Assembly: GCA_951828515.1 (NCBI GenBank)
Contig: OX639992.1
Coordinates: 4,752,217 to 4,816,216, forward strand
DNA: 64,000 bases
Direction of reading: 5' to 3'
Source of the DNA: an uncultured Poribacteria bacterium
GTDB taxonomy: Bacteria; Poribacteria; WGA-4E; WGA-3G
Shown here: one piece after another, positions 1 through 64,000 of the stretch
Layout of the letters: each line of letters starts with the position of its first letter
Position numbering within the stretch: position 1 is the first letter of the stretch
Notes under the pieces: generated by a model
The model's database searches: none
What the model saw: the letters and a program-made list of their open reading frames with translations, nothing else
What the model was told of the DNA's origin: nothing
Made by a program: the position numbers and the translations under genes

Positions 1-2
1 TA

Positions 3-317
3 CTGGGTTTATTCGCGATGCTCCCAATTATGAGCAAACATCGCGGATGGACACATGCCAAAATTACAATGATTTTGCTCCCCAGCGTGTTTCTGTTAAT
101 TCCGATTTATGCCGCATATTCAGAGTGGGCGACAGATGGCACTCTCATAGATTCATTCAATGCCTTAGGAAAGTGGGAAGGACTTATGGACACCGTCCAC
201 AGCGGTTTCCCGTTCTATGTAGCGAGTTTCATCGGCTACGCGACGCATCTCCATTTGGATGGGATTTTACTCCGTTCCCGGAAAGCACAGCGACAGAGCG
301 CGCGAACCAACCAATGA
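3..317 (+). CDS. YdjM-like membrane-bound metal-dependent hydrolase, C-terminal part
   Basis: The frame is open from the first bases of the window, so the gene begins upstream and only about 104 codons are seen. The fragment has the HRGWTH motif typical of the YdjM/DUF457 family (LexA-binding inner-membrane putative hydrolases), followed by a hydrophobic helix (ILLPSVFLLIPIYAAY) and a second hydrophobic stretch ending in an HLHLDG histidine cluster. The family is thought to be membrane-anchored and metal-dependent; its substrate is unknown. Its stop codon overlaps the start of the next gene as ATGA, so the two are probably translationally coupled. Confidence 0.75.
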   Translation: MGLFAMLPIMSKHRGWTHAKITMILLPSVFLLIPIYAAYSEWATDGTLIDSFNALGKWEGLMDTVHSGFPFYVASFIGYATHLHLDGILLRSRKAQRQSARTNQ

Positions 318-1645
318 ACGCAGCAACACAGACACTCCAAGAACTATTCGATCACCCGACTCTGCAGGCACTCATAACTTTCGCAAGAGGTCAAGGTGTG
401 CAACTCTATCTCGTCGGTGGGAGTGTGAGGGATCTGCTCTTAGGACGCCAGACGACAGATATTGATTTTACGCTGGCTTCTGACGCAATTCAGTTTGCCA
501 AAGCGTTTGCAGCCAATATCGGGGCAACCGCCATCGCCTTGGAAGAAAATCCGCCCACAGCCCGCGTGATTGTTAAGCAAGACAACGCCTCACAACCCTC
601 GCAACTCAGCATGGATTTCGCACAATTTCGAGCAGCGTCGCTCGCTGACGACTTACGTTTACGGGACCTGACGATTAATGCCATGGCAATCGCGCTTGAA
701 AATGTGGAGACGTTTACAAATAAGGCACGCAAACAGAACGCCTTTCAGATAATTGACCCATGCAATGGTATGAAAGACCTGGAAGCAGGCGTTCTCCGAT
801 TTCCGAGCAAACAGGTGGTGATAGCAGATCCAGTTCGACTTCTACGGGTTTATAGGTTCGCCGCGCAGTTAGACTTCGAGATCTCCGAAAAAGCAATCGA
901 TCGGGTAATAGCATATAGGTCGATGCTATCTGATGTAACGGCGGAACGATGTCGGGACGAACTGATGAAAATTTTTCGCGTTAAGAAAGCACACCCATAT
1001 TTACAACAGATGGATGCAGCAGGACTGCTCACACAGGTTGTTCCGAGTATCAAAGAGACTCGTCGGGCTTGGGTTTCACTTGAGACTTTCGAGAAAAGTC
1101 CTATTCCTGCATCCCTTCACGCTTATTGCAAGGAAATTAATCGCTATCTCCAAGAGGAAGTCAGTATAGAAATCAATAAACGCTCGCTAATCAAATTTAG
1201 CCTACTCTTGGGAGACAATTTGGGTGGTATTGGCGAACGTCTCCGATTCAGCCGAAAAGCCGTTCAGTTTATGGAACGTCTCATCTCAGGAAACAAGAAA
1301 CTTAAAAATATAATCCCACAATTGGAACAGAAACAGATAAATCGCTTCCTGAGAACTTATACGTCCGATTGGTGGGGTATCCTTCTATATTCAGCAGTGT
1401 TATCTCCGATTGACTCGGCAATTCTAAGGCAGATCGCTGATACTTACTATAAACACATTCTGCCGATCTACAAGCAGGGCAGACTGATCACGGGGAACGA
1501 TCTGATTCAGGAATTTCGTTTAAAAGAAGGGGAACAGATTGGAGATTTGTTAAAAGAGATTGAGGACCGTCAATTTGACGGTGAAATCCGGACCCGTGAA
1601 GAAGCATTTGCTGCCGTAGCGGCGTTAATTGAGAAGCACCCCTGA
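314..1645 (+). CDS. cca: CCA-adding enzyme / poly(A) polymerase family nucleotidyltransferase
   Basis: A 443-residue class II tRNA nucleotidyltransferase, which adds or repairs the CCA 3' end of tRNA (or, in paralogues, adds poly(A)). Visible motifs are LVGGSVRDLLLG (about 33-44), the metal-binding DxD in TDIDF (48-52), RDLTINAMA (117-125, the family RRDFTINAM motif) and DPVRLLRVYRFAAQLDF (172-188). No HD-domain signature is seen in the C-terminal half. The reading frame extends far upstream, but the start at 314 is preferred because family homology begins there and it overlaps the previous stop by ATGA. CCA-adding and poly(A) activity cannot be separated by eye. Confidence 0.9.
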   Translation: MNAATQTLQELFDHPTLQALITFARGQGVQLYLVGGSVRDLLLGRQTTDIDFTLASDAIQFAKAFAANIGATAIALEENPPTARVIVKQDNASQPSQLSMDFAQFRAASLADDLRLRDLTINAMAIALENVETFTNKARKQNAFQIIDPCNGMKDLEAGVLRFPSKQVVIADPVRLLRVYRFAAQLDFEISEKAIDRVIAYRSMLSDVTAERCRDELMKIFRVKKAHPYLQQMDAAGLLTQVVPSIKETRRAWVSLETFEKSPIPASLHAYCKEINRYLQEEVSIEINKRSLIKFSLLLGDNLGGIGERLRFSRKAVQFMERLISGNKKLKNIIPQLEQKQINRFLRTYTSDWWGILLYSAVLSPIDSAILRQIADTYYKHILPIYKQGRLITGNDLIQEFRLKEGEQIGDLLKEIEDRQFDGEIRTREEAFAAVAALIEKHP

Positions 1646-1672
1646 CTCGTCCGTTTCATCTCTTTTTCTGAA

Positions 1673-2347
1673 CTACAATTTCGTTTGGTGTTTTTGTAGC
1701 AACTTCGGAATCAAAGATAGCAAGAGCATAAGCACACCTGCTACTCCGAGATAAAGTAGCGTCTTCCAAATATTGCCCTCACCACTCACAAACGCACCAC
1801 CGAGTTGGACAAATACTGCTGTTCCCGGCAACATAAAGATAGCAGAGACAAGTACATACGTGGAGAACCGAATACTCGTTAGCCCATAGGCATAGTTTTG
1901 GAGGTTAAATGGGAAAATCGGGACCAAGCGTGTAAACATCAAGATACGCCATCCCTGTTCTTCGACCTGCTCATCTATTTTGCGGAATTGCGCATTGTCT
2001 TTGACCCAACCTTCAACGAGGTCGCGGGCAACATAGCGGGCAATCAGAAACGCAACGGAGACAGAGATGATAGAAGCTACGGAAGCATAAAAGACACCCC
2101 ACAAGGGTCCAAAAACGAAACCCGCTAACACAGTTACTGGGGAACCGGGAAGGAAAAAGACGGTAGACACCAGATAAAGTCCAATGTAAATCAAGGGCGC
2201 AATTTTCCCAAAACTTGCCACCCATGTTTTGATTTTCGGTACGTTTTCTAAGCGAATCTCGTCTGTTACGCCGTAGGATCTCAACACGAGATAAACCGCC
2301 GCAACGATGCCAACAGTAATTAGTATTTTAATTATGCTCTTTTTCAT
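1673..2347 (-). CDS. TVP38/TMEM64 family (VTT domain) membrane protein
   Basis: A 224-residue polytopic inner-membrane protein with an N-terminal helix (about 7-22), a central VTT/SNARE-associated domain and a C-terminal helix. Diagnostic stretches are FFLPGSPVTVLAGFVFG and RLVPIFPFNLQNYAYGLT, characteristic of the TVP38 relatives of DedA, which are implicated in lipid scrambling and envelope homeostasis. It is the last gene of a minus-strand trio, and its start lies 20 bp inside the end of the upstream gene, which suggests coupled translation. Confidence 0.9.
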   Translation of the reverse strand: MKKSIIKILITVGIVAAVYLVLRSYGVTDEIRLENVPKIKTWVASFGKIAPLIYIGLYLVSTVFFLPGSPVTVLAGFVFGPLWGVFYASVASIISVSVAFLIARYVARDLVEGWVKDNAQFRKIDEQVEEQGWRILMFTRLVPIFPFNLQNYAYGLTSIRFSTYVLVSAIFMLPGTAVFVQLGGAFVSGEGNIWKTLLYLGVAGVLMLLLSLIPKLLQKHQTKL

Positions 2348-3836
2348 TTTTTGTAGAAATTGCCTTTAAATAGGATTTAATCTGCGGCTGATATCGGACA
2401 GGAATACGGTTGTTTTCTACGGCTTCAGCATACGCACGCGAAGCATTGAGAACTACATCGGCAAAGGGTAAATAGGTAGACGTATCGTCGGCAACCTCAC
2501 CCGTAAAGACGCGAGAGAACCCTTCCGCAGTGCCAGAAACTCCTGCTGTAAGCGTCATCTGTTCTCTATCCCGCTGGAGGATTGCGGCTTCCTCACCAAT
2601 CAGTGGCACCGTAGCATCTCCATTGTCTGTTTCGCTTTCCATGTTGTGTGACTCAGGCATCTGTAATTCTGACTGTAGATCGGAATTCAACGCACCCTCA
2701 CGAGTCCCTTGAACCTCGCTGCTCCCCGCGTCTTGTCCGGGCGCACCATCGCTATTCGCAATCCCGCCTCCTGGGGATTTAGTTTCAAGAGTCGCCAATG
2801 CCAGTTCCTTCTGACTTGCCGCGAGTTGTGCCTCCAACTGCGTGAGGTCAGACGACTTTTCCATCTCCTCAAGGGCTGCAATAATGTCTTGCAACGTCTC
2901 CGGTGTGACTGCTTTGCCCTGAATCTGATTCAGTGAATCACTGAGCGTGCTCTTCGGTAACCCTTCAGCCAAACGTTCAAAGAGTTCCATAAGTTCCGCT
3001 TGAAGCTCCTGCGGTATCTCAGGCTCCGCAGTGAGGTCTTTCAGTTCTGCCGCGAGTTGGTTGGCATCCATACCGCGAAAACTTTGGCTCGCTTCTGTGG
3101 CTTCGGTAATAGCAGTTTGCACCGATTGCTGCTTGCGAACCTCTTTCTTTAGGTCGCTGAGATGTTTTTGTGCCGTGTTGATATCTGATGCGGCTTTCAA
3201 CGCTTTTACAGTGTCGGCGATCTGGCTTTTTAATGCCGAGTTCTCAACCTGTTTTCCTTCAAGATTTTGGATTGCGCTACCTAACGCCTGCTGCTGCGGA
3301 TCGGTCAAGGGTTGAGGTATCTCATAGAAGGGTGAAATTGTGAAGGATAGCCCAATCAGGCACACAGGAATCGGAAACAGTTTCAGGAACTTTGGCAGGC
3401 GATACGGACTTATTTTGGGATGGTCTAAGGTCGTCGCAGTCTCTGCAGCATCTTGGATCTGGAGTTGTGTGAACTCACTCTGAGGGCTTGATTGTACCAA
3501 CCCGAGTGCTGTGCTGAGACGCTCACTGAGCCCCATTTTTTCGTCAACACGCCGGGCGACAAACAGCAAATCCTTACGCTGTTTGAAACTGAGACAGATG
3601 CCTACGATCACCGATACGGATACGACGATCCAACTGATCCTTGATATATGCATCGGTAGGAGAATCACTCGGTTCAGGAGGAACAGAACAGCGAGCAGAA
3701 TCAACCCCCAGAAAAATGTAAACGTGATTGTCTGCAAGAGTGCCTGCCGATACATCCTATCACGAATGTCGATAAGACAAGTTTCGATGCGTTGCGCATC
3801 CAATCCTTTGACTCGATCGCGTTCAGAACTTACCAT
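2328..3836 (-). CDS. Two-helix membrane protein with long coiled coil, unknown function
   Basis: I do not recognise a firm family. The 502-residue protein has two transmembrane helices near the N-terminus (about 34-55 and 66-83), a third hydrophobic segment near 150-170, then a long Ala/Gln/Leu/Lys-rich coiled coil (about 190-360). An acidic, Ser/Gly-rich linker follows, and a C-terminal segment with RIPVRYQPQIKSYLKAI. That ending resembles the tail of membrane proteins found beside BatA/von Willebrand operons, a weak analogy. A good Shine-Dalgarno (GGAG, 8 nt) precedes the ATG. It overlaps both neighbours, so it is expressed with the glycosyltransferase and TVP38 genes. Confidence 0.75.
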   Translation of the reverse strand: MVSSERDRVKGLDAQRIETCLIDIRDRMYRQALLQTITFTFFWGLILLAVLFLLNRVILLPMHISRISWIVVSVSVIVGICLSFKQRKDLLFVARRVDEKMGLSERLSTALGLVQSSPQSEFTQLQIQDAAETATTLDHPKISPYRLPKFLKLFPIPVCLIGLSFTISPFYEIPQPLTDPQQQALGSAIQNLEGKQVENSALKSQIADTVKALKAASDINTAQKHLSDLKKEVRKQQSVQTAITEATEASQSFRGMDANQLAAELKDLTAEPEIPQELQAELMELFERLAEGLPKSTLSDSLNQIQGKAVTPETLQDIIAALEEMEKSSDLTQLEAQLAASQKELALATLETKSPGGGIANSDGAPGQDAGSSEVQGTREGALNSDLQSELQMPESHNMESETDNGDATVPLIGEEAAILQRDREQMTLTAGVSGTAEGFSRVFTGEVADDTSTYLPFADVVLNASRAYAEAVENNRIPVRYQPQIKSYLKAISTKNEKEHN

Positions 3837-4846
3837 GTGAGTTTCTCCACTGTCGCCATAACTACATCTGGGGTAATGACTTCAAAATTCTCGCGTGCGC
3901 GATCGGGATGCGCGTCCCACTCTTTGGACGATAGTGTTTTCATCAACGAACACTCTTTGCGCGCCACCACTGCATGCCTGTCCCATGGCGGTGCCCATTG
4001 GATAAGATTAGAGGCTCCAAACAAGGCAACTGTCGGTGTTTTCACAGCAGTGCTGAGGTGCATCGGTCCCGTGTCGTTGCTGATGTATAAATCACACCGT
4101 TGCAGAAGTGCCGCAAGTTGCATCGGTGTCGCCTGATTGACAATAACCGGTGAATGGGACATTAGTTCCGCCACCTGATCTGCTAATTCACCTTCCCGCG
4201 GTCCGGTCGTGATAATAATGTGTGCGCCATACTTCTCATGTAGCCGATCACCAAGATCCGCAAAATTTGCTACGTGCCAGCGGCGATAAGCGGTCGCGGC
4301 ACCCGGGTTGAGACCGATAATATGTTTGCTGGCACTAAACTTCTGGTTTTCAAGGAAATTGTTCACCCACGCGATGCTTGCACTCTCAACAAATACTTCG
4401 GGTTCATTGTCTACGACTTCGACACCCAGGGCACGAACGACATCAAGATAGCGTTGCGTCTCATGCTGTGAGGTGTTATTCGGGACTGCGAGATTCAACA
4501 ATTTCTTCCCTCCAGTGTTCGTTTCAAATCCAACACGAAACGGGATTCTGGCAAGAAATGTGTGAAGGACGAGACGAAACGTCGGCTGTAACACAACCAC
4601 CATTTGGAATTTACGCCGAGCGATCTGATAGATGAGTTTTGGCACCGAAGCCTGATAGGTAAGTACCTCGTTCAGATATGGATTTGCGGACACTAAATCC
4701 TCTCGTGTCGGTGCTACCATGTAGGCAATATAGGCATCTTGAAAGTGACGGCGTAAGGCACGAATGACAGGTGTTGTTAAAACCGTTTCTCCGAGCGGTG
4801 CAAGCCTGATGATTAAAATACGTTCGATTTGTTCAGCTGAAACCAT
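3830..4846 (-). CDS. Glycosyltransferase family 9 (ADP-heptose:LPS heptosyltransferase-like)
   Basis: A 338-residue GT-B enzyme of family GT9, the group that transfers heptose from ADP-heptose to the LPS core at the cytoplasmic face. It opens with the family pattern ILIIRLAPLGETVLTTPVIRAL (residues about 10-31, shown in part), has LNPGAATAYRRWH (179-191) and the nucleotide-sugar-binding ISNDTGPMHL (255-264). It begins a three-gene overlapping minus-strand operon. Its presence supports an LPS-type outer membrane, matching the TonB, TolC and secretin genes in this window. The acceptor and exact WaaC/WaaF/WaaQ role cannot be told. Confidence 0.9.
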   Translation of the reverse strand: MVSAEQIERILIIRLAPLGETVLTTPVIRALRRHFQDAYIAYMVAPTREDLVSANPYLNEVLTYQASVPKLIYQIARRKFQMVVVLQPTFRLVLHTFLARIPFRVGFETNTGGKKLLNLAVPNNTSQHETQRYLDVVRALGVEVVDNEPEVFVESASIAWVNNFLENQKFSASKHIIGLNPGAATAYRRWHVANFADLGDRLHEKYGAHIIITTGPREGELADQVAELMSHSPVIVNQATPMQLAALLQRCDLYISNDTGPMHLSTAVKTPTVALFGASNLIQWAPPWDRHAVVARKECSLMKTLSSKEWDAHPDRARENFEVITPDVVMATVEKLTW

Positions 4847-4902
4847 CCCGTTCTCTTATATCTCGAATCGGACATTGCAGACCCAATTCTTTAAACAGTC
4901 TA

Positions 4903-4931
4903 TTGCTAAATTCCACCTATGATAGTATAAT
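4903..4931 (+). promoter_or_regulatory. Sigma-70-like promoter for the CPBP gene
   Basis: TTGCTA (4903-4908), a 17-bp spacer, then a perfect TATAAT (4926-4931), 31 nt before the ATG at 4963. It sits in the divergent gap with the GT9 operon. Confidence 0.6.
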
Positions 4932-4962
4932 ACCGTAAAATCTACGGGATGTCAAGATCAAG

Positions 4963-5697
4963 ATGAATTCCCATCTCCAATACTTAAAAGAGAAATATCT
5001 ACGCGGTTGGGAACGACAAGCGACTGTTATTCTGCTTGCTTCGGGTCTCCTGTTAACGTTGCATAGATATTACAGTCGACGGAGTTTTTTCAGACACCAC
5101 TTCGCAGAATACTTTAGCAACATCCCATTGACAGAGAGCCACTCATATTATTACTGGTTTCTGACGACAGCCGTCACGTTGTTACTCTTCCCCGCACTCG
5201 TTGCGCAATTTGGAACAAAGGAGCGGTTGAAGGACTACGGATTCCAACTCGGCAATCAGAAACTTGGATGGAGCATAACAGGAACAGCATGGCTTCTGAT
5301 GATACCCGTGGTTATTCTCGCAGTCATCGTGTACCCGCCTTTCGTAGCAAAGTATCCACTCAGCAAGGTAGTGGCAAGTAGTTGGCAGGCGTTCCTACTC
5401 TATCAACTCGCCTACGGTGTCTACATGTTTTCATGGGAATTCTTTTTCCGTGGGTTTATGCTCTTCGGACTGGAACGGAAATTCGGGAATTATACCCTTT
5501 TAATTCAGACGATCCCATTCGCAGTGATGCACTATTCAAAGCCGTTACCGGAGGCAATCGGTTCAGTCATTGCGGGGGTATTGCTCGGAATACTTGCTCT
5601 GGAAACGCGATCATTTATCTACGGAGCCGCAATTCACTGGCTCGTCGCGATGACGATGGATGTAGTTGCCGTGACCTTTCCGCGCTTTTGGGGATAA
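4963..5697 (+). CDS. CPBP/Rce1-type intramembrane protease family protein
   Basis: A 244-residue protein with several membrane helices. It carries the CPBP (CAAX protease and bacteriocin-processing, PF02517) motifs: motif 1 appears as WEFFFRG (158-164), with later histidines at H190 (FAVMHYSKP) and H225 (IHWL). In the canonical motif EExxxR both leading positions are Glu. Here the first is Trp158 and only Glu159 and Arg163 remain. Similar WEFFFRG variants occur in the family, so it may still be active or may act as a membrane scaffold. It is a single gene with its own promoter. Confidence 0.85.
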   Translation: MNSHLQYLKEKYLRGWERQATVILLASGLLLTLHRYYSRRSFFRHHFAEYFSNIPLTESHSYYYWFLTTAVTLLLFPALVAQFGTKERLKDYGFQLGNQKLGWSITGTAWLLMIPVVILAVIVYPPFVAKYPLSKVVASSWQAFLLYQLAYGVYMFSWEFFFRGFMLFGLERKFGNYTLLIQTIPFAVMHYSKPLPEAIGSVIAGVLLGILALETRSFIYGAAIHWLVAMTMDVVAVTFPRFWG

Positions 5698-5705
5698 ACG
5701 TTTCG

Positions 5706-5734
5706 TTGCGAATACTCGGCAGCTGTGCTATAAT
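5706..5734 (+). promoter_or_regulatory. Strong extended -10 promoter of the PIN-type toxin-antitoxin pair
   Basis: TTGCGA (5706-5711), 17-bp spacer, TATAAT (5729-5734) with a TG dinucleotide at 5726-5727 (extended -10). It lies about 65 nt before the start of the antitoxin-like gene. Confidence 0.65.
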
Positions 5735-5799
5735 GTATCCATGATGCTTCAGGGTTGGAAGTCCCGATAAAAACATACGATTACTGATAGGAGAAAATC

Positions 5800-6165
5800 A
5801 TGCAAGCAAACATATTCACTTTACCGGTGAGTCTTGAACAAGTTGCTGCCGTGATTAAACGGATGCGCCCGCAAGACCGGCAACAGTTGTTAGCAATGGT
5901 ACCGGAGTTGGCCACTGATGCAATCAAGCAAAAAAAAATCCTTGACGGTGCCGCGCAAGTCGTCGGGCAACTCAAACAAGAGCTTTTGGCAGAACTTGAT
6001 AGACAACCGTTATCTGCGAATGAACCCTTCTTAGGTGACTTCACGCTTGGGCAATACCTTGAGTTATCTGAGGCAGAGCGAGAAAAACTTTGGGATGAAT
6101 GGAGTGAAGACGCACTTGAAGACATAGAGGAAGTGGAGGTTCAGCCGAATGCGCTGTCTGCTTGA
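5800..6165 (+). CDS. Small acidic protein, probable antitoxin of the PIN-like toxin
   Basis: A 121-residue protein of unrecognised family. It is helical and charged, with the C-terminal part rich in Glu/Asp (LSEAEREKLWDEWSEDALEDIEE). The start has a good ribosome site (TAGGAG, about 7 nt). Its 3' end overlaps the next gene by 17 bp, the compact arrangement usual for antitoxin-toxin pairs, and the downstream product is PIN-like. Antitoxin role is inferred from this context only; no DNA-binding motif is obvious. Confidence 0.6.
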   Translation: MQANIFTLPVSLEQVAAVIKRMRPQDRQQLLAMVPELATDAIKQKKILDGAAQVVGQLKQELLAELDRQPLSANEPFLGDFTLGQYLELSEAEREKLWDEWSEDALEDIEEVEVQPNALSA

Positions 6166-6673
6166 TAAAGTTACAGCACGCCATATTGTGGAAGGCATGC
6201 TGAAGCTTGGGGAGGGACGATCGGTGACCTCCGCTGATCTTTTTGCACTCTACTTCTACCAGCGTGCCCACTCCAGTAACATTACGTTGTTCATTCTTCC
6301 TCAGACTTATAACTTGTTAAAGCGTCTAAACCATTTATCACGTTATGTTGTGATCATCCGCCGTTTCTTGGCAGCAACGCAAGTTTCCTACCCCGCGCGA
6401 TACTTCAAACGGTGGGCAAGACGGTTACAAGATTACGGTTTCACAAAAGAAGATGCGGAAGTACTTGCGTTAGCGACATTTGGAACAACTCCGAATGGAG
6501 ACATTTTGGGCATGCACATAGTGGCAACATTGGATCAACCGATGATCAACCAATGGAGGGCGTACCACAGCGAAATCCAAAAGCGATTGTCGAATATGCA
6601 GCGGAACCTTGCAGATCCCTATTGTCATGTATCTTTACCCACTGTTGAACGCCCAGAACTTATTGGAATTTAA
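6149..6673 (+). CDS. PIN-like ribonuclease toxin
   Basis: A 174-residue protein with PIN-domain-like acidic residues: Asp6 in CLLDKVTARH, Glu101/Asp102/Glu104 in TKEDAEVLAL, and Asp129 in IVATLDQPM. PIN domains bind divalent metal through such residues and cleave RNA. It overlaps the probable antitoxin. The toxin assignment rests on this acidic pattern plus the pair architecture. Translation probably depends on coupling, since no strong separate ribosome site is seen. Confidence 0.7.
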   Translation: MRCLLDKVTARHIVEGMLKLGEGRSVTSADLFALYFYQRAHSSNITLFILPQTYNLLKRLNHLSRYVVIIRRFLAATQVSYPARYFKRWARRLQDYGFTKEDAEVLALATFGTTPNGDILGMHIVATLDQPMINQWRAYHSEIQKRLSNMQRNLADPYCHVSLPTVERPELIGI

Positions 6674-6690
6674 GGTGAAAAGAGCTCATA

Positions 6691-7350
6691 ATGGACAACA
6701 TTACCAAAATTGTAAATGACTTCGGCGAAAGCATTGTTCGAGTAGATGGCGATATTCCTGTTGACTTGCCAGCGAAGGATGGCGACAGGTTTTTGTTCAT
6801 TAGTCACGATCAGAGTTTTCTAACGCATGGCTTGCACAAGTACCCTGCCAAGTTTTTTCCCGAGTTACCGCGTTGGCTTATTAAACGATATTCTCAAGAA
6901 AACGACCAGATTCTTGATCCATTCGCGGGTAGCGGCACCACAAACGTTGAAGCACTTCTCTTAAAGCGCCACTCTGTTGGAATTGATGTCGATCCTTTTT
7001 CCCGCTTCATTTCAAAAGTGAAGGTAACGCCTTTGACGGAGAAAGAACTCAAATTAGCCCAAAAAGTCCTTTTGGAAGCCATTTCTCACTACCGACCCTC
7101 ACAGGTTGCCCAATGCGATTTACCAGACTTCCCTTATAGAGACAATTGGTTCAATAAAGAAATCCTTTTGGAACTTACCTACTTAAAGAAGCGAATCCAC
7201 GAACTTGATTCCGATGAGGTAGTTAAAGATTTCTTCAAAGTCTGTCTATCCTCTATCATCCGCTCTGTTTCTAACGCTGATAACAATTGCACCCGAACGG
7301 TAATCCGGAAGAAATTGAACAGGACGAACAAACTGCTATTGACTGGTTGA
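6691..7350 (+). pseudogene. C-terminally truncated DNA N6/N4-methyltransferase
   Basis: The 219-residue frame keeps the N-terminal half of an N6_N4_Mtase: THGLHKYPAKFFPELP (about 45-60) and the SAM-binding motif I DPFAGSGTTNVEA (76-88) followed by GIDVDPFS. It then stops soon after SNADNNCTRTVIRKK. The catalytic (D/N/S)PP(Y/W) motif IV and the rest of the domain are absent. A second frame opens at 7284 and reads 31 codons to a stop near 7380 (PEEIEQDEQTAIDWLKS), possibly the tail of the original or a neighbouring gene after a deletion or frameshift. It is probably inactive, a relic between two toxin-antitoxin pairs. Confidence 0.7.
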
Positions 7351-7426
7351 AGTCTGTTTCGCAAGTGACAGATGTTTAGAGTGTCTCATAAATACAATGA
7401 TTCTATGATTTAGCCAATCGCAGTGC

Positions 7427-7744
7427 TCAAGTACAATTGGGGTAACCCGTATTTTTCAGACGACGCTTAAGCGCGTTCAATAGGGTTTGGAACGTATCTA
7501 ATCGCGGGGCATCTTTGTTAGAGAGCATATTTAAAAGCGTTTCGGTATCAATACCAGTGCGTTCGGAAAGTTCGGAAACTCCACCTTGTGATTCTACAAA
7601 AGTCCGGATGCCCTTTAGAAAGAAGGGCAGATCCCCATCAGCGAGGTATTCTTCCAATGTCAACTGAAGATAATCAATCGCTGCCTCTTGGTCAGTGGCA
7701 AGGTATCCAATAAAGTACTCGTTCCAGTTCCCCATCTCTCTCAT
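7427..7744 (-). CDS. HigA-like addiction-module antitoxin (HI1420 type, HTH)
   Basis: A 105-residue antitoxin of the type found beside phage-Gp49/HigB-like toxins. The C-terminal half carries a helix-turn-helix pattern (GGVSELSERTGIDTETLLNMLS, read in part) and the family tail FQTLLNALKRRL. It should neutralise the toxin and autorepress the operon. ATG overlaps the toxin stop by 4 nt and is preceded by AAGGAGG at 7 nt, a strong site that would favour antitoxin synthesis. Confidence 0.88.
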   Translation of the reverse strand: MREMGNWNEYFIGYLATDQEAAIDYLQLTLEEYLADGDLPFFLKGIRTFVESQGGVSELSERTGIDTETLLNMLSNKDAPRLDTFQTLLNALKRRLKNTGYPNCT

Positions 7745-8106
7745 CGGGATGCCTCCTTATATTCCATCAAATATGATTTCGCAATTTCAATATCCCGCTG
7801 TTGTGATGTCTTATTCCCCCCACAAAGTAGGAGAATAATTCTGTTACCGATTTGACCGAAATACATACGATATCCAGGTCCGAAGTGAAAACGCAATTCA
7901 AAGACACCACCCCCCACAGATTTGCAATTACCAAAATTGCCATTTTCAAGCCGTTTAAGTTGTTGGCCAATTCTGTTTCGCGTATTTCTATCTCGGATGG
8001 ATTCAAACCATTCAATGAAAGGTTGTCTACCGTTTGGACCGCGGTAGTATTGTATTTCTATTGGTTGTCCGTCCCTATTGACAATCGTTCCATACCTGCT
8101 ATGCAA
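7741..8106 (-). CDS. RelE/HigB-like toxin (HI1419, phage Gp49 family)
   Basis: A 121-residue toxin. PFIEWFESIRDRNTRNRIGQQL, ELRFHFGPGYRMYFGQ and LLLCGGNKTSQQRDIEIAK (read in part) are diagnostic of the addiction-module killer family, a RelE-fold mRNA interferase acting at the ribosome. Toxin-first order is typical of HigBA. The longest frame starts at a TTG (8106) without a clear ribosome site; the family usually begins near IEIQYYRG, so the true start may be some 15 codons further in. Confidence 0.88.
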   Translation of the reverse strand: MHSRYGTIVNRDGQPIEIQYYRGPNGRQPFIEWFESIRDRNTRNRIGQQLKRLENGNFGNCKSVGGGVFELRFHFGPGYRMYFGQIGNRIILLLCGGNKTSQQRDIEIAKSYLMEYKEASR

Positions 8107-8134
8107 TGATAAATAAACGGTTTGTTGATTGGTA

Positions 8135-8164
8135 ATTATACTTCATTTCCTATGAAAAACGCAA
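8135..8164 (-). promoter_or_regulatory. Promoter of the HigBA-like operon
   Basis: On the minus strand: TTGCGT (8164-8159), 18-bp spacer, TATAAT (8140-8135), just upstream of the toxin start. Confidence 0.55.
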
Positions 8165-8203
8165 GGTATATTTGCAATTTCGGAATTGCTCAGATAATTG
8201 CAG

Positions 8204-8232
8204 TTGACATGCACAGGGTATTCCTATAAAAT
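8204..8232 (+). promoter_or_regulatory. Promoter of acsA
   Basis: Perfect TTGACA (8204-8209), 17-bp spacer, TAAAAT (8227-8232), about 72 nt before the acsA ATG. Confidence 0.65.
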
Positions 8233-8304
8233 ATGTTCAATACAACTTGCAGAGCGTTCTAAGCGCGTGTTCCAGATTGATCATAGAGGAGATGATGATA
8301 TAAT

Positions 8305-10248
8305 ATGGCTAACAATGTTTTTCCACCAGCAGAAACTGCTTATCCCATAGAGAATGCTCACGTCAACAGTTTAGAAACATATCATGCACAATACGCCGAA
8401 TCGATTCAAGATCCCGAAGCATTTTGGGCAACAATCGCGGAACGATTGACGTGGTCTCAGAAATGGGATACGGTTCGTGATTACGATTTCATTAACGGGG
8501 AAATTAAATGGTTCGATGGCGGCACACTGAACGCTTGCTATAATTGCCTCGATCGGCATATAGAAGCCGGGCACGGCGATGCAACCGCCATTATCTGGGA
8601 AGGGAACGATCCCTCCGAAGATAAAACCTTCAGTTACACTGAACTCCTCGCTGAGGTCAAAAAATTTGCCAATGTCCTGAAGGCACAAGGTGTTGAAAAA
8701 GGCGATCGCGTCTGTATCTACTTACAGATGGTTCCAGAGTTGGCAATCGCTATGTTAGCGTGTGCGAGGATTGGTGCTGTCCATTCTATCGTCTTCGGCG
8801 CATTTTCAGCGGAATCCCTCCGAGACAGGATTAATGACTCGGCATGTAAACTGCTAATTACGCAGGACACCGCAATGCGGGGTCCCCGTAGTGATATACC
8901 GATGAAGGTAAACGCCGATGCCGCTGTTGCGGAATGTCCATCTATTGAAAAAGTCGTCGTCGTGGAGCGCACTGGGGATGCAGTCGATTTTGATGCGTCG
9001 CGAGATATATGGTGGCATGAAGCGATGGCAGATGCCGATGCCGAATGTGAACCAGTAGTTATGAATGCTGAAGACCCGCTTTTTATCCTATATACCTCCG
9101 GCTCGACAGGCAAACCGAAAGGCGTTTTGCATACGACAGGCGGTTATCTCGTCTACACGTCTTACACACATCAACAGGTTTTTGACTACCACGAAGGCGA
9201 TGTCTACTGGTGCACAGCCGACATAGGTTGGATTACTGGGCATTCTTATATTATCTACGGTCCACTTGCGAATCGTGCGATTAGTGTGATGTTTGAAGGT
9301 GTGCCAAATTACCCGGACTTCGGACGCTTTTGGCAGGTCGTTGAGAAGCACGACATTAATATCTTCTACACTGCCCCGACAGCACTACGCGCACTGATGA
9401 AAGAAGGCAATACATGGGTCGAAAAGTACGACAGATCCACGCTCAGACTACTCGGTACGGTCGGTGAACCCATCAAAGAACCAGAGTGGCTCTGGTACTA
9501 CAATATAGTCGGTGAGGAACGGTGTCCAATCATAGATACATGGTGGCAAACCGAAACCGGTGGGATTCTGATGACACCACTGCCCGCCGCAACACCACTG
9601 AAACCCGGCTCGGCAACATTTCCGTTCTTCGGAATTGAACCGGTGATTCTTGATGAAGGTGGGAACGAAGTGGAAGGGAACCCAGCAACCGGTTATCTCT
9701 GTATTAAAACAGCGTGGCCCGGCATTATGCGAACCATCTACGGTGACCATGAACGGTTTTTGGACACCTATTTCCGCCGGTTTCCCGGCTACTACATGAC
9801 AGGCGATGGGGTCTTACGCGATGAAGACGGTTATTATTGGATTACAGGACGCGTGGACGATGTTCTGAACGTCTCTGGACACCGATTGGGAACAGCAGAG
9901 GTCGAAGGCGCAATCGGGCAACACGAAGCGGTGGCGGAAGCCGCTGTCGTCGGTTATCCACACGACATCAAGGGACAAGGCATCTACGCGTATGTTACGC
10001 TCATGACTGGCGAATCCATGTCTGATACGGTGGAAACAGGTATCAAACAGGCAGTCCGACAGCACATCGGACCTATCGCTACGCCTGATAAGATTCAGTT
10101 TACCCCCGCACTGCCAAAGACAAGATCCGGTAAGATTATGCGACGTATCCTCCGCAAAATCGCGGAAGGCGACATTACCGACCTCGGGGACACCTCCACC
10201 CTCGCTGATCCAACAGTGGTTGACGCTTTGGTTGAAGGCAGACGATAG
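8305..10248 (+). CDS. acsA: Acetyl-CoA synthetase
   Basis: A 647-residue AMP-forming acetate:CoA ligase, the usual family length (about 650). Acetate + ATP gives acetyl-AMP, then acetyl-CoA. Seen: the P-loop-like [12 protein letters not shown] (about 265-276), the core [26 protein letters not shown], and the C-terminal [11 protein letters not shown] with Lys610, the residue acetylated by Pat in well-studied homologues. AGAGGAG lies 13 nt before the ATG. It is followed after 20 nt by a ThDP-enzyme subunit, so an operon is likely. Confidence 0.97.
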
Positions 10249-10268
10249 AAATAAGGAAAAACTGAAAA

Positions 10269-10763
10269 TTGGCATCAGCACAGAAGATAGTAAATGAATT
10301 AAAAAAACAGGAGATCACCCACGCTGTTGGCGTCCCAGATAACGGCAGTGCCCGAATTTATGAACTCTTACGGTCAGAGCCTGATATCGATGTTATCACG
10401 GTCACCCGCGAGGGAGAAGCATTTGCCATTGCAGCAGGGTTGTACGTTGGTGGCAAAAAACCTGTTATCATCATCCAAAATACCGGATTCTTGGAATCAG
10501 GCGATGCCATCCGAGGCACCGTTGTTAACATGCAGGTCCCAGTAGTGGTACTTATTGGATATCGGGGATACCACAACCGAGATACCAATGGACGATGGAT
10601 CGACTCTGTAGCGACTTTCCTTGAACCGACGTTGAAAGCGTGGAATCTCCCTTATGAGATGCTCGAAACAGATTCGGATGTTCCCTGCATCACGAGAGCA
10701 TTTGAAGAAGCCTCAGAGACTTCACTACCAACAGCGGTGCTTTTAATCGGACATTCTACATAG
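10269..10763 (+). CDS. Single-domain thiamine-pyrophosphate PYR subunit (sulfo-/phosphonopyruvate decarboxylase alpha-like)
   Basis: A 164-residue protein matching the PYR (N-terminal) domain of ThDP enzymes, like ComD or the alpha half of phosphonopyruvate decarboxylase: HAVGVPDNGSARIYELL, then TREGEAFAIAAGLYVGGK with the activating Glu of such domains, and NTGFLESGDAIRG. It starts with TTG, preceded by AAGGA at 11 nt; no in-frame ATG fits. An active enzyme needs a PP-domain partner (beta subunit), and none is encoded in this window. Linkage to acsA hints at acetaldehyde/acetate-type or sulfonate/phosphonate metabolism, which is inference. Confidence 0.8.
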   Translation: MASAQKIVNELKKQEITHAVGVPDNGSARIYELLRSEPDIDVITVTREGEAFAIAAGLYVGGKKPVIIIQNTGFLESGDAIRGTVVNMQVPVVVLIGYRGYHNRDTNGRWIDSVATFLEPTLKAWNLPYEMLETDSDVPCITRAFEEASETSLPTAVLLIGHST

Positions 10764-10788
10764 CAGCTTTCGCCTATATTTTAACCCT

Positions 10789-10840
10789 CCGGAACAAACA
10801 AGAGGATTCTTGCGCTGATACCTATGGTGCTCTGTTCCGG
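10789..10840. repeat. Inverted repeat with large loop in the acs-sigma gap
   Basis: CCGGAACA (10789-10796) pairs with TGTTCCGG (10833-10840) around a 36-nt loop. No run of T follows directly. Otherwise the 293-bp gap holds only AT-rich sequence and the promoter of the sigma gene. It could be a 3' structure or a small RNA; nothing more can be said. Confidence 0.3.
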
Positions 10841-10983
10841 TAATTGAGAGTGCCTCGCGCGATTTTTTACACGAAATAATGACGCAATCGACCCAGCGTG
10901 CTCCATTTTTTCGTAAAACCCTGTTAAAATCCTTGTTTTTTCGGGTTTTTTGGTGAAATGTCGCTTTTTATTAAACATTTTAC

Positions 10984-11013
10984 TTGACAAAACGTTTTAA
11001 CATAATGTATCAT
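10984..11013 (+). promoter_or_regulatory. Promoter of the sigma factor gene
   Basis: TTGACA (10984-10989), 18-bp spacer, TATCAT (11008-11013). The same box pair and spacing occur before the FRG-TPR gene at 43114. AGAAGGAGAGGAG supplies the ribosome site before the ATG at 11057. Confidence 0.55.
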
Positions 11014-11056
11014 TAATTTTTGTTTTATCAAAATTTTGTAGAAGGAGAGGAGAAAG

Positions 11057-12316
11057 ATGGAAGCCGAGTATTTCGGTGAAACAGCAAGTATTGAAAGTGT
11101 TGATCCATATATGGATGCAACATATCCACCAGATGAGACAGAACCCTCAGAAAGTTATAAAGGTAGCGATCAGAGTGCTTTAACGAGTTGGCTTCGGAGT
11201 GTAGCAGGTCATCGCCTGTTAACCCGTGAAGAAGAAGTTCAATTAGCGAAACGGATTGAAACCGCAGAGGCTAAAGCACTCGACGGACTATTAGACACGC
11301 TAGTGGAAGCAAACTTACTATCCCGCGAGAAGAAAGATCAACTAATAGAGCAAATTGAAGTCGCAGAGGCTAAAGCATTAGGCGCACTAGTAGAAATAAA
11401 TCTATTATCTCGCGAGAAGAAAGAGCAACTGGCAGAACAAATTGAATCTGGCAGGAGCGAATCAAGAAAAGCACTGGTAAGCGAACTACACGACGCACTG
11501 GTGAAAGGTGACTCATTATCTGACGAGGAAAAAGAGGAACTGACGAAACGGATTGGAGCAGCGGAGAGCGAAGCACGTAGCGCACGAGATGAACTTGTCC
11601 AAGCGAATCTACGACTCGTAATTTCTATCGCAGTTAAATACCAAGGCCATAACGTTCCACTCGAAGATTTGATTCAAGAAGGAAATATCGGGCTGATTAA
11701 AGCGGCAAGTAAGTTTGATTATCAGAAGGGTTTTAAATTCAGTACGTACGCGATTTGGTGGATTAAGCAAGCGATTATGCGTACGCTTGACAATTTTTCC
11801 CGTTCCATTCGATTACCTTCCTATGTAGTTGCTAAAATGAACAAATTCGATGCCGTCTACGCAACGTTGTGTCAAGAACTACAACGTGAGCCGCGGCGCG
11901 ACGAAATAGCAGACGCTTTGGACTTGACTCTGAAACAGGTCGAAGAAATTTTAACGTTTAACGCTGATACGATCTCAATGGATTTACCACTTAGTGACGA
12001 ACGTTCTGCTGCTACATTAGGCGACTTAATCGAAGATCCAACAACAAGTGGAGAAGACGGTCCGATCGCAGAAATGATTAATCAGGATTTGACCGCTCAA
12101 TTTCTCAAAAGACTACCAGAGCGCGAACAAAAAGTATTGAAGATGCGTTTCGGACTTGAGGATGGAGAACGGAAAACACTCCGAGAAATCGGGGTTGCCC
12201 TGGAAGTTACCCGGGAACGAGTTCGCCAACTGGAAATAGACGCAATCAAGCGGTTGTATGACCTATATGACGAAATGGGCGAATTTCGGTCAAATCGTCA
12301 GTCCTGGGCCGCATAA
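11057..12316 (+). CDS. RNA polymerase sigma-70 family factor (RpoD/SigA-like)
   Basis: A 419-residue primary-type sigma. Region 1.2 starts at LTREEEVQLAKRIE (about 55-68). Region 2 has NLRLVISIAVKYQG, LEDLIQEGNIGLIKA and FSTYAIWWIKQAI (184-240). Region 3 follows, then region 4.2 with TLREIGVALEVTRERVRQLE. Between regions 1.2 and 2 lies an unusual 100-residue stretch made of three further degenerate copies of the 1.2 helix pair. There is no long region 1.1. Region 4.2 ends normally. It is next to nfuA (21 nt gap), so the two may be cotranscribed. Whether it is the housekeeping sigma or an alternative group 2 factor cannot be decided here. Confidence 0.93.
   Translation: MEAEYFGETASIESVDPYMDATYPPDETEPSESYKGSDQSALTSWLRSVAGHRLLTREEEVQLAKRIETAEAKALDGLLDTLVEANLLSREKKDQLIEQIEVAEAKALGALVEINLLSREKKEQLAEQIESGRSESRKALVSELHDALVKGDSLSDEEKEELTKRIGAAESEARSARDELVQANLRLVISIAVKYQGHNVPLEDLIQEGNIGLIKAASKFDYQKGFKFSTYAIWWIKQAIMRTLDNFSRSIRLPSYVVAKMNKFDAVYATLCQELQREPRRDEIADALDLTLKQVEEILTFNADTISMDLPLSDERSAATLGDLIEDPTTSGEDGPIAEMINQDLTAQFLKRLPEREQKVLKMRFGLEDGERKTLREIGVALEVTRERVRQLEIDAIKRLYDLYDEMGEFRSNRQSWAA
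11216..11608 (+). repeat. Tandem degenerate duplication of sigma region 1.2 inside the gene
   Basis: Residues 54-184 read as four units, each beginning Leu-(Thr/Ser)-x-Glu-(Glu/Lys)-(Glu/Lys) and containing a (Lys/Glu)-(Arg/Gln)-Ile-(Glu/Gly) core: LTREEEVQLAKRIE, LSREKKDQLIEQIE, LSREKKEQLAEQIE and LSDEEKEELTKRIG. Only the last runs into the canonical VQANLRLV of region 2. Confidence 0.75.
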
Positions 12317-12337
12317 TACTGCTTACGGACGGTAATT

Positions 12338-12952
12338 ATGAAGAATTTCTTGAAAAAGCTCAAGGGAAACGAAACCCCTTTGCTTACAGTCACAGAAGCC
12401 GCACAAGAAAAGATTCAGGCAGTGATAGAAACCGAAGAGGTTGAAGTCGAAGGACTACGCATTAGTATTCAGGGTAGAACTGCCACTGCTTTCCAATACA
12501 GCTTGGGTTTAGCTACTGAAGCACAAGCGGATGACATTGTTGTTGACTGTGAGAATTTTAATGTACTCGTCGACGCCGAAAGCGCACCTGATCTTAACGG
12601 TGCTGTGATTGATTACGTCGATGACCTAAATTCGAGTGGGTTTAACATTGAGAACCCAAACACACCAACATGGGACAATCCAAAAGCACAAGAGGTCCAG
12701 AAGCTTATTGACGAACGGATTAACCCGGCTGTTGCGGCACATGGTGGACAGATAGAACTCCTGAACGTCGAGGACGATGCTGTGTACATCCATATGGGTG
12801 GGGGGTGCCAAGGCTGCGGCATGGCAAATGTTACCCTCAAACACGGTATTGAGGCGATGATTCAAGAAGTCTTTCCTGAGATTAAGCACGTGATTGACAC
12901 TACCGATCACGCGGCTGGAGATGACCCATACTATTCCCCAAGTAAGGGATAA
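12338..12952 (+). CDS. nfuA: NfuA-type Fe-S cluster carrier
   Basis: A 204-residue two-domain protein. The N-terminal half (about 13-105) has the A-type carrier (HesB/IscA) fold pattern (TEAAQEKIQAVI) but lacks the cysteine ligands of that family, as in NfuA. The C-terminal Nfu domain (about 118-190) has the INPAVAAHGGQIELL motif and the cluster-binding C157-x-x-C160 (GGGCQGCGMANVTL). It receives and delivers [4Fe-4S] clusters to apo-enzymes in the cytosol. It lies just downstream of the sigma gene and ends at a clear terminator. Confidence 0.93.
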   Translation: MKNFLKKLKGNETPLLTVTEAAQEKIQAVIETEEVEVEGLRISIQGRTATAFQYSLGLATEAQADDIVVDCENFNVLVDAESAPDLNGAVIDYVDDLNSSGFNIENPNTPTWDNPKAQEVQKLIDERINPAVAAHGGQIELLNVEDDAVYIHMGGGCQGCGMANVTLKHGIEAMIQEVFPEIKHVIDTTDHAAGDDPYYSPSKG

Positions 12953-12960
12953 CACAAATG

Positions 12961-12996
12961 ACGGGCGGATATCACTATCTGTCCGTTTTTGTTTTT
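12961..12996 (+). terminator. Intrinsic terminator after nfuA
   Basis: An 11-bp stem (12961-12971 with 12976-12986; two G-U pairs), TCAC loop, followed by TTTTTGTTTTT. It lies between nfuA and the convergent GHMP gene. Confidence 0.85.
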
Positions 12997-13963
12997 AACC
13001 TAACACAACGTGCGCACCCAAGTTGTTCGCCCGCGTAACAAAACAGGAACCACCCTCCGGAAGTGTTTTTAGGAACGCTTCGGTGTCCCGCTTTAACCTA
13101 TCAACATCCTCGCCTACCACGCATATCGCAGACCCCCAACTGCTAACACCCGCACCGAAAGCTCCACTATCGCGTAAGAAGTCAAGCGTCAATTGGAGTT
13201 CAGCACCTTGCGCATCAATTTCCACTTTTTTCCATCCAAACGTCTGAATTTGATTTAAGGCTTTGCCGAAGGTCTGCATATCTCCTTCAACCAGAGCAGG
13301 AAGTATCTGCATCAGTAGGATGTGTGAAAGTTTCTGCGCAACCCATTCTGGTTGTGGACAAAGGGTTTGAAATAACTCAATCTCTTTATCACCATAAATC
13401 CGTGAACAATTTGGCATGACAATTAGCAACGGTACCTCTGGAAACGGGTAACGGAGTAAAACCGGAGGTGGCGAAATATCACCAAGGGCAGAAGAAGGCA
13501 GGAATGATGACTTCTGTTCAGGGTAACGATGTCCACCATCGACAATGAACCCACCTGTCCCGAATGCCGCGATACCGATACCTGAAGTGCCGCCGCGTCC
13601 GACAACCTTTGCCAATTCTTGTACATCTAACCCAAGTTCGTATAGCACATTGACTGCCTGGGCAATCCCAAGAGAAAGTTGCGTGCCAGACCCGAATCCG
13701 CAGTGCATCGGGATTTCAGATTGAAATGTTAATCTAATGCCGGGGAAGGGATAGGTATCTTGAAGTCGTTCAAGGACTGCAGCAGCCCGATCACGGTATA
13801 CAGAAGACGGTAGATAAATTCCGGTTGCCCGCTCAGCAACAATTTGAAAATTGGGCTCAGTGATTGAGAGACCGAACCCTCCATCAATCCGTCCCAAGGC
13901 ACCGTTCAAATCAAGTAGAGAAAAGTGTAAGCGGGACGGAGTGGTAATTTTGACGTGGCGCAT
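12995..13963 (-). CDS. Beta-ribofuranosylaminobenzene 5'-phosphate synthase-like GHMP-family protein
   Basis: A 322-residue member of the GHMP superfamily closest, by recall, to beta-RFAP synthase, which condenses 4-hydroxybenzoate or pABA with PRPP in (tetrahydro)methanopterin biosynthesis. Seen: TPSRLHFSLLDLNG (8-21), GRIDGGFGLSI, the glycine-rich CGFGSGTQLSLGIAQA (88-103), GRGGTSGIGIAAFG (122-135) then GGFIVDGG, and GAGVSSWGSA. No other methanopterin gene is in the window. It lies downstream of the export ATPase, 33 nt after its stop, and may be read through from that operon. A sugar-kinase role cannot be excluded. Confidence 0.82.
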   Translation of the reverse strand: MRHVKITTPSRLHFSLLDLNGALGRIDGGFGLSITEPNFQIVAERATGIYLPSSVYRDRAAAVLERLQDTYPFPGIRLTFQSEIPMHCGFGSGTQLSLGIAQAVNVLYELGLDVQELAKVVGRGGTSGIGIAAFGTGGFIVDGGHRYPEQKSSFLPSSALGDISPPPVLLRYPFPEVPLLIVMPNCSRIYGDKEIELFQTLCPQPEWVAQKLSHILLMQILPALVEGDMQTFGKALNQIQTFGWKKVEIDAQGAELQLTLDFLRDSGAFGAGVSSWGSAICVVGEDVDRLKRDTEAFLKTLPEGGSCFVTRANNLGAHVVLG

Positions 13964-13996
13964 AGTTGTGTCGGGTCAATGCGGACTTTCCGTAGA

Positions 13997-14701
13997 TTAG
14001 GCAGTATCTCCGCCATTATCCCCATTCTGTCTGACATCTCGTTCGATTAAACCGTCACGAATGTGGAGGACTCGTTTGGCATGTTCAGCGACTTCAGCCT
14101 CATGTGTCACCATGATGATGGTATTTCCCTCATCGTTCAAACGATTGAAAATCGCCATAATTTCGGTGCCAGAACGGGTATCCAAGTTACCTGTCGGTTC
14201 ATCAGCGAAGATCATTGAGGGGCTATTGACTAAAGCCCGTGCGATCGCCACACGCTGGATTTGTCCACCAGACAACTCGGTCGACTTGTGATCAACTCGG
14301 TCCGCTAAACCTACCGCTTCCAAGGATTCAAATGCCCGCCGTTTGCGCTCTTTTCTGCCCAAACCGGAGTAAATAAGCGGTAATTCAACATTGTTAAGGG
14401 CACTCGTTCGTGGTAGCAGATTAAACGACTGAAACACAAAACCGATCTTTTTATTCCGAATGTCAGCCAAACGATTATCGGACAGTCGTCCTACCTCTTC
14501 ACCTTCAAGGAAGTAATCTCCCGATGTCGGTGTTGCGAGGCACCCCAGAATATCCATCATAGTCGATTTCCCGGAACCCGATGGCCCCATAATCGCAATG
14601 AATTCGCCTTGTGTTACAGTGAAGGTTACGCCTCGCAAGGCATGCACCTGCACATCACCCATTTGATAGACTTTTGTCAAATCTCGTACATCGATTAACA
14701 C
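13997..14701 (-). CDS. ABC transporter ATPase, MacB/LolD type
   Basis: A 234-residue ATPase with Walker [10 protein letters not shown] (39-47), Q-loop region [17 protein letters not shown], signature [15 protein letters not shown], Walker [13 protein letters not shown] and the H-loop [10 protein letters not shown]. The start is GTG, supported by AAGGAGG at 7 nt. Such ATPases normally pair with an FtsX/MacB-type permease, but neither neighbour encodes one. It follows the membrane-fusion protein gene by 78 nt, so it likely powers the same export complex using a permease encoded elsewhere. Confidence 0.95.
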
Positions 14702-14779
14702 AGCGTTTCCTCCTTAACCTTAGATCTTATGAAGGTAAAACAATAAACAAGGAATACAACTTAGCATGTTTAGCTTGAC

Positions 14780-16795
14780 TTACTCCTTCTCTTCCTCTGA
14801 TTCTTCTTGTCCCTTTGTTAATTCTTGCATGGAAGGCACAAAAACGCGGTCTCCCTCCTTCAAACCACCGGTGATTTGAAAGTGGGTATTATTGCGCTGT
14901 CCGATTGTAATATGGGTTTTGACCCCTTTCTGCTCTTTGTCATCTTTACTGGATTTACCTGTATCTAACATAACAAAATACTGCCGCTCGCTACTCACTT
15001 CGGCTTCTATATTGGGGAGTATATTTCCTTCCGAGATAACAATTGAGATCTCTATCGGACCAGTCTTCAAGCCTTTCTGCGCCTCTTCGACTAATATTTC
15101 AAGACTACCGCGGGTTTCCTCTGGGTCAATCTGACCGACCCGTCCGTCGAACTCCTTTCCGATTAAATTTCGGATTTTGAGCTCCTGACCTGTCTGAAAT
15201 TGTCCAAGATCCGCTGGATTTACCTTCGCTTTAACAGTAAAAACCTTTGGACTCAGTACGGCGGGTATTGGAAGTTGGAGGATATCGGATTCTTCAAACA
15301 CAATAATATCAACGTCCGCAGACATACCGGGCAGTAGTTCGGCGGGTGAACCGATGACCTCTACATCTACCTCAAAGGTGATGACAGAACTCTGGTTCTG
15401 GGGACCGCGCGGCGTCGCACTCGGTGAAATCTCGCTGACTCTCCCCGGAAAAATACGACCCGGATAACTATCAACGCTGATTTCGGCGCGCTGCTCTTCC
15501 TTTATTTTTCCGATTTCGACCTGATTTATCTGGGTCCTCACAATCATCTGATCGAGGTCAGCAATACGCATAATCGCATCGCCACGTGAAAAAGCGGAAC
15601 GACCCGATGTGATAATTTCTCCCTCTTCCACAGTGAGGCGTGTAACCGTACCAGCTATAGGTGCTATGACTGTCGTCCATGCGTAACGCTCGTGTTGAGA
15701 TTCCAGTTGACTTTGTGCTTGGAGCAAACTCGCCTCCGCGCCGACTCTGGCATGACGGGTTAATTCCTTTTCTTCTTCTGTCGTTTCTTCTAGTTGACGG
15801 AGCCGTGTGTGAGCGTTCTCGAATTCCGCTTCCAATTGTTTTTTTCGTGCTTCTTCCGATTCTTTAAGGGTCAGAACATTCTTTTTATTGAGTTCCAGGG
15901 TAGATTCACGACTCTGAATTGCTTCTTGCCGGACATTGATATTTTCTTCTTGGGACTTAACGGTTTCTTTTTGGGACTCGACTTCTTTCTGTGCGTTTTC
16001 ATACTGCGATCTCGCCCCGGCGAGTTGATTTTGTGATTCCTCTAACGTCCGTTTTGACACTAATTTCTTGTCAAATAGTTCTTTATTTCGATTGTATTCG
16101 GACTCTGCTGTTTCGAGTGCTACCTTCGCCGATTCGACAAGGGTTTCCGAGCGATCAAACATTAGTTTTGCTTGTGATAAAGCGATCTCAGCCTGCTTTA
16201 AACCGATCTGATCGCGGTTGAGGTCAATTTGTGTGGTCGCTACCTGCGTTTCTGCTTCGGTAATCCGTTGCTGTGTCGTTGCAACGAATGAATCTAAAGT
16301 TGCCTGTGCCATCGCAACAGAGTTGCGTGCTTGCGCAAGACCACTTTCTTGCTGTTTTTCAGTAATTTGAATTTGGAGTTCCGCTTGCTGGAGTTGGGCT
16401 TTTCGAGCATCTCGGTTCGCTGCCGCCTGTTTCCTTTGTTCCAAAATTTGCTCATCATCAATTCGGAGCAAAGGATTTCCTAATTCAACTACGTCTCCCT
16501 CATCGACGAAAATCTCAACGATCTCGCCTTCCACGTTTGACCGGACATCCACCTCAAGGAAGGAGCGCAGATTACCGGACTCGCGGACCCGAACGAGGAA
16601 TTCGCCGCGACGCACAATTTCCTGTTTATCCTCGGCTGCTTCCTTAGCTTTCCCGAAACTGAAATTCATCCGAGTCGCACCGATTGCCCCAACAGCAATA
16701 ACAACCAAGGCAACGACTCCGATGATAATCCACTTTTTCTGGTTTTTCATCAAGTTCTTCGGGATGGAACTCCCGAATGAATTCGGGAGTTCCAT
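14780..16795 (-). CDS. HlyD/MacA-type periplasmic adaptor (membrane fusion protein), long
   Basis: A 671-residue adaptor linking an inner-membrane exporter to TolC. One membrane helix (WIIIGVVALVVIAVGAIGA, about 22-40), a biotinyl-lipoyl half-motif, a very long Gln/Glu-rich coiled-coil hairpin (about 120-370), the second lipoyl half (ERYAWTTVIAPIAGTVTRL), then beta-barrel domains and a Lys/Glu-rich tail. MacA itself is about 370 residues, so the hairpin is enlarged. Two starts are possible. ATG at 16795 lies inside a 40-bp palindrome, 4 nt after AAGGAG. The second ATG (16750, MKNQKKW) gives the usual N-terminus of the family. Confidence 0.92.
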   Translation of the reverse strand: MELPNSFGSSIPKNLMKNQKKWIIIGVVALVVIAVGAIGATRMNFSFGKAKEAAEDKQEIVRRGEFLVRVRESGNLRSFLEVDVRSNVEGEIVEIFVDEGDVVELGNPLLRIDDEQILEQRKQAAANRDARKAQLQQAELQIQITEKQQESGLAQARNSVAMAQATLDSFVATTQQRITEAETQVATTQIDLNRDQIGLKQAEIALSQAKLMFDRSETLVESAKVALETAESEYNRNKELFDKKLVSKRTLEESQNQLAGARSQYENAQKEVESQKETVKSQEENINVRQEAIQSRESTLELNKKNVLTLKESEEARKKQLEAEFENAHTRLRQLEETTEEEKELTRHARVGAEASLLQAQSQLESQHERYAWTTVIAPIAGTVTRLTVEEGEIITSGRSAFSRGDAIMRIADLDQMIVRTQINQVEIGKIKEEQRAEISVDSYPGRIFPGRVSEISPSATPRGPQNQSSVITFEVDVEVIGSPAELLPGMSADVDIIVFEESDILQLPIPAVLSPKVFTVKAKVNPADLGQFQTGQELKIRNLIGKEFDGRVGQIDPEETRGSLEILVEEAQKGLKTGPIEISIVISEGNILPNIEAEVSSERQYFVMLDTGKSSKDDKEQKGVKTHITIGQRNNTHFQITGGLKEGDRVFVPSMQELTKGQEESEEEKE

Positions 16796-16799
16796 CCCG
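16760..16799. repeat. Perfect 19-bp palindrome at the start of the adaptor gene
   Basis: Arms 16760-16778 and 16781-16799 are exact reverse complements (CGGGATGGAACTCCCGAAT) with a 2-nt loop. On the minus strand it lies exactly between AAGGAG and AAGAACTTG-ATG. Deleting it would leave AAGGAG 9 nt before the second ATG. It encodes residues 1-12 of the longer product, read from its own ATG. Confidence 0.85.
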
Positions 16800-16824
16800 C
16801 TCCTTTTTTTACTTTATTTTTGAC

Positions 16825-17062
16825 TTTAAATTGTTAAAATATGTTAGAATTATTTTAAAGTAACTCGAAGACGATTGTTCGCTCGAACAACTTCCTAAGT
16901 CGGAAGTGTCTGGGGTTGTATGTGGACGTGTAAAGCGTCTGAACGGTGGCTTCCCCCGTGCGGTGGCACATACGTAAAGTTACGAGCCGAAGCCGCGGAA
17001 CATAAACAGTCGAGAAGGAAGGGGCTTCACAAGTTCCCGACTTTAGTCGGCGGGTAGTTGAC
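16825..17062 (+). mobile_element. Probable IS200/IS605 remnant: right end / omega-RNA region without tnpB
   Basis: The stretch about 16930-17062 resembles, from memory, the right end of IS605-group TnpB elements: GAAGGAAGGGGCTTCACAAG, the hairpin CCGAC-TTTA-GTCGG (17037-17050) and the terminal GGGTAGTTGAC. A TTGAC at 16820-16824 on the left and a TTGAC ending at 17062 on the right would be the expected target copy and right cleavage site, giving a 238-bp deletion derivative. No transposase frame remains. It lies between tolC (3 nt from its stop) and the adaptor gene and is oriented against them. The boundaries are inferred. Confidence 0.5.
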
Positions 17063-17064
17063 GG

Positions 17065-18456
17065 CTACTGTAACACTCCCATTGCATCTTGTAAACGCGT
17101 TTGTGTGATTTTGTAATCGTAAAACGTATTCACCTCATCCGTCAGTGCTTGTGCGTAACTGGTTTGTGCATCAAGGAGTTCAAGCAGGATTGCTTTGTCA
17201 ACATCAAAACGCCCTTGAATAACCTCCAAACTCAGCCGAGCATTGACAACCAGTGTTTTTGAAATATCAACGGCGGCTTCACCGCGCTTAAGATTTAGAT
17301 ACGCTTGCCGGACATCTAAGGCGACAGAACGCTCCAAGTCACTCGCATTTTCACGGGTTTGTTCTAATTGCATGGCTAACTCTTTCACCCGATTTCCCAA
17401 AATACCACCGTCAAAAAGCGTAAAGTTAAGTGACACGCCTGCACTCCAACTGCGGAAGTCAGAGAAATCCTCACGCTCGCGGAGGTAATCATCGAGGTTA
17501 ACGTTGTAGTCAACATCTGCATTCAGACGGGGCCAGCGCTGTAATTTCGCGAGCGTCAATGACCATTCTTGTGACCTCAATTGCGCTTCCGTTTCTTTAA
17601 ATTCCGGACGATTGTCAAGGGCTATCTGGATAGCTTCCTCAACCGGTATTGCTATTCTTTCAATGGTACCGCGTTGCTGATATAACTGAAACGCTTCATC
17701 CGCCGCAACGGTAATTAAAACACCCGGGTCTAAACCAAGAAGTCGTGGTAACCTGGCTTTTGCAACTTGAAGGGAATTTTGGTTATTTAGCAGCGTTAAT
17801 CTGTTATTTCCTTCTCGCACCTCTGCAGTCGCTACATCCGCTGGAATGAGCGAACCTGCCTCTACAAAATCCTTAGTTCGCTGTGTGTTCTCCTGCGCTC
17901 TTGCCAAATTCTGTTCACTCACTTCGACCAACGCTTGAAATTGAAGGACATCGTAATAGGCTTCAGTGATTTGCAGAATTAGGCTCTGTTTGATCCCCTC
18001 ATTGCGGTTCACAGTGGCATTCAGTGATTCTTTTGCCTGTGCGAAACCACCCTCGCGTTGACCATTGTCCCAAATTGTGTATTGTGCACCCAGTCCTAAA
18101 TTATAGTTTTCGGGTTCAAAGCCGAAGTCGACTCGGTCAGAAAAATCGTAAGCACCGGTTGAAAATATGCGTGGGAAATAGTCAGCACGTGCGGTTTTTA
18201 TCCGAAGTTCCTGTATCGCAAGATTCAGGCGCGCATTGCGCATACTCGTTGACTGTTCTAAGCCTATTTGGATGCATTGCTCAAGGGTCAAAGACTGGGT
18301 TAAATCAACTTCGGTGGCAGGTTCTTGTGCATTTACGCAAAGAACGGCTGCGAATTGAACGGTGAGTATGAATTTTAAGAGCAAGCTTCGGAAACCTACA
18401 CGGCGCGCTCCTTTGAACTTTGAGAAAATAATGAACATAACTTTCCCTTGAATCAT
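17065..18456 (-). CDS. TolC-family outer-membrane efflux protein
   Basis: A 463-residue outer-membrane channel with an N-terminal signal segment (LLLKFILTVQFAAVLCVNAQ), then the OEP repeats: SLTLEQCIQIGLEQ start, YYDVLQFQALVEVSEQNLARAQENTQR, and the second half EEAIQIALDNRPEFKETEAQL with NLKRGEAAVDISK. Trimerises to form the outer duct of tripartite exporters. The ATG at 18456 is chosen because AAGGAG lies 6 nt before it; a second ATG at 18438 is also possible. First gene of the TolC-adaptor-ATPase set. Confidence 0.93.
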   Translation of the reverse strand: MIQGKVMFIIFSKFKGARRVGFRSLLLKFILTVQFAAVLCVNAQEPATEVDLTQSLTLEQCIQIGLEQSTSMRNARLNLAIQELRIKTARADYFPRIFSTGAYDFSDRVDFGFEPENYNLGLGAQYTIWDNGQREGGFAQAKESLNATVNRNEGIKQSLILQITEAYYDVLQFQALVEVSEQNLARAQENTQRTKDFVEAGSLIPADVATAEVREGNNRLTLLNNQNSLQVAKARLPRLLGLDPGVLITVAADEAFQLYQQRGTIERIAIPVEEAIQIALDNRPEFKETEAQLRSQEWSLTLAKLQRWPRLNADVDYNVNLDDYLREREDFSDFRSWSAGVSLNFTLFDGGILGNRVKELAMQLEQTRENASDLERSVALDVRQAYLNLKRGEAAVDISKTLVVNARLSLEVIQGRFDVDKAILLELLDAQTSYAQALTDEVNTFYDYKITQTRLQDAMGVLQ

Positions 18457-18877
18457 TAACAACTCCTTGTCCGTTCCAACATTTATAGACGCGCTTTCTG
18501 GCGGACGCCTGTGTGTCGGTTTTAACGCTTTCTAACAGGAAGTTTTGGGAACCCATGAGTTTCGCCAAAAACTTATTATTATAAATTGTGACATCAATGC
18601 GAGCCTCTCCAATTTCGCCTACGCGCCTGCTGCTAACCTGTGAACGGAATTCCGAACAGCAGACTTTCATACAAGACAGACTCTGAAATTCTAACAGTTA
18701 AATTTTAACTTTCAAGGCACGCCAAAAAGATTGTATTTATAACATTTTGACGCAGTTTCTTGACAAAAGTTTAGACATTTTAACACCCAAAGAAGTTCTT
18801 TTTTCTTGCAATCATTCGGAATTTCTGTTAAACTGCTACTAAATTAGAAACTCTGGAACACACTTCGGACGAAAGAC
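18457..18877. other. Divergent intergenic region, tolC / caspase-like gene
   Basis: About 420 bp without a convincing gene. A weak plus-strand promoter candidate is TTGCAA (18806-18811), 17 bp, TAAACT (18829-18834). AT-rich runs elsewhere suggest further promoter sites, but none is clear. Reading frames here are unconvincing. Confidence 0.4.
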
Positions 18878-20509
18878 ATGTCAAAGCAGAACATTTTTTT
18901 TATCTCCATCCTTATATGTGTCGTATTTGCTGCCTTCGTATCAACACCAGCACTGCTGGCTGACCCTGGGACACACTGGCTAATTGTGGATGCAACGTCG
19001 GAAGTACGTGCGCATGAACTGGTGAACTCACTGATCGAAATCCTAACGACACGCGGAAAAGTACCCAGTGAGCAGATCCACCATATTGAAGGGGACGGTG
19101 CCACGGCTGATGAAATCCATGCCATGCTTCAGGAAATTGGGAGGCAAACCACGGTTCAGGATACCCTGATTTTTCTATATCATGGGATGGTTGCCAAACC
19201 GAGAGGCATGAACGCCATGCACCTGCTAACCCCAGGAGACGAACAAGGGATCCAAGATGCCACTCTCAATGATTGGTTCAGGGAGACAGACAGAAAGAAC
19301 ACCGTTGTTATTGTCGATGGTTACACCGAGGATACGAACCTAAACGCCTACTATGCGAACCGTGAGACGCTTGGGACTGCTGCGCTCAACTCGATACAAT
19401 CGGCAGGAAACGCAGATACGACAGTCCTCCTTCAACAACTCCACGATGTACTCGCTGCAGAAACAACCGATACAAACGATAATCGACAACTCAGCATTAT
19501 AGAAAACTACGAATTGTTGCGAACGAATCCCAATTTTGTGGATGGAATTCTCGCACCAACGGGTGATGTCGAAATGGCACTGCTCAAACTTAGCCCTGCG
19601 CTTAAGATCACAACATTCCCTGAAGGGGCAGGTATTTCCATCAACGACGTAGAAGTTGGAAGCACACCGAAACTCATCACAGAAAATCTGATACAAGGCA
19701 CCTCCACTATAACTGTGAAGAAAGCGGGATATGTCATCCCTCCATCCAAGACCGCTGAACTCCAGTTAGAACTTGGAGAATCCATCCATATCGGATGGGC
19801 ACTTGAGCCTATTGCTATTCACGGAACCGTTATAGGCGTTTCAGGTGAATCCCCTGCCGAGGCTGTTGTTTGGATTGATGGAACGACGCATCAACAGGTC
19901 GTAGAAGCGGATGGAATCTACCGTTTCGATGAATGGAAGGATTCAGGTTTATTGAGTCTCGGCGAAACTTATACGCTCTATGTGAAACAGGGTGCCCTGA
20001 ATTATGGTTCGGCAACTTTCACATTTGACGGCTATACCGACATAGTACAACCCCTGCAGCTTGCGAAGCAAACCTGGTTTGAAGTCGCACAAATCGAATT
20101 TGACCGGCATAACCATCAAGGGGCTGTCACTGCTTTTCAGAATGGGATTGAACTCACGAGCGATTTCCCGCAAATGTCCCCTGATTTAACAGTTTTACTC
20201 CTCAGTTCCTTCGCTGATGCCGTAGAGAAACAAGACGTTCAGGATGTCACCTATCTCATTGTTACAGCAAAACTCGCGGAGCAACTCGGTCAGCCTGACC
20301 TTGCAAAAAGGTATTGGGAAGAGACGAAAATGAAAGCAGACAAGGGAAGTTCCGCCGCTAAACTCGCAAGCCAGCGGCTATGGCAGCTGAATCGTGGACG
20401 CTATCTCTTGAATATTGGCTTGATTGTGTTGCTGGTCGTCCTATTGGCGTCAGGGGCGTGGACGTTTTTGAGATACCGAAAATCCAAGCGAACTGCGCCA
20501 GCAGATTGA
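18878..20509 (+). CDS. Secreted/membrane caspase-fold protein lacking the catalytic Cys, with PEGA domain
   Basis: A 543-residue protein with a signal peptide (1-28), a caspase/legumain-like domain (about 33-200), a PEGA domain (about 232-290, ITTFPEGAGISINDVEVGSTP), a carboxypeptidase-regulatory-like beta domain, a helical region and one C-terminal membrane helix (YLLNIGLIVLLVVLLASGAW) followed by a basic tail. In the first domain the His motif is kept (FLYHGMV, His102). Where clan CD enzymes have Asp-x-Cys, the sequence reads IVDGYTED (Asp147-Gly148), so the nucleophile is missing. It is probably a periplasmic, membrane-anchored pseudoprotease or binding module. It stands alone. Confidence 0.7.
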   Translation: MSKQNIFFISILICVVFAAFVSTPALLADPGTHWLIVDATSEVRAHELVNSLIEILTTRGKVPSEQIHHIEGDGATADEIHAMLQEIGRQTTVQDTLIFLYHGMVAKPRGMNAMHLLTPGDEQGIQDATLNDWFRETDRKNTVVIVDGYTEDTNLNAYYANRETLGTAALNSIQSAGNADTTVLLQQLHDVLAAETTDTNDNRQLSIIENYELLRTNPNFVDGILAPTGDVEMALLKLSPALKITTFPEGAGISINDVEVGSTPKLITENLIQGTSTITVKKAGYVIPPSKTAELQLELGESIHIGWALEPIAIHGTVIGVSGESPAEAVVWIDGTTHQQVVEADGIYRFDEWKDSGLLSLGETYTLYVKQGALNYGSATFTFDGYTDIVQPLQLAKQTWFEVAQIEFDRHNHQGAVTAFQNGIELTSDFPQMSPDLTVLLLSSFADAVEKQDVQDVTYLIVTAKLAEQLGQPDLAKRYWEETKMKADKGSSAAKLASQRLWQLNRGRYLLNIGLIVLLVVLLASGAWTFLRYRKSKRTAPAD

Positions 20510-20514
20510 ACCCA

Positions 20515-21588
20515 TCAGAAATTGTTCTCTATCTCCTCTAACACGACCGTCGCATATCCACCCGCAGGTAGCGTAAAACTGAGACGGACTCCCGCTCCAT
20601 TGACGGTTTCCGACACGTCATGCAATTGCATCGGCATTCGGAAAGGTCTACGCGTCCCCGGTAAACGGATACCCACAACCTTACGAAAGGCTTCAAACCG
20701 AACCCCTTCATCTGCAAGGAGCGATGTCTCCAACGCGAGCGCATCGCCAGTTGGCAGACGCATCTTATATCCGAAAATCGGACCCGAAGGACTAATTTCA
20801 AATGCATCTGCTCGCGGTTGCTCAACAGCAGCATCCGTAACGAGAAAAGGTGCGCCGTTGTCATGTTTCACAGCGATGTCGCCTTCAAGGAGTTTGTCCA
20901 AATCGGGGATCCGCTTTTCCAAGATGCAGTTAAAGAGATACGCTTGATAAGCCGACAAGTACAACTTACGAAGTCGATGCGGAATGCCCATTACGACCTT
21001 TTCAACGGGTTTCCTTGCTAATTCCCGTTGTAGACGACGTGCGACAGCATCTACCTGTAGTGTGTCATCTGTGAGCATATAACGCATCACTGTTTCCCAA
21101 TTCGCCTTTACTAACGCTTTGCCAATCAGATGTGAATCGTTTTTATTCCCAAACCGCTGCGCGCCAAAACGATTCGGTACACCTTCAGTTGCCAACCGCT
21201 TCATCCTCGATTCGACCAGCTGTAGTGTGTCGTGAGAAATATCTCGGAGGGTTATCTGAAACCGGTTACCTCGGAGATGTCCCACTCTTAATTTATGCGG
21301 ATGCCGTTCCGCCCAAAGGACTTCAATATCCGGTTGCTCAATTCCCAGAACCCGCTCTGGTGACACGCCTTCGACAGATAGTACTTGTGTCGTGACGGCG
21401 TTCTTATCCTTCAAGCCTGCGTAACCAAACTGCCGGATATGTACCTGCAAATCCCGGGCAATTCGGTTAATCGCCTCCAAAGTACCGAGGTTCCGTTTCC
21501 GAATCGCAAAAAAGGTATGCGTTCCTGTTCGGGCAGGCTCATACAGCGGTAATTCTTCAACAATAAAATCTTCAGGTGTTTTAATCAT
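20515..21588 (-). CDS. truD: tRNA pseudouridine(13) synthase TruD
   Basis: A 357-residue pseudouridine synthase of the TruD family, which isomerises U13 of some tRNAs. The signature GLKDKNAVTTQ contains the catalytic Asp61, and PNRFGAQRFG, RGNRFQITLR and AYQAYLFNCIL match family blocks. Length agrees with E. coli TruD (349). It converges on the caspase-like gene with only 5 nt between the stops. Confidence 0.95.
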   Translation of the reverse strand: MIKTPEDFIVEELPLYEPARTGTHTFFAIRKRNLGTLEAINRIARDLQVHIRQFGYAGLKDKNAVTTQVLSVEGVSPERVLGIEQPDIEVLWAERHPHKLRVGHLRGNRFQITLRDISHDTLQLVESRMKRLATEGVPNRFGAQRFGNKNDSHLIGKALVKANWETVMRYMLTDDTLQVDAVARRLQRELARKPVEKVVMGIPHRLRKLYLSAYQAYLFNCILEKRIPDLDKLLEGDIAVKHDNGAPFLVTDAAVEQPRADAFEISPSGPIFGYKMRLPTGDALALETSLLADEGVRFEAFRKVVGIRLPGTRRPFRMPMQLHDVSETVNGAGVRLSFTLPAGGYATVVLEEIENNF

Positions 21589-21674
21589 CTAAGTCCTCTA
21601 CATCCTTTAGTCTCCACGCCATTATAGTTGTCATCAATCTATTTGTCAAACCGTGAAAAACAGAAAATATTTCT

Positions 21675-21703
21675 TTGCTATCGCCAATTAATTGTGGTAT
21701 ACT
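21675..21703 (+). promoter_or_regulatory. Promoter of the ferredoxin-fusion gene
   Basis: TTGCTA (21675-21680), 17 bp, TATACT (21698-21703), 34 nt before the ATG at 21738. Confidence 0.65.
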
Positions 21704-21737
21704 TAATGAAGGAACATCTATAACAAAGGAGGGGAAA

Positions 21738-22997
21738 ATGGCTTACATAATTTGCGAACCGTGTGTCGATGTAAAGGACACAGCGTGTGTTGATGTCTGT
21801 CCGGTCGATTGTATACACACCACCGAAGGCGAAAATCAACTTTATATTAACCCGGATGAATGTATCGACTGCGCGGCATGTGAACCTGCGTGTCCGGTTG
21901 ACGCAATCTCTATGCAAAGCGATATTCCCAGCGAATGGGAATCGTATATTGAGATAAACCGTAAATTTTTCGAGACCTTCGTTAAACCTGAATCCGCAGA
22001 TGAAGGAACCGGAGAAGCAGGAAAAACCGCACAAGGGAAGCAACAAGGTATACCCGAAGAATTTGTGCAAATGCCCGAGGTCCCAAATTCAAGACTTCGC
22101 ACACCCTATAACCTCTTAGCAATGCTCGGACAACCGCTTCTCGGTGCCTTTTCAGCGAAATTCAAATCACGGCTTGAGGAGATGGCTGGCAATTCGCTTG
22201 TCTTTAGTTCTGCGGTATCAACAGGTATTAATAGCCTCGTCAACTTGACGCTCTATCCGCTTATCCTCTTCTTCATCGGGGTCAAAGGGCAAAGTGCCAA
22301 CCTCTTTACCAGTGAAGGCAACCTGATGATTTTCTTGGGGATTATCATCGCTATTTCTGAAGGTATCTACCGATTTAAAGACGAGTTCAGTTCCATTGTT
22401 GAACAACCGCGCTACGGTGCCGCCTTCTACGGATGGTTCCCATCACTGATCGCAACCCCACTCCTAAGTGGCTTACGTTCAGCACTCACCGTTCAACGAC
22501 AAGAAGAACGCACAACGATGCCTGGAGCGGTCCTCACAGACGGTGAGATCTATTCCGATGACTTACGAGAACGTTACAGACGCTACGGCATGATAAATCG
22601 CGTTACAGAACTGGCGCATCACTATGAGGTCGAAATCGAATTTCCGAGGTGGGTACCGAATTCCGTAGCGAAAAAAGAGAATGAACTCCCTGATAGAATG
22701 CCGGATTATGCGTTTGAGATCCAACTGAGTTCGCCGTATCTCCCCGGTGAACACCCCGCGCCTGGAAGTATTTTAACTGTTCAGACGCAATTGGACGATC
22801 CAAGATTTGCCTCTGTCATAGGGCGTACCAGTTCATTCCCGAACGGTTTCACAAATATCACACCGATCTCAGGGCAACCCGAAGATTTTCAGGCAACCTA
22901 TCGGGATAAAGTCTTGACGATTATAGTCTCCAAAAGCGGTACATGTGAATCACTCGGACTTGAACCGACAGTGCATTACGCCAAATTGAAGGGATAG
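21738..22997 (+). CDS. 7Fe/8Fe ferredoxin fused to a membrane and C-terminal beta domain
   Basis: A 419-residue protein; AAAGGAGG just before ATG 21738 fixes the start. Residues 1-60 are a seven-iron-type ferredoxin: C9-x7-C17-x3-C21 and C42-x2-C45-x2-C48-x3-C52, plus C6 and C25. A linker leads to two hydrophobic segments (about 154-182 and 195-212) and a C-terminal domain (about 275-419) with alternating beta-like strands and YEVEIEFPRW, reminiscent of Hsp20/CS-type beta-sandwiches but not firmly assignable. It would be a membrane-tethered electron carrier. I know no named family with this layout. bioA follows after 21 nt. Confidence 0.75.
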   Translation: MAYIICEPCVDVKDTACVDVCPVDCIHTTEGENQLYINPDECIDCAACEPACPVDAISMQSDIPSEWESYIEINRKFFETFVKPESADEGTGEAGKTAQGKQQGIPEEFVQMPEVPNSRLRTPYNLLAMLGQPLLGAFSAKFKSRLEEMAGNSLVFSSAVSTGINSLVNLTLYPLILFFIGVKGQSANLFTSEGNLMIFLGIIIAISEGIYRFKDEFSSIVEQPRYGAAFYGWFPSLIATPLLSGLRSALTVQRQEERTTMPGAVLTDGEIYSDDLRERYRRYGMINRVTELAHHYEVEIEFPRWVPNSVAKKENELPDRMPDYAFEIQLSSPYLPGEHPAPGSILTVQTQLDDPRFASVIGRTSSFPNGFTNITPISGQPEDFQATYRDKVLTIIVSKSGTCESLGLEPTVHYAKLKG

Positions 22998-23018
22998 CGA
23001 AACTGGTAGCTATAGGCT

Positions 23019-24383
23019 ATGGTTGATAAAGAAACGCTTATCGATTGGGATAAGCGTTACCTCTGGCACCCGTTCACGCAAATGCAGGATTGGCTGGCGG
23101 AGGAGCCAGTCATCATTGAAAGGGGTGAGGGATGCTACCTCATCGATATTGCCGGAAATCGGTATATTGATGGAATCGCTTCCATGTGGACAAGCGTTCA
23201 CGGGCATAATCATCCGGAGCTGAACACTGCACTCAAGACACAAATAGACAAGATCGCACATACCACACTGCTCGGGTACAGTAATATCCCTGCGATCCAG
23301 CTTGCACAAAAACTGGTGGAACTCACACCCGTTGGGTTGAACAAGGTATTTTACTCCGACAACGGCTCAACAGCCGTCGAAGTTGCCCTAAAGATAGCGT
23401 ATCAGTACTGGCAACACAACGGAGAACCGCAACGGAAACTGTTTATCCATTTCGATAAGGCATACCACGGTGATACAATAGGGGCGATGAGTGTCGGTGG
23501 TATTGATAGTTTCCATACGACCTTTGATTCCCTCCTTTTCAAAGGTATCCGCGTATCCACTCCTGAAGTCTATCAGCCTCCGCACGCCGTGGATACATCT
23601 GATAATGGATCTGCAGTTAGAACGCGTTGGCTTAATGTAGTGGAACGCTCCCTCTCCGAACATGAAGGACAAATCGCAGGAATTATCTTAGAACCGCTCA
23701 TTCAGGGCGCGGGCGGTATGCTTATCGCTCCGAAAGGATTTCTAAGGGAACTCGCCGCATTGGCAAAACGGTGGGAAACACTGCTTATTGTTGATGAGGT
23801 GATGACGGGGTTCGGTCGCACAGGCAAAATGTGGGCATGCGAACACGAGGACGTTACACCCGACCTCTTATGCACAGCAAAAGGACTCGCAGGTGGTTAT
23901 CTACCTCTTGCCGCGACTTTAGCTACCGACGAAATTTATAACGCTTTCCTCGGCGAGTACCGAGACCTTAAAACCTTCTTCCACGGACACACCTTCACCG
24001 GCAACCCGTTAGCATGTGCAGTCGCATTAGAAAATATCGCTATTTTCGAGCGAGAAAATCTCATTTCCCAACTCCAACCTACCATTGAACACTTCGGGAA
24101 TCGGCTTCAGGAATTCTATACGCTGCCGCATGTTGGAGATGTTCGAGTGTGTGGCTTTGCCGCCGGTGTAGAATTAATGAAAAACTCGGACACCTGCACC
24201 CCTTATCCTTTTCAAGAGAAGGTCGGTATCCGAGTTTGTAAAGAGGCTCTCACCCGTGGGGCGATGCTTCGACCCCTCGTCAATACTATCGTCCTGATGC
24301 CCCCTCTACAGATATCGATTTCAGAATTAGATACCCTACTGGACATCGTTTACGCATCCATTGAAGTTGTGACAAACGAATAA
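23019..24383 (+). CDS. bioA: Adenosylmethionine-8-amino-7-oxononanoate aminotransferase
   Basis: A 454-residue fold-type I PLP aminotransferase making 7,8-diaminopelargonate from KAPA with SAM as amino donor (biotin synthesis, cytosol). Diagnostic features: WHPFTQMQDW (16-25), YIDGIASMWTSVHGHNHPEL, FYSDNGSTAVEVALK, the PLP-Asp region LLIVDEVMTGFGRTGKMWACEH and the Schiff-base Lys288 in TAKGLAGGYLPLAAT. HTFTGNPLACAVA closes the set. No other bio gene is nearby. It probably shares the transcript of the ferredoxin-fusion gene. Confidence 0.96.
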   Translation: MVDKETLIDWDKRYLWHPFTQMQDWLAEEPVIIERGEGCYLIDIAGNRYIDGIASMWTSVHGHNHPELNTALKTQIDKIAHTTLLGYSNIPAIQLAQKLVELTPVGLNKVFYSDNGSTAVEVALKIAYQYWQHNGEPQRKLFIHFDKAYHGDTIGAMSVGGIDSFHTTFDSLLFKGIRVSTPEVYQPPHAVDTSDNGSAVRTRWLNVVERSLSEHEGQIAGIILEPLIQGAGGMLIAPKGFLRELAALAKRWETLLIVDEVMTGFGRTGKMWACEHEDVTPDLLCTAKGLAGGYLPLAATLATDEIYNAFLGEYRDLKTFFHGHTFTGNPLACAVALENIAIFERENLISQLQPTIEHFGNRLQEFYTLPHVGDVRVCGFAAGVELMKNSDTCTPYPFQEKVGIRVCKEALTRGAMLRPLVNTIVLMPPLQISISELDTLLDIVYASIEVVTNE

Positions 24384-24385
24384 TT

Positions 24386-24694
24386 TATAGTAAAACCGAA
24401 AAACAAGGCGACACTTTTGCGAATAACAATCCGTTCCTTCGCTGGCGAGGTTTCTAACCTCTTCGCTGGCGAGGTTTCTAACCTCTTCGCTGGCGAGGTT
24501 TCTAACCTCTTCGCTGGCGAGGTTTCTAACCTCTTCGCTGGCGAGGTTTCTAACCTCTTCGCTGGCGAGGTTTCTAACCTCTTCGCTGGCGAGGTTTCTA
24601 ACCTCTTCGCTGGCGAGGTTTCTAACCTCTTCGCTGGCGAGGTTTCTAACCTCGCCTCTCTGTCGGTGTATAAGTAATTGCGGGTTTCACTATA
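24386..24694 (+). mobile_element. MITE-like element with TATAGTRAAACC ends and an internal 24-bp array
   Basis: The left end TATAGTAAAACC (24386-24397) and right end GGTTTCACTATA (24683-24694) are inverted repeats with one mismatch. TA at the outer edge would fit a Tc1/mariner-IS630-type TA target. A 116-bp relative in opposite orientation is at 26682-26797 with homologous interior. The 309-bp length here is due to the tandem array. It fills the gap between bioA and the phosphoesterase, starting 3 nt after the bioA stop. Confidence 0.65.
24438..24653. repeat. Nine perfect 24-bp tandem repeats
   Basis: Nine identical head-to-tail units, each beginning TTCGCTGGCGAGG and ending TTTCTAACCTC, 216 bp in all. 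Each contains the near-palindrome GAGGTTTCTAACCTC. As 24 is a multiple of three it gives a false open frame (LFAGEVSN repeated). There are no spacers, so it is not a CRISPR. Confidence 0.97.
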
Positions 24695-24753
24695 AATGAC
24701 GCTGAGGCAAGTTCTTACGGCAACTCTAACGATGCTTGAAGATTGCTATCGAG

Positions 24754-26388
24754 TTAATGCACTCGGATGATTCGGCGTCCTGTGGAAGTTTGACCAAACA
24801 TATCAGTTGTACGGACGTAGATAACGTGCGTTCCTTTGCGGGCATTCGCTGGAAGTTTAGCTTGCCAGATGTGCGATGATTTCACAATTCCACTAAGCAC
24901 TCGCCCTCTTTGTGGTAATTCGCTGTCTTCCTTCAACTGTGACTTCATTGCTTCTCGAAGGGCGATATGCAGTTTCCGTTCAAGGTGGGTCGTATCGTCC
25001 CGTGCCTTGAGTTCTTTATAGTACGGGTCTTCTTGAGGCATATAGGTCATCGGTTCCCATGTCCCGACTTCACCGAGGCGGATTTCGACCGTTGAACGTT
25101 TGGTGCCTCCAAAAACGTTAACGATTACGTCTGTTTCGCCAGTTTCTGTCGACGCAACTTCCCAAGGTGCCCATATATTCATCTGATAATCCGCTGGACG
25201 ACGGGCGGCTTTAAACCGAATTGAATATTGGTTTCCGCTGAATGTAAAGACACCATATCCGTTCGGCGCACCATCTCGCATGGTTGTGTGAGGAATACCG
25301 ACCTCATCAAGCGCACCCCGCCACCAACTGCCTGACGTGGTCGCATGATTGTGGTGGTGATGTGGGTCGTTTCCATGCCAACCCTGTTCCGGTCCGACGA
25401 AGTCATCCCGTTGGAAGTGCGTATGCGCTGACAAGGATAACGTGTAAGGACGATCGCCGAGTAGATTCATCAAAGTCTTCACATCACGCATCTCGGTCAA
25501 CGGAATATGCAGGGATACAACAACAAGCTGATTCTGCGGTACAAAAGCGAGGTCGTTTCGAATGAACGTCAACTGCTGTTCTCCGACCTCACTCGAGTAG
25601 CGAGGCTTGTTCTCTTCATCGCGGAAAAAGTGTACATTGTCAATGTTGATGAAATGGACAGGTCCCCAATCAAATGAATAGCACGCGGGTCCATAAACAC
25701 GCTCAAATGTCTCATCGGCGTACTCGTCATCGGTCGCAAGGAAGTTCATATCATGGTTACCGTGAACGTTGTACCACGGTATTCCAACGGTAGCCATGAC
25801 TTCGTTAAGGGGGTGGAATAAGTCTAAATCGTCACCTACCAAATCGCCGAGGCTGATTCCGAACGCGGCGTCAATTCCGATCACTTCTTCGATTACATCA
25901 TGTGCTAACCACTCAATCTCCTGCATATTATAGGGTTGTGTATCCCCAAAGACGAGTACTTTGAAGGTGTCCGCCTCGGACTGTTCAGTGAGCGGAAAAT
26001 CAACCGATTCCGGTAATGGACCGGTTGGCGCGATGCCGGCATACTTCAGTCCTTTCGGCGAACCGTGCGGTTTGTGAACGTAATAAAATCGCGGGAGACG
26101 ATTTTCATCAACCAGTGTCATAAACCCACGCGGCTTAATGACAAAGAGAATTGTGTCATCACTGACTGCAAGCGAGTATTGCCCGTTGGCATCGGTTTTT
26201 ACAACATCTTGCCCATTAGACACGCGAACCCCAGACAACCCCTTTTCGTTTTCGTCCTTCGCCTGATTTCTATTTGTATCAAGAAATACAGTGCCAGTTG
26301 CGGTTGAATTTGCCGCTATACTGTTTCCAACGCAGTAAAAAATCAAGATAGCGATTAAAACCGCAACATTCCATTGCTTGTGAACCAT
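24754..26388 (-). CDS. Secreted calcineurin-like metallophosphoesterase (MetallophosN-Metallophos-MetallophosC)
   Basis: A 544-residue exported protein. After the signal peptide (VAVLIAILIFYCVGNSIAA) comes an SdrD-B/MetallophosN-like beta domain (GTVFLDTNRNQAKDENEKGL). Then the dinuclear-metal phosphoesterase core follows: FGDTQPY, GISLGDLVGDD, NVHGNHDMNF, VSLHIPL and SAHTHFQRD. A C-terminal MetallophosC-like part (HHHHNHATTSGSWWRG, NGYGVF) ends the protein. The substrate is unknown; secreted relatives hydrolyse phosphate mono- or diesters. The frame runs back to 26541, but those codons lie in MITE sequence. ATG 26388, with AAGGGGA upstream, gives the signal peptide directly. Confidence 0.88.
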   Translation of the reverse strand: MVHKQWNVAVLIAILIFYCVGNSIAANSTATGTVFLDTNRNQAKDENEKGLSGVRVSNGQDVVKTDANGQYSLAVSDDTILFVIKPRGFMTLVDENRLPRFYYVHKPHGSPKGLKYAGIAPTGPLPESVDFPLTEQSEADTFKVLVFGDTQPYNMQEIEWLAHDVIEEVIGIDAAFGISLGDLVGDDLDLFHPLNEVMATVGIPWYNVHGNHDMNFLATDDEYADETFERVYGPACYSFDWGPVHFINIDNVHFFRDEENKPRYSSEVGEQQLTFIRNDLAFVPQNQLVVVSLHIPLTEMRDVKTLMNLLGDRPYTLSLSAHTHFQRDDFVGPEQGWHGNDPHHHHNHATTSGSWWRGALDEVGIPHTTMRDGAPNGYGVFTFSGNQYSIRFKAARRPADYQMNIWAPWEVASTETGETDVIVNVFGGTKRSTVEIRLGEVGTWEPMTYMPQEDPYYKELKARDDTTHLERKLHIALREAMKSQLKEDSELPQRGRVLSGIVKSSHIWQAKLPANARKGTHVIYVRTTDMFGQTSTGRRIIRVH

Positions 26389-26436
26389 AAGAATCCCCTT
26401 TTTGACACCAACGCATTGGGTGTACTTTTGATAGAT

Positions 26437-26556
26437 AGGACTTACGCAGTTGACCCGTTTTCGTGCGGTCTTTGGTTCGTAGTAGCGCAATTCATTGCGC
26501 TTTCTTCGGGAATATCCCCTCAATTTTGGCATGAAAACCAATTTTGCGTAAGTCCT
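26437..26556. mobile_element. 120-bp MITE with AGGACTTACGCA terminal inverted repeats
   Basis: AGGACTTACGCA (26437-26448) is matched exactly by TGCGTAAGTCCT (26545-26556). Flanks GATAGAT (26430-26436) and GATAGAC (26557-26563) look like a 6-7-bp target duplication. Inside is a palindrome GCGCAAT-TC-ATTGCGC. No coding content. Confidence 0.75.
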
Positions 26557-26681
26557 GATAGACTTAATATTCTAACATACTCTGGTTACAAAGCGATAAC
26601 ATTTCTTCGGCATTTTCGCGAATATCACCAGAGTACTGTTATGCCCCTAAAAAGCGAGTATATATGCCAAAGAAAATCCAT

Positions 26682-26797
26682 TATAGTAAAGTCCACAATT
26701 AAGTTTACACTCTCTAATGTAGCGAGGTTAGGAAACCTCGCCAGCGAGTGGGTCTTGTGTTTTCTAAAGTGTCCAAGTATTTTCAGGTTTTACTATA
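26682..26797 (-). mobile_element. Second copy of the TATAGTAAAACC MITE (single internal unit)
   Basis: Read on the minus strand it begins TATAGTAAAACC (26797-26786) and ends at TATA (26682). It keeps one partial copy of the GCTGGCGAGG-type unit, and the flanks match the longer element at 24386 in order (for example GACACTTT after the left end). Confidence 0.65.
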
Positions 26798-26826
26798 ATA
26801 AGTGCCATGTGGCAAAAGTAATGGTA

Positions 26827-27036
26827 TTATTCCAATCCCCACTCTTGTCGGAGTTCCGTTATCGGTCTGTAACTCACACCTTTGTGGTAGTAATTACCAA
26901 GCCAACTGCCGTCTTCACGGAAAAAGAAACGCTCATCTTTCTCTTCGTGAGCGAGTTGGTCTCGCGTATCAATGCTGATACGATAGCGGTCAGAGCGATT
27001 GGGGGCACTGCTGTGCATCAATAAAAAATCTGGCAA
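26827..27036 (-). pseudogene. C-terminal fragment of a phytanoyl-CoA dioxygenase (PhyH) family gene
   Basis: The 69-codon frame reads LLMHSSAPNRSDRYRISID, matching the conserved end of PhyH-type Fe(II)/2-oxoglutarate oxygenases (second Fe-binding His, then P-N-R-S-(D/x)-x-R-R/Y for 2-oxoglutarate). The N-terminal two thirds are gone. Upstream on this strand is only the terminator of the beta-propeller gene. The only start is a TTG without a ribosome site. It is best read as a decayed gene. Confidence 0.6.
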
Positions 27037-27064
27037 AAAAATAGGGCGGGTTTAAACCCGCCCT
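27034..27064 (-). terminator. Intrinsic terminator of the beta-propeller gene
   Basis: A perfect palindrome AGGGCGGGTTT/AAACCCGCCCT (27043-27064), followed on the minus strand by ATTTTTTTG. It lies 14 nt after the stop. Confidence 0.9.
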
Positions 27065-27078
27065 TTGAATGAAATTCG

Positions 27079-29220
27079 TTAGAAACTTGCCCGACCGACA
27101 GCCATGTTTTGTGCCCTATCCGTTACCTGAATGATAATTGTGTGTACCCCTTCCGGGAGCTCACCCGTTTCGAGTAGGAGCTGCTCCATTTTGGAATCGA
27201 AGATACCATCATCAGGGAAGATAACCTTCCAGTGTTCATCGCTGTCAATCTTATAGACAGCCTTCTGGATTGGCATGCTCATATCTGTAACGTCACAGGC
27301 AATTTTATAGGTACTATCACCGTTAGCAGTGACCTGAATTTCCCCCAGAGAAGGCTGTGTATTGTCTACCTCAACGGGCATACTCACCTTCTCAGCGGAT
27401 TTTGCCCATCCAACTGGATTGCTGAGTTTGTCGGTCGCAACGACTTTCAAGGTGTATCGTCCATCTGGAACGGTAGTAACATCCCATTCATAATTTGCTT
27501 TGGACAATTCCTTTTTCAGGAGACGCCAGTTGCTTTCGTCAACAGCTTTGTAGTAGAGAGTATATTCCAAGGTATCGGCATTTGCATCCTCAACCTTCCA
27601 ACTAACCTTCCATTTTTTAGAAGGCGCGTCGCCTGTATTACCTGAGCCGCCACTATCTCCACCGCGCGCGCCTGGAGGTGGTAAATTACCGCCACCGGAG
27701 CGGCGTCCTCTTTCCTGATTCCCACCACCAGTTCCATCGTTTACCTCAACACTGGTGAAGCGTGGCTCAACATTCGTCTGCACGGAGGCGAGGGTAACCT
27801 GCTTCAAAATAGGCGTTTGTGCCGTGTCACTGGTTGTGAACTTCGCGCGCCACTGGATGTACTGACCATCTCCATTCGGGATCTGTGAACCTTCCGCTGT
27901 CGTGAGTTCATCAGACCAGTCGCTCCAGGTATCATCCGGTTTTTTAGTATTGCCAGTACGGGTTGAGAAGGCAATCGCGGTTCCTTCTGCCATCTGACCT
28001 TCCCAAGAGAGTTTTCCCCAGCGAGACAAACTCTTCGCATCGTGAACCGTTGACTCAAGAGTTCCTTCCTCAACGTAGGTGGCAGTGAGATTAAAAAGTT
28101 TTCCTGGGTTACCTGTCGCAAGAAGCGTTTTGGTGTCCCCATCTACTTTTTTCTGGTGTATTGCCACGATCTGGTTCGCGGAGCATTTGCCGACTTCAAC
28201 AGAGTCTCCACTCATCGGATTGACACGGTAGAGTTTTCCGTCATCTCCGGTGCCTACTAAAATTTGTGAGTCACTTTCAAGGACGATAGCCAAAATAAGC
28301 GGCTCCGGCGAGTTCCAAATCGGAACTGCGGTTCCATCTGGACGAATTTTGTAGATGTTAGACTTGTTTTCTTGCGGTGCCCCACCACCAGGTGGCGGTG
28401 GACCGGAGGGAGTCGGCGGTCCATTTGAACCACGTCGTCCTCTTGAGGGTTCAGCAGGTTGGGACGTAACGACCGCCGCATAGAGATTCCCTTGGCTATC
28501 CATTTCAAGCGCGCGGACCTCTTTCTCTTTCGCTTGATAGATAACCTTTGCGGTGCCGTCGTCCATGATGTGGTAAATAATACCGTTATCGCTACTTCCC
28601 GCGTAGAAACCCTTTTCGTGTAGAAGGAACGTCATGATATTTTTTTCTTCGGCATCAAAGAGAACACTGGATTCACCATCTGGTGTAATTTTGTAAATCT
28701 TACCATCGGTTCCTGTCGCGGCATAAAGAGTACCGGCATCATCAAATTTCAACGCCCACACATATTTGTCGCCCTCATTGAGGAGGGTCGTTGGCGGTGT
28801 TGTCCCATCAGTGATTTTGTAAATCAATCCGTCAGGTCCAGTACCAGCGTACAGCGCATTGTCGGGTCCGACAGCGAGGCTGTAAATCGTAACCTCTGGT
28901 GAATTGTAATAGAGTTCGGCAGTGTCGCTATCCGCAGCGATTTTATAGATTTTCCCTTCGTTCCCGGTACCCGCATAGAGATTTCCTGCTGAATCTTCCA
29001 CAAGTGCCCAGACTTGGGTCTCCTTGAGCTTCGTGAAGGAATCAATTTTGGGAGATAGCATAACATCTCCCGTACTTGTAAGCGAAAGGTCTTTGGGCTT
29101 ACCAGCCTCAAAATCCGAGCGGTTTTCTTGTTTCCATAAAGATGTATTGACTGCAAATGCGTTGCTTGCGTAAATAAAGACGGTTAAGATAAGGCTCCAT
29201 AAGGAGATGACACGGCGCAT
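27079..29220 (-). CDS. Secreted beta-propeller protein with C-terminal Fn3/Ig-like domains
   Basis: A 713-residue exported protein: signal peptide (1-23), then NHL/YncE-like propeller blades of the type LYAGTGNEGKIYKI, LYAGTGPDGLIYKI and LYAATGTDGKIYKI (about 60-400). A Pro/Gly-rich low-complexity insert near 250-290 interrupts the propeller and another near 520-545 follows. After these come beta-sandwich segments with a Ser-Asp-Trp-Ser-type repeat (TWSDWSDEL) and YTLKVVATDKLSNP. Such proteins bind ligands or partners at the surface or in the periplasm. GGAGG lies 9 nt before the ATG. It follows the S55 protein gene on the same strand, separated by a hairpin repeat. Confidence 0.75.
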   Translation of the reverse strand: MRRVISLWSLILTVFIYASNAFAVNTSLWKQENRSDFEAGKPKDLSLTSTGDVMLSPKIDSFTKLKETQVWALVEDSAGNLYAGTGNEGKIYKIAADSDTAELYYNSPEVTIYSLAVGPDNALYAGTGPDGLIYKITDGTTPPTTLLNEGDKYVWALKFDDAGTLYAATGTDGKIYKITPDGESSVLFDAEEKNIMTFLLHEKGFYAGSSDNGIIYHIMDDGTAKVIYQAKEKEVRALEMDSQGNLYAAVVTSQPAEPSRGRRGSNGPPTPSGPPPPGGGAPQENKSNIYKIRPDGTAVPIWNSPEPLILAIVLESDSQILVGTGDDGKLYRVNPMSGDSVEVGKCSANQIVAIHQKKVDGDTKTLLATGNPGKLFNLTATYVEEGTLESTVHDAKSLSRWGKLSWEGQMAEGTAIAFSTRTGNTKKPDDTWSDWSDELTTAEGSQIPNGDGQYIQWRAKFTTSDTAQTPILKQVTLASVQTNVEPRFTSVEVNDGTGGGNQERGRRSGGGNLPPPGARGGDSGGSGNTGDAPSKKWKVSWKVEDANADTLEYTLYYKAVDESNWRLLKKELSKANYEWDVTTVPDGRYTLKVVATDKLSNPVGWAKSAEKVSMPVEVDNTQPSLGEIQVTANGDSTYKIACDVTDMSMPIQKAVYKIDSDEHWKVIFPDDGIFDSKMEQLLLETGELPEGVHTIIIQVTDRAQNMAVGRASF

Positions 29221-29240
29221 TGAAAATATCCTCCTGAATA

Positions 29241-29375
29241 GTTATCAGCTATCAGTTGTCAGTCACAAAAGGTGTGTTGTTTACCCCAAAACCTCTCTTA
29301 ACTGAAGACTGCTAACTGTTAACTGAAAACTATAAAATCTAAAGACTGTTAACTGTTAACCGAAAACTGATAACT
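29241..29375. repeat. Hairpin repeat of the TGATAAC/CAGTCAG family
   Basis: It begins GTTATCAGCTATCAG, contains GTCAGTCACAAAAGG and several CTGTTAACTG heptamer-like copies, and ends CTGATAACT (29367-29375), the exact complement of 29240-29248. Related copies are at about 58522, 61693 and, within gspK, 62362. Confidence 0.7.
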
Positions 29376-29376
29376 A

Positions 29377-31257
29377 TTATTCTGCGTTCCTATCCACAAT
29401 GAACCGAATCATGCCGCTCCCATAGACCACATAGTCTGTTGGCATTTTATCGATGTGTAGTGTTGTGCCCGCAGTATAGCCACTATTGCCAATCTGCTTT
29501 GCAGTATTCATGACGGACATAACTGAAGGTGGCAGATGCGCGAATTCTTCACCCTGAACAGTGAGCCCAGGTTCAGGCACGAAGAGTTCCATAATAACTT
29601 CTGTGTTATTTTCGCCTCGTTTCAACAATTCGACTAATTGATTGATGTTTTTGTGGCGAAAGTTCAGGGGTGCCCGGCTACGTTGCCAAGATTCGTGAAA
29701 GTTGGCATTGGTGGCAAGGAGTGTGACAAGCCCTTCTGGAACATCTTTAGGAATCGTGATTTTTCCCGTCTGCACTATGGGGTTTTCGAGATGCGGTTGC
29801 AAAGTAATTTCCAACTCAACAGTATCCCCAGGTCGATAGCGGAGTTTATCCATCCGAAGACTTTGAATCCTTGCCGTCCGTCGTTTATCCTCTATGCTCA
29901 CATCAAGGGTGACATTTTCGACGGGAACCTTCGTATACGGATTCAAGGCTAATTGCAACATTGGCATCAACAACGTCTGCATGACACCAAATCCGGGTGA
30001 TCCCATAGAAGAATAGATATTCTTGTACACCAACTCACGCGTTTTGAGGTCGGGATGTTCCTTTAACGTGATAGTTGCTTCCATATTGAGCGTGTAGTTC
30101 CCTACATAAAACTCAAGCGTGTCCATGAGCATCCACGATCCTATTGCTGTATAAAGTGGAGAGAAACTGCGATGCCGAATCACTTCATAGAATTTCTGAT
30201 GCCGTTTACCATCGGCTGTCTGCACATTGACATTTACCGGAATATAACTCGGGTGCTTTCCGATGATACCAGCAATAGCAGGATCCCTGTCTTGCACTAA
30301 CGTTCCGATGGGCTGCGTCGGTGCTGCTATCTTAGAAGAACGGGAACGGCTCGGGAAAATAAAATGCACATATCCCCCAGAAAGCGGGATATTGACGTTA
30401 CCTTCTCCGCCTCCAGAATGTCCATAAGCCAGAAGTTCATTACCATCTACATAAGTGATAGTCCCGTAACCAAAAAATGAGATATCACCTCGGACATATT
30501 CCGTCCCGACTATTTGTCCTTCCTCAACGGGCGATTCCTTAATAGGACTTCCGCCGCCTGCTGCTTGAACTGGGGTAAAATTGAGTTTATCAAACATCGG
30601 TTTAATAAACCGTATTACCTCCGAATTAAGTGTTGGAAGCGTGACAGGAATAGACAACTGGGCAGACCTCGCTTGGGAAGGCATATCGGCAACACTGTCC
30701 AGCCACATCTCATCAAAAGCACGCGGCACCTGTGTAACCTGACCATCGCGAAGGAGTGACTGTCCTGCATCCAGTCCATATTGGTGTGTCACAGCGGAAG
30801 AATCAAGGTTAAAAAGTTGAGCACCTTCATAGCTTAAATTGGGTTCCATCCCACGTTGGGCAACTTTCACCATCAATTCAAAGGGGGTTACCCCAAAACC
30901 GTTGGAATGTTCCCGCTGATTGAAAAAACCGAGGGAAATCGCGCCCATGAGTCGTCCGTCAATGTAAATAGGACTACCACTCATTCCACCTGCGACACCT
31001 GTCCGCTTAAAGTTGTCGCTCAACCCCTCCATCCATACAACATGCCATCCTGGAATAAAGTTGTATTCGACACTCACAACCTCACATTCAAATTCCTCCA
31101 CCGTCGTCTCGGAAAATACGGTGTACCCTTTTCCTTTCATGCCCCGTTTTACCTCGGACAACGGCATAAACTTCTCAGCATCCCATTCAATCTGCGCGTA
31201 GCCATGGTAGGCAGCCAAGCAGAATATCATAAGTGTGCACAGCAAAGTCTTTTTCAC
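29377..31257 (-). CDS. SpoIVB-type (S55) serine peptidase domain protein, exported
   Basis: A 626-residue protein. The GTG at 31257 is chosen because AGAGGAG lies 9 nt upstream and it directly yields a signal peptide (KKTLLCTLMIFCLAAYHGYA); the frame itself runs to 31281. The S55 domain shows VKRGMKGKGYTVFSET, GGMSGSPIYIDGRLMGA (catalytic Ser in GMSGSP) and AYGHSGGGEGN. The C-terminal half, with beta-strand patterns, is uncharacterised. In Bacillus, SpoIVB cleaves a sporulation regulator. In other phyla these proteins are envelope-located with unknown targets. It starts an operon from a consensus promoter at 31507-31535. Confidence 0.88.
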   Translation of the reverse strand: MKKTLLCTLMIFCLAAYHGYAQIEWDAEKFMPLSEVKRGMKGKGYTVFSETTVEEFECEVVSVEYNFIPGWHVVWMEGLSDNFKRTGVAGGMSGSPIYIDGRLMGAISLGFFNQREHSNGFGVTPFELMVKVAQRGMEPNLSYEGAQLFNLDSSAVTHQYGLDAGQSLLRDGQVTQVPRAFDEMWLDSVADMPSQARSAQLSIPVTLPTLNSEVIRFIKPMFDKLNFTPVQAAGGGSPIKESPVEEGQIVGTEYVRGDISFFGYGTITYVDGNELLAYGHSGGGEGNVNIPLSGGYVHFIFPSRSRSSKIAAPTQPIGTLVQDRDPAIAGIIGKHPSYIPVNVNVQTADGKRHQKFYEVIRHRSFSPLYTAIGSWMLMDTLEFYVGNYTLNMEATITLKEHPDLKTRELVYKNIYSSMGSPGFGVMQTLLMPMLQLALNPYTKVPVENVTLDVSIEDKRRTARIQSLRMDKLRYRPGDTVELEITLQPHLENPIVQTGKITIPKDVPEGLVTLLATNANFHESWQRSRAPLNFRHKNINQLVELLKRGENNTEVIMELFVPEPGLTVQGEEFAHLPPSVMSVMNTAKQIGNSGYTAGTTLHIDKMPTDYVVYGSGMIRFIVDRNAE

Positions 31258-31298
31258 AACGTCTACTCCTCTCTGAACCATTGGAAATCTGTTTATGT

Positions 31299-31439
31299 TT
31301 AGACAATATTCTCTTTTGAAATCACTTGAACGGTAGTATCATCTAATTCGTTTACGCGCAGTCCCGTTCTCCGAATCAAGGTCCCATCCAGCAGGAACAA
31401 TCTGCGAGTCATGATTTTATGGGCAAATTTCCTTACCAT
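31299..31439 (-). CDS. Possible 46-residue leader ORF upstream of the S55 gene
   Basis: Between the consensus promoter and the S55 gene lies an open frame with in-frame ATGs at 31448, 31439 and 31412. From 31412 it reads MTRRLFLLDGTLIRRTGL and continues LRVNELDDTTVQVISK to the stop at 31299, 41 nt before the S55 GTG. The residue pattern (LLDGT..V.ELDDTTV.V) looks protein-like, resembling a small beta-barrel. No good ribosome site is visible, so expression is uncertain. Confidence 0.35.
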   Translation of the reverse strand: MVRKFAHKIMTRRLFLLDGTLIRRTGLRVNELDDTTVQVISKENIV

Positions 31440-31506
31440 ACATATCATAAACGAAATAGTTTTGTATAATATATAGTGCTACAATACATTCAAAGCATAA
31501 TTGTAT

Positions 31507-31535
31507 ATTATAGCAAAATAGCCACGCGATGTCAA
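31507..31535 (-). promoter_or_regulatory. Full-consensus promoter of the S55 operon
   Basis: On the minus strand: TTGACA (31535-31530), exactly 17 bp, TATAAT (31512-31507), with TGC before the -10. A perfect sigma-70 consensus, giving a leader of about 240 nt. Confidence 0.8.
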
Positions 31536-31588
31536 CCTGAATTGGGAAAAAATGTTAAAATCCGAAGTGGACAAACACTGATTTTCAC

Positions 31589-31617
31589 TTGATTTTTTTC
31601 CCATTCGGTGTTATTCT
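31589..31617 (+). promoter_or_regulatory. Promoter of glpK
   Basis: TTGATT (31589-31594), 17 bp, TATTCT (31612-31617), 32 nt before the ATG. The divergent partner is the S55 promoter. Confidence 0.5.
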
Positions 31618-31649
31618 AAAAGAAAATACTTAGGAGTCGCACCTATAGC

Positions 31650-33194
31650 ATGCCGAATACCGCTTGCATCCTCTCAATCGACCAAGGGACAACGGGAACG
31701 ACCGCTCTCCTTGTCGATGTGCAGGGGAACATTATCGCACGAGGATATCAAGAATTCACACAATACTACCCCCAACCCGGTTGGGTAGAACACGATCCAG
31801 AGGAAATCTGGAACGCTACTTTACAAGCAATAGACGCACTTTTTGCAAAAGAAAATGCTCTGAATATCGTTGCTATTGGGATTGCAAACCAACGCGAAAC
31901 CACACTTATTTGGGACAGGAAAACCGGGAAACCGATTTACCCTGCGATCGTGTGGCAGTGCCGTCGCACTGCAGATAAATGCGCTCTCCTTGAAAAAGAG
32001 GGACTTGCCGAAGATATACAGGCGAAAACGGGGCTTGTAATTGATGCCTACTTTTCCGGAACAAAGGTTGCATGGATATTGGATCACGTTAGCGGTGCTC
32101 GGGAACGTGCAGAACGCGGTGAACTCGCATTCGGAACTGTAGATACCTGGCTCCTTTGGAAATTAACAGATGGGGCAGTTCACAAAACCGATTACACAAA
32201 CGCCTCACGCACGCTACTCTTTAATATCAACACACTGTCATGGGACGAAACCCTTTTGGAAATTCTGAACGTCCCCAAAGCAATTTTACCTGAAGTCTGT
32301 CCTTCCGCGGGCAACTTCGGTACAGCAAACTTTTACCGGAATTTTTGGCTTGAAACCTTTGGTAAAAACATATCTCTGGATGGGATCCCAATCACCGGAA
32401 TAGCAGGGGATCAGCAAGCCGCGCTCTTCGGTCAATTGTGCATCAAACCCGGTATGGCGAAAAATACATACGGGACGGGTTGTTTTCTCATGCTAAATAC
32501 AGGGGCCGAGAAGGTATCAACAAAGACCGGATTACTGACAACACTCGCTTGCAGCTTAGACGAGAACCCTGTTTACGCATTGGAGGGAAGTGTGTTTGTT
32601 GCAGGTGCCGCTATCCAATGGCTCCGGGACGGTATCGCAATTATTAAGAGTGCCTCGGAAACCGAAGAGATCGCTTCCCGCATACCCGATTCAGGGGAAG
32701 TTTTTGTTGTTCCTGCCTTTACCGGACTTGGCGCGCCGTATTGGAATCCCGATGCGCGTGGGGCTATCCTCGGCTTAACGCGGGGGAGTACCCGCGAGCA
32801 GATCATCCGAGCCACGTTAGAATCAATTGCATATCAATCCGCAGATGTCGTTAGGGCAATGTTGACGGATGCAGAGATCGCACTCGAGCAACTACGGGTT
32901 GACGGTGGCGCAGCCGCCAACAACTTTCTCATGCAGTTCCAAGCTGACATCTTAGGGATAAGTGTTGAGCGTCCCGCACAAATAGAATCAACGGGCTTGG
33001 GGGCTACGTACCTTGCGGGTGTCACCGCTGGTGTGTGGAGCGACATCGAAGAACTTGAGAGAAATAGAACCGAGCAAGCAAAAATGGAAGGTTCCGCTTT
33101 TAAGGCTCGCGTCTTCTCACCACAAATAGACGCAAAGCAACGCAGCGAAAAAATCGCGCAGTGGAAAAAGGCAGTGCAACGAGTTATGGGTTAA
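31650..33194 (+). CDS. glpK: Glycerol kinase
   Basis: A 514-residue FGGY kinase (typical about 500), phosphorylating glycerol to sn-glycerol 3-phosphate. Seen: [17 protein letters not shown] (8-24), [64 protein letters not shown] and the second signature [16 protein letters not shown]. No glpF or glpD is adjacent. Instead a histidine kinase starts 1 nt after its stop, so it is cotranscribed with a two-component system. TAGGAG lies 14 nt before the ATG. Confidence 0.96.
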
Positions 33195-33195
33195 A

Positions 33196-34893
33196 ATGCG
33201 ACTCCAATGGAAGTACTCCCTTGTTATTAATCTCTGTGTCATAGCAATCCTGGTGGCGTTTTACTTTTTCGATAGTATTCGTGTCCGAAACGATATGAAC
33301 GCGCTTCACGCTTTGGGGGCAGAACGCGGTGCTGAACTGAGGAAAATCGCCGAAAACACGATTCTTGATGTTGTTGAGAGTGAAATCGAAACCACGAGGG
33401 TATTTGATGCACAGCGACTGGATCAAGTGCTGAATAAACTGAAGCGAGAACATCCGGATATGCAGAATGTACTGAATATCCATGTCTCCCTAAACGATAC
33501 CCGTATTCGTTCCAGTCTGCTCTCCGGTGAAGATGCTGTTGACATAAATCTTGATTCAGCGGATCTTGCGCAAATTGAGACAAAAGACGCGACGATACAC
33601 GCTATTGAGGGACAAAACGCAACGGCTATTGTTATTAAATACGTTGCCGTTTTGACCGGACCAAAGCCGATTGAGTTGGAGCGGCGCGATTTCGCATACG
33701 AACCTATACTCGATAACGGGACGCTGCCCTATGAGGTCTGGTTAAGAGCCTTTGGTGAAGATATCTATGTGCCGGATGATCCAGTGATAACTGAGGTGAC
33801 AGGGAGACGCTGGCGAATGATGGATCAGGAAAAAGGTGATCTCTATAATTTATGGAAGCAAGGCGGAAGCTTGTGGATCCAGAAAGCACTAACCGGCTAC
33901 ATACAAGTACTTTTCGATGTTCCTTATATCGGTAGGTCAATTCGATACTCATTGCTAATGCATGCAATAATGATTGTCATTGTTGGGGCACTCCTCGTAA
34001 TTCTGATTGATTTGACAACGAATCATCTAATTATGAAGCCTTTAGAACGGATGACTCGTATTATACAGAGTGCTGAAAGTGGGAATCTATCACTCGATCA
34101 AACGTATTCCTCGGATGAACTCGGTAGAGCCACGCATAACCTCGCAAGAATGCTGTGGCAACTACGGGACTCACATTCAAAACGGATTGATGCGTTAGGG
34201 CAATTCGCTGCCGGTGTGGCACATGAAATCCGGAACCCACTTAATTCAATCGGGATGACTGCTCAGCACTTGAAGTCCGTCTTCTCACAACGAACAGTGA
34301 GTCAAGACGATATCGAGGAGGCAAAAGAACTATTAGAGATCGTTGACAAAAAAATAGTAGAGCTGAAACAGACTTCTGAGCAGTTCCTCACTTTAAATCG
34401 ACCCAGAAAATTGAATGTAGAACCCGTGAACCTCAACACGCTTGTGGATCAAGTTTTATCGGAATTCGCGCTTATTGCCGAGGAAGCCAAAGTTCAAGTC
34501 ATCAAAAATTATGATGAAAACCTACCGGATGTCCCGCTGGATGCTGCCTTAATGCGACAGACGCTCTTCAACTTTGTGCAAAACAGTATCCAAGCAATGC
34601 CGAAAGGCGGTAGAATCTATATTACAACTCTTGTGGAGCCGGTAGATCAGAACGCGAAAGATATGGTAATTGAAATCAGAGATACCGGCATAGGCATCCC
34701 AGAAGAAATTCAGGAACAAATTTACGATGCATATTTTACAACCAAAGACGCCACGGGCGGTATAGGACTCGGGCTTGCCGTTTCACACCAAATTATTACA
34801 GCTCATAAAGGCAAAATTGAAGTCCGAAGTAAAATGGGAATGGGAACCGCTTTTAAAATCAACCTCCCACTAAATGAGGATAAACTGCCATAA
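33196..34893 (+). CDS. NtrB-like membrane sensor histidine kinase
   Basis: A 565-residue kinase with membrane helix 1 (about 8-25), a 220-residue periplasmic sensor region, helix 2 (about 252-275), HAMP-like linker, the H-box AAGVAHEIRNPLNSIGM with phospho-His343, and HATPase boxes (N: NFVQNSIQAMPKGG; G1: IEIRDTGIGIP; G2: TGGIGLGLAVSHQII). It autophosphorylates and passes phosphate to the NtrC-like regulator encoded 31 nt downstream. The periplasmic ligand is unknown. It starts 1 nt after glpK, suggesting glycerol-linked or envelope-lipid sensing, which is inference. Confidence 0.93.
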   Translation: MRLQWKYSLVINLCVIAILVAFYFFDSIRVRNDMNALHALGAERGAELRKIAENTILDVVESEIETTRVFDAQRLDQVLNKLKREHPDMQNVLNIHVSLNDTRIRSSLLSGEDAVDINLDSADLAQIETKDATIHAIEGQNATAIVIKYVAVLTGPKPIELERRDFAYEPILDNGTLPYEVWLRAFGEDIYVPDDPVITEVTGRRWRMMDQEKGDLYNLWKQGGSLWIQKALTGYIQVLFDVPYIGRSIRYSLLMHAIMIVIVGALLVILIDLTTNHLIMKPLERMTRIIQSAESGNLSLDQTYSSDELGRATHNLARMLWQLRDSHSKRIDALGQFAAGVAHEIRNPLNSIGMTAQHLKSVFSQRTVSQDDIEEAKELLEIVDKKIVELKQTSEQFLTLNRPRKLNVEPVNLNTLVDQVLSEFALIAEEAKVQVIKNYDENLPDVPLDAALMRQTLFNFVQNSIQAMPKGGRIYITTLVEPVDQNAKDMVIEIRDTGIGIPEEIQEQIYDAYFTTKDATGGIGLGLAVSHQIITAHKGKIEVRSKMGMGTAFKINLPLNEDKLP

Positions 34894-34924
34894 ATTTCCG
34901 GTTTAAATGAGGAGAATCAAAACA

Positions 34925-36316
34925 ATGGCATCAATACTGATTGTAGACGACGACCAAGCACAACTGACCATTTTACAGCGTATTTTGAAACGAGAAGGAT
35001 ATACAGTTGAAATCGTCGAAGATAGCAAAGCCGCGCTTGAGAATTTAGAGGCACAGATGTTTGACCTCGTTATCAGTGATATGTGGATGTCCTCCCGATT
35101 TGAGGGGAGAGATTTACTTCGGGAAATAAAGCGGACCGATCCAGACCTACCGGTGCTTATCATGACAGCGTTTGCTGAGCTAAACGACGCTGTTAATCTT
35201 GTTGCGCATGAAGGGGCTTTCTATTATCTTGAGAAGCCAATCCAAATCGAAGTCCTCAAACGAGAAGTGAAACACGCACTACAGACTCGCGGCGCGCTCC
35301 GAAGCATCGAAGAAGAAAGCGAGGACTCAACACCAGAGATCCAGGTTGATGAAATCATCGGGGACAGTGAGAAAATGCAGGATCTTTTCAAAAACATGGC
35401 TCGGATTTTGCATCGTAGTGTCACACAAGTTCTCATCACGGGCGAAACGGGCTCTGGAAAAAGCCTCATCGCGCGGGCACTTCACAAACACGGATCCCGA
35501 AAAGACAATCCGTTCATCTCGATCAACTGTGGCGCGATTCCTGAGACGCTCATTGAGAGTGAATTGTTTGGACATGAAAAGGGAGCATTCACAGACGCAT
35601 CACACCAAAAGAAAGGACTTTTTGAGGTCGCAAACGAAGGGATCCTTTTTCTTGATGAAATCGGGGATCTCCCGATCCAAACACAGAGTAAACTACTGCA
35701 TGTCCTTGAGGAACGTGAGATACGACGCATCGGTGGGACTCAGAACATCAAAGTAGATGTCTGTGTGATTGCGGCAACGAATAAAAATCTCGTCCAAGCT
35801 GTTCGAGATAGCGCGTTTCGCGAGGATCTCTACTTTCGTCTGAACGTTATCCCGCTCCACGTGCCACCACTTCGAGAACACCCAGAGGACGTTCCGTTGC
35901 TCGTGAATTTTCTCATCCAGAAGTTCAGTAGCGAATATGCGGAGGCACTCCCCAAACAGGTTACACCACAGGCAATGTCCGTGCTCAGGCGGTATCACTG
36001 GCCCGGGAACATCCGGCAATTAGAGAATTACCTCCGCCGTATTTTTGTGCTCTCGGAAAATGAGGTGATCGATAAAGATGAATTGCCGCCAGAGATTTTA
36101 GACACGTCGCTTCCAGCCACCGACGTTGAATTTGATATTCCTGAGGAAGGGGTTTCACTTGACGAAATTATTAAGGAATACGTGTGCAATGCGCTAACAA
36201 AAAGCAATGGGAACCAGATTCAAGCGGCGAAATTGTTGGGGATTTCGCGACGCAAACTCCAGCACCGGATGCAGAAATACGGTTTTCAAAGCCAAGATTT
36301 TAAAGCAGATCTTTAA
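34925..36316 (+). CDS. NtrC-family sigma-54-dependent response regulator
   Basis: A 463-residue activator; GAGGAG 10 nt before ATG 34925 decides the start over an earlier in-frame ATG. Receiver domain 1-120 with Asp9-Asp10 and phospho-Asp52. AAA+ domain with Walker A GETGSGKS (173-180), Walker B ILFLDEIGDLP (240-250) and an R-finger region. A Fis-type helix-turn-helix ends it (GNQIQAAKLLGISRRKLQHRM). The sigma-54-contacting loop reads GAFTDA (220-225) rather than GAFTGA, a substitution seen in some family members. It should activate sigma-54 promoters; none is recognised in this window. Confidence 0.93.
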   Translation: MASILIVDDDQAQLTILQRILKREGYTVEIVEDSKAALENLEAQMFDLVISDMWMSSRFEGRDLLREIKRTDPDLPVLIMTAFAELNDAVNLVAHEGAFYYLEKPIQIEVLKREVKHALQTRGALRSIEEESEDSTPEIQVDEIIGDSEKMQDLFKNMARILHRSVTQVLITGETGSGKSLIARALHKHGSRKDNPFISINCGAIPETLIESELFGHEKGAFTDASHQKKGLFEVANEGILFLDEIGDLPIQTQSKLLHVLEEREIRRIGGTQNIKVDVCVIAATNKNLVQAVRDSAFREDLYFRLNVIPLHVPPLREHPEDVPLLVNFLIQKFSSEYAEALPKQVTPQAMSVLRRYHWPGNIRQLENYLRRIFVLSENEVIDKDELPPEILDTSLPATDVEFDIPEEGVSLDEIIKEYVCNALTKSNGNQIQAAKLLGISRRKLQHRMQKYGFQSQDFKADL

Positions 36317-36327
36317 CTATCAAAAAA

Positions 36328-36780
36328 CTAATACCTCGGCATTTGTGTATCTATTTCCCGTGCCCACCGATCGATACCGCCGATTAAACTCTTCACCGAT
36401 TTGAAGCCGAGTTGTTGCAAAAGGAACGCCGCGTCAAGACTCCGCATGCCCCAGTGACAATAAACCACAACCTCAACCCCTGGGGTAATTTCGTTACAAC
36501 GCCTTGGTAGTTCGCCGAAGGGAATCCACATCGCACCTTCAAGGTGAACCATCTGATATTCCCAGTCTTCTCGAACATCCAATAAAACGAAGGGAGTGCC
36601 TCTGTTCATCATATCCTTAAGCTGATTCGGTGCAATAGCGTACGCGTCCGTCTCTAACGGAAGAATCGCCTCTGCGACGCTCGGCGCAACCTTCGGTAAT
36701 TTCCGATCTCGCAAATTTCCGATATAGCGTCGCCAGATCATTTTTAATGCTTTTTGGAGATGATTGAACATTCTTTCCAT
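36328..36780 (-). CDS. Rhodanese-like sulfurtransferase domain protein
   Basis: A 150-residue protein with one rhodanese domain (about 45-145): VLLDVREDWEYQMVHLEGAMWIPFGE and the active-site loop YCHWGMRS with Cys108, closing with GGIDRWARE. The basic, amphipathic N-terminus (FNHLQKALKMIWRRYIGNLRDRK) may aid membrane association. Cys persulfide carrier; the partner is unknown. It converges with the NtrC-like gene and lies downstream of the TonB receptor on the same strand. Confidence 0.9.
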   Translation of the reverse strand: MERMFNHLQKALKMIWRRYIGNLRDRKLPKVAPSVAEAILPLETDAYAIAPNQLKDMMNRGTPFVLLDVREDWEYQMVHLEGAMWIPFGELPRRCNEITPGVEVVVYCHWGMRSLDAAFLLQQLGFKSVKSLIGGIDRWAREIDTQMPRY

Positions 36781-36848
36781 CCCAATTGTGAATGCAAAAC
36801 TTGGACTCTAATACTTAAAGTTGCTTAGCCGCCCAAATCGTATGTGCT

Positions 36849-38879
36849 TCAGAAGTTCACTGTAACCCCTAATGTAGGAACAATCGGAAAGAGGGGCTCT
36901 TCTTCAATCGCGCATCCGATAACAGCATCTGTACCCTCATCGCGAAGTTGACTAAAAGCATACTGGTCCAGATTGGCATGGTTATACAGGTTTAATATTT
37001 GGAAATACCAAGACAACTCCCACCGTCGATAAGGGCTCTGCTTTGTGATACGGAAATCGAGACTGTGATAGGCAGGCATCCGCGCTGAGTGTATCTCACC
37101 AAACTGCCGATCACAGACAATACTGCCATCGGGTAACCTAACTTCCTTGTGAATTAAAGGGGTTCTCGGTTCACCCGTATGGAAACGCCAACTCAGATAG
37201 AGATACCACGTCGGTGCAAACTGATAACTACTGCTAACAGCGAAAGAGTGTCGCCGATCGTGTTGGCGGAAGCGTTCTGTTCCATTTGCGATCTCTTCTG
37301 CGATTCCAAATGCATAGCCGAGTGTCCACGTCAAACGATTTGACACCACATGGGTCATGAACACATCAACGCCTCTGGCATCTCCAGATTCAGGCGAGTT
37401 AAAAATCTGGTTCTGCCTTCCAAACTCACGAAGTCGTCCAACAAGATTATCAAAAGTATTGTAATAGCCCTCAACACGTACCAAGAAACTGTCGATAGGC
37501 GTATACTCGACCCCGAGGATGTAATGCACAGCTTGCTCTGCACGCCCGACGGTTTCAATGCCATCTTCGACCGGAATACCCATCAGGTGAACGGGTTGAT
37601 GATAAATACCCCAAGCCCCGCGCAAGACGAGACCCTTCGTCGGTTTCACGGCAAGTGCGACTCGCGGACCGACTTCATACCGCTGAATACCCTCTTCACG
37701 ATAATGCTGGTAGAGGTAATGTCCCCCGACATTGAGCGCAAGTTTGGAATGGAGTTGCCACTCATCTTGGAGAAATAGATTGAATTCACTCCCCTTGTCG
37801 TCAATATCAGCGAGAATCGGCTTGTAGACGTTTATACCCGCCTGCCGTTCCTGAACATCATATTGATACCGCGCAGTCAACCAACGCCACGTAGCACCAC
37901 TGCGGAGGGTGTGTTTGTCAAAAAGATTTGCTGTCAGTTCTGCTTTTGTACCAAAAAACCCAAAATTGCGATTATCGACATCTGCTTTCCCTGTCGTTCT
38001 ATCCTGACTGGATGTGCCAGTAAAAACAAAAAGGTCTGTCCAATACGAATCCCCAAAAATATGCCGCCACTTCGCCCAAGTTGTCGAATTGTCGTATCGA
38101 GAATCTAAGTTATTGTCTACATCGTCTACACGAATCCGGTTCGTATCCCAACCATATAAACCATTTAGGGTGACTGTATCTGTCGGTGTAACTTGATAGG
38201 TTAATTTGCTATAAATGTCAGCGTATTGCGGTTTATAGTTCTCATCAACATCCATGAGCATGAGGATCAGATCGATATATCCACGACGGGCTGACAGGAG
38301 CCAACTCCCTTTTTTTGAGAGAGGTCCTTCGAGTGTAGCAGTTGCGTTAATTAAGTCTACACCAAAATTAGCGGAGAATTTTTCAGCGTTTGGTGTCCTC
38401 GTCGTGATGTCAAAGACACCGGACATCTTTTCTCCATATTCCGCAGGAAATCCACCTATCAGCAAATTGGTGTTCTGAATGAGACCTAAACCTATCAGTG
38501 AGACTGCGCCACCGAAGTCTTGGAGATGATATGGATTATAGAGTTCCATGCCATCTAATCTAACCGAAATATCGTCTTTCTCTCCACCCCGCACACTGAA
38601 GCGCGTGCTATAATCACTCGAAGCCACACCCGGGAAAATATGACCTGCCCGCATTACATCGTTGTCAATGAGCGGAAAACGCTCAATTTCCTTCTTAGAT
38701 AGGGAGATTCTCGCCGACGCGCCATCGTAAATCGTAAAACGACCGGGTGTCACAACAATTTTCTCTAATTGCACAGGCGCGGTCCCCTCTTCCGCTAAAA
38801 CCGTAAACTGACCCATTACCCCAAAAAACAGAGCGTAAACAGCCAAACACACTGACTTCCGAAAATTGGCACTGAACAT
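36849..38879 (-). CDS. TonB-dependent outer-membrane receptor
   Basis: A 676-residue receptor: signal peptide (1-29), plug domain (about 36-160) with LEKIVVTPGRFT, FSVRGGEKDDISVRLDGMELYNPYH and GGFPAEYGEKMSGVFDITTR, then a beta-barrel ending in an aromatic Phe (LGVTVNF) as needed for BAM insertion. It imports an unidentified ligand using TonB energy. GAGGTG lies 7 nt before the ATG. No TonB or ABC partner is nearby. Confidence 0.92.
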   Translation of the reverse strand: MFSANFRKSVCLAVYALFFGVMGQFTVLAEEGTAPVQLEKIVVTPGRFTIYDGASARISLSKKEIERFPLIDNDVMRAGHIFPGVASSDYSTRFSVRGGEKDDISVRLDGMELYNPYHLQDFGGAVSLIGLGLIQNTNLLIGGFPAEYGEKMSGVFDITTRTPNAEKFSANFGVDLINATATLEGPLSKKGSWLLSARRGYIDLILMLMDVDENYKPQYADIYSKLTYQVTPTDTVTLNGLYGWDTNRIRVDDVDNNLDSRYDNSTTWAKWRHIFGDSYWTDLFVFTGTSSQDRTTGKADVDNRNFGFFGTKAELTANLFDKHTLRSGATWRWLTARYQYDVQERQAGINVYKPILADIDDKGSEFNLFLQDEWQLHSKLALNVGGHYLYQHYREEGIQRYEVGPRVALAVKPTKGLVLRGAWGIYHQPVHLMGIPVEDGIETVGRAEQAVHYILGVEYTPIDSFLVRVEGYYNTFDNLVGRLREFGRQNQIFNSPESGDARGVDVFMTHVVSNRLTWTLGYAFGIAEEIANGTERFRQHDRRHSFAVSSSYQFAPTWYLYLSWRFHTGEPRTPLIHKEVRLPDGSIVCDRQFGEIHSARMPAYHSLDFRITKQSPYRRWELSWYFQILNLYNHANLDQYAFSQLRDEGTDAVIGCAIEEEPLFPIVPTLGVTVNF

Positions 38880-38924
38880 TGAGTCGCACCTCAGGGTCTT
38901 AAATCTATCGGCTATAATGTATCA

Positions 38925-38954
38925 ATTATAGCATATCCCGCCAGTTGCAGTCAA
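38925..38954 (-). promoter_or_regulatory. Promoter of the TonB receptor gene
   Basis: Minus strand TTGACT (38954-38949), 18 bp, TATAAT (38930-38925) preceded by TGC. The -10 is part of the palindrome GCTATAAT...ATTATAGC (38911-38932), which could serve as an operator. Confidence 0.55.
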
Positions 38955-39001
38955 TTGAGAATCAGAGACAATAAGGACTCGTAGATTCAAACAATTATCG
39001 C

Positions 39002-39030
39002 TTGCATCTCTGCGAGAATTCGTATAGACT
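39002..39030 (+). promoter_or_regulatory. Possible promoter of the type IIG gene
   Basis: TTGCAT (39002-39007), 17 bp, TAGACT (39025-39030), 32 nt before the ATG; GAAGGG serves as ribosome site. Confidence 0.4.
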
Positions 39031-39062
39031 AAACAGATATAAACCTGAAGGGAAAACGAACG

Positions 39063-42000
39063 ATGCACGAAACACCTCTTAAAATGGACATTCAGCGCGG
39101 ACTCAGCGACTTCACGGACGGACAACTCGCGGAGAACGCGATGCAACTCCTGAAAGTGTTAGGATACGAAAGTCAACGCACGCTCAGTCGTCCCGATAAT
39201 ACCGTCAAGGCATTCCTTGAAGACTTTGACACGCACAGACGGATGAACCGAGAGAACACACTACTCCATGAATGGCAGACTGTAGACTTCCTCTTCCAAC
39301 TCACGGCTGATGAAATCAGACAGCATACACAAGAAACCATAATCTTCCATGAAAACCGAGGCGTTGATGAGACCCTCTATTATTCCTATCTCTTTCTCGC
39401 CATCAAACTCAAGGCGGATACCTATTCCCGCACGGCACTCGCCACTATCACGCGAGAGATTAACAAACTCTATACAATGCCCGCACTGCTGATTTTCCAG
39501 CATGGACAAACGCTCACTTTCGCTATTATCAACCGTAGACCGAGTCAGCGCGACGGCGACCGAGATGTCCTTGAAAAAGTGACACTCATCAAGGATATTG
39601 ATGTTGTGAATCCGCACCGTGCACACCTTGACATCTTGGCAGAATTGTCGCTGGATGCCTTGTATGAAAAATACGAATTCAGCAATTTTCTCGAGTTACA
39701 TCAGGCGTGGCAAAAGACACTGGACACCTCCGAACTCAACAGACGCTTCTTCAAAGAGATTGCCGATTGGTATTTCTGGGCAGTTGGAAAAGTGGCGTTT
39801 CCACCCGATGCCGGGAACAACGAAACCGTCCGAAATGCTACGTGCGTTATCCGTCTAATAACACGCCTCATCTTCGTCTGGTTTCTCAAGGAGAAAGACC
39901 TCGTGTCGAACACCCTCTTTGACGAAGACGACATTGCAAAGCTGCTTACGACCCTTGATCCACAGGAAAGCACCTATTACAAGGCGATCCTCCAGAACCT
40001 ATTCTTCGCAACATTGAATCAGGAAATGAACACGCCTGAAAGACCAAACACCCGCAAATTTCGAGGCGAGGGGCGACAGCACTATAATATCACATCGCTC
40101 TATCGCTACAAACGTTATTTCAGAGATCCTGACGCAGCACTTCGCTTGTTTGAGACGATTCCGTTTCTCAACGGAGGCTTGTTTGAATGCCTCGACAAAC
40201 CCGCTCCAGAATCTGTAGGAGCGAGTTCCAACTCGCGACCGAATGAAAAAATCTTGCGTGTGGATGGCTTCTCTGACAGAGAGGATAACCCGCTTTCTGT
40301 CCCAAACGAGCTCTTCTTCTCCGAACCGCAAGCCGTAAATCTCAACGCCGTCTACGACACAAAAAACAGCCGGTATACCGTTCGGGGTTTAATCCACATC
40401 CTCAATCGCTACAAGTTCACGATTGCTGAGAACACACCGATAGAACAAGAGGTCGCCCTGGATCCAGAGTTGCTCGGTCAGGTATTTGAGAATCTACTCG
40501 CCGCGTATAATCCTGAAACCGGCACGACTGCGCGTAAACAGACGGGGTCGTTCTACACACCCCGTGAGATTGTCAACTACATGGTAGACGAATCCCTCAT
40601 CACCCATCTGAAGGAAAGTAGCAGGCACAATCCCTTGTGCCGTAGCATTGGTACTGATGCGGCAACTGAAGCCAAACTCCGTCACCTCCTCGCCTACAAC
40701 GACGAACCCCATCAATTCACCGATGCCGAAGTGGAACATCTCATTAACGCCATAGACACACTGAAGATCCTCGATCCCGCGTGCGGTTCCGGTGCCTTCC
40801 CGATGGGGATCCTCCACAAACTCGTCTTTTTGCTCGGTAAACTCGATCCCCGCAACGCCCAGTGGCGGCAACGCCAGATTGACAGAGTCGAAAAGACCAT
40901 CGCGACAGCAGAAAAGATTGACGACAGCGTTATCCGCGAAAGCACGATTGACGAATTAGAAGGCGAAATTGAGAGTATTAACGAGGCATTTGAACGCAAC
41001 GCACTCGACTACGGCAGAAAACTTTACCTGATAGAGAACTGCATCTATGGGGTAGACATCCAACCGATTGCGACACAGATCGCTAAACTCCGATTCTTCA
41101 TCTCTTTGATCGTGGAGCAAAGAATCGACAACGCGCGTGAAAATCGAGGTGTGCGTCCGTTGCCGAACCTTGAGACGAAGTTCGTCGCGGCGAATACACT
41201 CCTCGATGTGGAGAAACCCGCGCAACTCCTCCTCCGCAACCCGGAGGTAGACCACAAAGAGAAGGCGTTAGAAGAGGTCCGCCGTAGGCACTTCACTGCC
41301 AGAACCCCGCGCACCAAAGACCGGTATCGCAACCGCGACACGGAACTTCGCGCCGAGATTAGCGCGTTGCTGCAGTCGGACGGGTTTCCGAGTGAGACGA
41401 CCGAGAAGATCGCCAATTGGGATCCATACAACCAAAACGCCACTGCAGACTTCTTTGACCCCGAATGGATGTTCGGCATCACAGACGGATTTGATGTCGT
41501 AATTGGCAATCCGCCTTATGTCCGTCAAGAGAAAATCAAGGATCTCAAACCCGAATTGAAAAAACGATACACCTGTTACACGGGGGCAGCAGACCTTTAC
41601 GTCTATTTCTATGAACGCGGGCTTCAACTGCTCAACGCAAACGGCACACATACCTTTATCTGTTCCAACAGTTGGCTGGATGTGAACTACGGTGCGCCGT
41701 TACAGAAGTATCTATTAGACAACACCGCGGGTGCCGTTATCTGCCACAGCGAGGCGGAACGAGAGTTTGAGAGTGCGGACATCAACACCATTGTCAGTAT
41801 TCTCCACAACGGGACTCCCGATGCGGATTCCCACATCCGTTTTCTTACCTTCAAGACATTCATAGGCGATCCAAACGTAGAAAACCGTCGCGAGCGAATG
41901 CCTACCTATCCTGAGTTAGCACAAGCGGGCATGCGCGATAACAGATACACCGGTGACAAGTGGGGCGGGAAGTATCTACGCGCCCCTGACATCTATTGGA

Positions 42001-42806
42001 CGATTTTAGAGAAAGGGAAGGATAAATTAGTACGTCTGGGAGAAATCGCAGGGGTGAGACGGGGCTTCACAACAGGTGCAAATGAGTTCTTCTATCTTAA
42101 CGCTGAGCAGATTCAGGCATGGGGCATTGAGGATGAATTTTTGAAGCCTGTCATCAAGAGTCCACGGGAATGCAAAAGCATCCGTGTGGATCCCAGTCAG
42201 TTACAGTTCAAGTTGTTTATGTGCCATGCCGACAGAGTTTCCTTGTCGGGCACATCAGTATTGGAATTCATTGAATGGGGTGAATCTCAGGGGTATCATC
42301 AGCGGCCGAGTTGCAGCGGACGGGCGCGCTGGTGGGATTTGGGGAAACGTCAAATTCCATCGCTCTCTTTTAACTATCTGATTTCCTCAACTGCCAGAAC
42401 CCTATATGCGCGAAACGGTTGTTATACCAGCGACAATTTTCAGGAAATCCACACGGATTCGGATTTGATATTACCTTTATGTGCCTCCTTGAATTCGTCA
42501 TTGTTTCAACTGATGGTAAATATAGCGGGACGTTCTAATTTCGGTGGTGGTTTACTGAAGATTCAGACCTATGAAATTTCGGAGTTGCTCTGCTTGGATC
42601 CAAAAACCTTTGTATTTGAGGATGCAGCGATTTTCACGTCATCTTCATGGGAGATACTTGAACCCTCAGATGACCGGCGCGCCCTTGACACGATTATCTT
42701 CGATGCCTTGGATCTCACGCAAGGCGAGCGGGAGGGTGTATATGAAGCGATTGTGAACCTTGTGGAGTCTCGACTGCGGAAGGCACGGAGTTTGAAGGGG
42801 AAATAG
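39063..42806 (+). CDS. Type IIG restriction-methyltransferase (Eco57I/TaqI-like)
   Basis: A 1247-residue single-chain enzyme. The N-terminal about 500 residues hold the region that in this family carries nuclease and helical linker. The amino-methyltransferase core has motif I LDPACGSGAFPMGIL (about 576-590), a DIQPIATQIAKLR region and catalytic motif IV VVIGNPPYVRQEK (about 814-826). The C-terminal about 250 residues form a target-recognition part. It should methylate adenine and cut DNA near its site. I could not mark a clear PD-(D/E)xK motif, so cleavage is unproven. An in-frame palindromic repeat lies at 40213-40242. It leads the accessory region with the FRG-TPR and ATPase genes. Confidence 0.88.
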   Translation: MHETPLKMDIQRGLSDFTDGQLAENAMQLLKVLGYESQRTLSRPDNTVKAFLEDFDTHRRMNRENTLLHEWQTVDFLFQLTADEIRQHTQETIIFHENRGVDETLYYSYLFLAIKLKADTYSRTALATITREINKLYTMPALLIFQHGQTLTFAIINRRPSQRDGDRDVLEKVTLIKDIDVVNPHRAHLDILAELSLDALYEKYEFSNFLELHQAWQKTLDTSELNRRFFKEIADWYFWAVGKVAFPPDAGNNETVRNATCVIRLITRLIFVWFLKEKDLVSNTLFDEDDIAKLLTTLDPQESTYYKAILQNLFFATLNQEMNTPERPNTRKFRGEGRQHYNITSLYRYKRYFRDPDAALRLFETIPFLNGGLFECLDKPAPESVGASSNSRPNEKILRVDGFSDREDNPLSVPNELFFSEPQAVNLNAVYDTKNSRYTVRGLIHILNRYKFTIAENTPIEQEVALDPELLGQVFENLLAAYNPETGTTARKQTGSFYTPREIVNYMVDESLITHLKESSRHNPLCRSIGTDAATEAKLRHLLAYNDEPHQFTDAEVEHLINAIDTLKILDPACGSGAFPMGILHKLVFLLGKLDPRNAQWRQRQIDRVEKTIATAEKIDDSVIRESTIDELEGEIESINEAFERNALDYGRKLYLIENCIYGVDIQPIATQIAKLRFFISLIVEQRIDNARENRGVRPLPNLETKFVAANTLLDVEKPAQLLLRNPEVDHKEKALEEVRRRHFTARTPRTKDRYRNRDTELRAEISALLQSDGFPSETTEKIANWDPYNQNATADFFDPEWMFGITDGFDVVIGNPPYVRQEKIKDLKPELKKRYTCYTGAADLYVYFYERGLQLLNANGTHTFICSNSWLDVNYGAPLQKYLLDNTAGAVICHSEAEREFESADINTIVSILHNGTPDADSHIRFLTFKTFIGDPNVENRRERMPTYPELAQAGMRDNRYTGDKWGGKYLRAPDIYWTILEKGKDKLVRLGEIAGVRRGFTTGANEFFYLNAEQIQAWGIEDEFLKPVIKSPRECKSIRVDPSQLQFKLFMCHADRVSLSGTSVLEFIEWGESQGYHQRPSCSGRARWWDLGKRQIPSLSFNYLISSTARTLYARNGCYTSDNFQEIHTDSDLILPLCASLNSSLFQLMVNIAGRSNFGGGLLKIQTYEISELLCLDPKTFVFEDAAIFTSSSWEILEPSDDRRALDTIIFDALDLTQGEREGVYEAIVNLVESRLRKARSLKGK
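40213..40242. repeat. REP-like palindrome inserted in frame in the type IIG gene
   Basis: CTGTAGGAGCGAG-TTCC-AACTCGCGACCGA; stem GCGAGTT/AACTCGC (40221-40227 and 40230-40236). It encodes SVGASSNSRPN. A sister copy with the same TGTAGGAGCGAG head is in the gap at 43005. Confidence 0.8.
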
Positions 42807-42821
42807 GTTAATAAAGTAGTA

Positions 42822-42838
42822 GGCACGCTCCGCGTGCC
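42822..42838. repeat. GGCACGC-TCC-GCGTGCC hairpin
   Basis: A 7-bp perfect stem with a 3-nt loop, then GTTTTAG. It starts 16 nt after the type IIG stop and could act as a weak terminator or as a REP element. Confidence 0.55.
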
Positions 42839-42846
42839 GTTTTAGA

Positions 42847-42921
42847 CTTCCGCTCCAGCGGAGCGATATGTCTATAGCCCGCGTGATATTTCCGATCTTC
42901 CGCTCCAGCGGAGCGGTATGT
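42847..42921. repeat. Two direct copies of a 25-bp REP-like unit
   Basis: Units at 42847-42871 and 42897-42921 differ by one base. Each holds CCGCTCC-AGC-GGAGCGR, a 6-7-bp hairpin. They are spaced 50 bp apart. Confidence 0.8.
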
Positions 42922-43004
42922 GACACATGCAATTAATTGGGTATCAGATATTCAGGAGCATTTAGTTTTACAGATTTATTTCATGTATGCGGATATTTTT
43001 CCAT

Positions 43005-43030
43005 TGTAGGAGCGAGCTGTGCTCGCGATT
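43005..43030. repeat. REP-like TGTAGGAGCGAG element
   Basis: TGTAGGAGCGAG followed by CTGTGCTCGCGA; stem GCGAGC/GCTCGC. Same family as 40213-40242. Confidence 0.7.
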
Positions 43031-43113
43031 TTGTGCTAAAACTTAACATCCGTTAGTGAAAACAGGAATCGGAACCGAAAACTAAATAGTCCTGATCAGA
43101 TATTCAAATTCGG

Positions 43114-43143
43114 TTGACATCTGTTTACCTTGCATGGTATCAT
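43114..43143 (+). promoter_or_regulatory. Promoter of the FRG-TPR gene
   Basis: TTGACA (43114-43119), 18 bp, TATCAT (43138-43143). The gene has GGAGGTG 4 nt before its ATG (43178). An own promoter means it need not be cotranscribed with the type IIG gene. Confidence 0.6.
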
Positions 43144-43177
43144 TACCTTCAAGTAGACCACATTGTGGAGGTGAAAA

Positions 43178-46100
43178 ATGAGCACACAACAAACCGAACT
43201 AAACAGGATTTTGGAGATAATCGGCAAGATTGTGAAAATCTCTACCGATGGTGATTACATTTATCGTGGCGAGCAGAAATGCTACGAGAAAGTATCCTCA
43301 AACCTCTGGCGTGAACTCAACAAACTCAACTTATTAGATCTTGATGTAGAAGAAGTCCAAAAAAGAGAATTGGACGAGGCTAAAAGGCACAACAACAAAA
43401 CAGACGAATTTGAGATTCTCGTCGAGCTCCAACACTTTGGTGGTAAAACCAATTTGATAGACTTCACGACTGATCCTTACATCGCCCTCTTCTTCGCCGC
43501 CAACGGTTCTTTCAGTAAGAACGGGCGAGTTATCTTGCAAAGCAAAACTGGGAAAATAAAAGACTGGATCAAGGAACTTAGGGATCCAGAGGCAGACAGT
43601 CGTCCGATAAGGCAAAAAAGCATATTCGTTCGATCGCCTGAGGGTTTTATTCCGGATGATGTTATTAAATCAGACGAAATCATTATCATCGAGAAAGATC
43701 TCAAACTGCCTCTATTGAAGTATCTCCAAAGGCCGGAAATTGGCATATCTGCCGAAACCATCTATCATGACATCCACGGTTTCATCAGGAGCCAGAGCAG
43801 CCATTGGAGTGCTTACTTGGAAGCTCATACAGGTGAAAAACTTCAAGATAGCGCGGATGAAATAAAGGAGCCTAAGAAAAGAGCTGCGCGTTATCAAAAG
43901 GCAGTGGATCATTTAACCGACGCTATGAACCTAATGCCTCCTTCTGCAGGAACTTATTACAATCGCGGACGCGCTTATTACCAATTAGGTGAGGTTGATC
44001 TCGCGATCCAAGACTATGACGAGGCAATAAAATTGCGACCACACTTTGCTGAAGCTTATGACAATCGAGGTCTTGCTTACGATAAAAAAGGCGAATTTAA
44101 TTTTGCAATCGAAAATTATAATACTGCGATAAGGCTTGATCCAGATAGGGCGGAAGCCTATAATAATCGCGGGAGTGCCTACGCTATGGAAAGCAACTAT
44201 GATCTGGCAATTGAGGACTATAACAAGGCTGTATCACTGAATCCGGATGTTGCAGAAATGTATTATAACCGTGGTAATGCTTACTTCAGCAAGGGTGAGG
44301 ATGACTTGGCGATCAGGAACTACAGCAAAGCGATAGAACTGAATCCGGATGATATTAACGCCTATTACAATCGCGGTTTTGCTTATCGTAGGAAAGGCGA
44401 GCATGACCTAGCTACCCAAGACTTTAACAAAGTAACACAACTGAATCCGGACCATGCTCGAGGCTATCACAACCTGGGATTGGCTCACGGTATCAAAGGG
44501 CAGTATGACCAAGCGATTCAAAATTTTACCAAAGCAATCGAATTGGATCCAGAGTTTGTCGAATCCTATTACAATCGCGGTTTTGCTTATCAGAACAAAG
44601 GCGAGACAAACCGAGCAATTGAGGACTATAATACAGCCACTCGAATCAAACCCAGTTATGCTGAGGCCTATGTTAAACGCGGTGTGGCTTACTTCAGCAA
44701 AGGTAAGGTTGATGACACTGTTAAAGACTTTGAAAGTGCAATAGCGTTGGAACCAGCGTTGGATCATGCTTATTACAATCTCGGGTTTGCTTATTTCACT
44801 CAAACTGAGTACTCCAAAGCGATTGATAATTTTGATGCAGCAATACAACGGAATTCCAATACAGCAAATGCCTATTACTATCGCGGTAATGCGTATGGGC
44901 TGAGAAAGGAATTTGACAAAGCCATTAAGAACTATACCGAGGCGATAAAACTGGCACCAAAGGAGGCTGAAATATACCGCGTCCGAGGGCTTGCTTATAG
45001 TATCTCACACGAGGTCAACAAAGCCATTGATGACTTTAATGAGGTGATAAAACTACAACCTGATAATGCCGAAGCATATAGAATTCGTGGGAGTGCCTTC
45101 GGTATGAAGGACGATTTTGAAAATGCTATTGAAGACTGTACCCATGCGATAAAACTACAACCTGATAATGCTGAATCATATAGTACTCTCGGACTTGCTT
45201 ATTACTCCAAAGACGATTTGGACAACGCTGTTGCTAACTTAAACGAGGCAATTCGCCTAAATCCAGATTATTCATTAGTTTATTACGCGCTTGGTGCTAT
45301 TTATAATCGTAAAGACGATTTGGACAACGCTATTGCTAACTTGAAAGAGGCAATTCGCCTTAACCCAGATTTTGCCTTAGCCTATTGCACTCTGGGCACC
45401 GTTTATAGAAACAAAAATGAAGTGGACCAAGCTATTGAAGCGTATAACAAGGTGATAGAACTTAAGCCCAAATTTGGCGAAGCATATTACTATCGGGGAG
45501 TTTCCTACTACTACAAAAATGATTTTGAAAATGCCATCAATGACCTTAGTGAGGCAATTCAACTAAAGTCTAATGTAGCAGAAGCATATCACTATCGCGG
45601 TCAAGCTTACTGTGTTAAATATGATTTTGATAAAGCGATTAATGACTTCAGCGTAGTAATCAAAATACAACCTAATAATGCCAGGGACTACAACATTCGG
45701 GGTGCAGCTTACATCCTCAAATATGATTTTGATAAAGCGATCAATGATTTTACCACGGCGATAAAGCTTGATCCAAATGCTACTAACTACCACAACCGAG
45801 GTATTGCTTATGGTAGAAAAGGTGAGATTGGTAGGGCCATCAGTGACTTTCGTATGGCAATAAAACTTAATCCTAATAATACCAACGCTTATAGTCATCG
45901 ACTGGGAGCCTATAGCATTGAAGGCGATTTTGACAAAGGCATTGCAGAACTTACCGAGGTAATAAAACGCAACCCTGACTTTGTTGATGCCTACCATGTC
46001 CGTGGTGTTACTTATCACGAAAATGGAGAAATCGATAATGCTATTGAGGATTATACCAAAGTAATACAGCTGAACCCGAGAGAGGCTGAGGCTTACTATT

Positions 46101-48154
46101 GCCGTGGCCTCGCTTATGGAAATAAAAACGAGATTGACAAGGTTATCAATGACTTCAGCAAATTAATAGAACTGAAGCCAGACCATGCCGCTGCCTATCA
46201 TAGACGTGGGCTGGCTTATTCCTATATAGGTGATTTTGACAACGCCATTAATGATTTTGATATGGAGATAAAACTCAATCCTGACGATGCGTATGCCTAT
46301 TGGGGGCGTGGACGCGCTTACACAGATAAAGATGAACTTGATAAGGCAATTGCGGACTATAGCACAGCACTTGAACTCAAACCAGATTTTGCCGAAGTCT
46401 ACTATGACCGCGGGCATGCTAAGGCCATTAAAGATAATTTTGCCGAAGCGATTGAGGACTTTACCAAGGCGACAGAACTAAAACCGGATGATGCTGATAT
46501 CTACTATCGCCGTGGGATTGCTTATCTGACTAAAAAGGATTTTGACAAGGCTATTGAAGATCTTAGTAGAGTAGTCGAGTTGGATCCAGAGCATGCAGGC
46601 ACATATTACTATCGTGGTCTTGCTTATCTCTTCAAGGGAAATTTTGACGATTTAGCTATTGAAAACCTCAATAAAGCAATAGAACAGAATTCAGACCATG
46701 CCGACGCGTATTACTATCGCGGTGCCGCTTACAACTTTAAAGGTGAAGTTGAACTTGCTATCAAAGACTATACAAAAGCGATAGAACTTAAACCCGATTA
46801 CGCCGATGCCTATTGCAATCGGGGGACAGTTTATTTCAGTAAAGACAAAGTAAAGCAGGCTATTGAAGACTATACAAAAGCAATAGCACTCAAATCTGAT
46901 TATGCCGATGTCTATTACAATCGCGCAGAAGCGTGGTTACACCTACAGGAATGGGAAAAAGCCAAAGCAGACTTCATCAGGGCTAAAGACAAAGGGGTGG
47001 ATATTGTCGCGGCATTTCGGAACGATTATAGAAATACTGCCGCTTTTGAGCAGAAACATAAGGTTAAATTGCCGAAAGACATCGTTGCACTCGTCCGACA
47101 AGGTTTTAGGCATCGCTACCCTATAGTGGAGAAAACCTTAACCCCCGATGGAAAGCCTCTTGAGTCGCCGGAAGTGTTGGATCTGTCGCAGAGGTTCCGA
47201 GACGCTGGCCCACCCTTGGGTGAGTATCTCAAGGTGCCCCCCTCTTTCGGTATTGAAACAGTCCCCACTGAAGTATTTGTAGTAGATAGGGCGAAGCGAG
47301 ATGAACTTATTGAAGAACACCCTTCATCCGCTGATATTTTAAAGCCGTTTTTGCAGGGGTCGGATATCAGACGTTGGCAGGTAGAATCCCAGGATCAGTG
47401 GTTAATCTTTACCCACCTCGGTATAGAGATTAAGGATTATCCCGCAATCCTGAAATATTTGGAAAAATACAAAGAACTTCTGAGCAAAAGAGGGAACGAA
47501 CAAGAATGGTATAAACTCCAAGCATCTCTTGACGAGGCAGAACGTTTCGCACAACCGAAACTGGTCTGTCCAAACCTCTATAACACGCAAACTTTCGCCG
47601 TCGAGACTGAGGGTCTTTACTGTGGATACACCTCCTACGTTATTCCGACCGCCGAAAAGTGGTTATGTGGTTTACTCAATACACTCCCTGTGGAATGGTT
47701 CTATTCGCAAGTGTCCAAACAGTTAGACGGGGGTAAACTTGAGGCACGCAGTGAGTATATCAAGCAGATTCCTGTCCCCGATATCAACGCAACACAGAAA
47801 GACTTGGTTCGCAAACTCGTTGATTACCTCATATACCTCCAGCAACAACCCACAACGAACAGCAAGGATTTGGCACATGCTCGCGACTTCATGGTACTCA
47901 AATATTTTGAGTGGATTGTCAATGGATTGGTTTACGAGTTTTATATGCCAGATCTGCTTCAGAGTGCCAACCGAGACATCTTCAAACATTTAATGGCAGA
48001 AGCGTTACCCGAGATAGATGAAATTCAAAGCGATAAAATGTCCTTTTTCCGTTCACTCTATGAACGCTTACATCACAGAGAACACCCAGTGCGCGTAAAT
48101 ACGTTTTTTCACGATGGTTTACGACCTATCCGTATCATTGAGGATAAATGGTGA
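43178..48154 (+). CDS. FRG domain + about 30 TPRs + TaqI-type target-recognition domain fusion
   Basis: A 1658-residue protein. Residues 1-235 are an FRG domain: YIYRGEQ (27-33; the (F/Y)RG motif) and LQHFGGKTNLIDFTTDPY (84-101) with IALFFAA. Residues about 257-1277 are roughly thirty 34-residue TPRs of consensus AEAYYNRGxAYxxKGExDxAI. Residues about 1385-1640 match the C-terminal specificity domain of TaqI/type IIG enzymes (ILKPFLQGSDIRRWQ, GYTSYVIPT, LLNTLPVEWFYSQVS, EYIKQIPVPD), with no methyltransferase in between. TPR domains bind proteins and the last domain normally reads DNA. FRG is frequent in defence-associated genes and its activity is unknown. Stop overlaps the ATPase start by 7 nt. 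Confidence 0.85.
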   Translation: MSTQQTELNRILEIIGKIVKISTDGDYIYRGEQKCYEKVSSNLWRELNKLNLLDLDVEEVQKRELDEAKRHNNKTDEFEILVELQHFGGKTNLIDFTTDPYIALFFAANGSFSKNGRVILQSKTGKIKDWIKELRDPEADSRPIRQKSIFVRSPEGFIPDDVIKSDEIIIIEKDLKLPLLKYLQRPEIGISAETIYHDIHGFIRSQSSHWSAYLEAHTGEKLQDSADEIKEPKKRAARYQKAVDHLTDAMNLMPPSAGTYYNRGRAYYQLGEVDLAIQDYDEAIKLRPHFAEAYDNRGLAYDKKGEFNFAIENYNTAIRLDPDRAEAYNNRGSAYAMESNYDLAIEDYNKAVSLNPDVAEMYYNRGNAYFSKGEDDLAIRNYSKAIELNPDDINAYYNRGFAYRRKGEHDLATQDFNKVTQLNPDHARGYHNLGLAHGIKGQYDQAIQNFTKAIELDPEFVESYYNRGFAYQNKGETNRAIEDYNTATRIKPSYAEAYVKRGVAYFSKGKVDDTVKDFESAIALEPALDHAYYNLGFAYFTQTEYSKAIDNFDAAIQRNSNTANAYYYRGNAYGLRKEFDKAIKNYTEAIKLAPKEAEIYRVRGLAYSISHEVNKAIDDFNEVIKLQPDNAEAYRIRGSAFGMKDDFENAIEDCTHAIKLQPDNAESYSTLGLAYYSKDDLDNAVANLNEAIRLNPDYSLVYYALGAIYNRKDDLDNAIANLKEAIRLNPDFALAYCTLGTVYRNKNEVDQAIEAYNKVIELKPKFGEAYYYRGVSYYYKNDFENAINDLSEAIQLKSNVAEAYHYRGQAYCVKYDFDKAINDFSVVIKIQPNNARDYNIRGAAYILKYDFDKAINDFTTAIKLDPNATNYHNRGIAYGRKGEIGRAISDFRMAIKLNPNNTNAYSHRLGAYSIEGDFDKGIAELTEVIKRNPDFVDAYHVRGVTYHENGEIDNAIEDYTKVIQLNPREAEAYYCRGLAYGNKNEIDKVINDFSKLIELKPDHAAAYHRRGLAYSYIGDFDNAINDFDMEIKLNPDDAYAYWGRGRAYTDKDELDKAIADYSTALELKPDFAEVYYDRGHAKAIKDNFAEAIEDFTKATELKPDDADIYYRRGIAYLTKKDFDKAIEDLSRVVELDPEHAGTYYYRGLAYLFKGNFDDLAIENLNKAIEQNSDHADAYYYRGAAYNFKGEVELAIKDYTKAIELKPDYADAYCNRGTVYFSKDKVKQAIEDYTKAIALKSDYADVYYNRAEAWLHLQEWEKAKADFIRAKDKGVDIVAAFRNDYRNTAAFEQKHKVKLPKDIVALVRQGFRHRYPIVEKTLTPDGKPLESPEVLDLSQRFRDAGPPLGEYLKVPPSFGIETVPTEVFVVDRAKRDELIEEHPSSADILKPFLQGSDIRRWQVESQDQWLIFTHLGIEIKDYPAILKYLEKYKELLSKRGNEQEWYKLQASLDEAERFAQPKLVCPNLYNTQTFAVETEGLYCGYTSYVIPTAEKWLCGLLNTLPVEWFYSQVSKQLDGGKLEARSEYIKQIPVPDINATQKDLVRKLVDYLIYLQQQPTTNSKDLAHARDFMVLKYFEWIVNGLVYEFYMPDLLQSANRDIFKHLMAEALPEIDEIQSDKMSFFRSLYERLHHREHPVRVNTFFHDGLRPIRIIEDKW
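43946..47008 (+). repeat. About thirty 102-bp coding repeats (TPR array)
   Basis: Thirty near-regular 34-codon units, with only two length deviations (33 codons near residue 869, 35 near 1141). Adjacent units share up to most positions (for example the two units with DDLDNA(V/I)ANL near 45220 and 45320), indicating recent tandem duplication. Confidence 0.9.
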
Positions 48155-49611
48155 AAATTACGAAAATTGAGATCAAAAACTTCAAAACTTTCCGAGGACC
48201 AGATCAGATTGACCTCGGTAACAAAGGGAGAAACCTGTTAATTTACGGTGAAAATGGAAGCGGCAAAACGTCTCTATATGAAGCCTTAAAGTTCTTCCTT
48301 GAATCCAGTGAAGGGACACACCAATTTGGGGATTATAGGAATATATTTTCAGATGAAACCGATAAAGGCTATATCAAACTTCACTTCACACCTGACCCAA
48401 GCTTAAATAAAGAAATGTATGAATGGTCCGAAAATATTCAGAACGACACCAAAATTAAACCGATGATTGATGCATCTAAAGCAAAAGGATTTCTTGATTA
48501 TAAAGATCTCTTGAAGACAAATTATCTTCATCACGGAAAAAATAGTGTGAATGTGTTTGATTTATTGATCAATACGCTCTTGAAAAATGTGGAGAACGAT
48601 CAAACCTTTCCCAGGACCAGTTTTTCTGAGCAGTGGATGAGCATTTCAGGCATTCTTTCTCCAGACGAAAACGCGGAACAACAAATTGAAAATCCAGAAG
48701 AACAATTAGAGCAGTTGCAGATTTTCAATAGCGGACTCGCTGCTAAGTTAGTAGACTTAGCGGCGGAAGCCTCTAAAATCCTCGGCAAATTTGGATATAA
48801 TATTGATTTTAAATTCGTTTTTCATGGAGTTAGGTATAACAGCCAGGAACAGAAACTTTATGATACAGAGATTCTCTTAACAGTTAAGTTCCTTGATGAA
48901 GATATACGTTCACATCACCGCTTTTTGAATGAAGCAAAATTATCAGCAATTGCCCTTTCAATCTTTTTCGCTGGGTTCAAGCTACAGCCAGACAGTGACC
49001 TGAAGATTCTTGTTATAGATGATGCTTTAATTGGCTTGGACCTATCAAATCGCTTACCTGTGCTTGATATTCTGGATGAAAGAGATTTCGCAAAATATCA
49101 GATCATTTTGATGACTTATGACCGGATATTTTATGAAATGGTCAAAAAGCGTAAATCCGAAGATAAAAAATGGAAAGCTGCTGAGCTCTACTGTGGAAAA
49201 GTTGATGGCTATGAAATACCAGTCTATGTGGAAGATAAAACATACCTTGAAAGAGCGAGGGAATATCTTGATGCAAATGACTACAAGGCTTGTGCAGTTT
49301 ACGTTCGTACTGCTTATGAAGCAATAATTAAAGGATACTGTGAGAAAAAGAACATTGGTGTTAAATATCGAGAGAATGTAAATGAGTTGGATAGTAATGA
49401 TTTTTGGACACTGATAAAAGATAAAAAAATACCAGATCCAAAAAGCAATAAACCAAAACGCCTTCTAAAGCTCGCTCTTGTTAAAAAGATAGAATTGGCT
49501 AGAAAATTTACTCTAAATCCACTAAGCCATGCTAACATTGTGAATATCCCCAGAAAAGAACTTGAAGATGCCATTGAAGCAGTCGAATGGCTTGAGGATG
49601 CGTTAGCATAG
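48148..49611 (+). CDS. RecF/SMC-like AAA ATPase with helical C-terminal domain
   Basis: A 487-residue ATPase. IEIKNFKTFRG opens it and Walker A GENGSGKTS spans 34-42. The signature-like LNEAKLSAIALSIF is followed by Walker B ILVIDDALIGLDLSNR (Asp291-Asp292). The usual catalytic Glu after the Walker B Asp is replaced by Asp. No long coiled coil separates the halves. Residues about 370-487 form a helical domain (YLDANDYKACAVYVRTAYEAIIKGYC; NPLSHANI) recalling HEPN-like folds, but the R-x8-H spacing (Arg452, His461) does not fit the RNase motif. The start overlaps the FRG-TPR stop, so the two are made together. Likely the power or switch subunit of that system. Confidence 0.85.
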   Translation: MVKITKIEIKNFKTFRGPDQIDLGNKGRNLLIYGENGSGKTSLYEALKFFLESSEGTHQFGDYRNIFSDETDKGYIKLHFTPDPSLNKEMYEWSENIQNDTKIKPMIDASKAKGFLDYKDLLKTNYLHHGKNSVNVFDLLINTLLKNVENDQTFPRTSFSEQWMSISGILSPDENAEQQIENPEEQLEQLQIFNSGLAAKLVDLAAEASKILGKFGYNIDFKFVFHGVRYNSQEQKLYDTEILLTVKFLDEDIRSHHRFLNEAKLSAIALSIFFAGFKLQPDSDLKILVIDDALIGLDLSNRLPVLDILDERDFAKYQIILMTYDRIFYEMVKKRKSEDKKWKAAELYCGKVDGYEIPVYVEDKTYLERAREYLDANDYKACAVYVRTAYEAIIKGYCEKKNIGVKYRENVNELDSNDFWTLIKDKKIPDPKSNKPKRLLKLALVKKIELARKFTLNPLSHANIVNIPRKELEDAIEAVEWLEDALA

Positions 49612-49637
49612 GTCAAAGCGAACTGGGGTTATTCACA

Positions 49638-49694
49638 ATGATTCAGAGCACTAAAGAACTTGAGACAACCTTAGCGCGCATCAGGCACTTCTAA
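49638..49694 (+). pseudogene. 18-codon gene stub
   Basis: A short frame MIQSTKELETTLARIRHF then a stop. It resembles the first residues of small antitoxin-like HTH proteins, so it may be the remains of a truncated gene at the edge of the defence region. Evidence is thin. Confidence 0.2.
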
Positions 49695-49732
49695 AGTGTA
49701 GAAAGCTTGCGTTGTCAAGGATAAACCCCTAT

Positions 49733-51493
49733 ATGAAAGAGGAAATTAGATCCGCATTGACACGCGGCACTGCGTGTTTACTTCAGCAACAGTGTAAAGA
49801 TGGAAACTTTGAGGGACAACTTTCCTCAAGTACCTTCCCTACCTGCGCGTACGCGTGGATTGAACTCGTCCGAGGTGAGACCCCAGATCCGTCTCTGATT
49901 GAATGGTTTATCGAAAATCAGAAGGAAGATGGCGGATGGGGATTAGATACCGCAAACATCTCAAATACAGAAGCGACCCGATTTGCTCACTTAATACTGG
50001 AGCAAACCCATCAACGTTCATCCGATCCGTCCCTCCAAAAACTGTTGGCATCCGTCCCGAAATCCGAGCCCCATCTCGCCTTAGTCAAATTGGCGTATGC
50101 CGCTTTTAATCAATTCGATTGGAACGAACTGACGCTCTCAGAAAATGCCCTACCTCTCATGAAACTCGCAAGGCAGTTGACGAAGATTCCGCTACTTGGC
50201 AGTCGATTGAAACCACCGAGACATCGCCTACCACCAGTTGCTCTTTTCAACACGCCCATGTTCGATGCCCTCTTCATTGCTGAGCAACATACACTCGTGC
50301 CTGTCTTCATCATGATTGAACTGAATACCGCAAGGCGTCCTGAAATGGTAAACTCCCTCGCGGCATGGTTGAAAACACACGTCCTTAGCGATGGGAGCTG
50401 GTTTCGAGTGAACTATATCACAGCCCTCTCTGTCTTGGCACTTATTGAACTCCAGGAAAAATGGGATGCCGATGAAGAGGTCACTGAACTTATCGAACGC
50501 GGCATAGGTTGGCTCCGGACGACGCGAAATCGTGACGGAGGATGCCGAGAGGCACTAAACCTGAATGTATGGGACACCGCGTTGAGCATTATCGCCCTAA
50601 CAGAGGTGTATGCTACACACAATGAATCCGGACAACACCCAAGCAAAAACATTCCTCCTACAGATGAACTTACAGATAAAGTGAGAAGTGCTGCACAGTG
50701 GCTCATCAACCATCAAAATGAAGACGGAGGATGGGCGTTTTCTGGATTAAGAGACAGCACGCTTCCAAGCGACGCTGATGATACTGCACTCGGAACACTC
50801 GCACTGATTCGCTCACTCCTTGTAGGTTCACCTATCGATCGAGAGGCATTAGAGGACTCAGTCCATCGTGGCATCACATGGTTAAAGACCCAACAGGTAC
50901 GTGATGGCAGTTGGAGCACATATCAACCCGGTCAAGGAGATGTTGGATGTGTGAGTATCACAGCACATGCAATTGAAGCACTTTTTGCTTTTGATGAGAG
51001 CGATATCCCTGATATACCGTATGTTCGCGAGGCGATGGTTGCTGGAATCTACTGGCTCCGCAAACAGATTAATCGAGATGGCTATTGGCGAGACCTCTGG
51101 TTAGCAAAAGATACGTATGGCACCGCCTGTGCTATAGCAGCGATGGTCAAGGTCGGACTCAAAAATGTTCCCGAAGTTCAGCGGGGTGTCGCATGGCTCG
51201 AACGCACGCAAAATGCCGATGGCGGATGGGGCGAAGATATGTTTGGGAATCCCACTGAAAGCACAGTGGAACAAACGGCTTGGAGTACCTATGCGCTCCT
51301 GCTGGCAAATCCCGAAAAATCCGCCGTTGAACAGGGCATAGCATTTCTACTCAAACACCAACGAGAAGACGGTTCATGGCACGAACAGTGCGTCGGTATC
51401 TATTGGGAAATTATCGGTGGCTATGCCGATCCGATTTACGCGTCCGTTTTTCCGATACTCGCCCTCAATCAACGATCACAAACAACTTCTTAG
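49733..51493 (+). CDS. Class II terpene (squalene-hopene-type) cyclase family protein
   Basis: A 586-residue alpha/alpha-barrel protein with repeated QW-like motifs (QKEDGGWGL, HQNEDGGWAF, QQVRDGSWS, QNADGGWGE, QREDGSWHE) and the catalytic acid motif DADDTA at about 347-352, the DxDDTA of squalene-hopene cyclases. That enzyme protonates a polyprene to give a polycyclic triterpene. The active-site surroundings differ from standard hopene cyclase, so the substrate is open. ATG 49733 with AAGGA at 11 nt is preferred over an earlier TTG. A glycosyltransferase gene follows after 8 nt. Confidence 0.85.
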   Translation: MKEEIRSALTRGTACLLQQQCKDGNFEGQLSSSTFPTCAYAWIELVRGETPDPSLIEWFIENQKEDGGWGLDTANISNTEATRFAHLILEQTHQRSSDPSLQKLLASVPKSEPHLALVKLAYAAFNQFDWNELTLSENALPLMKLARQLTKIPLLGSRLKPPRHRLPPVALFNTPMFDALFIAEQHTLVPVFIMIELNTARRPEMVNSLAAWLKTHVLSDGSWFRVNYITALSVLALIELQEKWDADEEVTELIERGIGWLRTTRNRDGGCREALNLNVWDTALSIIALTEVYATHNESGQHPSKNIPPTDELTDKVRSAAQWLINHQNEDGGWAFSGLRDSTLPSDADDTALGTLALIRSLLVGSPIDREALEDSVHRGITWLKTQQVRDGSWSTYQPGQGDVGCVSITAHAIEALFAFDESDIPDIPYVREAMVAGIYWLRKQINRDGYWRDLWLAKDTYGTACAIAAMVKVGLKNVPEVQRGVAWLERTQNADGGWGEDMFGNPTESTVEQTAWSTYALLLANPEKSAVEQGIAFLLKHQREDGSWHEQCVGIYWEIIGGYADPIYASVFPILALNQRSQTTS

Positions 51494-51501
51494 GTTCGTG
51501 C

Positions 51502-52188
51502 ATGGGAACGTCACGAAAAATATCAATTATTATCCCGATCTTAAATGAAGCAAAGATTCTGGACAAAACACTGTCCCAACTTCAGCCCGAATTGGGACAC
51601 CACGAACTGATTATTGTGGACGGTGGAAGTACCGATAACTCTACATGTATCGCTGAGAAATATGGCGAAGTCATAACATCAGCACGTGGGAGGGCAAAAC
51701 AGTTAAACGCTGGTGCTGCGGGGGCAACAGGTGACATCCTACTCTTTTTACATGCAGATATTTGGCTTGAACCTGGGGCATTAGCAGCAGTAGAATCAGC
51801 ACTGTCGTCAGGTTACATCGGCGGTGGATTCCGTCAGAAGATCGACGGCAAGAGTCTTATCTATCGTATGATTGAGATAGCAGGAAACATCCGGGGGAAA
51901 TACCTAAAGGTATTTTATGGCGATAGCGGCATTTTTTTAGCACGCGCCGACTTTGAGAAAATCGGCGGTTTTCCAGACATGCCGATTTTGGAAGAGATGG
52001 AATTTTCAAAAAGTTTGCGGAAACGTGGCAAAACAACACTCATTGTGCCATACATCCATTTATCAGCGAGGCGATGGGAAACAAAAGGTATCCTCCGAAC
52101 GACATTGAACAACTGGCTCATCATCTTGCTCTATTTCGTCGGCGTTTCGCCAGAGAAACTCGCAAAACTATATAGCCATATCCGGTAA
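51502..52188 (+). CDS. Family 2 glycosyltransferase, TIGR04283 type
   Basis: A 228-residue GT-A enzyme: ISIIIPILNEAKILDKTL (about 8-25), IIVDGGSTDNST with the nucleotide-binding Asp, ARGRAKQLNAGA, LLFLHADIWLEPGA (metal site), YGDSGIFLARADFEKIGGFP, ILEEMEFSKSLRKRGK and LSARRWE. These fit the selenium/radical-SAM-linked GT2 subfamily TIGR04283, also found beside terpenoid genes. The frame runs back to 51376, but homology and the ATG at 51502 set the start. With the cyclase it could glycosylate a triterpenoid; that is inference. Confidence 0.88.
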   Translation: MGTSRKISIIIPILNEAKILDKTLSQLQPELGHHELIIVDGGSTDNSTCIAEKYGEVITSARGRAKQLNAGAAGATGDILLFLHADIWLEPGALAAVESALSSGYIGGGFRQKIDGKSLIYRMIEIAGNIRGKYLKVFYGDSGIFLARADFEKIGGFPDMPILEEMEFSKSLRKRGKTTLIVPYIHLSARRWETKGILRTTLNNWLIILLYFVGVSPEKLAKLYSHIR

Positions 52189-52240
52189 GTTGACAAGCCT
52201 AAAAGCATTGTTTCTGTAGATGAAAAAATTGGAAAACGAA

Positions 52241-52281
52241 AAAATGCCTCTGTACTGTTTAAGCGAGTACAGAGGCATTTT
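52241..52281. terminator. Bidirectional terminator
   Basis: A 16-bp perfect stem (52241-52256 with 52266-52281), 9-nt loop. Arms run AAAATGCC to TTTT, and a run of A precedes it (T-run on the minus strand), so it should serve both the glycosyltransferase gene and the convergent secreted-protein gene. Confidence 0.9.
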
Positions 52282-52335
52282 CTGTAATAGATTGACCAAG
52301 TAGCTGGATGCTACCTCGAAGATAAGTTGACGCAA

Positions 52336-53205
52336 TTAGCGAACTTGCTTGATTGAGCCCCAAGTTGTCGCCAACTTGTTCTTGGCTTCAACAGCAAACT
52401 CCCCTTCTTCCGCCAGCCAGTTGTTGATGAACTCAGCAACGCCGATACCACGGATATCCGTCTTTTCGGGCCATTCAGGTTTCGCAGCCTGCCACATAGC
52501 AGCAATCATACCTACCCCGTCTTTTCCGGGTTTCTTACTAATAGCGACCGCGGGATCGGCATTATTCTTGTCTGATTCTGCGAAAATTACGAGATCCCAA
52601 TCTGAGCCTTTAAACTGCTCTACGTGCCACGGACGATCAGAATTGAAGTTGTCTATTGACGGCATTACCTCTTTGCCGAGATCGGTTGGATTCATGGCAC
52701 CGTTTCGTGCCCCGAAACTGAGTCCAGGAATGTCAAAAACATTAGCAGCTCCTTGAGCACCATTGTTTGGACTTCGGACACCACCTTCATAACTCATATA
52801 GAAGATCCAATCCGCGACGTTTATAACAATGTTGCCCGCTTCAACGAAGTTCTCAACATTGGAACCATCCGGATCTTTGTTCGGGAACTCATAAAGTCCG
52901 CTCGGACAGGTTCCACAAGCGAGGATAATAACATCCTGCTGACCGTTGTCGGTATGTTCAATAGTCCACTTAGCGAGTGGAGAATCATCGCCAACTTCAT
53001 CACCATCGCCGAAATCTTCAATGGTATTAAATAGGGATTTGACCCCTGGGTCATCTTTAATGGCTGCGACGTTTTCTCGAACGGCTTTATCAGAAATCCA
53101 GCCGGGATTGGTAGGTCCTGAATAGAAAGCCAAATCATTGGCTGAAACTACAGCCACAAAGCTGAAAAGAATCAATAGGGTTATACCCAAATAGACTTTT
53201 CTCAT
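52336..53205 (-). CDS. Secreted protein of unknown function, paralogue A
   Basis: A 289-residue exported protein; AAAGGAGGT 10 nt before ATG 53205 sets the start. Signal peptide (VYLGITLLILFSFVAVVSA), then DLAFYSGPTNPGWIS, FGDGDEVGDDSPL, a domain with NGQQDVIILACGTCPSG and VINVADWIFYMSYEGGVRS. It ends KLATTWGSIKQVR. Clearly homologous along its length to the next gene. The pattern hints at a flavodoxin/amidotransferase-like alpha/beta fold, unproven. The short C-terminal TTW-x-x-x-K motif recurs in three other proteins nearby. Confidence 0.75.
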   Translation of the reverse strand: MRKVYLGITLLILFSFVAVVSANDLAFYSGPTNPGWISDKAVRENVAAIKDDPGVKSLFNTIEDFGDGDEVGDDSPLAKWTIEHTDNGQQDVIILACGTCPSGLYEFPNKDPDGSNVENFVEAGNIVINVADWIFYMSYEGGVRSPNNGAQGAANVFDIPGLSFGARNGAMNPTDLGKEVMPSIDNFNSDRPWHVEQFKGSDWDLVIFAESDKNNADPAVAISKKPGKDGVGMIAAMWQAAKPEWPEKTDIRGIGVAEFINNWLAEEGEFAVEAKNKLATTWGSIKQVR

Positions 53206-53312
53206 GATGTACAATACCTCCTTTTGGGGTACCATCAGTGTGTTAGTTGTTTTTGGAATGGCACATTAAGGTACCATTCCAGCTATTGTTAGAAACATTG
53301 TCAGAAAGACAA

Positions 53313-54185
53313 TTAACGATCGGATTTGATTTTACCCCAGACCGTCGCTATTTTGTCTTGGGCTTCGACTGGGGTTGCAATACTTCCGTTTTCCATGAGC
53401 CAGTTGGCGATAAATTCAATAACACCGCTTGCCCGTGGGTCGTCACCCTCCCAGTCGGGTTGTGCTTTTTGCCACATAGCCGCGATGATTCCGCCATAAA
53501 CATTGTTAACAGCAACTGCTGGATCCGCGGAATTTGGGTCATCGTTTGAAACAGCAAAGGCAGTTACTTCCCAATCTGTGCCATCAAGCTGTTCAAGATG
53601 CCACGGTCTATCGGACTGAAATTCCACCAGCGATGGGAGATATTTTTCACCCATATCAGTGGGGACCTGCGGTCCACCCCTGTTTCCGAAACTCAGCCCA
53701 GGAATGTCAAAGACATTTGCGGCACCATCGGCACCGTTATTCGCGCTGCGAGTTCCACCTTCATAACTCATGTACAAGATCCAGTCCGCGACATTGATAA
53801 AGACGTTCCCATCCTCAACAAAATCTTCGATATTGGAGCCATCGGGGTCTGCGTTAGGGAATTGATAGACTGCGCTCGGCGCGGTCCCGGACGCAGCAAT
53901 AAAGACATCCTGTTGTCCGTTCCCGGTGTGCGCCTGCATCCATTCACCCAATGGTGAATCGTAGCCTACCTCGTCACCATCTCCGTAGTTTTCAATACTC
54001 TCAAAAATGGATTGCATCAGATCGTCATTTACAATCGCCTCAGCATTCGCGATGGCAGCGTCTTGTGAAATCCAACCCGGATTTGTGGGACCCGAATAGA
54101 TTGCCAAATCTGCCGCTGGCACACTTGTCAAAGCAAAGACCAAAAGCGATAAACTGAGAACCGAAATCTGGAAAAGTTGTTTCAC
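53313..54185 (-). CDS. Secreted protein of unknown function, paralogue B
   Basis: A 290-residue exported protein, the tandem paralogue of the gene at 52336: DLAIYSGPTNPGWIS, YGDGDEVGYDSPLGEW, NGQQDVFIAASGTAPS, NVADWILYMSYEGGTRS and VFDIPGLSFG match nearly word for word. Starts with GTG, with AAGGAG 10 nt upstream. The C-terminal tail IATVWGKIKSDR again carries the (T/V)W-x-x-(I/L)K motif. Function unknown. The first gene of this pair is preceded by a promoter at 54301-54329. Confidence 0.75.
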   Translation of the reverse strand: MKQLFQISVLSLSLLVFALTSVPAADLAIYSGPTNPGWISQDAAIANAEAIVNDDLMQSIFESIENYGDGDEVGYDSPLGEWMQAHTGNGQQDVFIAASGTAPSAVYQFPNADPDGSNIEDFVEDGNVFINVADWILYMSYEGGTRSANNGADGAANVFDIPGLSFGNRGGPQVPTDMGEKYLPSLVEFQSDRPWHLEQLDGTDWEVTAFAVSNDDPNSADPAVAVNNVYGGIIAAMWQKAQPDWEGDDPRASGVIEFIANWLMENGSIATPVEAQDKIATVWGKIKSDR

Positions 54186-54215
54186 GTTTATCTATCTCCT
54201 TTTTAGGTTAATTAA

Positions 54216-54234
54216 AACAGCAGTGTCTGCTGTT
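54216..54234 (-). other. 8-bp hairpin in the leader of paralogue B
   Basis: AACAGCAG/CTGCTGTT with a 3-nt loop, 31 nt upstream of the GTG on the minus strand, followed by TTTTAATTAA. It could be a weak attenuator or an mRNA stabiliser. Confidence 0.35.
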
Positions 54235-54300
54235 AAAAAATTTGCAGATATTCACCTGAAACGACGATGAACACGTTTGTTTGTACACTTTCTGTGCTAT

Positions 54301-54329
54301 AGTATACACTAAAATATAAATCGAGGCAA
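54301..54329 (-). promoter_or_regulatory. Promoter of the paralogue B-A pair
   Basis: Minus strand TTGCCT (54329-54324), 17 bp, TATACT (54306-54301). Confidence 0.6.
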
Positions 54330-54410
54330 ATCTTTTTCTCGTTGCCAAGATTTAGAGTTACCTCTGCTAAACCTGAAGTCATAGACACGCTTTGTCTAAA
54401 TCTGGAACGA

Positions 54411-55142
54411 CTACTTTTTGAGTTCCGCCCATGTTACAGCAAGTTTACCGTTGGGCTCAACCGCGAGACTAACTTCGTTCGGTTTGTCGTAAAGGTAAAG
54501 GTTGTCAATATAGTAGTGTTGAAGTTGATTGGTGTGGAAACCCAGAACCCCCTTCGGATGTAGATTCTTAACGTCTGTCCATTCCGATACCTTTTGAAAC
54601 ACCAACTCCCCCTGTTTTTTCACATGGAGTTGAAACGTGTTGGCATCTCCAAGCAACGCCAGGGTATACCATTCCTTTGTCAGGATAGGGAAGGGAAATT
54701 CGGCTCTGAAATCGCGATACTCATTCCATGTGCCGCGATCGTTTCCCTCCCGCTTATACCAGCGCGCGGAATTCGGGCGACCGAATCCATTCGCGGGGGT
54801 GATAATTAATTGATAGAAGTGATAATCTATGTTGGCGCGAAAGAGGAGTTCCATTTTGCTCGGAAAATCATCATCATCGAACAGGTAGAAATCGAGGCGA
54901 AGCCCAAAATCCTCAAAGTCGATGAGTCCGTACCCAAAATCTACCTCACCGTTTCCATCACCAGCAAGACGGTGGATCTCCAATTTACCACCTTTCACCT
55001 TCCAAGATTCATCTTGCCCTTTCCAGTATTTATTTTTCAGTTTACCTTCAAAGTCATCTGCTACAAGAAGCTCCGCATGACTCATCTGGTATAAGAACAG
55101 CACCGAAATTAGCAAAGCAACGAGAATAGCAATTTTTCGCAT
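54411..55142 (-). CDS. Secreted jelly-roll (DUF1080/LamG-like) protein
   Basis: A 243-residue exported protein: signal peptide (KIAILVALLISVLFLYQMSHA), then a beta-sandwich with the DUF1080/3-keto-disaccharide-hydrolase-like lectin pattern (LVADDFEGKLKNKYWKGQDESWKV; ELLFRANIDYHFYQLIITP; KEWYTLALLGDANTFQLHVK; PKGVLGFHTN). DUF1080 proteins bind or cleave sugars; the active residues are not clear here. Ends KLAVTWAELKK. Ribosome site GAGGGG before the ATG. Stop to the next gene on the strand (paralogue B) is 225 bp. Confidence 0.72.
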   Translation of the reverse strand: MRKIAILVALLISVLFLYQMSHAELLVADDFEGKLKNKYWKGQDESWKVKGGKLEIHRLAGDGNGEVDFGYGLIDFEDFGLRLDFYLFDDDDFPSKMELLFRANIDYHFYQLIITPANGFGRPNSARWYKREGNDRGTWNEYRDFRAEFPFPILTKEWYTLALLGDANTFQLHVKKQGELVFQKVSEWTDVKNLHPKGVLGFHTNQLQHYYIDNLYLYDKPNEVSLAVEPNGKLAVTWAELKK

Positions 55143-55303
55143 CGCAGTCCCCTCTCTGTAGATAAAATTTTTACTTTCATTGTTCCTAATAATATATTAA
55201 TATGATATACTGCAATCTGTCAAGGTTTTATTGCTAAAAAAAATTAGGAATTTGTACTGCCATCGGAAATTTGATTCTGGTTTGAACCTTGGAGAAATTT
55301 ACT

Positions 55304-55438
55304 ATGAAACGTTCACACATTTTTTGTGTTCTCAGCTTGATGCTGTTCTACGTGGACATTTACCCGATTTTGGCACAAGCACCTAATCTATTAGCAACCA
55401 CGTGGAGCAGAATGAAAAAAATTACGTCGCCGGAATGA
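55304..55438 (+). CDS. 44-residue mini-protein: signal peptide plus C-terminal TTW motif
   Basis: GGAG sits 9 nt before ATG 55304. The product is a signal peptide (MKRSHIFCVLSLMLFYVDIY, then PILAQA) followed at once by NLLATTWSRMKKITSPE, the same (L)ATTW-x-x-x-K ending as the neighbouring secreted proteins. No mature body is left between the two parts. It is either a deletion relic of a longer secreted protein or a genuine short exported peptide. The rest of the 55143-55536 gap shows nothing further. Confidence 0.6.
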   Translation: MKRSHIFCVLSLMLFYVDIYPILAQAPNLLATTWSRMKKITSPE

Positions 55439-55536
55439 TTTTCCGTTGAGGATGAAAATCCAAAGTGAGTTGGGTGATATCTACTTTACCTCAATATTCA
55501 AAACGCTCCTGTTTTGCCTCGCGATCTCTGCAAGAC

Positions 55537-58503
55537 CTACTTCTTTGGCGTCTCCGATTCCGGTTGGGTGCTCCCATTATTCTGCCAATTGTCGGCTTTC
55601 TCCTTGAGTTTTTCGAGGTCCTCAGGGTTCTTGATGTCTACAATGTGCGGCGTAATAATAATAACAATCTCAGCATCTTCAACAGCGTTTTCAGTGTTTT
55701 TGAAGAGCCTACCGATAAACGGAATGTCGCCCAAAATCGGAAGTTTGGTCTCCACCTGTTTCTGTTTCTTACGGATGATACCACCGACGACAATCTGTTG
55801 ACCGTCCTCGACATCGATATAAACACTGATAGAGTTGTCATCGGTAATGGGGGCGTTGAAATCAGTAAACTCGATGAAATTGCTGGCACTGATATTCTCA
55901 ATATCTAACCCAATCGTCCGCTTTCCGTCCTCACCTACTTGTGATTTGGCGATATAAGGCGTGAGTGAGATATTGATACCTACAGGCGGATCAATGAAAT
56001 CGTAGTTGAAAAGGGGTTGTGAGACGGCTTCACCTAAGATACTGGTCGTATCAACACTCTGGAGATACGGTATACGGCGACCACTACTCCACGTGGCATT
56101 CCAACTATCACGGGTTAAAAGCGATGGCGTCGAAAGGGTCTGCACCTTGTTCTCGCGCATAAGCGTGTGCAGGAGTGCCATATATTCCTTGGTTGCCAAA
56201 CCGAGGTTAAAACCTGAGATTTCCTGTTCAAGACCGAGTTGTGAGTCGAGTTCCCCAATCAGCGGGTTTCCGGGTCTTGGAGAGACACCAAAGATCTTGT
56301 TCTCCTTAGCGGTCAGCTCAATGCCGAGTTTGGTCGTCTCATCGAGTGTGACTTCGAGAATTTGGATATCGATCCAGACCTGACCGCGGACGAAGTCTAA
56401 CTTCCTAATGAGTGCTTTGACTTGCGCGAGATATCGTTGCTGCGTCGTGATAATCAGCGAATTGGTATCGGCATCAGCAAAGACGGTGACTTTTCCACGT
56501 AAGGAGTTGATGTCTTGCTGTTCCTGTCTACCCCCCGAAGCAAAGAAACGGCTGAAGCTAAAACCACCGCTACCTTCCTCACCCTCCCAGACCTGTTCAA
56601 GTACCTGCTGGAGATGATCGGCATTCCCATATTCGAGACGAACTGCTTCAGTAATCTCCCTTTGTCCTTCCGGCGTAGGAACATCCATGGAATTAATAAA
56701 TTCCGTGATGAGGTCGAAGTTGCGTTGTGTTGCGGTTGAGACGATGATAGCATTAAGTGTTGGGTAAGCCTCAGCAGTGACATTGCCAGCGAGTGAACCT
56801 TGGGTTTGATTACGGTTGCGTTCAGCAAGGAAAAAGAAAAAATTTCCGGTGTTTTGGGAGCTACCTTGATAGACGTTATTGATGACAGCAGCGACGTTGG
56901 TGGCATCCGCGAACCTGAGTTTATACATACGAGTACCCCACTCCTGGTCCGGCATGTTGACATCAAGCCTTTTGATGAGTGCGTCAATGGTTTCAAAGTT
57001 TTGCGCACTCGTGGAGATGAGGATGGCGTTGAGGCGTAAGTCAGCAACGAGATGCACTTCACCTTGGACTCCGAAGCCAGTAGTGCTTTCTGTCGGTTCC
57101 CGGTCCCTGCGTCGCCACCACGGCATATCTCTGTCTGCTCCTGTACTCCCGCCTTCAAAGAGGTCTTGCAGATTCGGCGTAAGCGTTTCAGCATCGGCGT
57201 ACTTAAGAAAATAGAGTCTAATTTCTTCCTGTGTTTGCTCTTGGTCAAGTTCATTGATGACCTTCTCAATAATAGAGAAGTTGCGTGGATCCGAGGAAAC
57301 GACAACGACGTTGATTCGGTCGTTATGCGAAACATTGACAGTACCGACAATGCCTTGGGCCGTATCAATACCCTGTTCGCGTTGATAGTTTCTCAATTTC
57401 GCACGATCCCAAGCGTCCATTCTGCGTCGATTGTCCGGAGCATCGCCGGTCAGTACCTCTTGGAGAGTTTGTGCGACATCTTCAGCGGTTGCGTATTTAA
57501 GTCGAAACGTGCGTATCTCGGTTTTGACGTTGGGGGCAATGTCGAGTTCCTTGATAATTTCTTGGAGAAAAACAAGGTTTGCCTCAGACGCTTTGAGCAC
57601 GAGGGAATTTGAGTTAACATCGGCGATAATTTTGATTCTGCCTTGAAGCACTTCATAGCCGGTGCCATCGGCTTTCATCTGCTCTGCTGCGGCTTTTGCT
57701 TGTTCCGCATCACCACCGAGTCGACCGCGTTGTCCTTTACGTTCTTCATCGCCTTCGCCCTCCTCTTGAAAAACGTTTGTGAGCGTCTGTGCCATCGGTT
57801 GGGCTTCAGCGTAAGTGAGAGGCACAATGAGAATCTTTAAAGGGAAGCGTTCACCTTCATCTGCAATCTGGAGAATAGAAACAATGCGGCGTATATTAGA
57901 AGCAACATCGGTGATGACGAGAGCGTTTGTAGCGGAATCTGCGAAAATATTTGCCTGTTTATTGAGAAGCGGCTTGAGTCGGTCAACCTGCTCGGCAGCG
58001 ACCACGGTATCTAATTGGATAATATATGTTTGGATTTCATCAGTCATGTCAACCCGTTCGGGGTTAGGTGGGATGCTTTTAACAATGCCTTTCGTTGCTA
58101 CCGCGCGTGCGAAGGTGGTGACTAAGAGTGTGTTATCTGTTTGAATGAGCGTGAGGTCATATTGGGTGAGGACGGTTTTTATTTTCTCGATGACTTCTTC
58201 AATGGTCACATTATTGAGGTTAATAAGCGAGAATTTTTTATCTTTAATGTCTTCTTCACTGGCAATGATAGTGAGGTCCGCCTCCCGTGAGAGCCATTCA
58301 AAGAGCCCCTTTAGCTCCTGGCTTGTAAAATTAAAATCGAAGCGGATTGCGCGCCCTTGTTCGTCCGTCTCGGCGACACGCATTGTAGGTTGTTGTTCTT
58401 GTGCGTAAAGCTCAGCAAGCCCAAAAATGAGCAGCCCCAAACAAAGTATTGTCCCCCAAGCCTTTATAGGCTTGCGTAGAAACGAAAATTTTCTTCCTTG
58501 CAT
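55537..58503 (-). CDS. gspD: Type II secretion secretin with expanded N-region
   Basis: A 988-residue outer-membrane secretin (GspD usually about 650-700). AAGGA 9 nt before ATG 58503 sets the start. Signal peptide (about 15-35), N0 domain (about 45-130), then six N1-type modules rather than three, each ending in a pattern such as (V/F)ADxxxNSLVI...VxxLIRKLD. The secretin core has VWIDIQILEVTLDE, TLSTPSLLTRD, PPVGINISLTPYI and the C-terminal VVGGIIRKKQ...LPILGDIPFIGRLF. Asn/Gln-rich inserts separate modules. Last gene of the pseudopilus cluster. Confidence 0.95.
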   Translation of the reverse strand: MQGRKFSFLRKPIKAWGTILCLGLLIFGLAELYAQEQQPTMRVAETDEQGRAIRFDFNFTSQELKGLFEWLSREADLTIIASEEDIKDKKFSLINLNNVTIEEVIEKIKTVLTQYDLTLIQTDNTLLVTTFARAVATKGIVKSIPPNPERVDMTDEIQTYIIQLDTVVAAEQVDRLKPLLNKQANIFADSATNALVITDVASNIRRIVSILQIADEGERFPLKILIVPLTYAEAQPMAQTLTNVFQEEGEGDEERKGQRGRLGGDAEQAKAAAEQMKADGTGYEVLQGRIKIIADVNSNSLVLKASEANLVFLQEIIKELDIAPNVKTEIRTFRLKYATAEDVAQTLQEVLTGDAPDNRRRMDAWDRAKLRNYQREQGIDTAQGIVGTVNVSHNDRINVVVVSSDPRNFSIIEKVINELDQEQTQEEIRLYFLKYADAETLTPNLQDLFEGGSTGADRDMPWWRRRDREPTESTTGFGVQGEVHLVADLRLNAILISTSAQNFETIDALIKRLDVNMPDQEWGTRMYKLRFADATNVAAVINNVYQGSSQNTGNFFFFLAERNRNQTQGSLAGNVTAEAYPTLNAIIVSTATQRNFDLITEFINSMDVPTPEGQREITEAVRLEYGNADHLQQVLEQVWEGEEGSGGFSFSRFFASGGRQEQQDINSLRGKVTVFADADTNSLIITTQQRYLAQVKALIRKLDFVRGQVWIDIQILEVTLDETTKLGIELTAKENKIFGVSPRPGNPLIGELDSQLGLEQEISGFNLGLATKEYMALLHTLMRENKVQTLSTPSLLTRDSWNATWSSGRRIPYLQSVDTTSILGEAVSQPLFNYDFIDPPVGINISLTPYIAKSQVGEDGKRTIGLDIENISASNFIEFTDFNAPITDDNSISVYIDVEDGQQIVVGGIIRKKQKQVETKLPILGDIPFIGRLFKNTENAVEDAEIVIIITPHIVDIKNPEDLEKLKEKADNWQNNGSTQPESETPKK

Positions 58504-58521
58504 AACATCCAATCCTTTTAT

Positions 58522-58619
58522 AGTTGTCTGTTGTCAGTTACAAGCGTCAGGAATCGGGGTGTTTTTGCTGGGGCGTTTCTTCCCTCCTACACTGACGACC
58601 GAAGACCGACAACCGATAA
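58522..58619. repeat. Hairpin repeat, TGATAAC/CAGTC family, gspD-gspM gap
   Basis: Begins GTTGTCTGTTGTCAGTTACAAG and ends GACCGACAACCGATAAC; the ends are partly complementary. Same family as 29241 and 61693. Confidence 0.6.
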
Positions 58620-58622
58620 CCA

Positions 58623-59885
58623 TTAAAATATTCGAGCGATGAGAAGCATGTCCACATTCAAATTTGCGCTACCTTCAGAATTCCGACCGCGTGCTCCTGG
58701 ACGCGCGCTTGTTTGCTTATCGGCGGAAATCCGTAAATCGCGCACCGTGAGCCATTTGGCACCAGTTTCGATGAGATGGTTCAAGTTGACGAGTTTCTCA
58801 AGATCTGTTTTGAATTTCATTTCAACTGTGTAGTGTTCCGTTTGATACGTCAGCGGTGCCAGCGCAAGTTGCTCTAAGAGTGTCGCGCGCTGCTGCTGAA
58901 TCTCCTCAATGTATTTAACAAGCGCATATTGAAACTCACCGATACCTGCGGAATCCTCCGATTGCGCGAGAATTTCTAAAAGGACACTATCTCTTTGCAA
59001 TTGGATTTCAACGGTCGCGGGCTTGCCACCGATACCAAGGATGCCGGGTGTAGCGGCGGTTTGGGTTCTGTGAAGCTGCGTTTCAAAGAAATCCTGCCTC
59101 GAATCTGTCGCGCCCCGAAGTTGCTGTGTTAACATGCTTTTGATAAACGTTGCAAGTTTGACTCGAACCGGGACCGGTATTACCTCTGGAAGCGAGGAGA
59201 ATGTCCACCGTGCTGCGGCGTCTATTGAATGCGTCGGTTTTGCTTTATCTGTAAGTTCAGGTGCCTTTGTTGCTGATTCCGTTCCATAGACTAAACCGTC
59301 TGTTTCACTCGCTTCCTCATCTATGTCGGATTCCGTTCCTGATAGCCAGGCATCCATTAACATATTGAAGGTGTCTTCTTCTGCCTGTTGCTCAACTACC
59401 TCAGTAAGTTCCATTTCCTCCGTCTCTATATGCTTAAGATAGAGATAGAGAATAAGGTTCCCGCGATTCTGCACCGTCAGTTTATGCGTTTGCTTAGTGG
59501 TAGCAGGCTTCGTGAGGAGCTGATAGTTCTGTTGAATGCCAGCGCGTCTAACGAGCGCATCAATACGAGATCTAATAACGGTTTCCGGCAATTCAGTATC
59601 AAAAAGGGGCTTGGCAACTTGCGAATTCGTAGGTCCCTGTTGGCTCCCAGCGAGGGTCAACCCAGTCTCTTTGTATATCTCAGATTCAATCGGCTTAAGC
59701 ACTTCTGCAACATGCACCAAATTTTGAGTCCGTAACAACTGTTCTCGTTTCGCTTGAGTGTCCTGATTCACAAACAAGCGATAGAGGGCAGGACCTCCCT
59801 GCATGGCGAGTAAGATTAAAAGCACCCCACCCAATATACCAAGCAAGATTCGGCTTCGCGGTGTTAATTGGAGATCCAGGTCCAT
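58623..59885 (-). CDS. GspM/PilO-like type II secretion component
   Basis: A 420-residue bitopic protein: cytoplasmic Arg/Pro stub (PRSRIL), one membrane helix (about 14-36), then a helical periplasmic region and beta-rich segments (RGNLILYLYLKHIETEEMELTEV, VEIQLQRDSVLLEILAQ) like the PilO/GspM ferredoxin-like domain. Long acidic linkers make it larger than GspM (about 160). It should bridge the GspL/PilM-like protein and the secretin assembly. AAGGA 7 nt before the ATG. Neighbours gspD, the actin-like gene and gspK fix the assignment. Confidence 0.7.
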   Translation of the reverse strand: MDLDLQLTPRSRILLGILGGVLLILLAMQGGPALYRLFVNQDTQAKREQLLRTQNLVHVAEVLKPIESEIYKETGLTLAGSQQGPTNSQVAKPLFDTELPETVIRSRIDALVRRAGIQQNYQLLTKPATTKQTHKLTVQNRGNLILYLYLKHIETEEMELTEVVEQQAEEDTFNMLMDAWLSGTESDIDEEASETDGLVYGTESATKAPELTDKAKPTHSIDAAARWTFSSLPEVIPVPVRVKLATFIKSMLTQQLRGATDSRQDFFETQLHRTQTAATPGILGIGGKPATVEIQLQRDSVLLEILAQSEDSAGIGEFQYALVKYIEEIQQQRATLLEQLALAPLTYQTEHYTVEMKFKTDLEKLVNLNHLIETGAKWLTVRDLRISADKQTSARPGARGRNSEGSANLNVDMLLIARIF

Positions 59886-59926
59886 AGATTAATCCTTTAG
59901 AAACGTATAACTATCATCAGGTTCGT

Positions 59927-61687
59927 TTATTTTGTTTTTTCGTTCATTTCGTTTTCAAAGGTTTCCAGCATAGGAGATGTAACAGAAGGTTCCATATTTG
60001 CTACTTCGTCGATTTGTGGTTCGGGCATAGGATAGCGTTTCTTGGCAAATGCCTTCACAGCGGATGCTGTTAGATTACACCGGACCTGCACTTGGAAAAT
60101 CTGTTTTCTATCTTGAGCAATTGTTGTGACCTCACCCGGACGGACATTGGTAAATACGCCAGAACGGTCAAGTGCACGTAAGAGCGTATTAATGGCATTA
60201 TGAGAAGCACTTTCCAAATTAAATGTAATCCGCGTTGTTGTTGGTTCATGAAGGTTGGTAATATTGAAATTAGTCCATGCCACCTGCGTCCTATCCCTAA
60301 ATATCTCGCTAAGAGCATGCAAAATATCAAGCGGCGAAATGCGATGCACTAACATATCCGTGAGTGCTAACTCTTTCCCAAGTTGTACTTTCGCAGAAGT
60401 CATCGGTTGCGCGTAATACCTGAGTTGCGCTTCTACTGCTTCGCTTCTATACTTTTGTGTGCGTTGAAGCATGTAACCCCCAAAGAAAATACCACCTATT
60501 ATCAAAATTCCTAACCCAGCGGCGGCAAAAAGTTGACGCTGGCGTGTCGTTTGCGTGAGGGTCTCAACTGCCTCCTTCGGCAACAAAGAGACCGGGGCTG
60601 TCGACTTCAACGCATTGAGTCCTACGCCTAACGGGACAGCAAGGGTATCGCCCCACTCATCAAGCGTAGCTTCTACCTCTGGACGCATAGGACGGATGTC
60701 AATATCGGCATGCTGTTGGGCAGCATGAAGCGGATTCCACAGTTGTGTCGAAATGTTGAGTTCTGCTTCACAAGTAGACGCAAGGTCGGAGACACGCGCA
60801 CCCCCACCACACAACCAGAGTTCAGTTTCTGTCTCTCGTTGGGTGAGATCCTGATATCCGTCAGTCTTCACTTCCCCTTCATAATGCGTAGCGGCAGCAA
60901 TAGAACGCTGGAGTTCACTGATAAACTGGGTCGTCCAAGTATATGCAGGAGTTTCACGTGCCGAGATGTGCTGTTTTTCCTCCGATGCTGTTTCAATATC
61001 TATATTCAAGGTACGACTCAGATGTTCTGAGAGGTGATTACCACCGAGACGGAAACTTCGTGAAAACCGGAGTTTCCCGTCCTTCATGAAACAGAAGTCT
61101 GTTTGTTCGGCACCAATGTCAACAATGAATGTAGGCTGTGTGCATCCGCTGTTTGAAGCGATCTCCGCTATACCTATCATTGAAGGCGTAACCGTCGATA
61201 CGGAAACCCCAATCTGTTCAAGGAGGTCCAAATAGTTTGTAACTGTCGTTCGCCGTGTGGATATCAACTCTACAGAAGACGCTTCCGCCGTCCGTTGTAC
61301 GTCGTGATACGTAAAGATAGCCTCTTCAACTCGAAAAGGGAGTTCGGCTTCCGCAGTAATTGCGACGATACTCGCGAGTTGTTCATCCGTTGCCGCTGGC
61401 AAATTGGGTAATCGTTTCGTATTCACCAAGGAACGTGGAAGGGCAAGCGCAATTTCTGTCTTATTTCGGTTAAACAACGGACGGAGACCGCCTTGTACAG
61501 GTAGATCCCCTAAGGAGTCCCAGAGGCGTTTCACCGATTCAGCCACCTGCAGCCGGTCATCTTTGTCTCGATACGCCACGACGCTGGCATTGGTAAGATG
61601 CACGGTTGAAGAAAAAGACTGTTCAAGTTGAACGATTTTCGCTGTGTTTGTGCCGATTTCTATCGCCACGACTCGATTTTTTGCCAT
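59927..61687 (-). CDS. PilM/GspL-like actin-fold assembly protein fused to PilN-like tail
   Basis: A 586-residue protein. Residues 1-380 have the actin-like ATPase fold of PilM/GspL cytoplasmic domain: VVAIEIGTNTAKIVQLE, IALALPRSLVNTKR, FIVDIGAEQTDFCFMKDGKL, LWLCGGGARVSDLA. A membrane helix (about 405-425, LFAAAGLGILIIGGIFFGGYML) precedes a periplasmic ferredoxin-like PilN/GspL part (about 430-540). So PilM and PilN roles are combined as in GspL. The ATG at 61687 is preferred; the frame extends 7 codons into a hairpin repeat, and no strong ribosome site is seen. Confidence 0.82.
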   Translation of the reverse strand: MAKNRVVAIEIGTNTAKIVQLEQSFSSTVHLTNASVVAYRDKDDRLQVAESVKRLWDSLGDLPVQGGLRPLFNRNKTEIALALPRSLVNTKRLPNLPAATDEQLASIVAITAEAELPFRVEEAIFTYHDVQRTAEASSVELISTRRTTVTNYLDLLEQIGVSVSTVTPSMIGIAEIASNSGCTQPTFIVDIGAEQTDFCFMKDGKLRFSRSFRLGGNHLSEHLSRTLNIDIETASEEKQHISARETPAYTWTTQFISELQRSIAAATHYEGEVKTDGYQDLTQRETETELWLCGGGARVSDLASTCEAELNISTQLWNPLHAAQQHADIDIRPMRPEVEATLDEWGDTLAVPLGVGLNALKSTAPVSLLPKEAVETLTQTTRQRQLFAAAGLGILIIGGIFFGGYMLQRTQKYRSEAVEAQLRYYAQPMTSAKVQLGKELALTDMLVHRISPLDILHALSEIFRDRTQVAWTNFNITNLHEPTTTRITFNLESASHNAINTLLRALDRSGVFTNVRPGEVTTIAQDRKQIFQVQVRCNLTASAVKAFAKKRYPMPEPQIDEVANMEPSVTSPMLETFENEMNEKTK

Positions 61688-61692
61688 TTTTT

Positions 61693-61765
61693 TATCAGCA
61701 GTCAGCAATCAGTCACAAGAGGTTTTTGATAATCCTCACACCTCTCTGCTGATGGCTGAAAGCCG
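61693..61765. repeat. Hairpin repeat, CAGTCAG family, gspK-PilM gap
   Basis: TCAGCAGTCAGCAATCAGTC, then ACAAGAGGTTTTTG, then CACACCTCTCTGCTGATGG; partly self-complementary. It makes up nearly the whole gap between the two genes. Confidence 0.65.
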
Positions 61766-61770
61766 TTCCC

Positions 61771-63321
61771 CTAATCCTGTTGCCAATATTGCACGATGAT
61801 TTGGTCACCTGTGCGATCAATGATACCGACACAGGTTGAAACAACTTTGCCCGAGAGGTCAATACCATTTGCTTCAATACGATACCCGTGCGAACGGTAG
61901 GTTACCCAATCGACAACCTCACGGAACGTTCCAAAGTCAATGCCCTCTACTTGGGACAGTTGCGAGATTCTGGTGAACGGGTTTCCTTTTACCTCGTCTT
62001 CAGTAAAACTCTGGACCTGTGAAGTCTCGGATGCGTCTTGTTCACGGCGTTCGACGATTGCCTGTGCCCTTTGTGGATCCATCCCCGGTAGCAGTGCTAA
62101 TATCTCAGGCGGTGCCGTGTTTATATTGATAAGTCCTTGGCGCGTATCTCCATCTTTTAGTGTTATTTTATCAACAATACCGATGAATTCCTGCTGCGTC
62201 AACATCTTTACCTCTTTGATTGCATCGATGTTCTGGAACAGTCCTTGTCCCTCACGATGGCTGACAATACGTTCGGCAATGCCTTGGTCAATGCCGTCTA
62301 AAGACTCCAAAGTTTCAACATCGGCGGTATTGATATTAACTTTCCCACCTTCATCATTATTGGCAGTCGGCGGTCGGTTGTCAGCAGTCGGTAAAGAGGT
62401 TTCCGGTGAAGTGCCATTCTCTTGCTGACTGCTGATTGCTGATTGCTGATTGCTGTCTTCAGTCGTCAATTGGTCCCGGATATTGTTGAAAAGTTCATCG
62501 GAAATCGCTTGGACATCCATGAGTGCAGAAAACTTGTCAAAATCACGTTGCTGGATGAGCGATTCCGCCTCAGCTTGTGTGAACACAGGTTGATTTTGCT
62601 GTCCGCTGACCTGCGTCAACGCCTCTGCATCCGCGGTATTGATATCTACAAGCGGTTCTCCGTTCGGATCAGTACTCGCATCAACCGAGTAGATGGTAGC
62701 CAAATCAACAAGCCCCAGCGGAGTCGCTGTCGGAAACCGTTGGTTGACCGCTGATGGCTGACCATTGACGGAAACCGTTTCTTGCTGGACACCGTAGAGA
62801 AGTTCGGATGTCATCCCTTCGACCCGTGCAAGATCTCGAACCGTGCGATACGGTCGCCCTTCTACAATTTTGTTGGCAAGATCTTCGGTAAGCGCATCAT
62901 CTGGGGAAGCCCCTGCTTGCGCAAGCAAATTACTGACAAGGCCTACGTCGGCGATATTAAGATTAACCTTTGATGCCTCATCTACAACGGTTACTTGATA
63001 ATTTAAGAAATTGCCGATCTGAATCCCGTCCTCAACCTGTCCTTGGATCGGTTCAGCCCAAGTCTCGCCGAGTGAATCAAACGGGGTTTGGTCACCGCGC
63101 ATAACTGCGAGGGTCCACTCGAAACCCGATCTCGCCGCATAGTGAAACTTCGATCTGTCCAAGAAATTCCGCTGAGTCCGCTGTTCTATATGGATTGAAT
63201 AGAGCAACTGCGCCGCAAGAATAGACAGAATAGTAAGTATCCAGAGGGTTGAGATGAGAGATAAGCCACTCTGTTCCTTGTAGAATACGTAAGAATCCCG
63301 TTGTGTGAACTGCATATCCAT
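61771..63321 (-). CDS. gspK: Type II secretion pseudopilin-like protein GspK with extra HhH motifs
   Basis: A 516-residue GspK (usually about 310-330). Prepilin site QSG then LSLISTLWILTILSILAAQL. After it come the GspK pattern ARSGFEWTLAVMRGD and SKVNLNIADVG, then further ComEA-like helix-hairpin-helix motifs: VDINTADAEAL, VNINTADVETL and ININTAPPEIL (four N-I-N-x-A type in all). This suggests internal expansion. A hairpin-repeat copy is translated as a Gln/Ser/Pro linker near residues 285-320. TAGGAG 6 nt before the ATG. GspK caps the pseudopilus with GspI and GspJ. Confidence 0.88.
   Translation of the reverse strand: MDMQFTQRDSYVFYKEQSGLSLISTLWILTILSILAAQLLYSIHIEQRTQRNFLDRSKFHYAARSGFEWTLAVMRGDQTPFDSLGETWAEPIQGQVEDGIQIGNFLNYQVTVVDEASKVNLNIADVGLVSNLLAQAGASPDDALTEDLANKIVEGRPYRTVRDLARVEGMTSELLYGVQQETVSVNGQPSAVNQRFPTATPLGLVDLATIYSVDASTDPNGEPLVDINTADAEALTQVSGQQNQPVFTQAEAESLIQQRDFDKFSALMDVQAISDELFNNIRDQLTTEDSNQQSAISSQQENGTSPETSLPTADNRPPTANNDEGGKVNINTADVETLESLDGIDQGIAERIVSHREGQGLFQNIDAIKEVKMLTQQEFIGIVDKITLKDGDTRQGLININTAPPEILALLPGMDPQRAQAIVERREQDASETSQVQSFTEDEVKGNPFTRISQLSQVEGIDFGTFREVVDWVTYRSHGYRIEANGIDLSGKVVSTCVGIIDRTGDQIIVQYWQQD
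62362..62464. repeat. Hairpin-repeat copy inside gspK coding sequence
   Basis: Minus-strand CAGCAATCAGCAATCAGC with CAGTCAGCAAGAG, then AAACCTCTTTACCGACTGCTG. It matches the intergenic copies in order and encodes SNQQSAISSQQENG and PTADNRPPTANN. Confidence 0.75.
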
Positions 63322-63329
63322 GAACTCTC

Positions 63330-64000
63330 CTAAGGAGTCCCGCCTGCCGGTCCACCAGCAGTAGCACTTACAGGAAGATATACCATCGTCGCCTGTGTCA
63401 TACCCGTTGACTGACCTGTCGGTTGACTCTGTGTTGTGCCTTGTGCTACATTAATGTTCGCAGGCACTTGCGCTTCACCTTGGACAGTTAGCAGGACTTG
63501 AACAGCACCCGGAAGGCTTTCAGTATCGTCCCATGAGGTACGCCACGCCTCTGCCTCTCCATCGAAATACCTCAGATCAAAACTAACAAGTCCAGCAACA
63601 AGGGTTGCGATATTAACATAAATTGGTTCACCATTCTCATCTGTCTCCGGTACCTCACCCGTTTGTAAGAGAGCACCGATAACAACTTCAGGATCGAGTG
63701 CTGTCGTTGTAACCCGAAAGAGAGCAAATCCACCGCTCTGCACATCTTCAACGGGATCTAAACCCTGTAAGGGTGACATCTCTGTAGCGGACTCACCGGG
63801 TGACGGTTCGGATCCGACAAAGTAAGCCACACGCTGCACGTCGCTTAAAAGCGGAAAAGGCGTTTGCGAGGCATTCTGAGATTGGAAACTTGCAAGCTGT
63901 TCTAAGAACGGATCTGGATCCGTCTTAACGAGCGTGACAAAACTGAGCATGTCTCTATCACCCAATTGGCTTGGACCATCTTCCGTATAGAGCGCGAGTT
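63330..64000 (-). CDS. gspJ: Type II secretion pseudopilin GspJ, C-terminal part
   Basis: A frame that stays open to the window edge, so the N-terminus with the prepilin site is missing. About 222 codons are visible. LALYTEDGPSQLGDRDMLSFV is followed by DVQRVAYFVGSE, VSFDLRYFDGEAEAWRTSWDD and LPGAVQVLLTV, the order typical of GspJ. The Thr/Gln/Pro/Gly-rich tail is low complexity. It ends 8 nt before gspK. Confidence 0.75.
   Translation of the reverse strand, partial: LALYTEDGPSQLGDRDMLSFVTLVKTDPDPFLEQLASFQSQNASQTPFPLLSDVQRVAYFVGSEPSPGESATEMSPLQGLDPVEDVQSGGFALFRVTTTALDPEVVIGALLQTGEVPETDENGEPIYVNIATLVAGLVSFDLRYFDGEAEAWRTSWDDTESLPGAVQVLLTVQGEAQVPANINVAQGTTQSQPTGQSTGMTQATMVYLPVSATAGGPAGGTP

Follow-up and report, generated by a model that had tools for sequence, protein, structure and literature searches.

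Our comparative analysis of a 64,000-nucleotide stretch of DNA from an uncultured Poribacteria bacterium (hereafter, the window) indicates that a short insert between a tolC-like gene and the gene of its adaptor protein is probably a non-autonomous transposon of the IS200/IS605 type, whose cargo would be a standalone omega-RNA of the TnpB type, a function that we infer. The features of the insert and its flanks are as follows (positions are those of the window; models R1 and R2 are described below).

14780–16750, minus strand: HlyD-type adaptor gene (Pfam HlyD_3), with the start ATG at 16750 set by comparison with relatives
16747–16750, no strand: target TCAT in the left flank, the reverse complement of the ATGA at the adaptor gene start and a candidate TAM
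16751–17062, plus strand: whole putative non-autonomous IS200/IS605-type element, 312 bp; the same junction is empty in 19 of 19 relatives and the ends agree with other copies
16760–16799, no strand: left-end hairpin with an 18-bp stem, homologous to hairpins in other copies, in TnpB elements and in IsrB-like elements
16800–16804, minus strand: AGGAG at the hairpin foot, a proposed replacement Shine-Dalgarno, 9 nt from the adaptor ATG with the hairpin folded
16820–16850, plus strand: sigma-70-like promoter TTGACT-19-TAGAAT, 10 of 12 consensus matches
16860–17001, plus strand: predicted RNA scaffold core with pseudoknot, supported by covariation, by model R1 (148.7 bits, the window copy being part of R1) and by model R2 (at 16930–17004)
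17036–17054, plus strand: right-end stem-loop CCCGAC-TTTA-GTCGGCGGG with a UUUA loop, resembling stem 4 of the ISDra2 omega-RNA (PMC10097598)
17055–17062, plus strand: right-end tip TAGTTGAC, the final bases ahead of the guide
17063–17078, plus strand: putative 16-nt guide GGCTACTGTAACACTC, supplied by the flank and antisense to the terminal part of tolC, positioned by analogy with ISDra2
17065–18462, minus strand: tolC-like outer membrane efflux gene (Pfam OEP, 5e-61)

The tolC stop and the adaptor ATG are 1–2 nt apart in all 19 relatives (junctions read from the sequence), which makes the entire 312 bp an insert, present at this junction in a single genome among those compared. Homology among the aligned copies extends to the left past 16825, through the hairpin to a tip of the form CAA..TTC.G preceded by TCAT or TCAC; the left hairpin and tip of other copies, together with the 19 relative junctions, place the true left end at 16751. 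An earlier note on this DNA had described a 238-bp deletion derivative flanked on the left by the TTGAC at 16820–16824, whose excision would join TTGAC to the base before the tolC stop. That TTGAC is present, but it is the −35 element of a promoter conserved across the family, and the longer element is one of a family scattered over many sites, equipped with a promoter and a conserved fold. Given an insert at 16751–17062, excision would instead rejoin TTCAT to GGCTACTG (17063 onwards) and restore the ancestral junction. As in IS200/IS605 elements, the insertion follows a short target on its 3′ side and has not duplicated it: TCAT is present once, on the left. The left boundary was assigned in 20 copies, and TCAT or TCAC is found in 20 of 20, the motif having been required by the boundary search. 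A candidate adaptor start at the ATG at 16795, within the hairpin, was rejected, as the relatives place it at 16750. The efflux operon is adjoined by a gene for a PEGA-domain protein (18878–20509, plus strand), the N-terminal half of which has no Pfam assignment.

The right-end hairpin and tip are of the IS200/IS605 type, as the earlier note had described them. The pattern ACTTTAGT..GGGTAGTTGAC occurs in at least 117 stretches of a public genome collection, which puts this end beyond chance; among the matches listed, many have a TnpB-element-like 3′ end upstream. The stem-loop at the element tip (17036–17062) is directly followed by the flank that would supply the guide, an arrangement typical of TnpB omega-RNAs, and the suggestion that the guide begins at 17063, antisense to tolC, is borne out to the extent that the analogy with ISDra2 fixes its position. 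A genome search for TCAY plus GGCTACTGTAACACTC, allowing up to three mismatches, gave the occupied site itself as the sole match and no other site. With regard to transcription, many relatives carry TTGACA-17-TAGAAT or TTGACA-17-TATAAT (11–12 of 12 consensus matches), and the spacing is the consensus one in most copies; the site at 16820–16850 is overlooked by a fixed-spacing promoter scan owing to its 19-nt spacer.

Model R1, built from 19 copies, describes a scaffold of seven helices including the pseudoknot, with 94.4% of the cells paired. Double changes number 83 versus 24 in shuffles, and pairing falls to 33–43% once partners are slid (19 copies); since the structure was derived from the same sequences, the slid control is biased toward it, and the shuffles are the fairer control, albeit one that related sequences can exceed. 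Several positions in several helices hold G-U pairs on the plus strand that would be A-C on the minus strand, and this asymmetry, together with the direction of the promoter, fixes the plus strand. RNAalifold gave −90.3 for the core copies on the plus strand versus −78.1 on the minus strand; the z-scores of mean folding against shuffles fail to separate the strands, so that the call relies on pair types. The pseudoknot backed by covariation differs from the guide-proximal one of ISDra2, in which the last scaffold bases pair with a site about 100 nt upstream; by inspection, the corresponding UUGAC has no clear partner here. Assignment to some other RNA family, which the earlier note had counted against its reading, was not obtained from Rfam, which gave nothing at gathering score and, at low score, only chance matches to the left hairpin.

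The TnpB elements of the same genome that we read follow the same order of parts as the insert, namely TCAT, left hairpin, promoter, gene and right-end hairpin. A second model, R2, was made of nine own-genome TnpB omega-RNAs trimmed of the right-end hairpin, and thus addresses scaffold homology beyond the terminal hairpin, a hallmark of membership among TnpB omega-RNAs. Over 32 loci, its eight best matches (E 6.5e-5 to 0.03) all lie on the sense strand of TnpB-less elements; the chance share is about 2% per hit, and as the hits are mutually related, the multiplied value is no probability. These scores are not high, and a single hairpin and a single helix account for them. The top match in the window (16930–17004, plus strand; 11.4 bits when 501 bases were scanned without filtering) is weaker than these eight. 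The reverse search with R1 yielded nine weak matches beyond the window, with E between 0.1 and 6, of which the eight checked fall in TnpB 3′ regions, the ninth (L297) overlapping the L028 locus. The covariation, the G-U pairs and R2 all agree with the earlier suggestion of a plus-strand, omega-RNA-like scaffold with no tnpB beside it. That note had also made its case depend on TnpB-linked relatives, which were found in part: linkage to TnpB was observed for none of the full RNA copies, yet the family and the TnpB elements of the genome have the same right end, left hairpin and promoter position and share part of the scaffold. Use in trans, likewise suggested there, is plausible in view of 48 TnpB-domain matches elsewhere in the genome (versus only 6 for the Y1 transposase), and the three TnpB proteins checked score above the cut-off of NCBIfam guided_TnpB. 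Own-genome TnpB loci (L015, L020, L021, L028, L031 and others) have a conserved structured 5′ leader (GTATCACGTTGGCAGACAT ... GCGTTACCGCTTGGTAACG ... CGTGATACGTG) between the promoter and the tnpB start, and the loop of its hairpin resembles the GCTTG loop of the omega-RNA; TnpB may thus control its own mRNA through the leader.

The 238-bp sequence occurs once in its own genome. With 16860–17062 as the query, matches were found in 28 of 145 related genomes (own included), near full-length copies being present in eight genomes besides its own at 73–82% identity. R1 recovered some 60 copies, distributed over 24 of the 386 genomes searched and over three genera of one order, and gave no credible match among 100 public loci that share this right end; the full scaffold is therefore not widespread but confined to this order. 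Exact-pattern scans of viral contigs and plasmids gave no match. The TnpB and IsrB-like proteins of the genome, scanned against 116 loci (with many overlaps and duplicates), revealed no nuclease linked to the full RNA, several copies lying at contig ends. Nuclease-protein matches were obtained in 3 of the 116 loci only: L215 and L239 are ordinary TnpB elements with only the right-end hairpin in common with the family, and in L240 a TnpB lies 1.6 kb away. Copies of the family other than the one in the window adjoin unrelated genes.

Gene-less IS605-derived elements are already known from Haloquadratum, where the PATEs carry end palindromes of the IS605 type and include documented core-deletion relics (PMC3119063). 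By this precedent, the insert could be an inert decay product, left behind when a TnpB or IsrB element lost its gene and now merely carried along. The left end also speaks for such an origin, since its likeness to the 3′ end of IsrB-like elements includes even the codons AGG AGC. We regard this origin as improbable, given the compensatory changes over 19 copies, the conserved promoter and the many occupied sites; some PATEs are described as terminal transposon relics, whereas the family described here combines a promoter with a covarying RNA. It is also rather unlikely that the insert serves the host, with an antisense RNA to tolC made from the promoter, with the hairpin and AGGAG tuning translation of the adaptor gene and with no nuclease involved. 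Its location between the two genes and the Shine-Dalgarno-like AGGAG would suit such a role, but the site is occupied in one genome only, other copies lie at unrelated genes and the scaffold resembles a TnpB omega-RNA.

The matching ends originally raised the suspicion of a minus-strand guide RNA of the HEARO/IsrB type, its guide lying toward tolC and its 3′ target motif being ATGA. Indeed, the ends match those of IsrB-like elements of the genus, which share the end hairpin, are likewise inserted before ATGA or GTGA and have AGGAGC at the hairpin foot; moreover, minus-strand folding of the window copy alone is better than that of its shuffled versions. On the other hand, the plus-strand G-U pairs would become A-C, the promoter points the opposite way and the HEARO model RF02033 has no match to the element, on which grounds we rejected this reading as very improbable. 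In IscB and IsrB elements (HEARO), the guide RNA is encoded on the other strand, upstream of the nuclease gene.

The closest known counterpart of the presumed TnpB-type RNA is the omega-RNA (reRNA) of ISDra2, which also has a plus-strand scaffold, a right-end stem-loop with UUUA, a guide from the flank and a target motif on the left (PMC8612924, PMC10097598). The UUUA stem-loop of the window lies near the position of the ISDra2 loop, the published stem 4 region having a UUUA tetraloop (PMC10097598). Unlike in ISDra2, there is no overlap with tnpB, the RNA has its own promoter and an extra 5′ domain of two hairpins is present. Encoding of a guide RNA apart from its nuclease has reportedly been seen for IscB in Ktedonobacter, whose standalone omega-RNAs are said to act in trans; those are of the IscB and not of the TnpB type.

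If the insert indeed carries such an RNA, its transcript would run beyond 17062 and copy a 3′ guide from the flank, and a TnpB made elsewhere in the genome would bind it in trans. In the model put forward by the authors of the ISDra2 study, the donor site (target plus guide) is cut by TnpB after resealing, and repair brings the element back (PMC8612924). By the same logic, a TnpA made elsewhere would excise the element, the TnpB-RNA complex would then cut the resealed TTCAT-GGCTACTG (the counterpart of the ISDra2 cut site here being TCAT plus 16 nt from 17063), and repair from the sister chromosome would restore the element. Cutting of the occupied site would be avoided, since the guide match there is preceded by TTGAC and not by TCAT.

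The same left end appears to provide a solution for survival at start codons. In 16 of the 20 copies with both ends (L163 and L164 being one site in two genomes), the target ATG or GTG is itself the first codon of an ORF of at least 145 aa; the longest in the other frames is 114. In several copies a displaced Shine-Dalgarno is visible beyond the element, e.g. aaggaggataaacc before the ATG in L158. AGGAG lies directly before the hairpin on the gene strand in 19 of 20 copies; not counting the hairpin, it is 7–11 nt from the start. The left hairpin and AGGAG thus apparently form a portable ribosome-binding site, as inferred from the sequence: the element would insert between the Shine-Dalgarno and the start codon of a gene, which the portable site would keep expressed. 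An alternative reading of the same stretch is a plus-strand terminator, with CTCC before a T-run.

More tentatively, there is a fair chance that mobile RNA genes give TnpB many guides in trans, that the hairpin-bridged ribosome-binding site permits insertion at start codons without silencing, and that guide-RNA and TnpB genes have become separate, cooperating mobile elements. If so, TnpB guide RNAs would persist and disperse as independent genes, one nuclease serving many elements, one step toward the separate guide loci of CRISPR, and the portable site would account for the persistence of such elements at start codons. Neither a standalone guide-RNA family of the TnpB type with its own promoter nor a hairpin-bridged ribosome-binding site was found in the literature searched, which is weak evidence of novelty given the limited reach of that search into subscription journals.

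In most of the IsrB-like elements read, AGGAGC forms near-terminal codons (Arg-Ser), and several of these elements sit before a start codon; the AGG AGC codons may double as the Shine-Dalgarno of the next gene. The loci L288–L306, from the same genome and relatives, encode many IsrB-like proteins of about 340 aa with a HEARO-like RNA upstream (Pfam RRXRR in the one tested). At L293 (G000:C1:1899500-1904500), a HEARO match below threshold immediately precedes an IscB-like ORF of 631 aa.

Follow-up and report, generated by a model that had tools for sequence, protein, structure and literature searches.

BREX-Related systems consist of a DUF499 ATPase, an N6-methyltransferase and an SNF2 helicase with an HKD or PD-(D/E)XK nuclease (PMC12839542), and the anticodon nucleases PrrC and RloC, which unite an ABC ATPase with a HEPN domain, are associated with restriction systems (PMC3710099). 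Both TIR and FRG belong to the NAD+-related effector families, and a NADase role has been proposed for the FRG domain (PMC9503650). In the open-access literature we found no description of an FRG or TIR head joined through TPRs to a DNA-recognition domain and accompanied by an ATPase, which agrees with a preliminary description of the present locus that knew of no system with this architecture.

The locus lies in a window of 64,000 nucleotides from an uncultured Poribacteria bacterium (contig OX639992.1); the hosts of the module are sponge-symbiont bacteria. Three open reading frames, all on the + strand, were recognized, with the following features:

39063-42806, + strand: Eco57I-type (type IIG-like) DNA methyltransferase of 1247 aa (Pfam Eco57I 3.3e-38, weak M_Eco57I_C; PADLOC REase_MTase_IIG 3.1e-74)
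40773-40793, + strand: DPACGSG, motif I of the methyltransferase, at residues 571-577 of the IIG-like protein; conserved in 71 sequences
41508-41519, + strand: NPPY, motif IV of the methyltransferase, at residues 816-819 of the same protein; conserved in 71 sequences
43114-43143, + strand: promoter-like site TTGACA-18-TATCAT before the fusion gene, an 11/12 consensus match only
43178-48154, + strand: fusion protein of 1658 aa with FRG head, TPR arm, TaqI_C-type DNA-recognition domain and conserved tail (ORF, Pfam, homologues)
43253-43510, + strand: FRG domain, residues 26-111, a predicted NAD+-consuming effector head of the ART superfamily (Pfam 4e-13; PADLOC PDC-S15)
43946-47005, + strand: TPR arm, residues 257-1276, 30 diverged units of 34 aa (unit count; Pfam TPR over about 250-1276)
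47342-47776, + strand: TaqI_C-type DNA-recognition domain, residues 1389-1533 (Pfam 1.1e-12; larger matched region about 1285-1566)
47777-48154, + strand: C-terminal tail, residues 1534-1658, common to ATPase-partnered methyltransferases and a candidate ATPase dock
48148-49611, + strand: SMC/Rad50-like ATPase of 487 aa (Pfam SMC_N 1.1e-14, AAA_23)
48247-48270, + strand: Walker A GENGSGKT, ATPase residues 34-41 (GENGSGK conserved across 32 and 52 sequences)
49243-49608, + strand: HEPN-like C-terminal helical bundle, ATPase residues 366-487 (weak Pfam matches, alignments, helices in the AF2 model)

The ORFs and Pfam matches reproduced the layout given in the preliminary description, namely a type IIG-like gene, then a 1658-residue FRG-TPR-TaqI_C fusion lacking a methyltransferase, then an ATPase gene with a 7-nt overlap; the stop of the fusion gene and the start of the ATPase gene share ATGGTGA (48148-48154). 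The 371 nt between the IIG-like gene and the fusion gene, and a separate promoter, were likewise recovered, the latter as the promoter-like site listed above. An assembly artefact was discarded, given that the reading frame is intact in relatives from many assemblies.

The FRG domain (PF08867) scored 50.5 bits against a Pfam cut-off of 25, and RGE, QHFGGKTNLIDFTTD and ALFFA are conserved in homologues. The TPR units share a mean of only 39% amino acid identity with one another, and since they differ so clearly, a recent tandem expansion was ruled out. For the recognition domain, the profile matches were M.BseCI (1.5e-24) and CamA (1.8e-23), and Foldseek searches with the AF2 model (pLDDT 85.5) retrieved CamA, BseCI, MmeI and PglX. 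No methyltransferase domain was detected by Pfam in the 1658-aa protein, and the NPPY motif was absent from every effector-form protein examined. The fusion shares its TaqI_C recognition domain and C-terminal tail with the type IIG or Eco57I-type enzymes that precede the ATPase in other phyla, but it differs from them in carrying an FRG head and a TPR arm in place of the methyltransferase and the Eco57I-type N-terminal region, and in having a near-obligate ATPase gene behind it. In its predicted NAD+-consuming heads the module resembles NAD+-depleting TIR/FRG defence proteins (Thoeris, DSR-type logic), whereas its heads are joined via TPRs to a methyltransferase-type DNA-recognition domain; neither ThsA nor a known phage-protein sensor domain was recognized in it.

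We found 51 further proteins with the recognition domain of the fusion, all in Poribacteria, giving 52 loci with the window. In 43 of these 52 the ATPase gene overlaps the end of the recognition-domain gene by 4 or 7 nt, which excludes a chance neighbourhood and answers the check, suggested in the preliminary description, for an ATPase gene next to homologues of the fusion; the ATPase has been lost in four loci, and its copies are decayed or merged in three. Heads, assigned with HMMs, were TIR in 24 proteins, FRG in 6 and HNH-like in 4, while 17 had none, and in several headless loci an FRG-TPR, TIR-TPR or NERD-helicase protein is encoded by a neighbouring gene. The TIR heads keep a Glu-bearing motif, NCNKEL. 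A TIR-headed and an FRG-headed locus (L070 and L075) are 88% identical in the recognition domain and 89% in the ATPase, and the Group C loci, which share the same flanking chromosomal genes, carry an FRG, HNH or TIR head or none. The number of TPRs ranges from 1 to 32, and shorter natural versions include the 886-aa FRG protein of L075 and the TIR protein of L138. Six loci retain all three parts of the 1658-residue protein (FRG, TPRs and recognition domain), which the preliminary description had proposed to search for, and the parts are fused in most loci, FRG-TPR and TPR-recognition-domain proteins being separate neighbouring genes in some (L069, L076, L113); the three genes of the window also co-occur elsewhere. 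The idea that FRG defines the module had to be given up, as the head may also be TIR, HNH-like or neighbour-encoded. Judging from these sequences, what stays constant is a core of DNA-recognition domain, tail and ATPase, with a head that is swapped (TIR, FRG, HNH-like) or supplied by a neighbouring gene.

The AF2 model of the ATPase (pLDDT 90.5) gave Foldseek matches dominated by SMC/Rad50 heads, the HEPN-like part lying outside their reach. In this bundle R387, E391, N457 and H461 are invariant in the alignments; of the classical Rx4-6H motif the His is kept and the Arg is replaced by a hydrophobic residue. The domain in the window falls below the Pfam cut-offs (HEPN 18.4 bits, 0.0025, against 22; DUF4145 16.4 against 23.1), and DUF4145 was matched in 10 of 21 members. 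We tentatively regard this end as HEPN-like, with the catalytic Arg missing. The SMC/Rad50-type head with a C-terminal HEPN-like bundle, the tie to restriction-type genes and the back-up logic recall PrrC and RloC; in contrast, the HEPN assignment is weak here, and a separate FRG, TIR or HNH head seems to be the effector. The SMC-like ATPase is also shared with Lamassu, and LmuB was the best PADLOC match (1.1e-12); however, this match was limited to the P-loop region (best stretch, residues 2-87) of a 487-aa protein without a long coiled coil. Lamassu was rejected on account of this partial match and because, within the families that the PADLOC scan displayed, LmuA was matched by neither of the partner genes. 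DUF499 systems were excluded by the SMC/Rad50-like sequence and fold of the ATPase, and BREX by the failure of the gene at 39063-42806 to reach the PglX-class cut-off (64 bits against 500); profile scans found neither PglZ nor BrxC among the three genes.

Beyond the Poribacteria group, many phyla have this ATPase downstream of complete Eco57I-type methyltransferases, often behind a PLD-SNF2 helicase, and these methyltransferases share the recognition domain and C-terminal tail of the fusion. The ATPase appears to be a widespread family that partners Eco57I-type methyltransferases in many phyla; we found no published role for it. None of 50,697 phage genome records contained a relative, and IMG/VR gave four matches, of which L200 and L202 have the methyltransferase form. 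The ancestral-looking operons with complete methyltransferases resemble BREX-Related systems in uniting an adenine methyltransferase and an ATPase with a helicase of the PLD/HKD-SNF2 type, but the ATPase is SMC/Rad50-like in sequence and fold with a HEPN-like end, whereas theirs is an ORC/Cdc6-like DUF499 protein, and the window version lacks the helicase and the methyltransferase half. Comparison of the two forms showed that the two-gene core (recognition domain with tail, and ATPase) descends from operons in which a complete Eco57I-type methyltransferase ends in the recognition domain, and that in Poribacteria and relatives everything upstream of this domain was replaced by a TPR arm with an exchangeable head. 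On the tree, the methyltransferase form gave way to the effector form once; the effector form probably, though not certainly, arose a single time, because two changes were obtained when long-branch rows were omitted.

The IIG-like gene has its own specificity domain (about residues 994-1178), and no invariant E-x-K of a nuclease was present in the first 480 residues across 71 aligned sequences of its family; a PLD-SNF2 helicase lies upstream in related subfamilies. The preliminary description cautioned that this gene might be only a neighbour. As a general statement this was rejected, since in complete genomes its family is followed by a TIR/FRG-TPR gene in 8 of 16 cases, against 0.045 expected. 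The caution keeps some force, and the suggested co-occurrence with homologues of the fusion, linked beyond chance as it is, has a narrow reach: only 13 of the 52 recognition-domain loci have an IIG-like gene, which for this reason would be an optional partner, albeit more than a neighbour. This distribution also bears on an improbable alternative, a guard of the restriction system like PrrC with EcoPrrI, in which the IIG-like enzyme would silence the effector and phage inhibition of the enzyme would release it. Such coupling has precedents (PMC3506569, PMC3710099); FRG/TIR-TPR genes follow IIG-like genes whether or not the recognition domain and ATPase are present, some with 4-nt overlaps (L233, L236, L247), and in L134, an operon of the methyltransferase type, the ATPase gene is overlapped by a TIR gene. 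However, with an IIG-like gene in so few loci the enzyme is not the general trigger of the module, and the fusion gene of the window has its own promoter-like site.

We infer a defence function and a trigger for the module, and assign a probability of about 0.55 to its being a restriction-modification-derived, effector-swapping abortive-infection module. This reading draws on the overlapping ATPase gene in 43/52 loci, on the exchange of heads over an unchanged core (L070 and L075; Group C), on the same ATPase and tail behind complete methyltransferases with one switch on the tree, on the NAD+-related nature of both TIR and FRG with NCNKEL kept in the TIR heads, on a recognition-domain fold that matches DNA-bound methyltransferases, and on the linkage of the IIG family to FRG/TIR genes (8/16 against 0.045). 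The ATPase would bind the C-terminal tail of the fusion, the recognition domain would locate its sequence on DNA, and an ATP-dependent SMC-like dimer would test the state of this DNA (unmodified, replicating, broken or phage). The signal would travel via the TPR arm, gather the FRG heads and turn on NAD+ consumption, which would stop the infected cell. An adjacent IIG-like enzyme would be a partner that modifies host DNA or defends first, the FRG/TIR-TPR protein then serving as back-up. The earlier proposal was that the specificity domain might place the effector, the TPRs sense a protein and the ATPase gate the response. A further claim, to which we give somewhat less than an even chance, is that of a new immunity class, in which a methyltransferase-less specificity domain and an SMC-like ATPase would turn recognition of DNA sequence or modification, by way of an exchangeable head carried on a TPR arm, into nuclease action or, with FRG and TIR, into NAD+ depletion. 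If our reading of the module is right, a restriction enzyme became an innate immune receptor by keeping its DNA-reading part and ATPase and exchanging its acting part for NADase-type or nuclease heads, so that a single evolutionary step, open to tracing, would connect restriction-modification with abortive infection. Biochemistry would also gain a modular series of naturally head-swapped variants, and TIR/FRG effectors would be expected to respond to a DNA-sequence trigger; to our knowledge, no such trigger has been described.

The recognition domain is 83-86% conserved across species in the nearest group of the window, unusually constant compared with typical specificity domains. This would be expected if the domain no longer read DNA and only docked the ATPase; the TPRs or the ATPase would then detect a protein of phage or host as the trigger, in the manner of repeat-based protein sensors. 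We consider this rather unlikely: the full TaqI_C fold is retained and matches DNA-bound enzymes, and the recognition half, like the tail, is conserved. The variation in TPR number (1 to 32) fits a docking role, as do the cyanobacterial loci L259 and L149, with recognition domain and ATPase alone. The same is true of the genome of the window, in which no methyltransferase was found whose recognition domain is closely similar, and so no cognate enzyme; for this reason the effector-module model leaves the sparing of self DNA unaccounted for. Also counted against the abortive-infection module were the constancy of the recognition domain, the four ATPase losses with the three decayed or merged copies, and the weak HEPN-like end without its catalytic Arg.

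No evident defence island surrounds the locus in the window, where the other neighbours scanned resemble ordinary genes, which counts against a defence reading, and these genomes are rich in TIR, FRG and TPR genes. A role of the TIR/FRG-TPR proteins in symbiosis or regulation is nevertheless very improbable, as conflict systems are a much better fit for proteins that are inherited together with a recognition domain of restriction origin and a DNA-type ATPase and that swap NADase-type and nuclease-type heads.

The three genes of the preliminary description are located at the positions it gave. Its count of about thirty TPRs in the fusion was borne out (30 units), as was the overlap between the fusion and the ATPase start:

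39063-42806: gene 1, IIG-like, Eco57I-type methyltransferase
43178-48154: gene 2, fusion of an FRG domain (residues 26-111), 30 TPR units (residues ~257-1276) and a TaqI_C recognition domain (residues 1389-1533)
48148-49611: gene 3, SMC/RecF-type ATPase, with a 7-nt overlap between its start and gene 2

No methyltransferase domain was found in gene 2. The 371-nt gap upstream of this gene, for which a separate promoter had been proposed, is present and contains a good promoter-like site. A 25-bp intergenic repeat bearing a palindrome (CTTCCGCTCCAGCGGAGCG..) occurs twice between the IIG-like and fusion genes (42847-42871 and 42897-42921), and a squalene-hopene-cyclase-like gene (49712-51493) begins on the same strand 100 nt past the ATPase gene. 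Poribacteria, to which the host very probably belongs, are known as sponge symbionts; the genome of the window is a single contig of 5.85 Mb. In agreement with the earlier view that no described system is known to have this architecture, we found no description of the module in the open-access literature.

Among 85 genomes of the phylum, full-length relatives of the ATPase (~50-70% identity) were detected in roughly 35-40, and relatives of the recognition domain were likewise present. The locus set, formed by the fetched loci L068-L119 and the window, includes 52 proteins with the recognition domain or the region C-terminal to it (the tail). In 43 of the 52 loci, the ATPase frame overlaps the recognition-domain gene by 7 or 4 nt, counting intact frames, those whose only truncation is at a contig end, and those with a closely similar start; ORF starts were assigned mechanically and several assemblies are fragmented. 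The remaining ATPases are frame-shifted (L089), decayed or merged (L081, L106, L116), absent (L108, L113, L117, L119), or lost to a contig end (L118). The constant core consists of the ATPase and of the recognition domain plus tail. Matches reaching the last 80 residues of the recognition-domain query correspond to the ATPase-partnered group and its relics, whereas those of the 1000-1300-aa Eco57I enzymes end near position 290. The tail thus marks the ATPase-partnered group, and for this reason we propose it as a candidate dock for the ATPase. A second recognition-domain and ATPase pair of the window's genome (G000:C1:1045315-1047881; L084: 7903-11891) has TPRs and no recognised head, that is, no N-terminal predicted effector domain. 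Recognition-domain-only proteins accompanied by the ATPase occur in the Nostoc plasmid pANSO36B (L259: 4988-7434, 338 aa) and in Calothrix (L149: 6965-9449, 363 aa), with neither a methyltransferase remnant upstream nor an effector head.

The heads are exchanged. Using Pfam for representatives and HMMs built from these loci, the same-chain heads of the 52 loci were assigned as TIR (24), FRG (6), HNH-like (4, scoring below the Pfam cut-off), none (17) and one fragment. The search for homologues with FRG in the same chain, as in the window, gave L071, L075, L080, L112 and L118 in addition to it. FRG and TIR are both classed as NAD+-consuming defence enzymes (PMC9503650). The clearest swap is that between L070 (TIR) and L075 (FRG), whose recognition domains are 88% and ATPases 89% identical. 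One chromosomal site, flanked by FGE-sulfatase-type genes on one side and a nitroreductase gene on the other, hosts L080, L093, L098, L105-L113 and L117-L119, with heads that differ between genomes. At least five head changes occur on the ATPase tree among 28 rows. In some headless loci, the candidate effector is a neighbouring FRG-TPR gene (L069, L076, L113) or an abutting TIR-TPR gene (L107). In three others, a NERD-UvrD-type helicase gene is directly upstream of the headless TPR-recognition-domain gene (L098: 7388-9337; L105: 4570-6477 and L110: 5377-7050, the last two assigned by sequence likeness), and it is possible that this helicase is an effector in trans.

A scan of one genome per species (84,980 species) revealed the ATPase in many phyla. 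Outside the Poribacteria-type group, it is usually preceded by a complete Eco57I-type methyltransferase (~1100-1370 aa) that has NPPY, TaqI_C and this tail; the two genes typically overlap by 4 nt. A PLD-SNF2 helicase (PADLOC 'HKD+Snf2') is upstream in ~35 of these operons. The effector form, with a recognition domain and no methyltransferase, descends from such operons. All effector forms lie on one side of a single branch of the ATPase tree (SH-aLRT 93), adjoining L134, a Latescibacteria operon that retains the methyltransferase. The sequences make a single origin likely but not certain, because the tree without long-branch rows needs a minimum of two methyltransferase/effector changes. L134, sister to the effector-type clade, is an instructive neighbour state: it includes a PLD-SNF2 helicase (279-3728), the methyltransferase (4084-8004), the ATPase (8001-9428) and a TIR protein (9425-10636), the last three genes overlapping successively by 4 nt. 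Loci L138 (Latescibacterota) and L141 (labelled Gemmatimonadetes) have near-identical neighbourhoods with flanking genes in common; one of these assemblies may be misnamed or misbinned.

The model of the recognition domain and tail (pLDDT 85.5, pTM 0.75) matches DNA-bound CamA and M.BseCI, followed by MmeI, BpuSI and PglX, and sequence profiles agree (M.BseCI, 1.5e-24). The ATPase model (pLDDT 90.5) matches the head domains of SMC and Rad50. At its C-terminus, 120 residues fold into a helical bundle, in which R387, E391, N457 and H461 are invariant across phyla, with weak Pfam matches to HEPN (0.0025) and, in 10 of 21 members, to DUF4145, both of the HEPN clan (PMC3710099). RNase activity of this bundle is uncertain, since another residue takes the place of the Arg in the classical Rx4-6H motif.

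In the mechanism that we propose, the ATPase would dock on the tail and DNA would be read by the recognition domain; dimerisation driven by ATP would act with the TPR arm to draw the heads together, NAD+ would be consumed, and the cell would stop. The main difficulty is self-protection, since the search of the window's genome found no methyltransferase whose recognition domain is similar. Given this, and how strikingly little the domain varies from genome to genome, what it reads may be a single fixed site or a DNA state, or it may no longer read DNA. The module lacks the methyltransferase that defines type IIG, fails the PglX cut-off of BREX, has a different ATPase from the DUF499 BREX-Related systems (PMC12839542), and matches Lamassu only partially. 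In its working, it would most resemble the back-up killing, coupled to restriction, that PrrC exemplifies (PMC3506569, PMC3710099), here with NAD+-type heads.

The co-occurrence suggested for the three genes held for the ATPase, but the IIG-like gene is upstream in only 13 of the 52 loci, with the shortest gaps in L072 (24 nt) and L068 (37 nt). Where the recognition-domain gene is missing, FRG-TPR, TIR-TPR or TPR genes are still found downstream of close IIG relatives (L204-L207, L211-L213, L215-L217), and among 40 loci, more distant IIG subfamilies also precede them (L219, L228, L229, L231-L233, L235-L240, L242, L247, L249, L251, L258). FRG or TIR lies within 3-6 kb downstream of the start, on the same strand, for 8 of the 16 IIG genes of six complete or nearly complete genomes, against 0.045 expected (P 4e-16, a value that treats loci as independent although the genomes are related; the effect is large nevertheless). 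The PLD-SNF2 helicase is upstream of other IIG subfamilies, and none was seen adjoining that of the window. A second island in the window's genome (G000:C1:5533232-5546353; L219) consecutively encodes this helicase, an IIG-like methyltransferase, FRG-TPR, TIR and another FRG protein. Another ATPase family (572-581 aa) is located 5-11 nt past IIG-like genes in two genomes (L252: 3142-4887; L256: 2967-4685), with further conserved genes downstream.

What the first reader, a model, noticed from the sequence alone, without database searches (positions are those of the whole stretch)
47100..48154. Target-recognition domain without its methyltransferase at the end of the FRG-TPR protein
Residues about 1385-1640 carry the pattern of the C-terminal specificity domain of TaqI/type IIG enzymes, but no SAM-binding or NPPY motif lies in the 1658 residues. 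A DNA-specificity module has been attached to a TPR scaffold. It could let the system recognise the same site that the upstream enzyme methylates.
Basis: partly seen in the sequence, partly recalled or inferred. Interest (0 to 1): 0.7.

Follow-up and report, generated by a model that had tools for sequence, protein, structure and literature searches.

The report
Methylase-less DNA-recognition domain, swappable effectors
A DNA-recognition domain normally found on DNA-methylating enzymes is joined here, without its enzyme, to a repeat scaffold with a toxin-like front end and sits beside a DNA-repair-type motor gene, and dozens of related bacteria keep this pairing while exchanging the front end, which suggests an undescribed antiviral alarm system.

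Summary
Residues ~1341-1591 of the 1658-aa FRG-TPR protein are a TaqI_C-type target-recognition domain (TRD; Pfam E 1e-12; predicted fold closest to M.BseCI and CamA, Z ~19), followed by a conserved ~67-residue tail. No methyltransferase motif is present. The window is from Candidatus Poribacteria. Fifty such genes, in 38 of 84 Poribacteria genomes, keep TRD+tail under purifying selection. In 44 of 50 the gene overlaps, by 4 or 7 nt, a RecF/SMC-like ATPase gene. The N-terminus is exchanged between TIR (24), FRG (6) and HNH (3), or lacks an effector (17, one unreadable). In L104 and L119 (IMG/VR contigs) the same TRD+tail ends an intact type IIG-like methylase that precedes the same ATPase; its core is 43-45% identical to the window's upstream IIG. 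A Nostoc plasmid has TRD+tail alone beside the ATPase. So TRD and methylase core are separated here, but the ATPase link is kept. The idea that it reads the neighbour's methylation site is not supported: fused and neighbour TRDs vary independently (Mantel r 0.04). I read it as a sensor arm, for DNA or a DNA-mimicking anti-restriction protein, that licenses the ATPase to fire effectors. Architecture is well supported; function is inferred.

The parts
39063..42806 (+). Type IIG-like adenine methylase, 1247 aa (LDPACGSG at 570, NPPY at 816), with its own unrelated TRD; core 45%/43% identical to methylases that elsewhere carry TRD+tail before the same ATPase
   Evidence: Pfam Eco57I E 3e-38, M_Eco57I_C E 5e-5; blastp with L104/L119 and motifs
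43178..48154 (+). FRG-TPR-TRD-tail protein, 1658 aa
43178..43807 (+). FRG domain (Pfam 26-111; homologous region to ~210): ART-superfamily domain, possible NADase in the literature
   Evidence: Pfam E 4e-13; PDC-S15 models E 1e-18; PMC9503650 passages
43900..47135 (+). TPR array, about 30 repeats
   Evidence: TPR_1 29 stretches, E 3e-222
47198..47950 (+). TaqI_C-type target-recognition domain (residues ~1341-1591; Pfam core 1389-1533 = 47342-47776)
47951..48151 (+). Conserved C-terminal tail (residues 1592-1658) found with the ATPase; proposed ATPase-coupling element
   Evidence: tail HMM (model residues 258-342 of A1): 49 of 49 fused L-loci proteins, 0 of 21 Poribacterial IIG ORFs; 4 of 4 ATPase-paired methylases
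48148..49611 (+). RecF/SMC/Rad50-head-like ATPase, 487 aa, start overlaps the upstream stop by 7 nt; weak HEPN-like C-terminus
   Evidence: SMC_N E 1e-14; Foldseek SMC/Rad50 heads E ~1e-12; HEPN 17.9 bits, below cutoff 22

Best explanation
The domain is the sensing end of a two-gene, effector-carrying defence module. Shown: a methylase-less TRD with a conserved tail is kept under purifying selection, in nearly every case overlapping the gene of one RecF/SMC-like ATPase, and joined through TPRs to interchangeable TIR, FRG or HNH domains; the same TRD+tail occurs on intact methylases that precede the same ATPase family. Inferred: the TRD docks on DNA or a DNA-like ligand of the invader, the tail passes this to the ATPase, ATP turnover or multimerisation relieves the TPR-held effector, and the effector (FRG or TIR consuming NAD+, HNH cutting nucleic acid) stops the infected cell. 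In the window the methylase core is kept as a separate neighbour with another TRD, while TRD+tail stays with the ATPase and carries an FRG-TPR front.
For: Fold and family. Full-length family of 50 genes (49 fetched plus the window). ATPase overlap of 4 or 7 nt in 43 of 49 fetched genes plus the window. Effector classes: script counts with L072 moved to TIR by eye, Pfam on ten representatives; at least 6 changes among TIR/FRG/HNH on the TRD tree. dN/dS of fused TRD median 0.12 over 21 pairs. TRD co-diverges with the ATPase, r 0.50. Intact methylase-TRD-tail + ATPase: L104, L119 and the more distant L120 and Prevotella L100. TRD+tail alone + ATPase: Nostoc plasmid. Tail present with the ATPase and absent from IIGs lacking it. 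Literature: FRG as ART-superfamily possible NADase (PMC9503650 passages); BrxX, with the same TRD class, is the BREX sensor (PMC11842806 passages).
Against: No experiment. DNA binding is not shown; net charge of the fused TRD (+0.8) does not separate it from IIG TRDs (-1.2). A methylase-less DNA sensor must tell self from non-self, and no methylase with a closely similar TRD was found. One of five AF2 models is confident. 17 of 50 genes carry no effector in cis, and some have no effector gene visible next to them. 6 of 49 fetched genes lack an overlapping ATPase. PADLOC has no model that fits the pair as a system. Defence itself is inferred from domains.
Confidence: 0.55

Rival explanations
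1. Guard/decoy: the TRD is an integrated bait for phage anti-restriction proteins (Ocr-like DNA mimics and others that bind TRDs of restriction or BREX enzymes). Binding of the inhibitor, not of DNA, trips the ATPase and effector, as a second line behind restriction.
For: The fused TRD does not diversify like IIG TRDs (fused mean identity 63.9% against 61.8% for the ATPase; IIG pairs with cores >=88% identical fall to 57-62% in many TRDs), as expected for bait with an invariant ligand. It needs no cognate methylase. Close IIG neighbours are frequent: 13 of 49 plus the window. Precedents read: PARIS is triggered by Ocr, and PrrC senses inhibition of EcoprrI (PMC9122126 passages); Ocr contacts TRD residues of BrxX (PMC11842806 passages). 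PARIS AriA is a weak match of the ATPase (E 5e-9).
Against: No anti-restriction ligand is known for Poribacteria (not searched); most loci (36 of 50) show no IIG of this family within 6 kb (not all had 6 kb held); slow evolution fits several other readings.
Confidence: 0.25
2. Docking relic: the TRD no longer senses anything; it survives as a structural adaptor that holds the effector-TPR arm on the ATPase.
For: TRD co-diverges with the ATPase; the tail tracks the ATPase; much of the family has GIxTxPTEAF where one clade has GITTGxNEAF (alignment; the motif's role is recalled, not tested).
Against: The whole domain, not just the tail, is conserved (mean pairwise column identity 57-70% over residues 1344-1591 against 60% in the tail); a 250-residue DNA-recognition fold is an unlikely mere adaptor when the tail could suffice.
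Confidence: 0.13
3. One reading: the TRD reads the same site that the upstream IIG methylates, so unmethylated sites trigger the system.
For: Adjacent co-directional genes; in relatives, methylase core and TRD+tail are one protein.
Against: Unlike TRD types; independent variation of the two TRDs; most loci show no such neighbour.
Confidence: 0.05
4. Artefact or decayed remnant: chance fusion or chimeric assembly of a broken IIG end onto a TPR gene.
For: TPR genes are common and repetitive.
Against: Single 5.85-Mb contig; same architecture in 38 of 84 genomes; dN/dS 0.12.
Confidence: 0.01

Closest known systems
Type IIG / TaqI-class adenine methylases (M.BseCI, CamA, M.TaqI, BpuSI, MmeI)
   Same: C-terminal TRD fold and sequence family
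   Different: No SAM-binding or NPPY motif in the protein; TRD sits on effector-TPR, beside an ATPase gene
BREX BrxX/PglX
   Same: Same TRD class by fold (Z 13); BrxX is methylase and obligatory sensor, and Ocr binds its TRD (PMC11842806 passages)
   Different: BrxX keeps its methylase and works in a BrxBCXZ complex; such partners were not searched for in the genome
PARIS (AriA/AriB) and PrrC-EcoprrI
   Same: ATPase-linked second line of defence tied to restriction (PMC9122126 passages); AriA is a weak match of the ATPase
   Different: No TRD mentioned in the passages read; relation is by analogy only
Lamassu (LmuA/LmuB) (description recalled)
   Same: SMC-type ATPase with interchangeable effectors; LmuB is the top PADLOC match of the ATPase (E 1e-12)
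   Different: No TRD or TPR in Lamassu as recalled; best stretch of the match is residues 2-87; the ATPase fragment 90-487 matched no PADLOC model
MADS (mad2 methylase, mad3 ATPase)
   Same: Methylase plus ATPase; mad3 matches residues 3-328 of the ATPase, E 5e-11
   Different: Methylase-less here; MADS2 NCBIfam match to the neighbour IIG is far below cutoff (21.7 against 720 bits)
Hma (helicase, m5C methylase, ATPase)
   Same: Helicase-methylase-ATPase order resembles the intact L104 and L119 loci
   Different: HmaB is an m5C methylase (PMC8565338 passage); here Eco57I-type adenine methylase; no HmaB or HmaC among the matches shown

Membership tests
TaqI_C / type IIG TRD domain | Sequence match above Pfam cutoff | tested here: met
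   48.7 bits against 26.5
TaqI_C / type IIG TRD domain | TRD fold of solved enzymes | tested here: met
   Z 19.3 M.BseCI, 10.8 M.TaqI
TaqI_C / type IIG TRD domain | Sequence-specific DNA binding | not testable with these tools
   Needs a binding assay
Type IIG restriction-modification enzyme | SAM motif I and NPPY in the same protein | tested here: not met
   0 of 50 fused proteins
Lamassu | LmuA effector plus long SMC LmuB (recalled) | tested here: inconclusive
   LmuB match E 1e-12 is mainly residues 2-87; no match for fragment 90-487; LmuA not searched separately
MADS | mad2-type methylase in the operon | tested here: not met
   NCBIfam MADS2 21.7 bits against cutoff 720 for the neighbour IIG
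Hma | m5C methylase HmaB | tested here: not met
   The methylases here are Eco57I adenine type
BREX | PglZ, BrxC, BrxB partners | not tested
   Not searched in the genome; immediate neighbours include a rhodanese, a TonB receptor and a squalene-hopene cyclase
Abortive-infection defence system | Protection from phage with effector-dependent arrest | not testable with these tools
   Inferred from effector domains and their exchange

The most novel reading that the evidence does not exclude
An undescribed class of bacterial immune receptor in which the target-recognition domain of a restriction methylase, stripped of its enzyme, serves as integrated bait for phage anti-restriction proteins: inhibitor capture, relayed by a dedicated tail to a RecF/SMC-like ATPase, releases interchangeable NADase or nuclease effectors, a bacterial counterpart of the integrated decoys of plant NLRs (recalled).
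Probability: 0.22. Interest if true: 0.92.

Novelty: new variant of a known kind. Interest (0 to 1): 0.72.

Why it matters
If the module defends, it shows how a restriction methylase is turned into an immune receptor: the recognition domain is separated from the enzyme, its ATPase link is kept, and exchangeable NAD+-depleting or nuclease effectors are attached. It would make testable whether a TRD alone can sense infection, and how DNA- or inhibitor-binding is passed to an SMC-type ATPase. It would also give a searchable signature (TRD + 67-residue tail + overlapping ATPase) for finding such systems in other phyla.

Tried and rejected
Same-site recognition with the upstream IIG: rejected as best reading after the TRD comparison. 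Assembly artefact or decay: rejected. ATPase matches without a TRD hit beside them in the phylum search (in G051, G027, G031, G073, G056, G058) were fetched as possible counterexamples: those of G051, G027, G031 and G056 lie at the contig end on their upstream side; the G073 one is truncated and near a contig end, and the G058 piece is a short remnant inside its contig. They are neither for nor against. DNA-binding prediction from net charge was uninformative. The viral scans with A1 and with P0003 found nothing; scans with ATPase alignments found the informative loci. A structure paper for M.BseCI, to map base contacts, was not in the listing, so DNA contacts were not mapped. A first literature search on MADS terms listed nothing relevant. 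My Walker B pattern was wrong and its 'lacks motif' lines are to be ignored; the P-loop residues and D291-D292 are invariant in A2.

Counting choices. The 50 = 49 fetched L-loci genes with TRD E <= 1e-80 plus the window. Left out of the 50 for a weaker or cut match: L088 (FRG-TPR-TRD cut at a contig end) and L089 (TRD fused to part of the ATPase). The effector count is over 49 genes that include L088 and L089 but not L077 and L095, whose TRD ORF has no TPR; with L072 moved to TIR by eye and the window added it is TIR 24, FRG 6, HNH 3, none 17 of 50. The tree uses 49 fused rows (L095 left out) with TIR 23, FRG 5, HNH 3, none 18. L045's N-terminus reads as N (withheld stretch), so 'none' there is unknown. 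The IIG density used for comparison is my own sum of the match column (149 pieces, many of them fragments, in 84 genomes). The 38 genomes are my count of the distinct handles of the 50 genes.

Papers: for PMC9503650, PMC11842806, PMC12839542, PMC8565338, PMC3710099 and PMC9122126 I saw passages found by terms (plus the outline with abstract of PMC12839542); other papers only in listings. That the fused family is not described in print rests only on the listings and the passages.

Full report
1. What is there. The gene at 43178-48154 encodes 1658 aa: FRG (26-111), about 30 TPRs, then a TaqI_C-type domain (Pfam 1389-1533, E 1e-12). PADLOC type IIG models match residues 1320-1578 with their C-terminal portion only. 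A profile of the family finds one relevant PDB sequence, M.BseCI (E 7e-17, profile positions 39-262). The predicted structure of residues 1317-1658 gives M.BseCI and CamA at Z about 19 and M.TaqI at 10.8; one of the five models was confident. No methylase motif is found.

2. It is a family, not an accident. The window lies on a single 5.85-Mb contig of a Candidatus Poribacteria genome, judged by the named matches. In 84 Poribacteria genomes, 67 have some TRD match, many of them ordinary IIG enzymes; 50 genes in 38 genomes match essentially the whole 280-residue query at 46% identity or more, one of them cut at a contig end. All but two of these ORFs also contain TPRs (L077 and L095 do not) and none contains a methylase core. 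The fused TRD evolves under purifying selection (median dN/dS 0.12 over 21 pairs; 0.11 in 7 further pairs).

3. The partner is an ATPase. In 43 of 49 fetched genes the stop overlaps the start of a RecF/SMC-like ATPase gene by 4 or 7 nt; the window makes 44 of 50. In the phylum-wide ATPase search, 39 of 84 genomes have a match; hits not beside a TRD were fetched and are mostly contig-end fragments. The P-loop and the DD of Walker B are invariant in 39 sequences, and the model resembles SMC and Rad50 heads. The C-terminus is weakly HEPN-like, below cutoff.

4. The front end is swapped. Of 50 proteins, 24 start with TIR, 6 with FRG, 3 with an HNH_5-like domain (below Pfam's cutoff) and 17 with no effector (with the corrections under Tried and rejected; Pfam on ten representatives). 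On the TRD tree at least 6 changes among TIR, FRG and HNH are needed, where 2 would be the minimum, and 16 with 'none' as a state. Among the 17, L041, L049 and L085 have a separate FRG-TPR gene directly upstream, L079 a TIR-TPR gene 1 nt away, L058, L076 and L078 a gene that is NERD/UvrD-helicase-like (Pfam run on L058 and L076 only), and L040, L042 and L073 a IIG. L009, L047, L063, L067, L081 and L084 show no obvious effector gene. FRG has been placed in the ART superfamily as a possible NADase (PMC9503650 passages), so two of the three fronts may attack NAD+.

5. Where the domain came from. On IMG/VR contigs L104 and L119, an intact methylase (SAM motif and NPPY present) ends in the same TRD+tail and overlaps the same ATPase family by 4 nt. 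The window's upstream IIG is 45% and 43% identical to the cores of these methylases, its fused TRD is 28-29% identical to their C-termini, and its ATPase 43% and 31% to theirs. So window genes 1 and 2 together cover what is a single polypeptide there. Prevotella (L100) and L120 have a more distant version, methylase then ATPase with 1 nt between, followed in Prevotella by an HNH_5 gene. A Nostoc conjugative plasmid has a 338-aa TRD+tail protein alone, overlapping an ATPase 46% identical to the window's. A Thiospirochaeta plasmid has a small TRD-like protein overlapping a 29% ATPase. Direction of change (methylase lost, or gained) is inferred, not polarised.

6. The tail tracks the ATPase. An HMM of the last 85 model residues matches 49 of 49 fetched fused proteins and 0 of 21 IIG ORFs over 600 aa in the same set of loci. 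It matches all four ATPase-paired methylases tested (E 5e-30 to 3e-8) and the Nostoc protein, only marginally Thiospirochaeta, and none of four plasmid TaqI_C enzymes in whose annotated neighbourhoods no such pairing was seen. These are small numbers outside Poribacteria, and the HMM was built from the fused proteins themselves.

7. Does it read the neighbour's site? Across 13 loci with both genes, IIG TRD follows IIG core (r 0.80) but fused TRD does not follow IIG TRD (r 0.04, p 0.30), and correlates weakly with IIG core (r 0.21, p 0.026); fused TRD follows ATPase (r 0.50, 39 loci). Pairs with fused TRDs of at least 84% have IIG TRDs from 18 to 93% identical. So the fused domain is not tuned to the neighbour. 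It is also not hypervariable: 63.9% mean identity, against 61.8% for the ATPase. Yet the association with IIG genes is real: 13 of 49 within 255 kb of upstream DNA searched, against an expectation of about 0.04 from at most about 150 IIG match pieces in 84 genomes (my arithmetic). Defence-island clustering alone could give part of this.

8. Mechanism. Established by sequence: conserved TRD, conserved tail, coupled ATPase gene, exchangeable effectors. Inferred: TRD senses; tail couples; ATPase activates; effector kills or arrests. What the TRD senses is open. DNA is the default for this fold, but a methylase-less DNA sensor has a self-recognition problem and no cognate methylase was seen. Anti-restriction proteins that bind TRDs would avoid that problem and explain the slow evolution; BrxX-Ocr contacts and PARIS are precedents. 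I give DNA or DNA-like ligand sensing 0.55 as the broad statement; the bait version is a specific rival at 0.25.

9. Known or new. Each part is known; the combination matched no PADLOC or NCBIfam system model beyond parts, and the searches named above listed no description of it. I class it as a new variant of a known kind: ATPase plus interchangeable effector defence, with a restriction-derived recognition domain as the sensor.

Noticed in passing
L010:3443-9447: Same genome: another IIG (TRD 27% to the fused one) followed by an FRG-TPR protein without TRD and without the ATPase, so FRG-TPR also pairs with IIG alone.
   Followed up: partly
L009:7903-11891: Paralogue in the same genome: TPR-TRD plus ATPase with no effector domain and no obvious effector gene upstream.
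   Followed up: partly
L089:8627-10975: TIR-TPR-TRD fused in frame to the C-terminal half of the ATPase by an apparent deletion (TRD query 1-97 then ATPase 235-485).
   Followed up: partly
L104:7-8624 and L119:1-7479: Snf2-type helicase, intact adenine methylase, SMC-like ATPase (and in L104 a 418-aa protein with no Pfam, PADLOC or NCBIfam match): a candidate restriction system of its own.
   Followed up: partly
L103:1-3829 and L100:6001-10820: A protein with a GNAT domain (PIN-like region in L103) lies after the ATPase in both loci, after an HNH gene in Prevotella: possible further effectors.
   Followed up: partly
L099:6599-8341: The Thiospirochaeta ATPase carries a ~130-residue N-terminal extension without a Pfam match.
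   Followed up: partly
window 43900-47135: TPR span varies from 140 to 1180 residues among 47 relatives with detected TPRs while the TRD stays constant, suggesting fast repeat turnover.
   Followed up: no
L058:6997-8946 and L076:6001-7908: A NERD/UvrD-helicase-like gene lies directly upstream of effector-less TPR-TRD genes (a similar-looking gene also in L078).
   Followed up: partly
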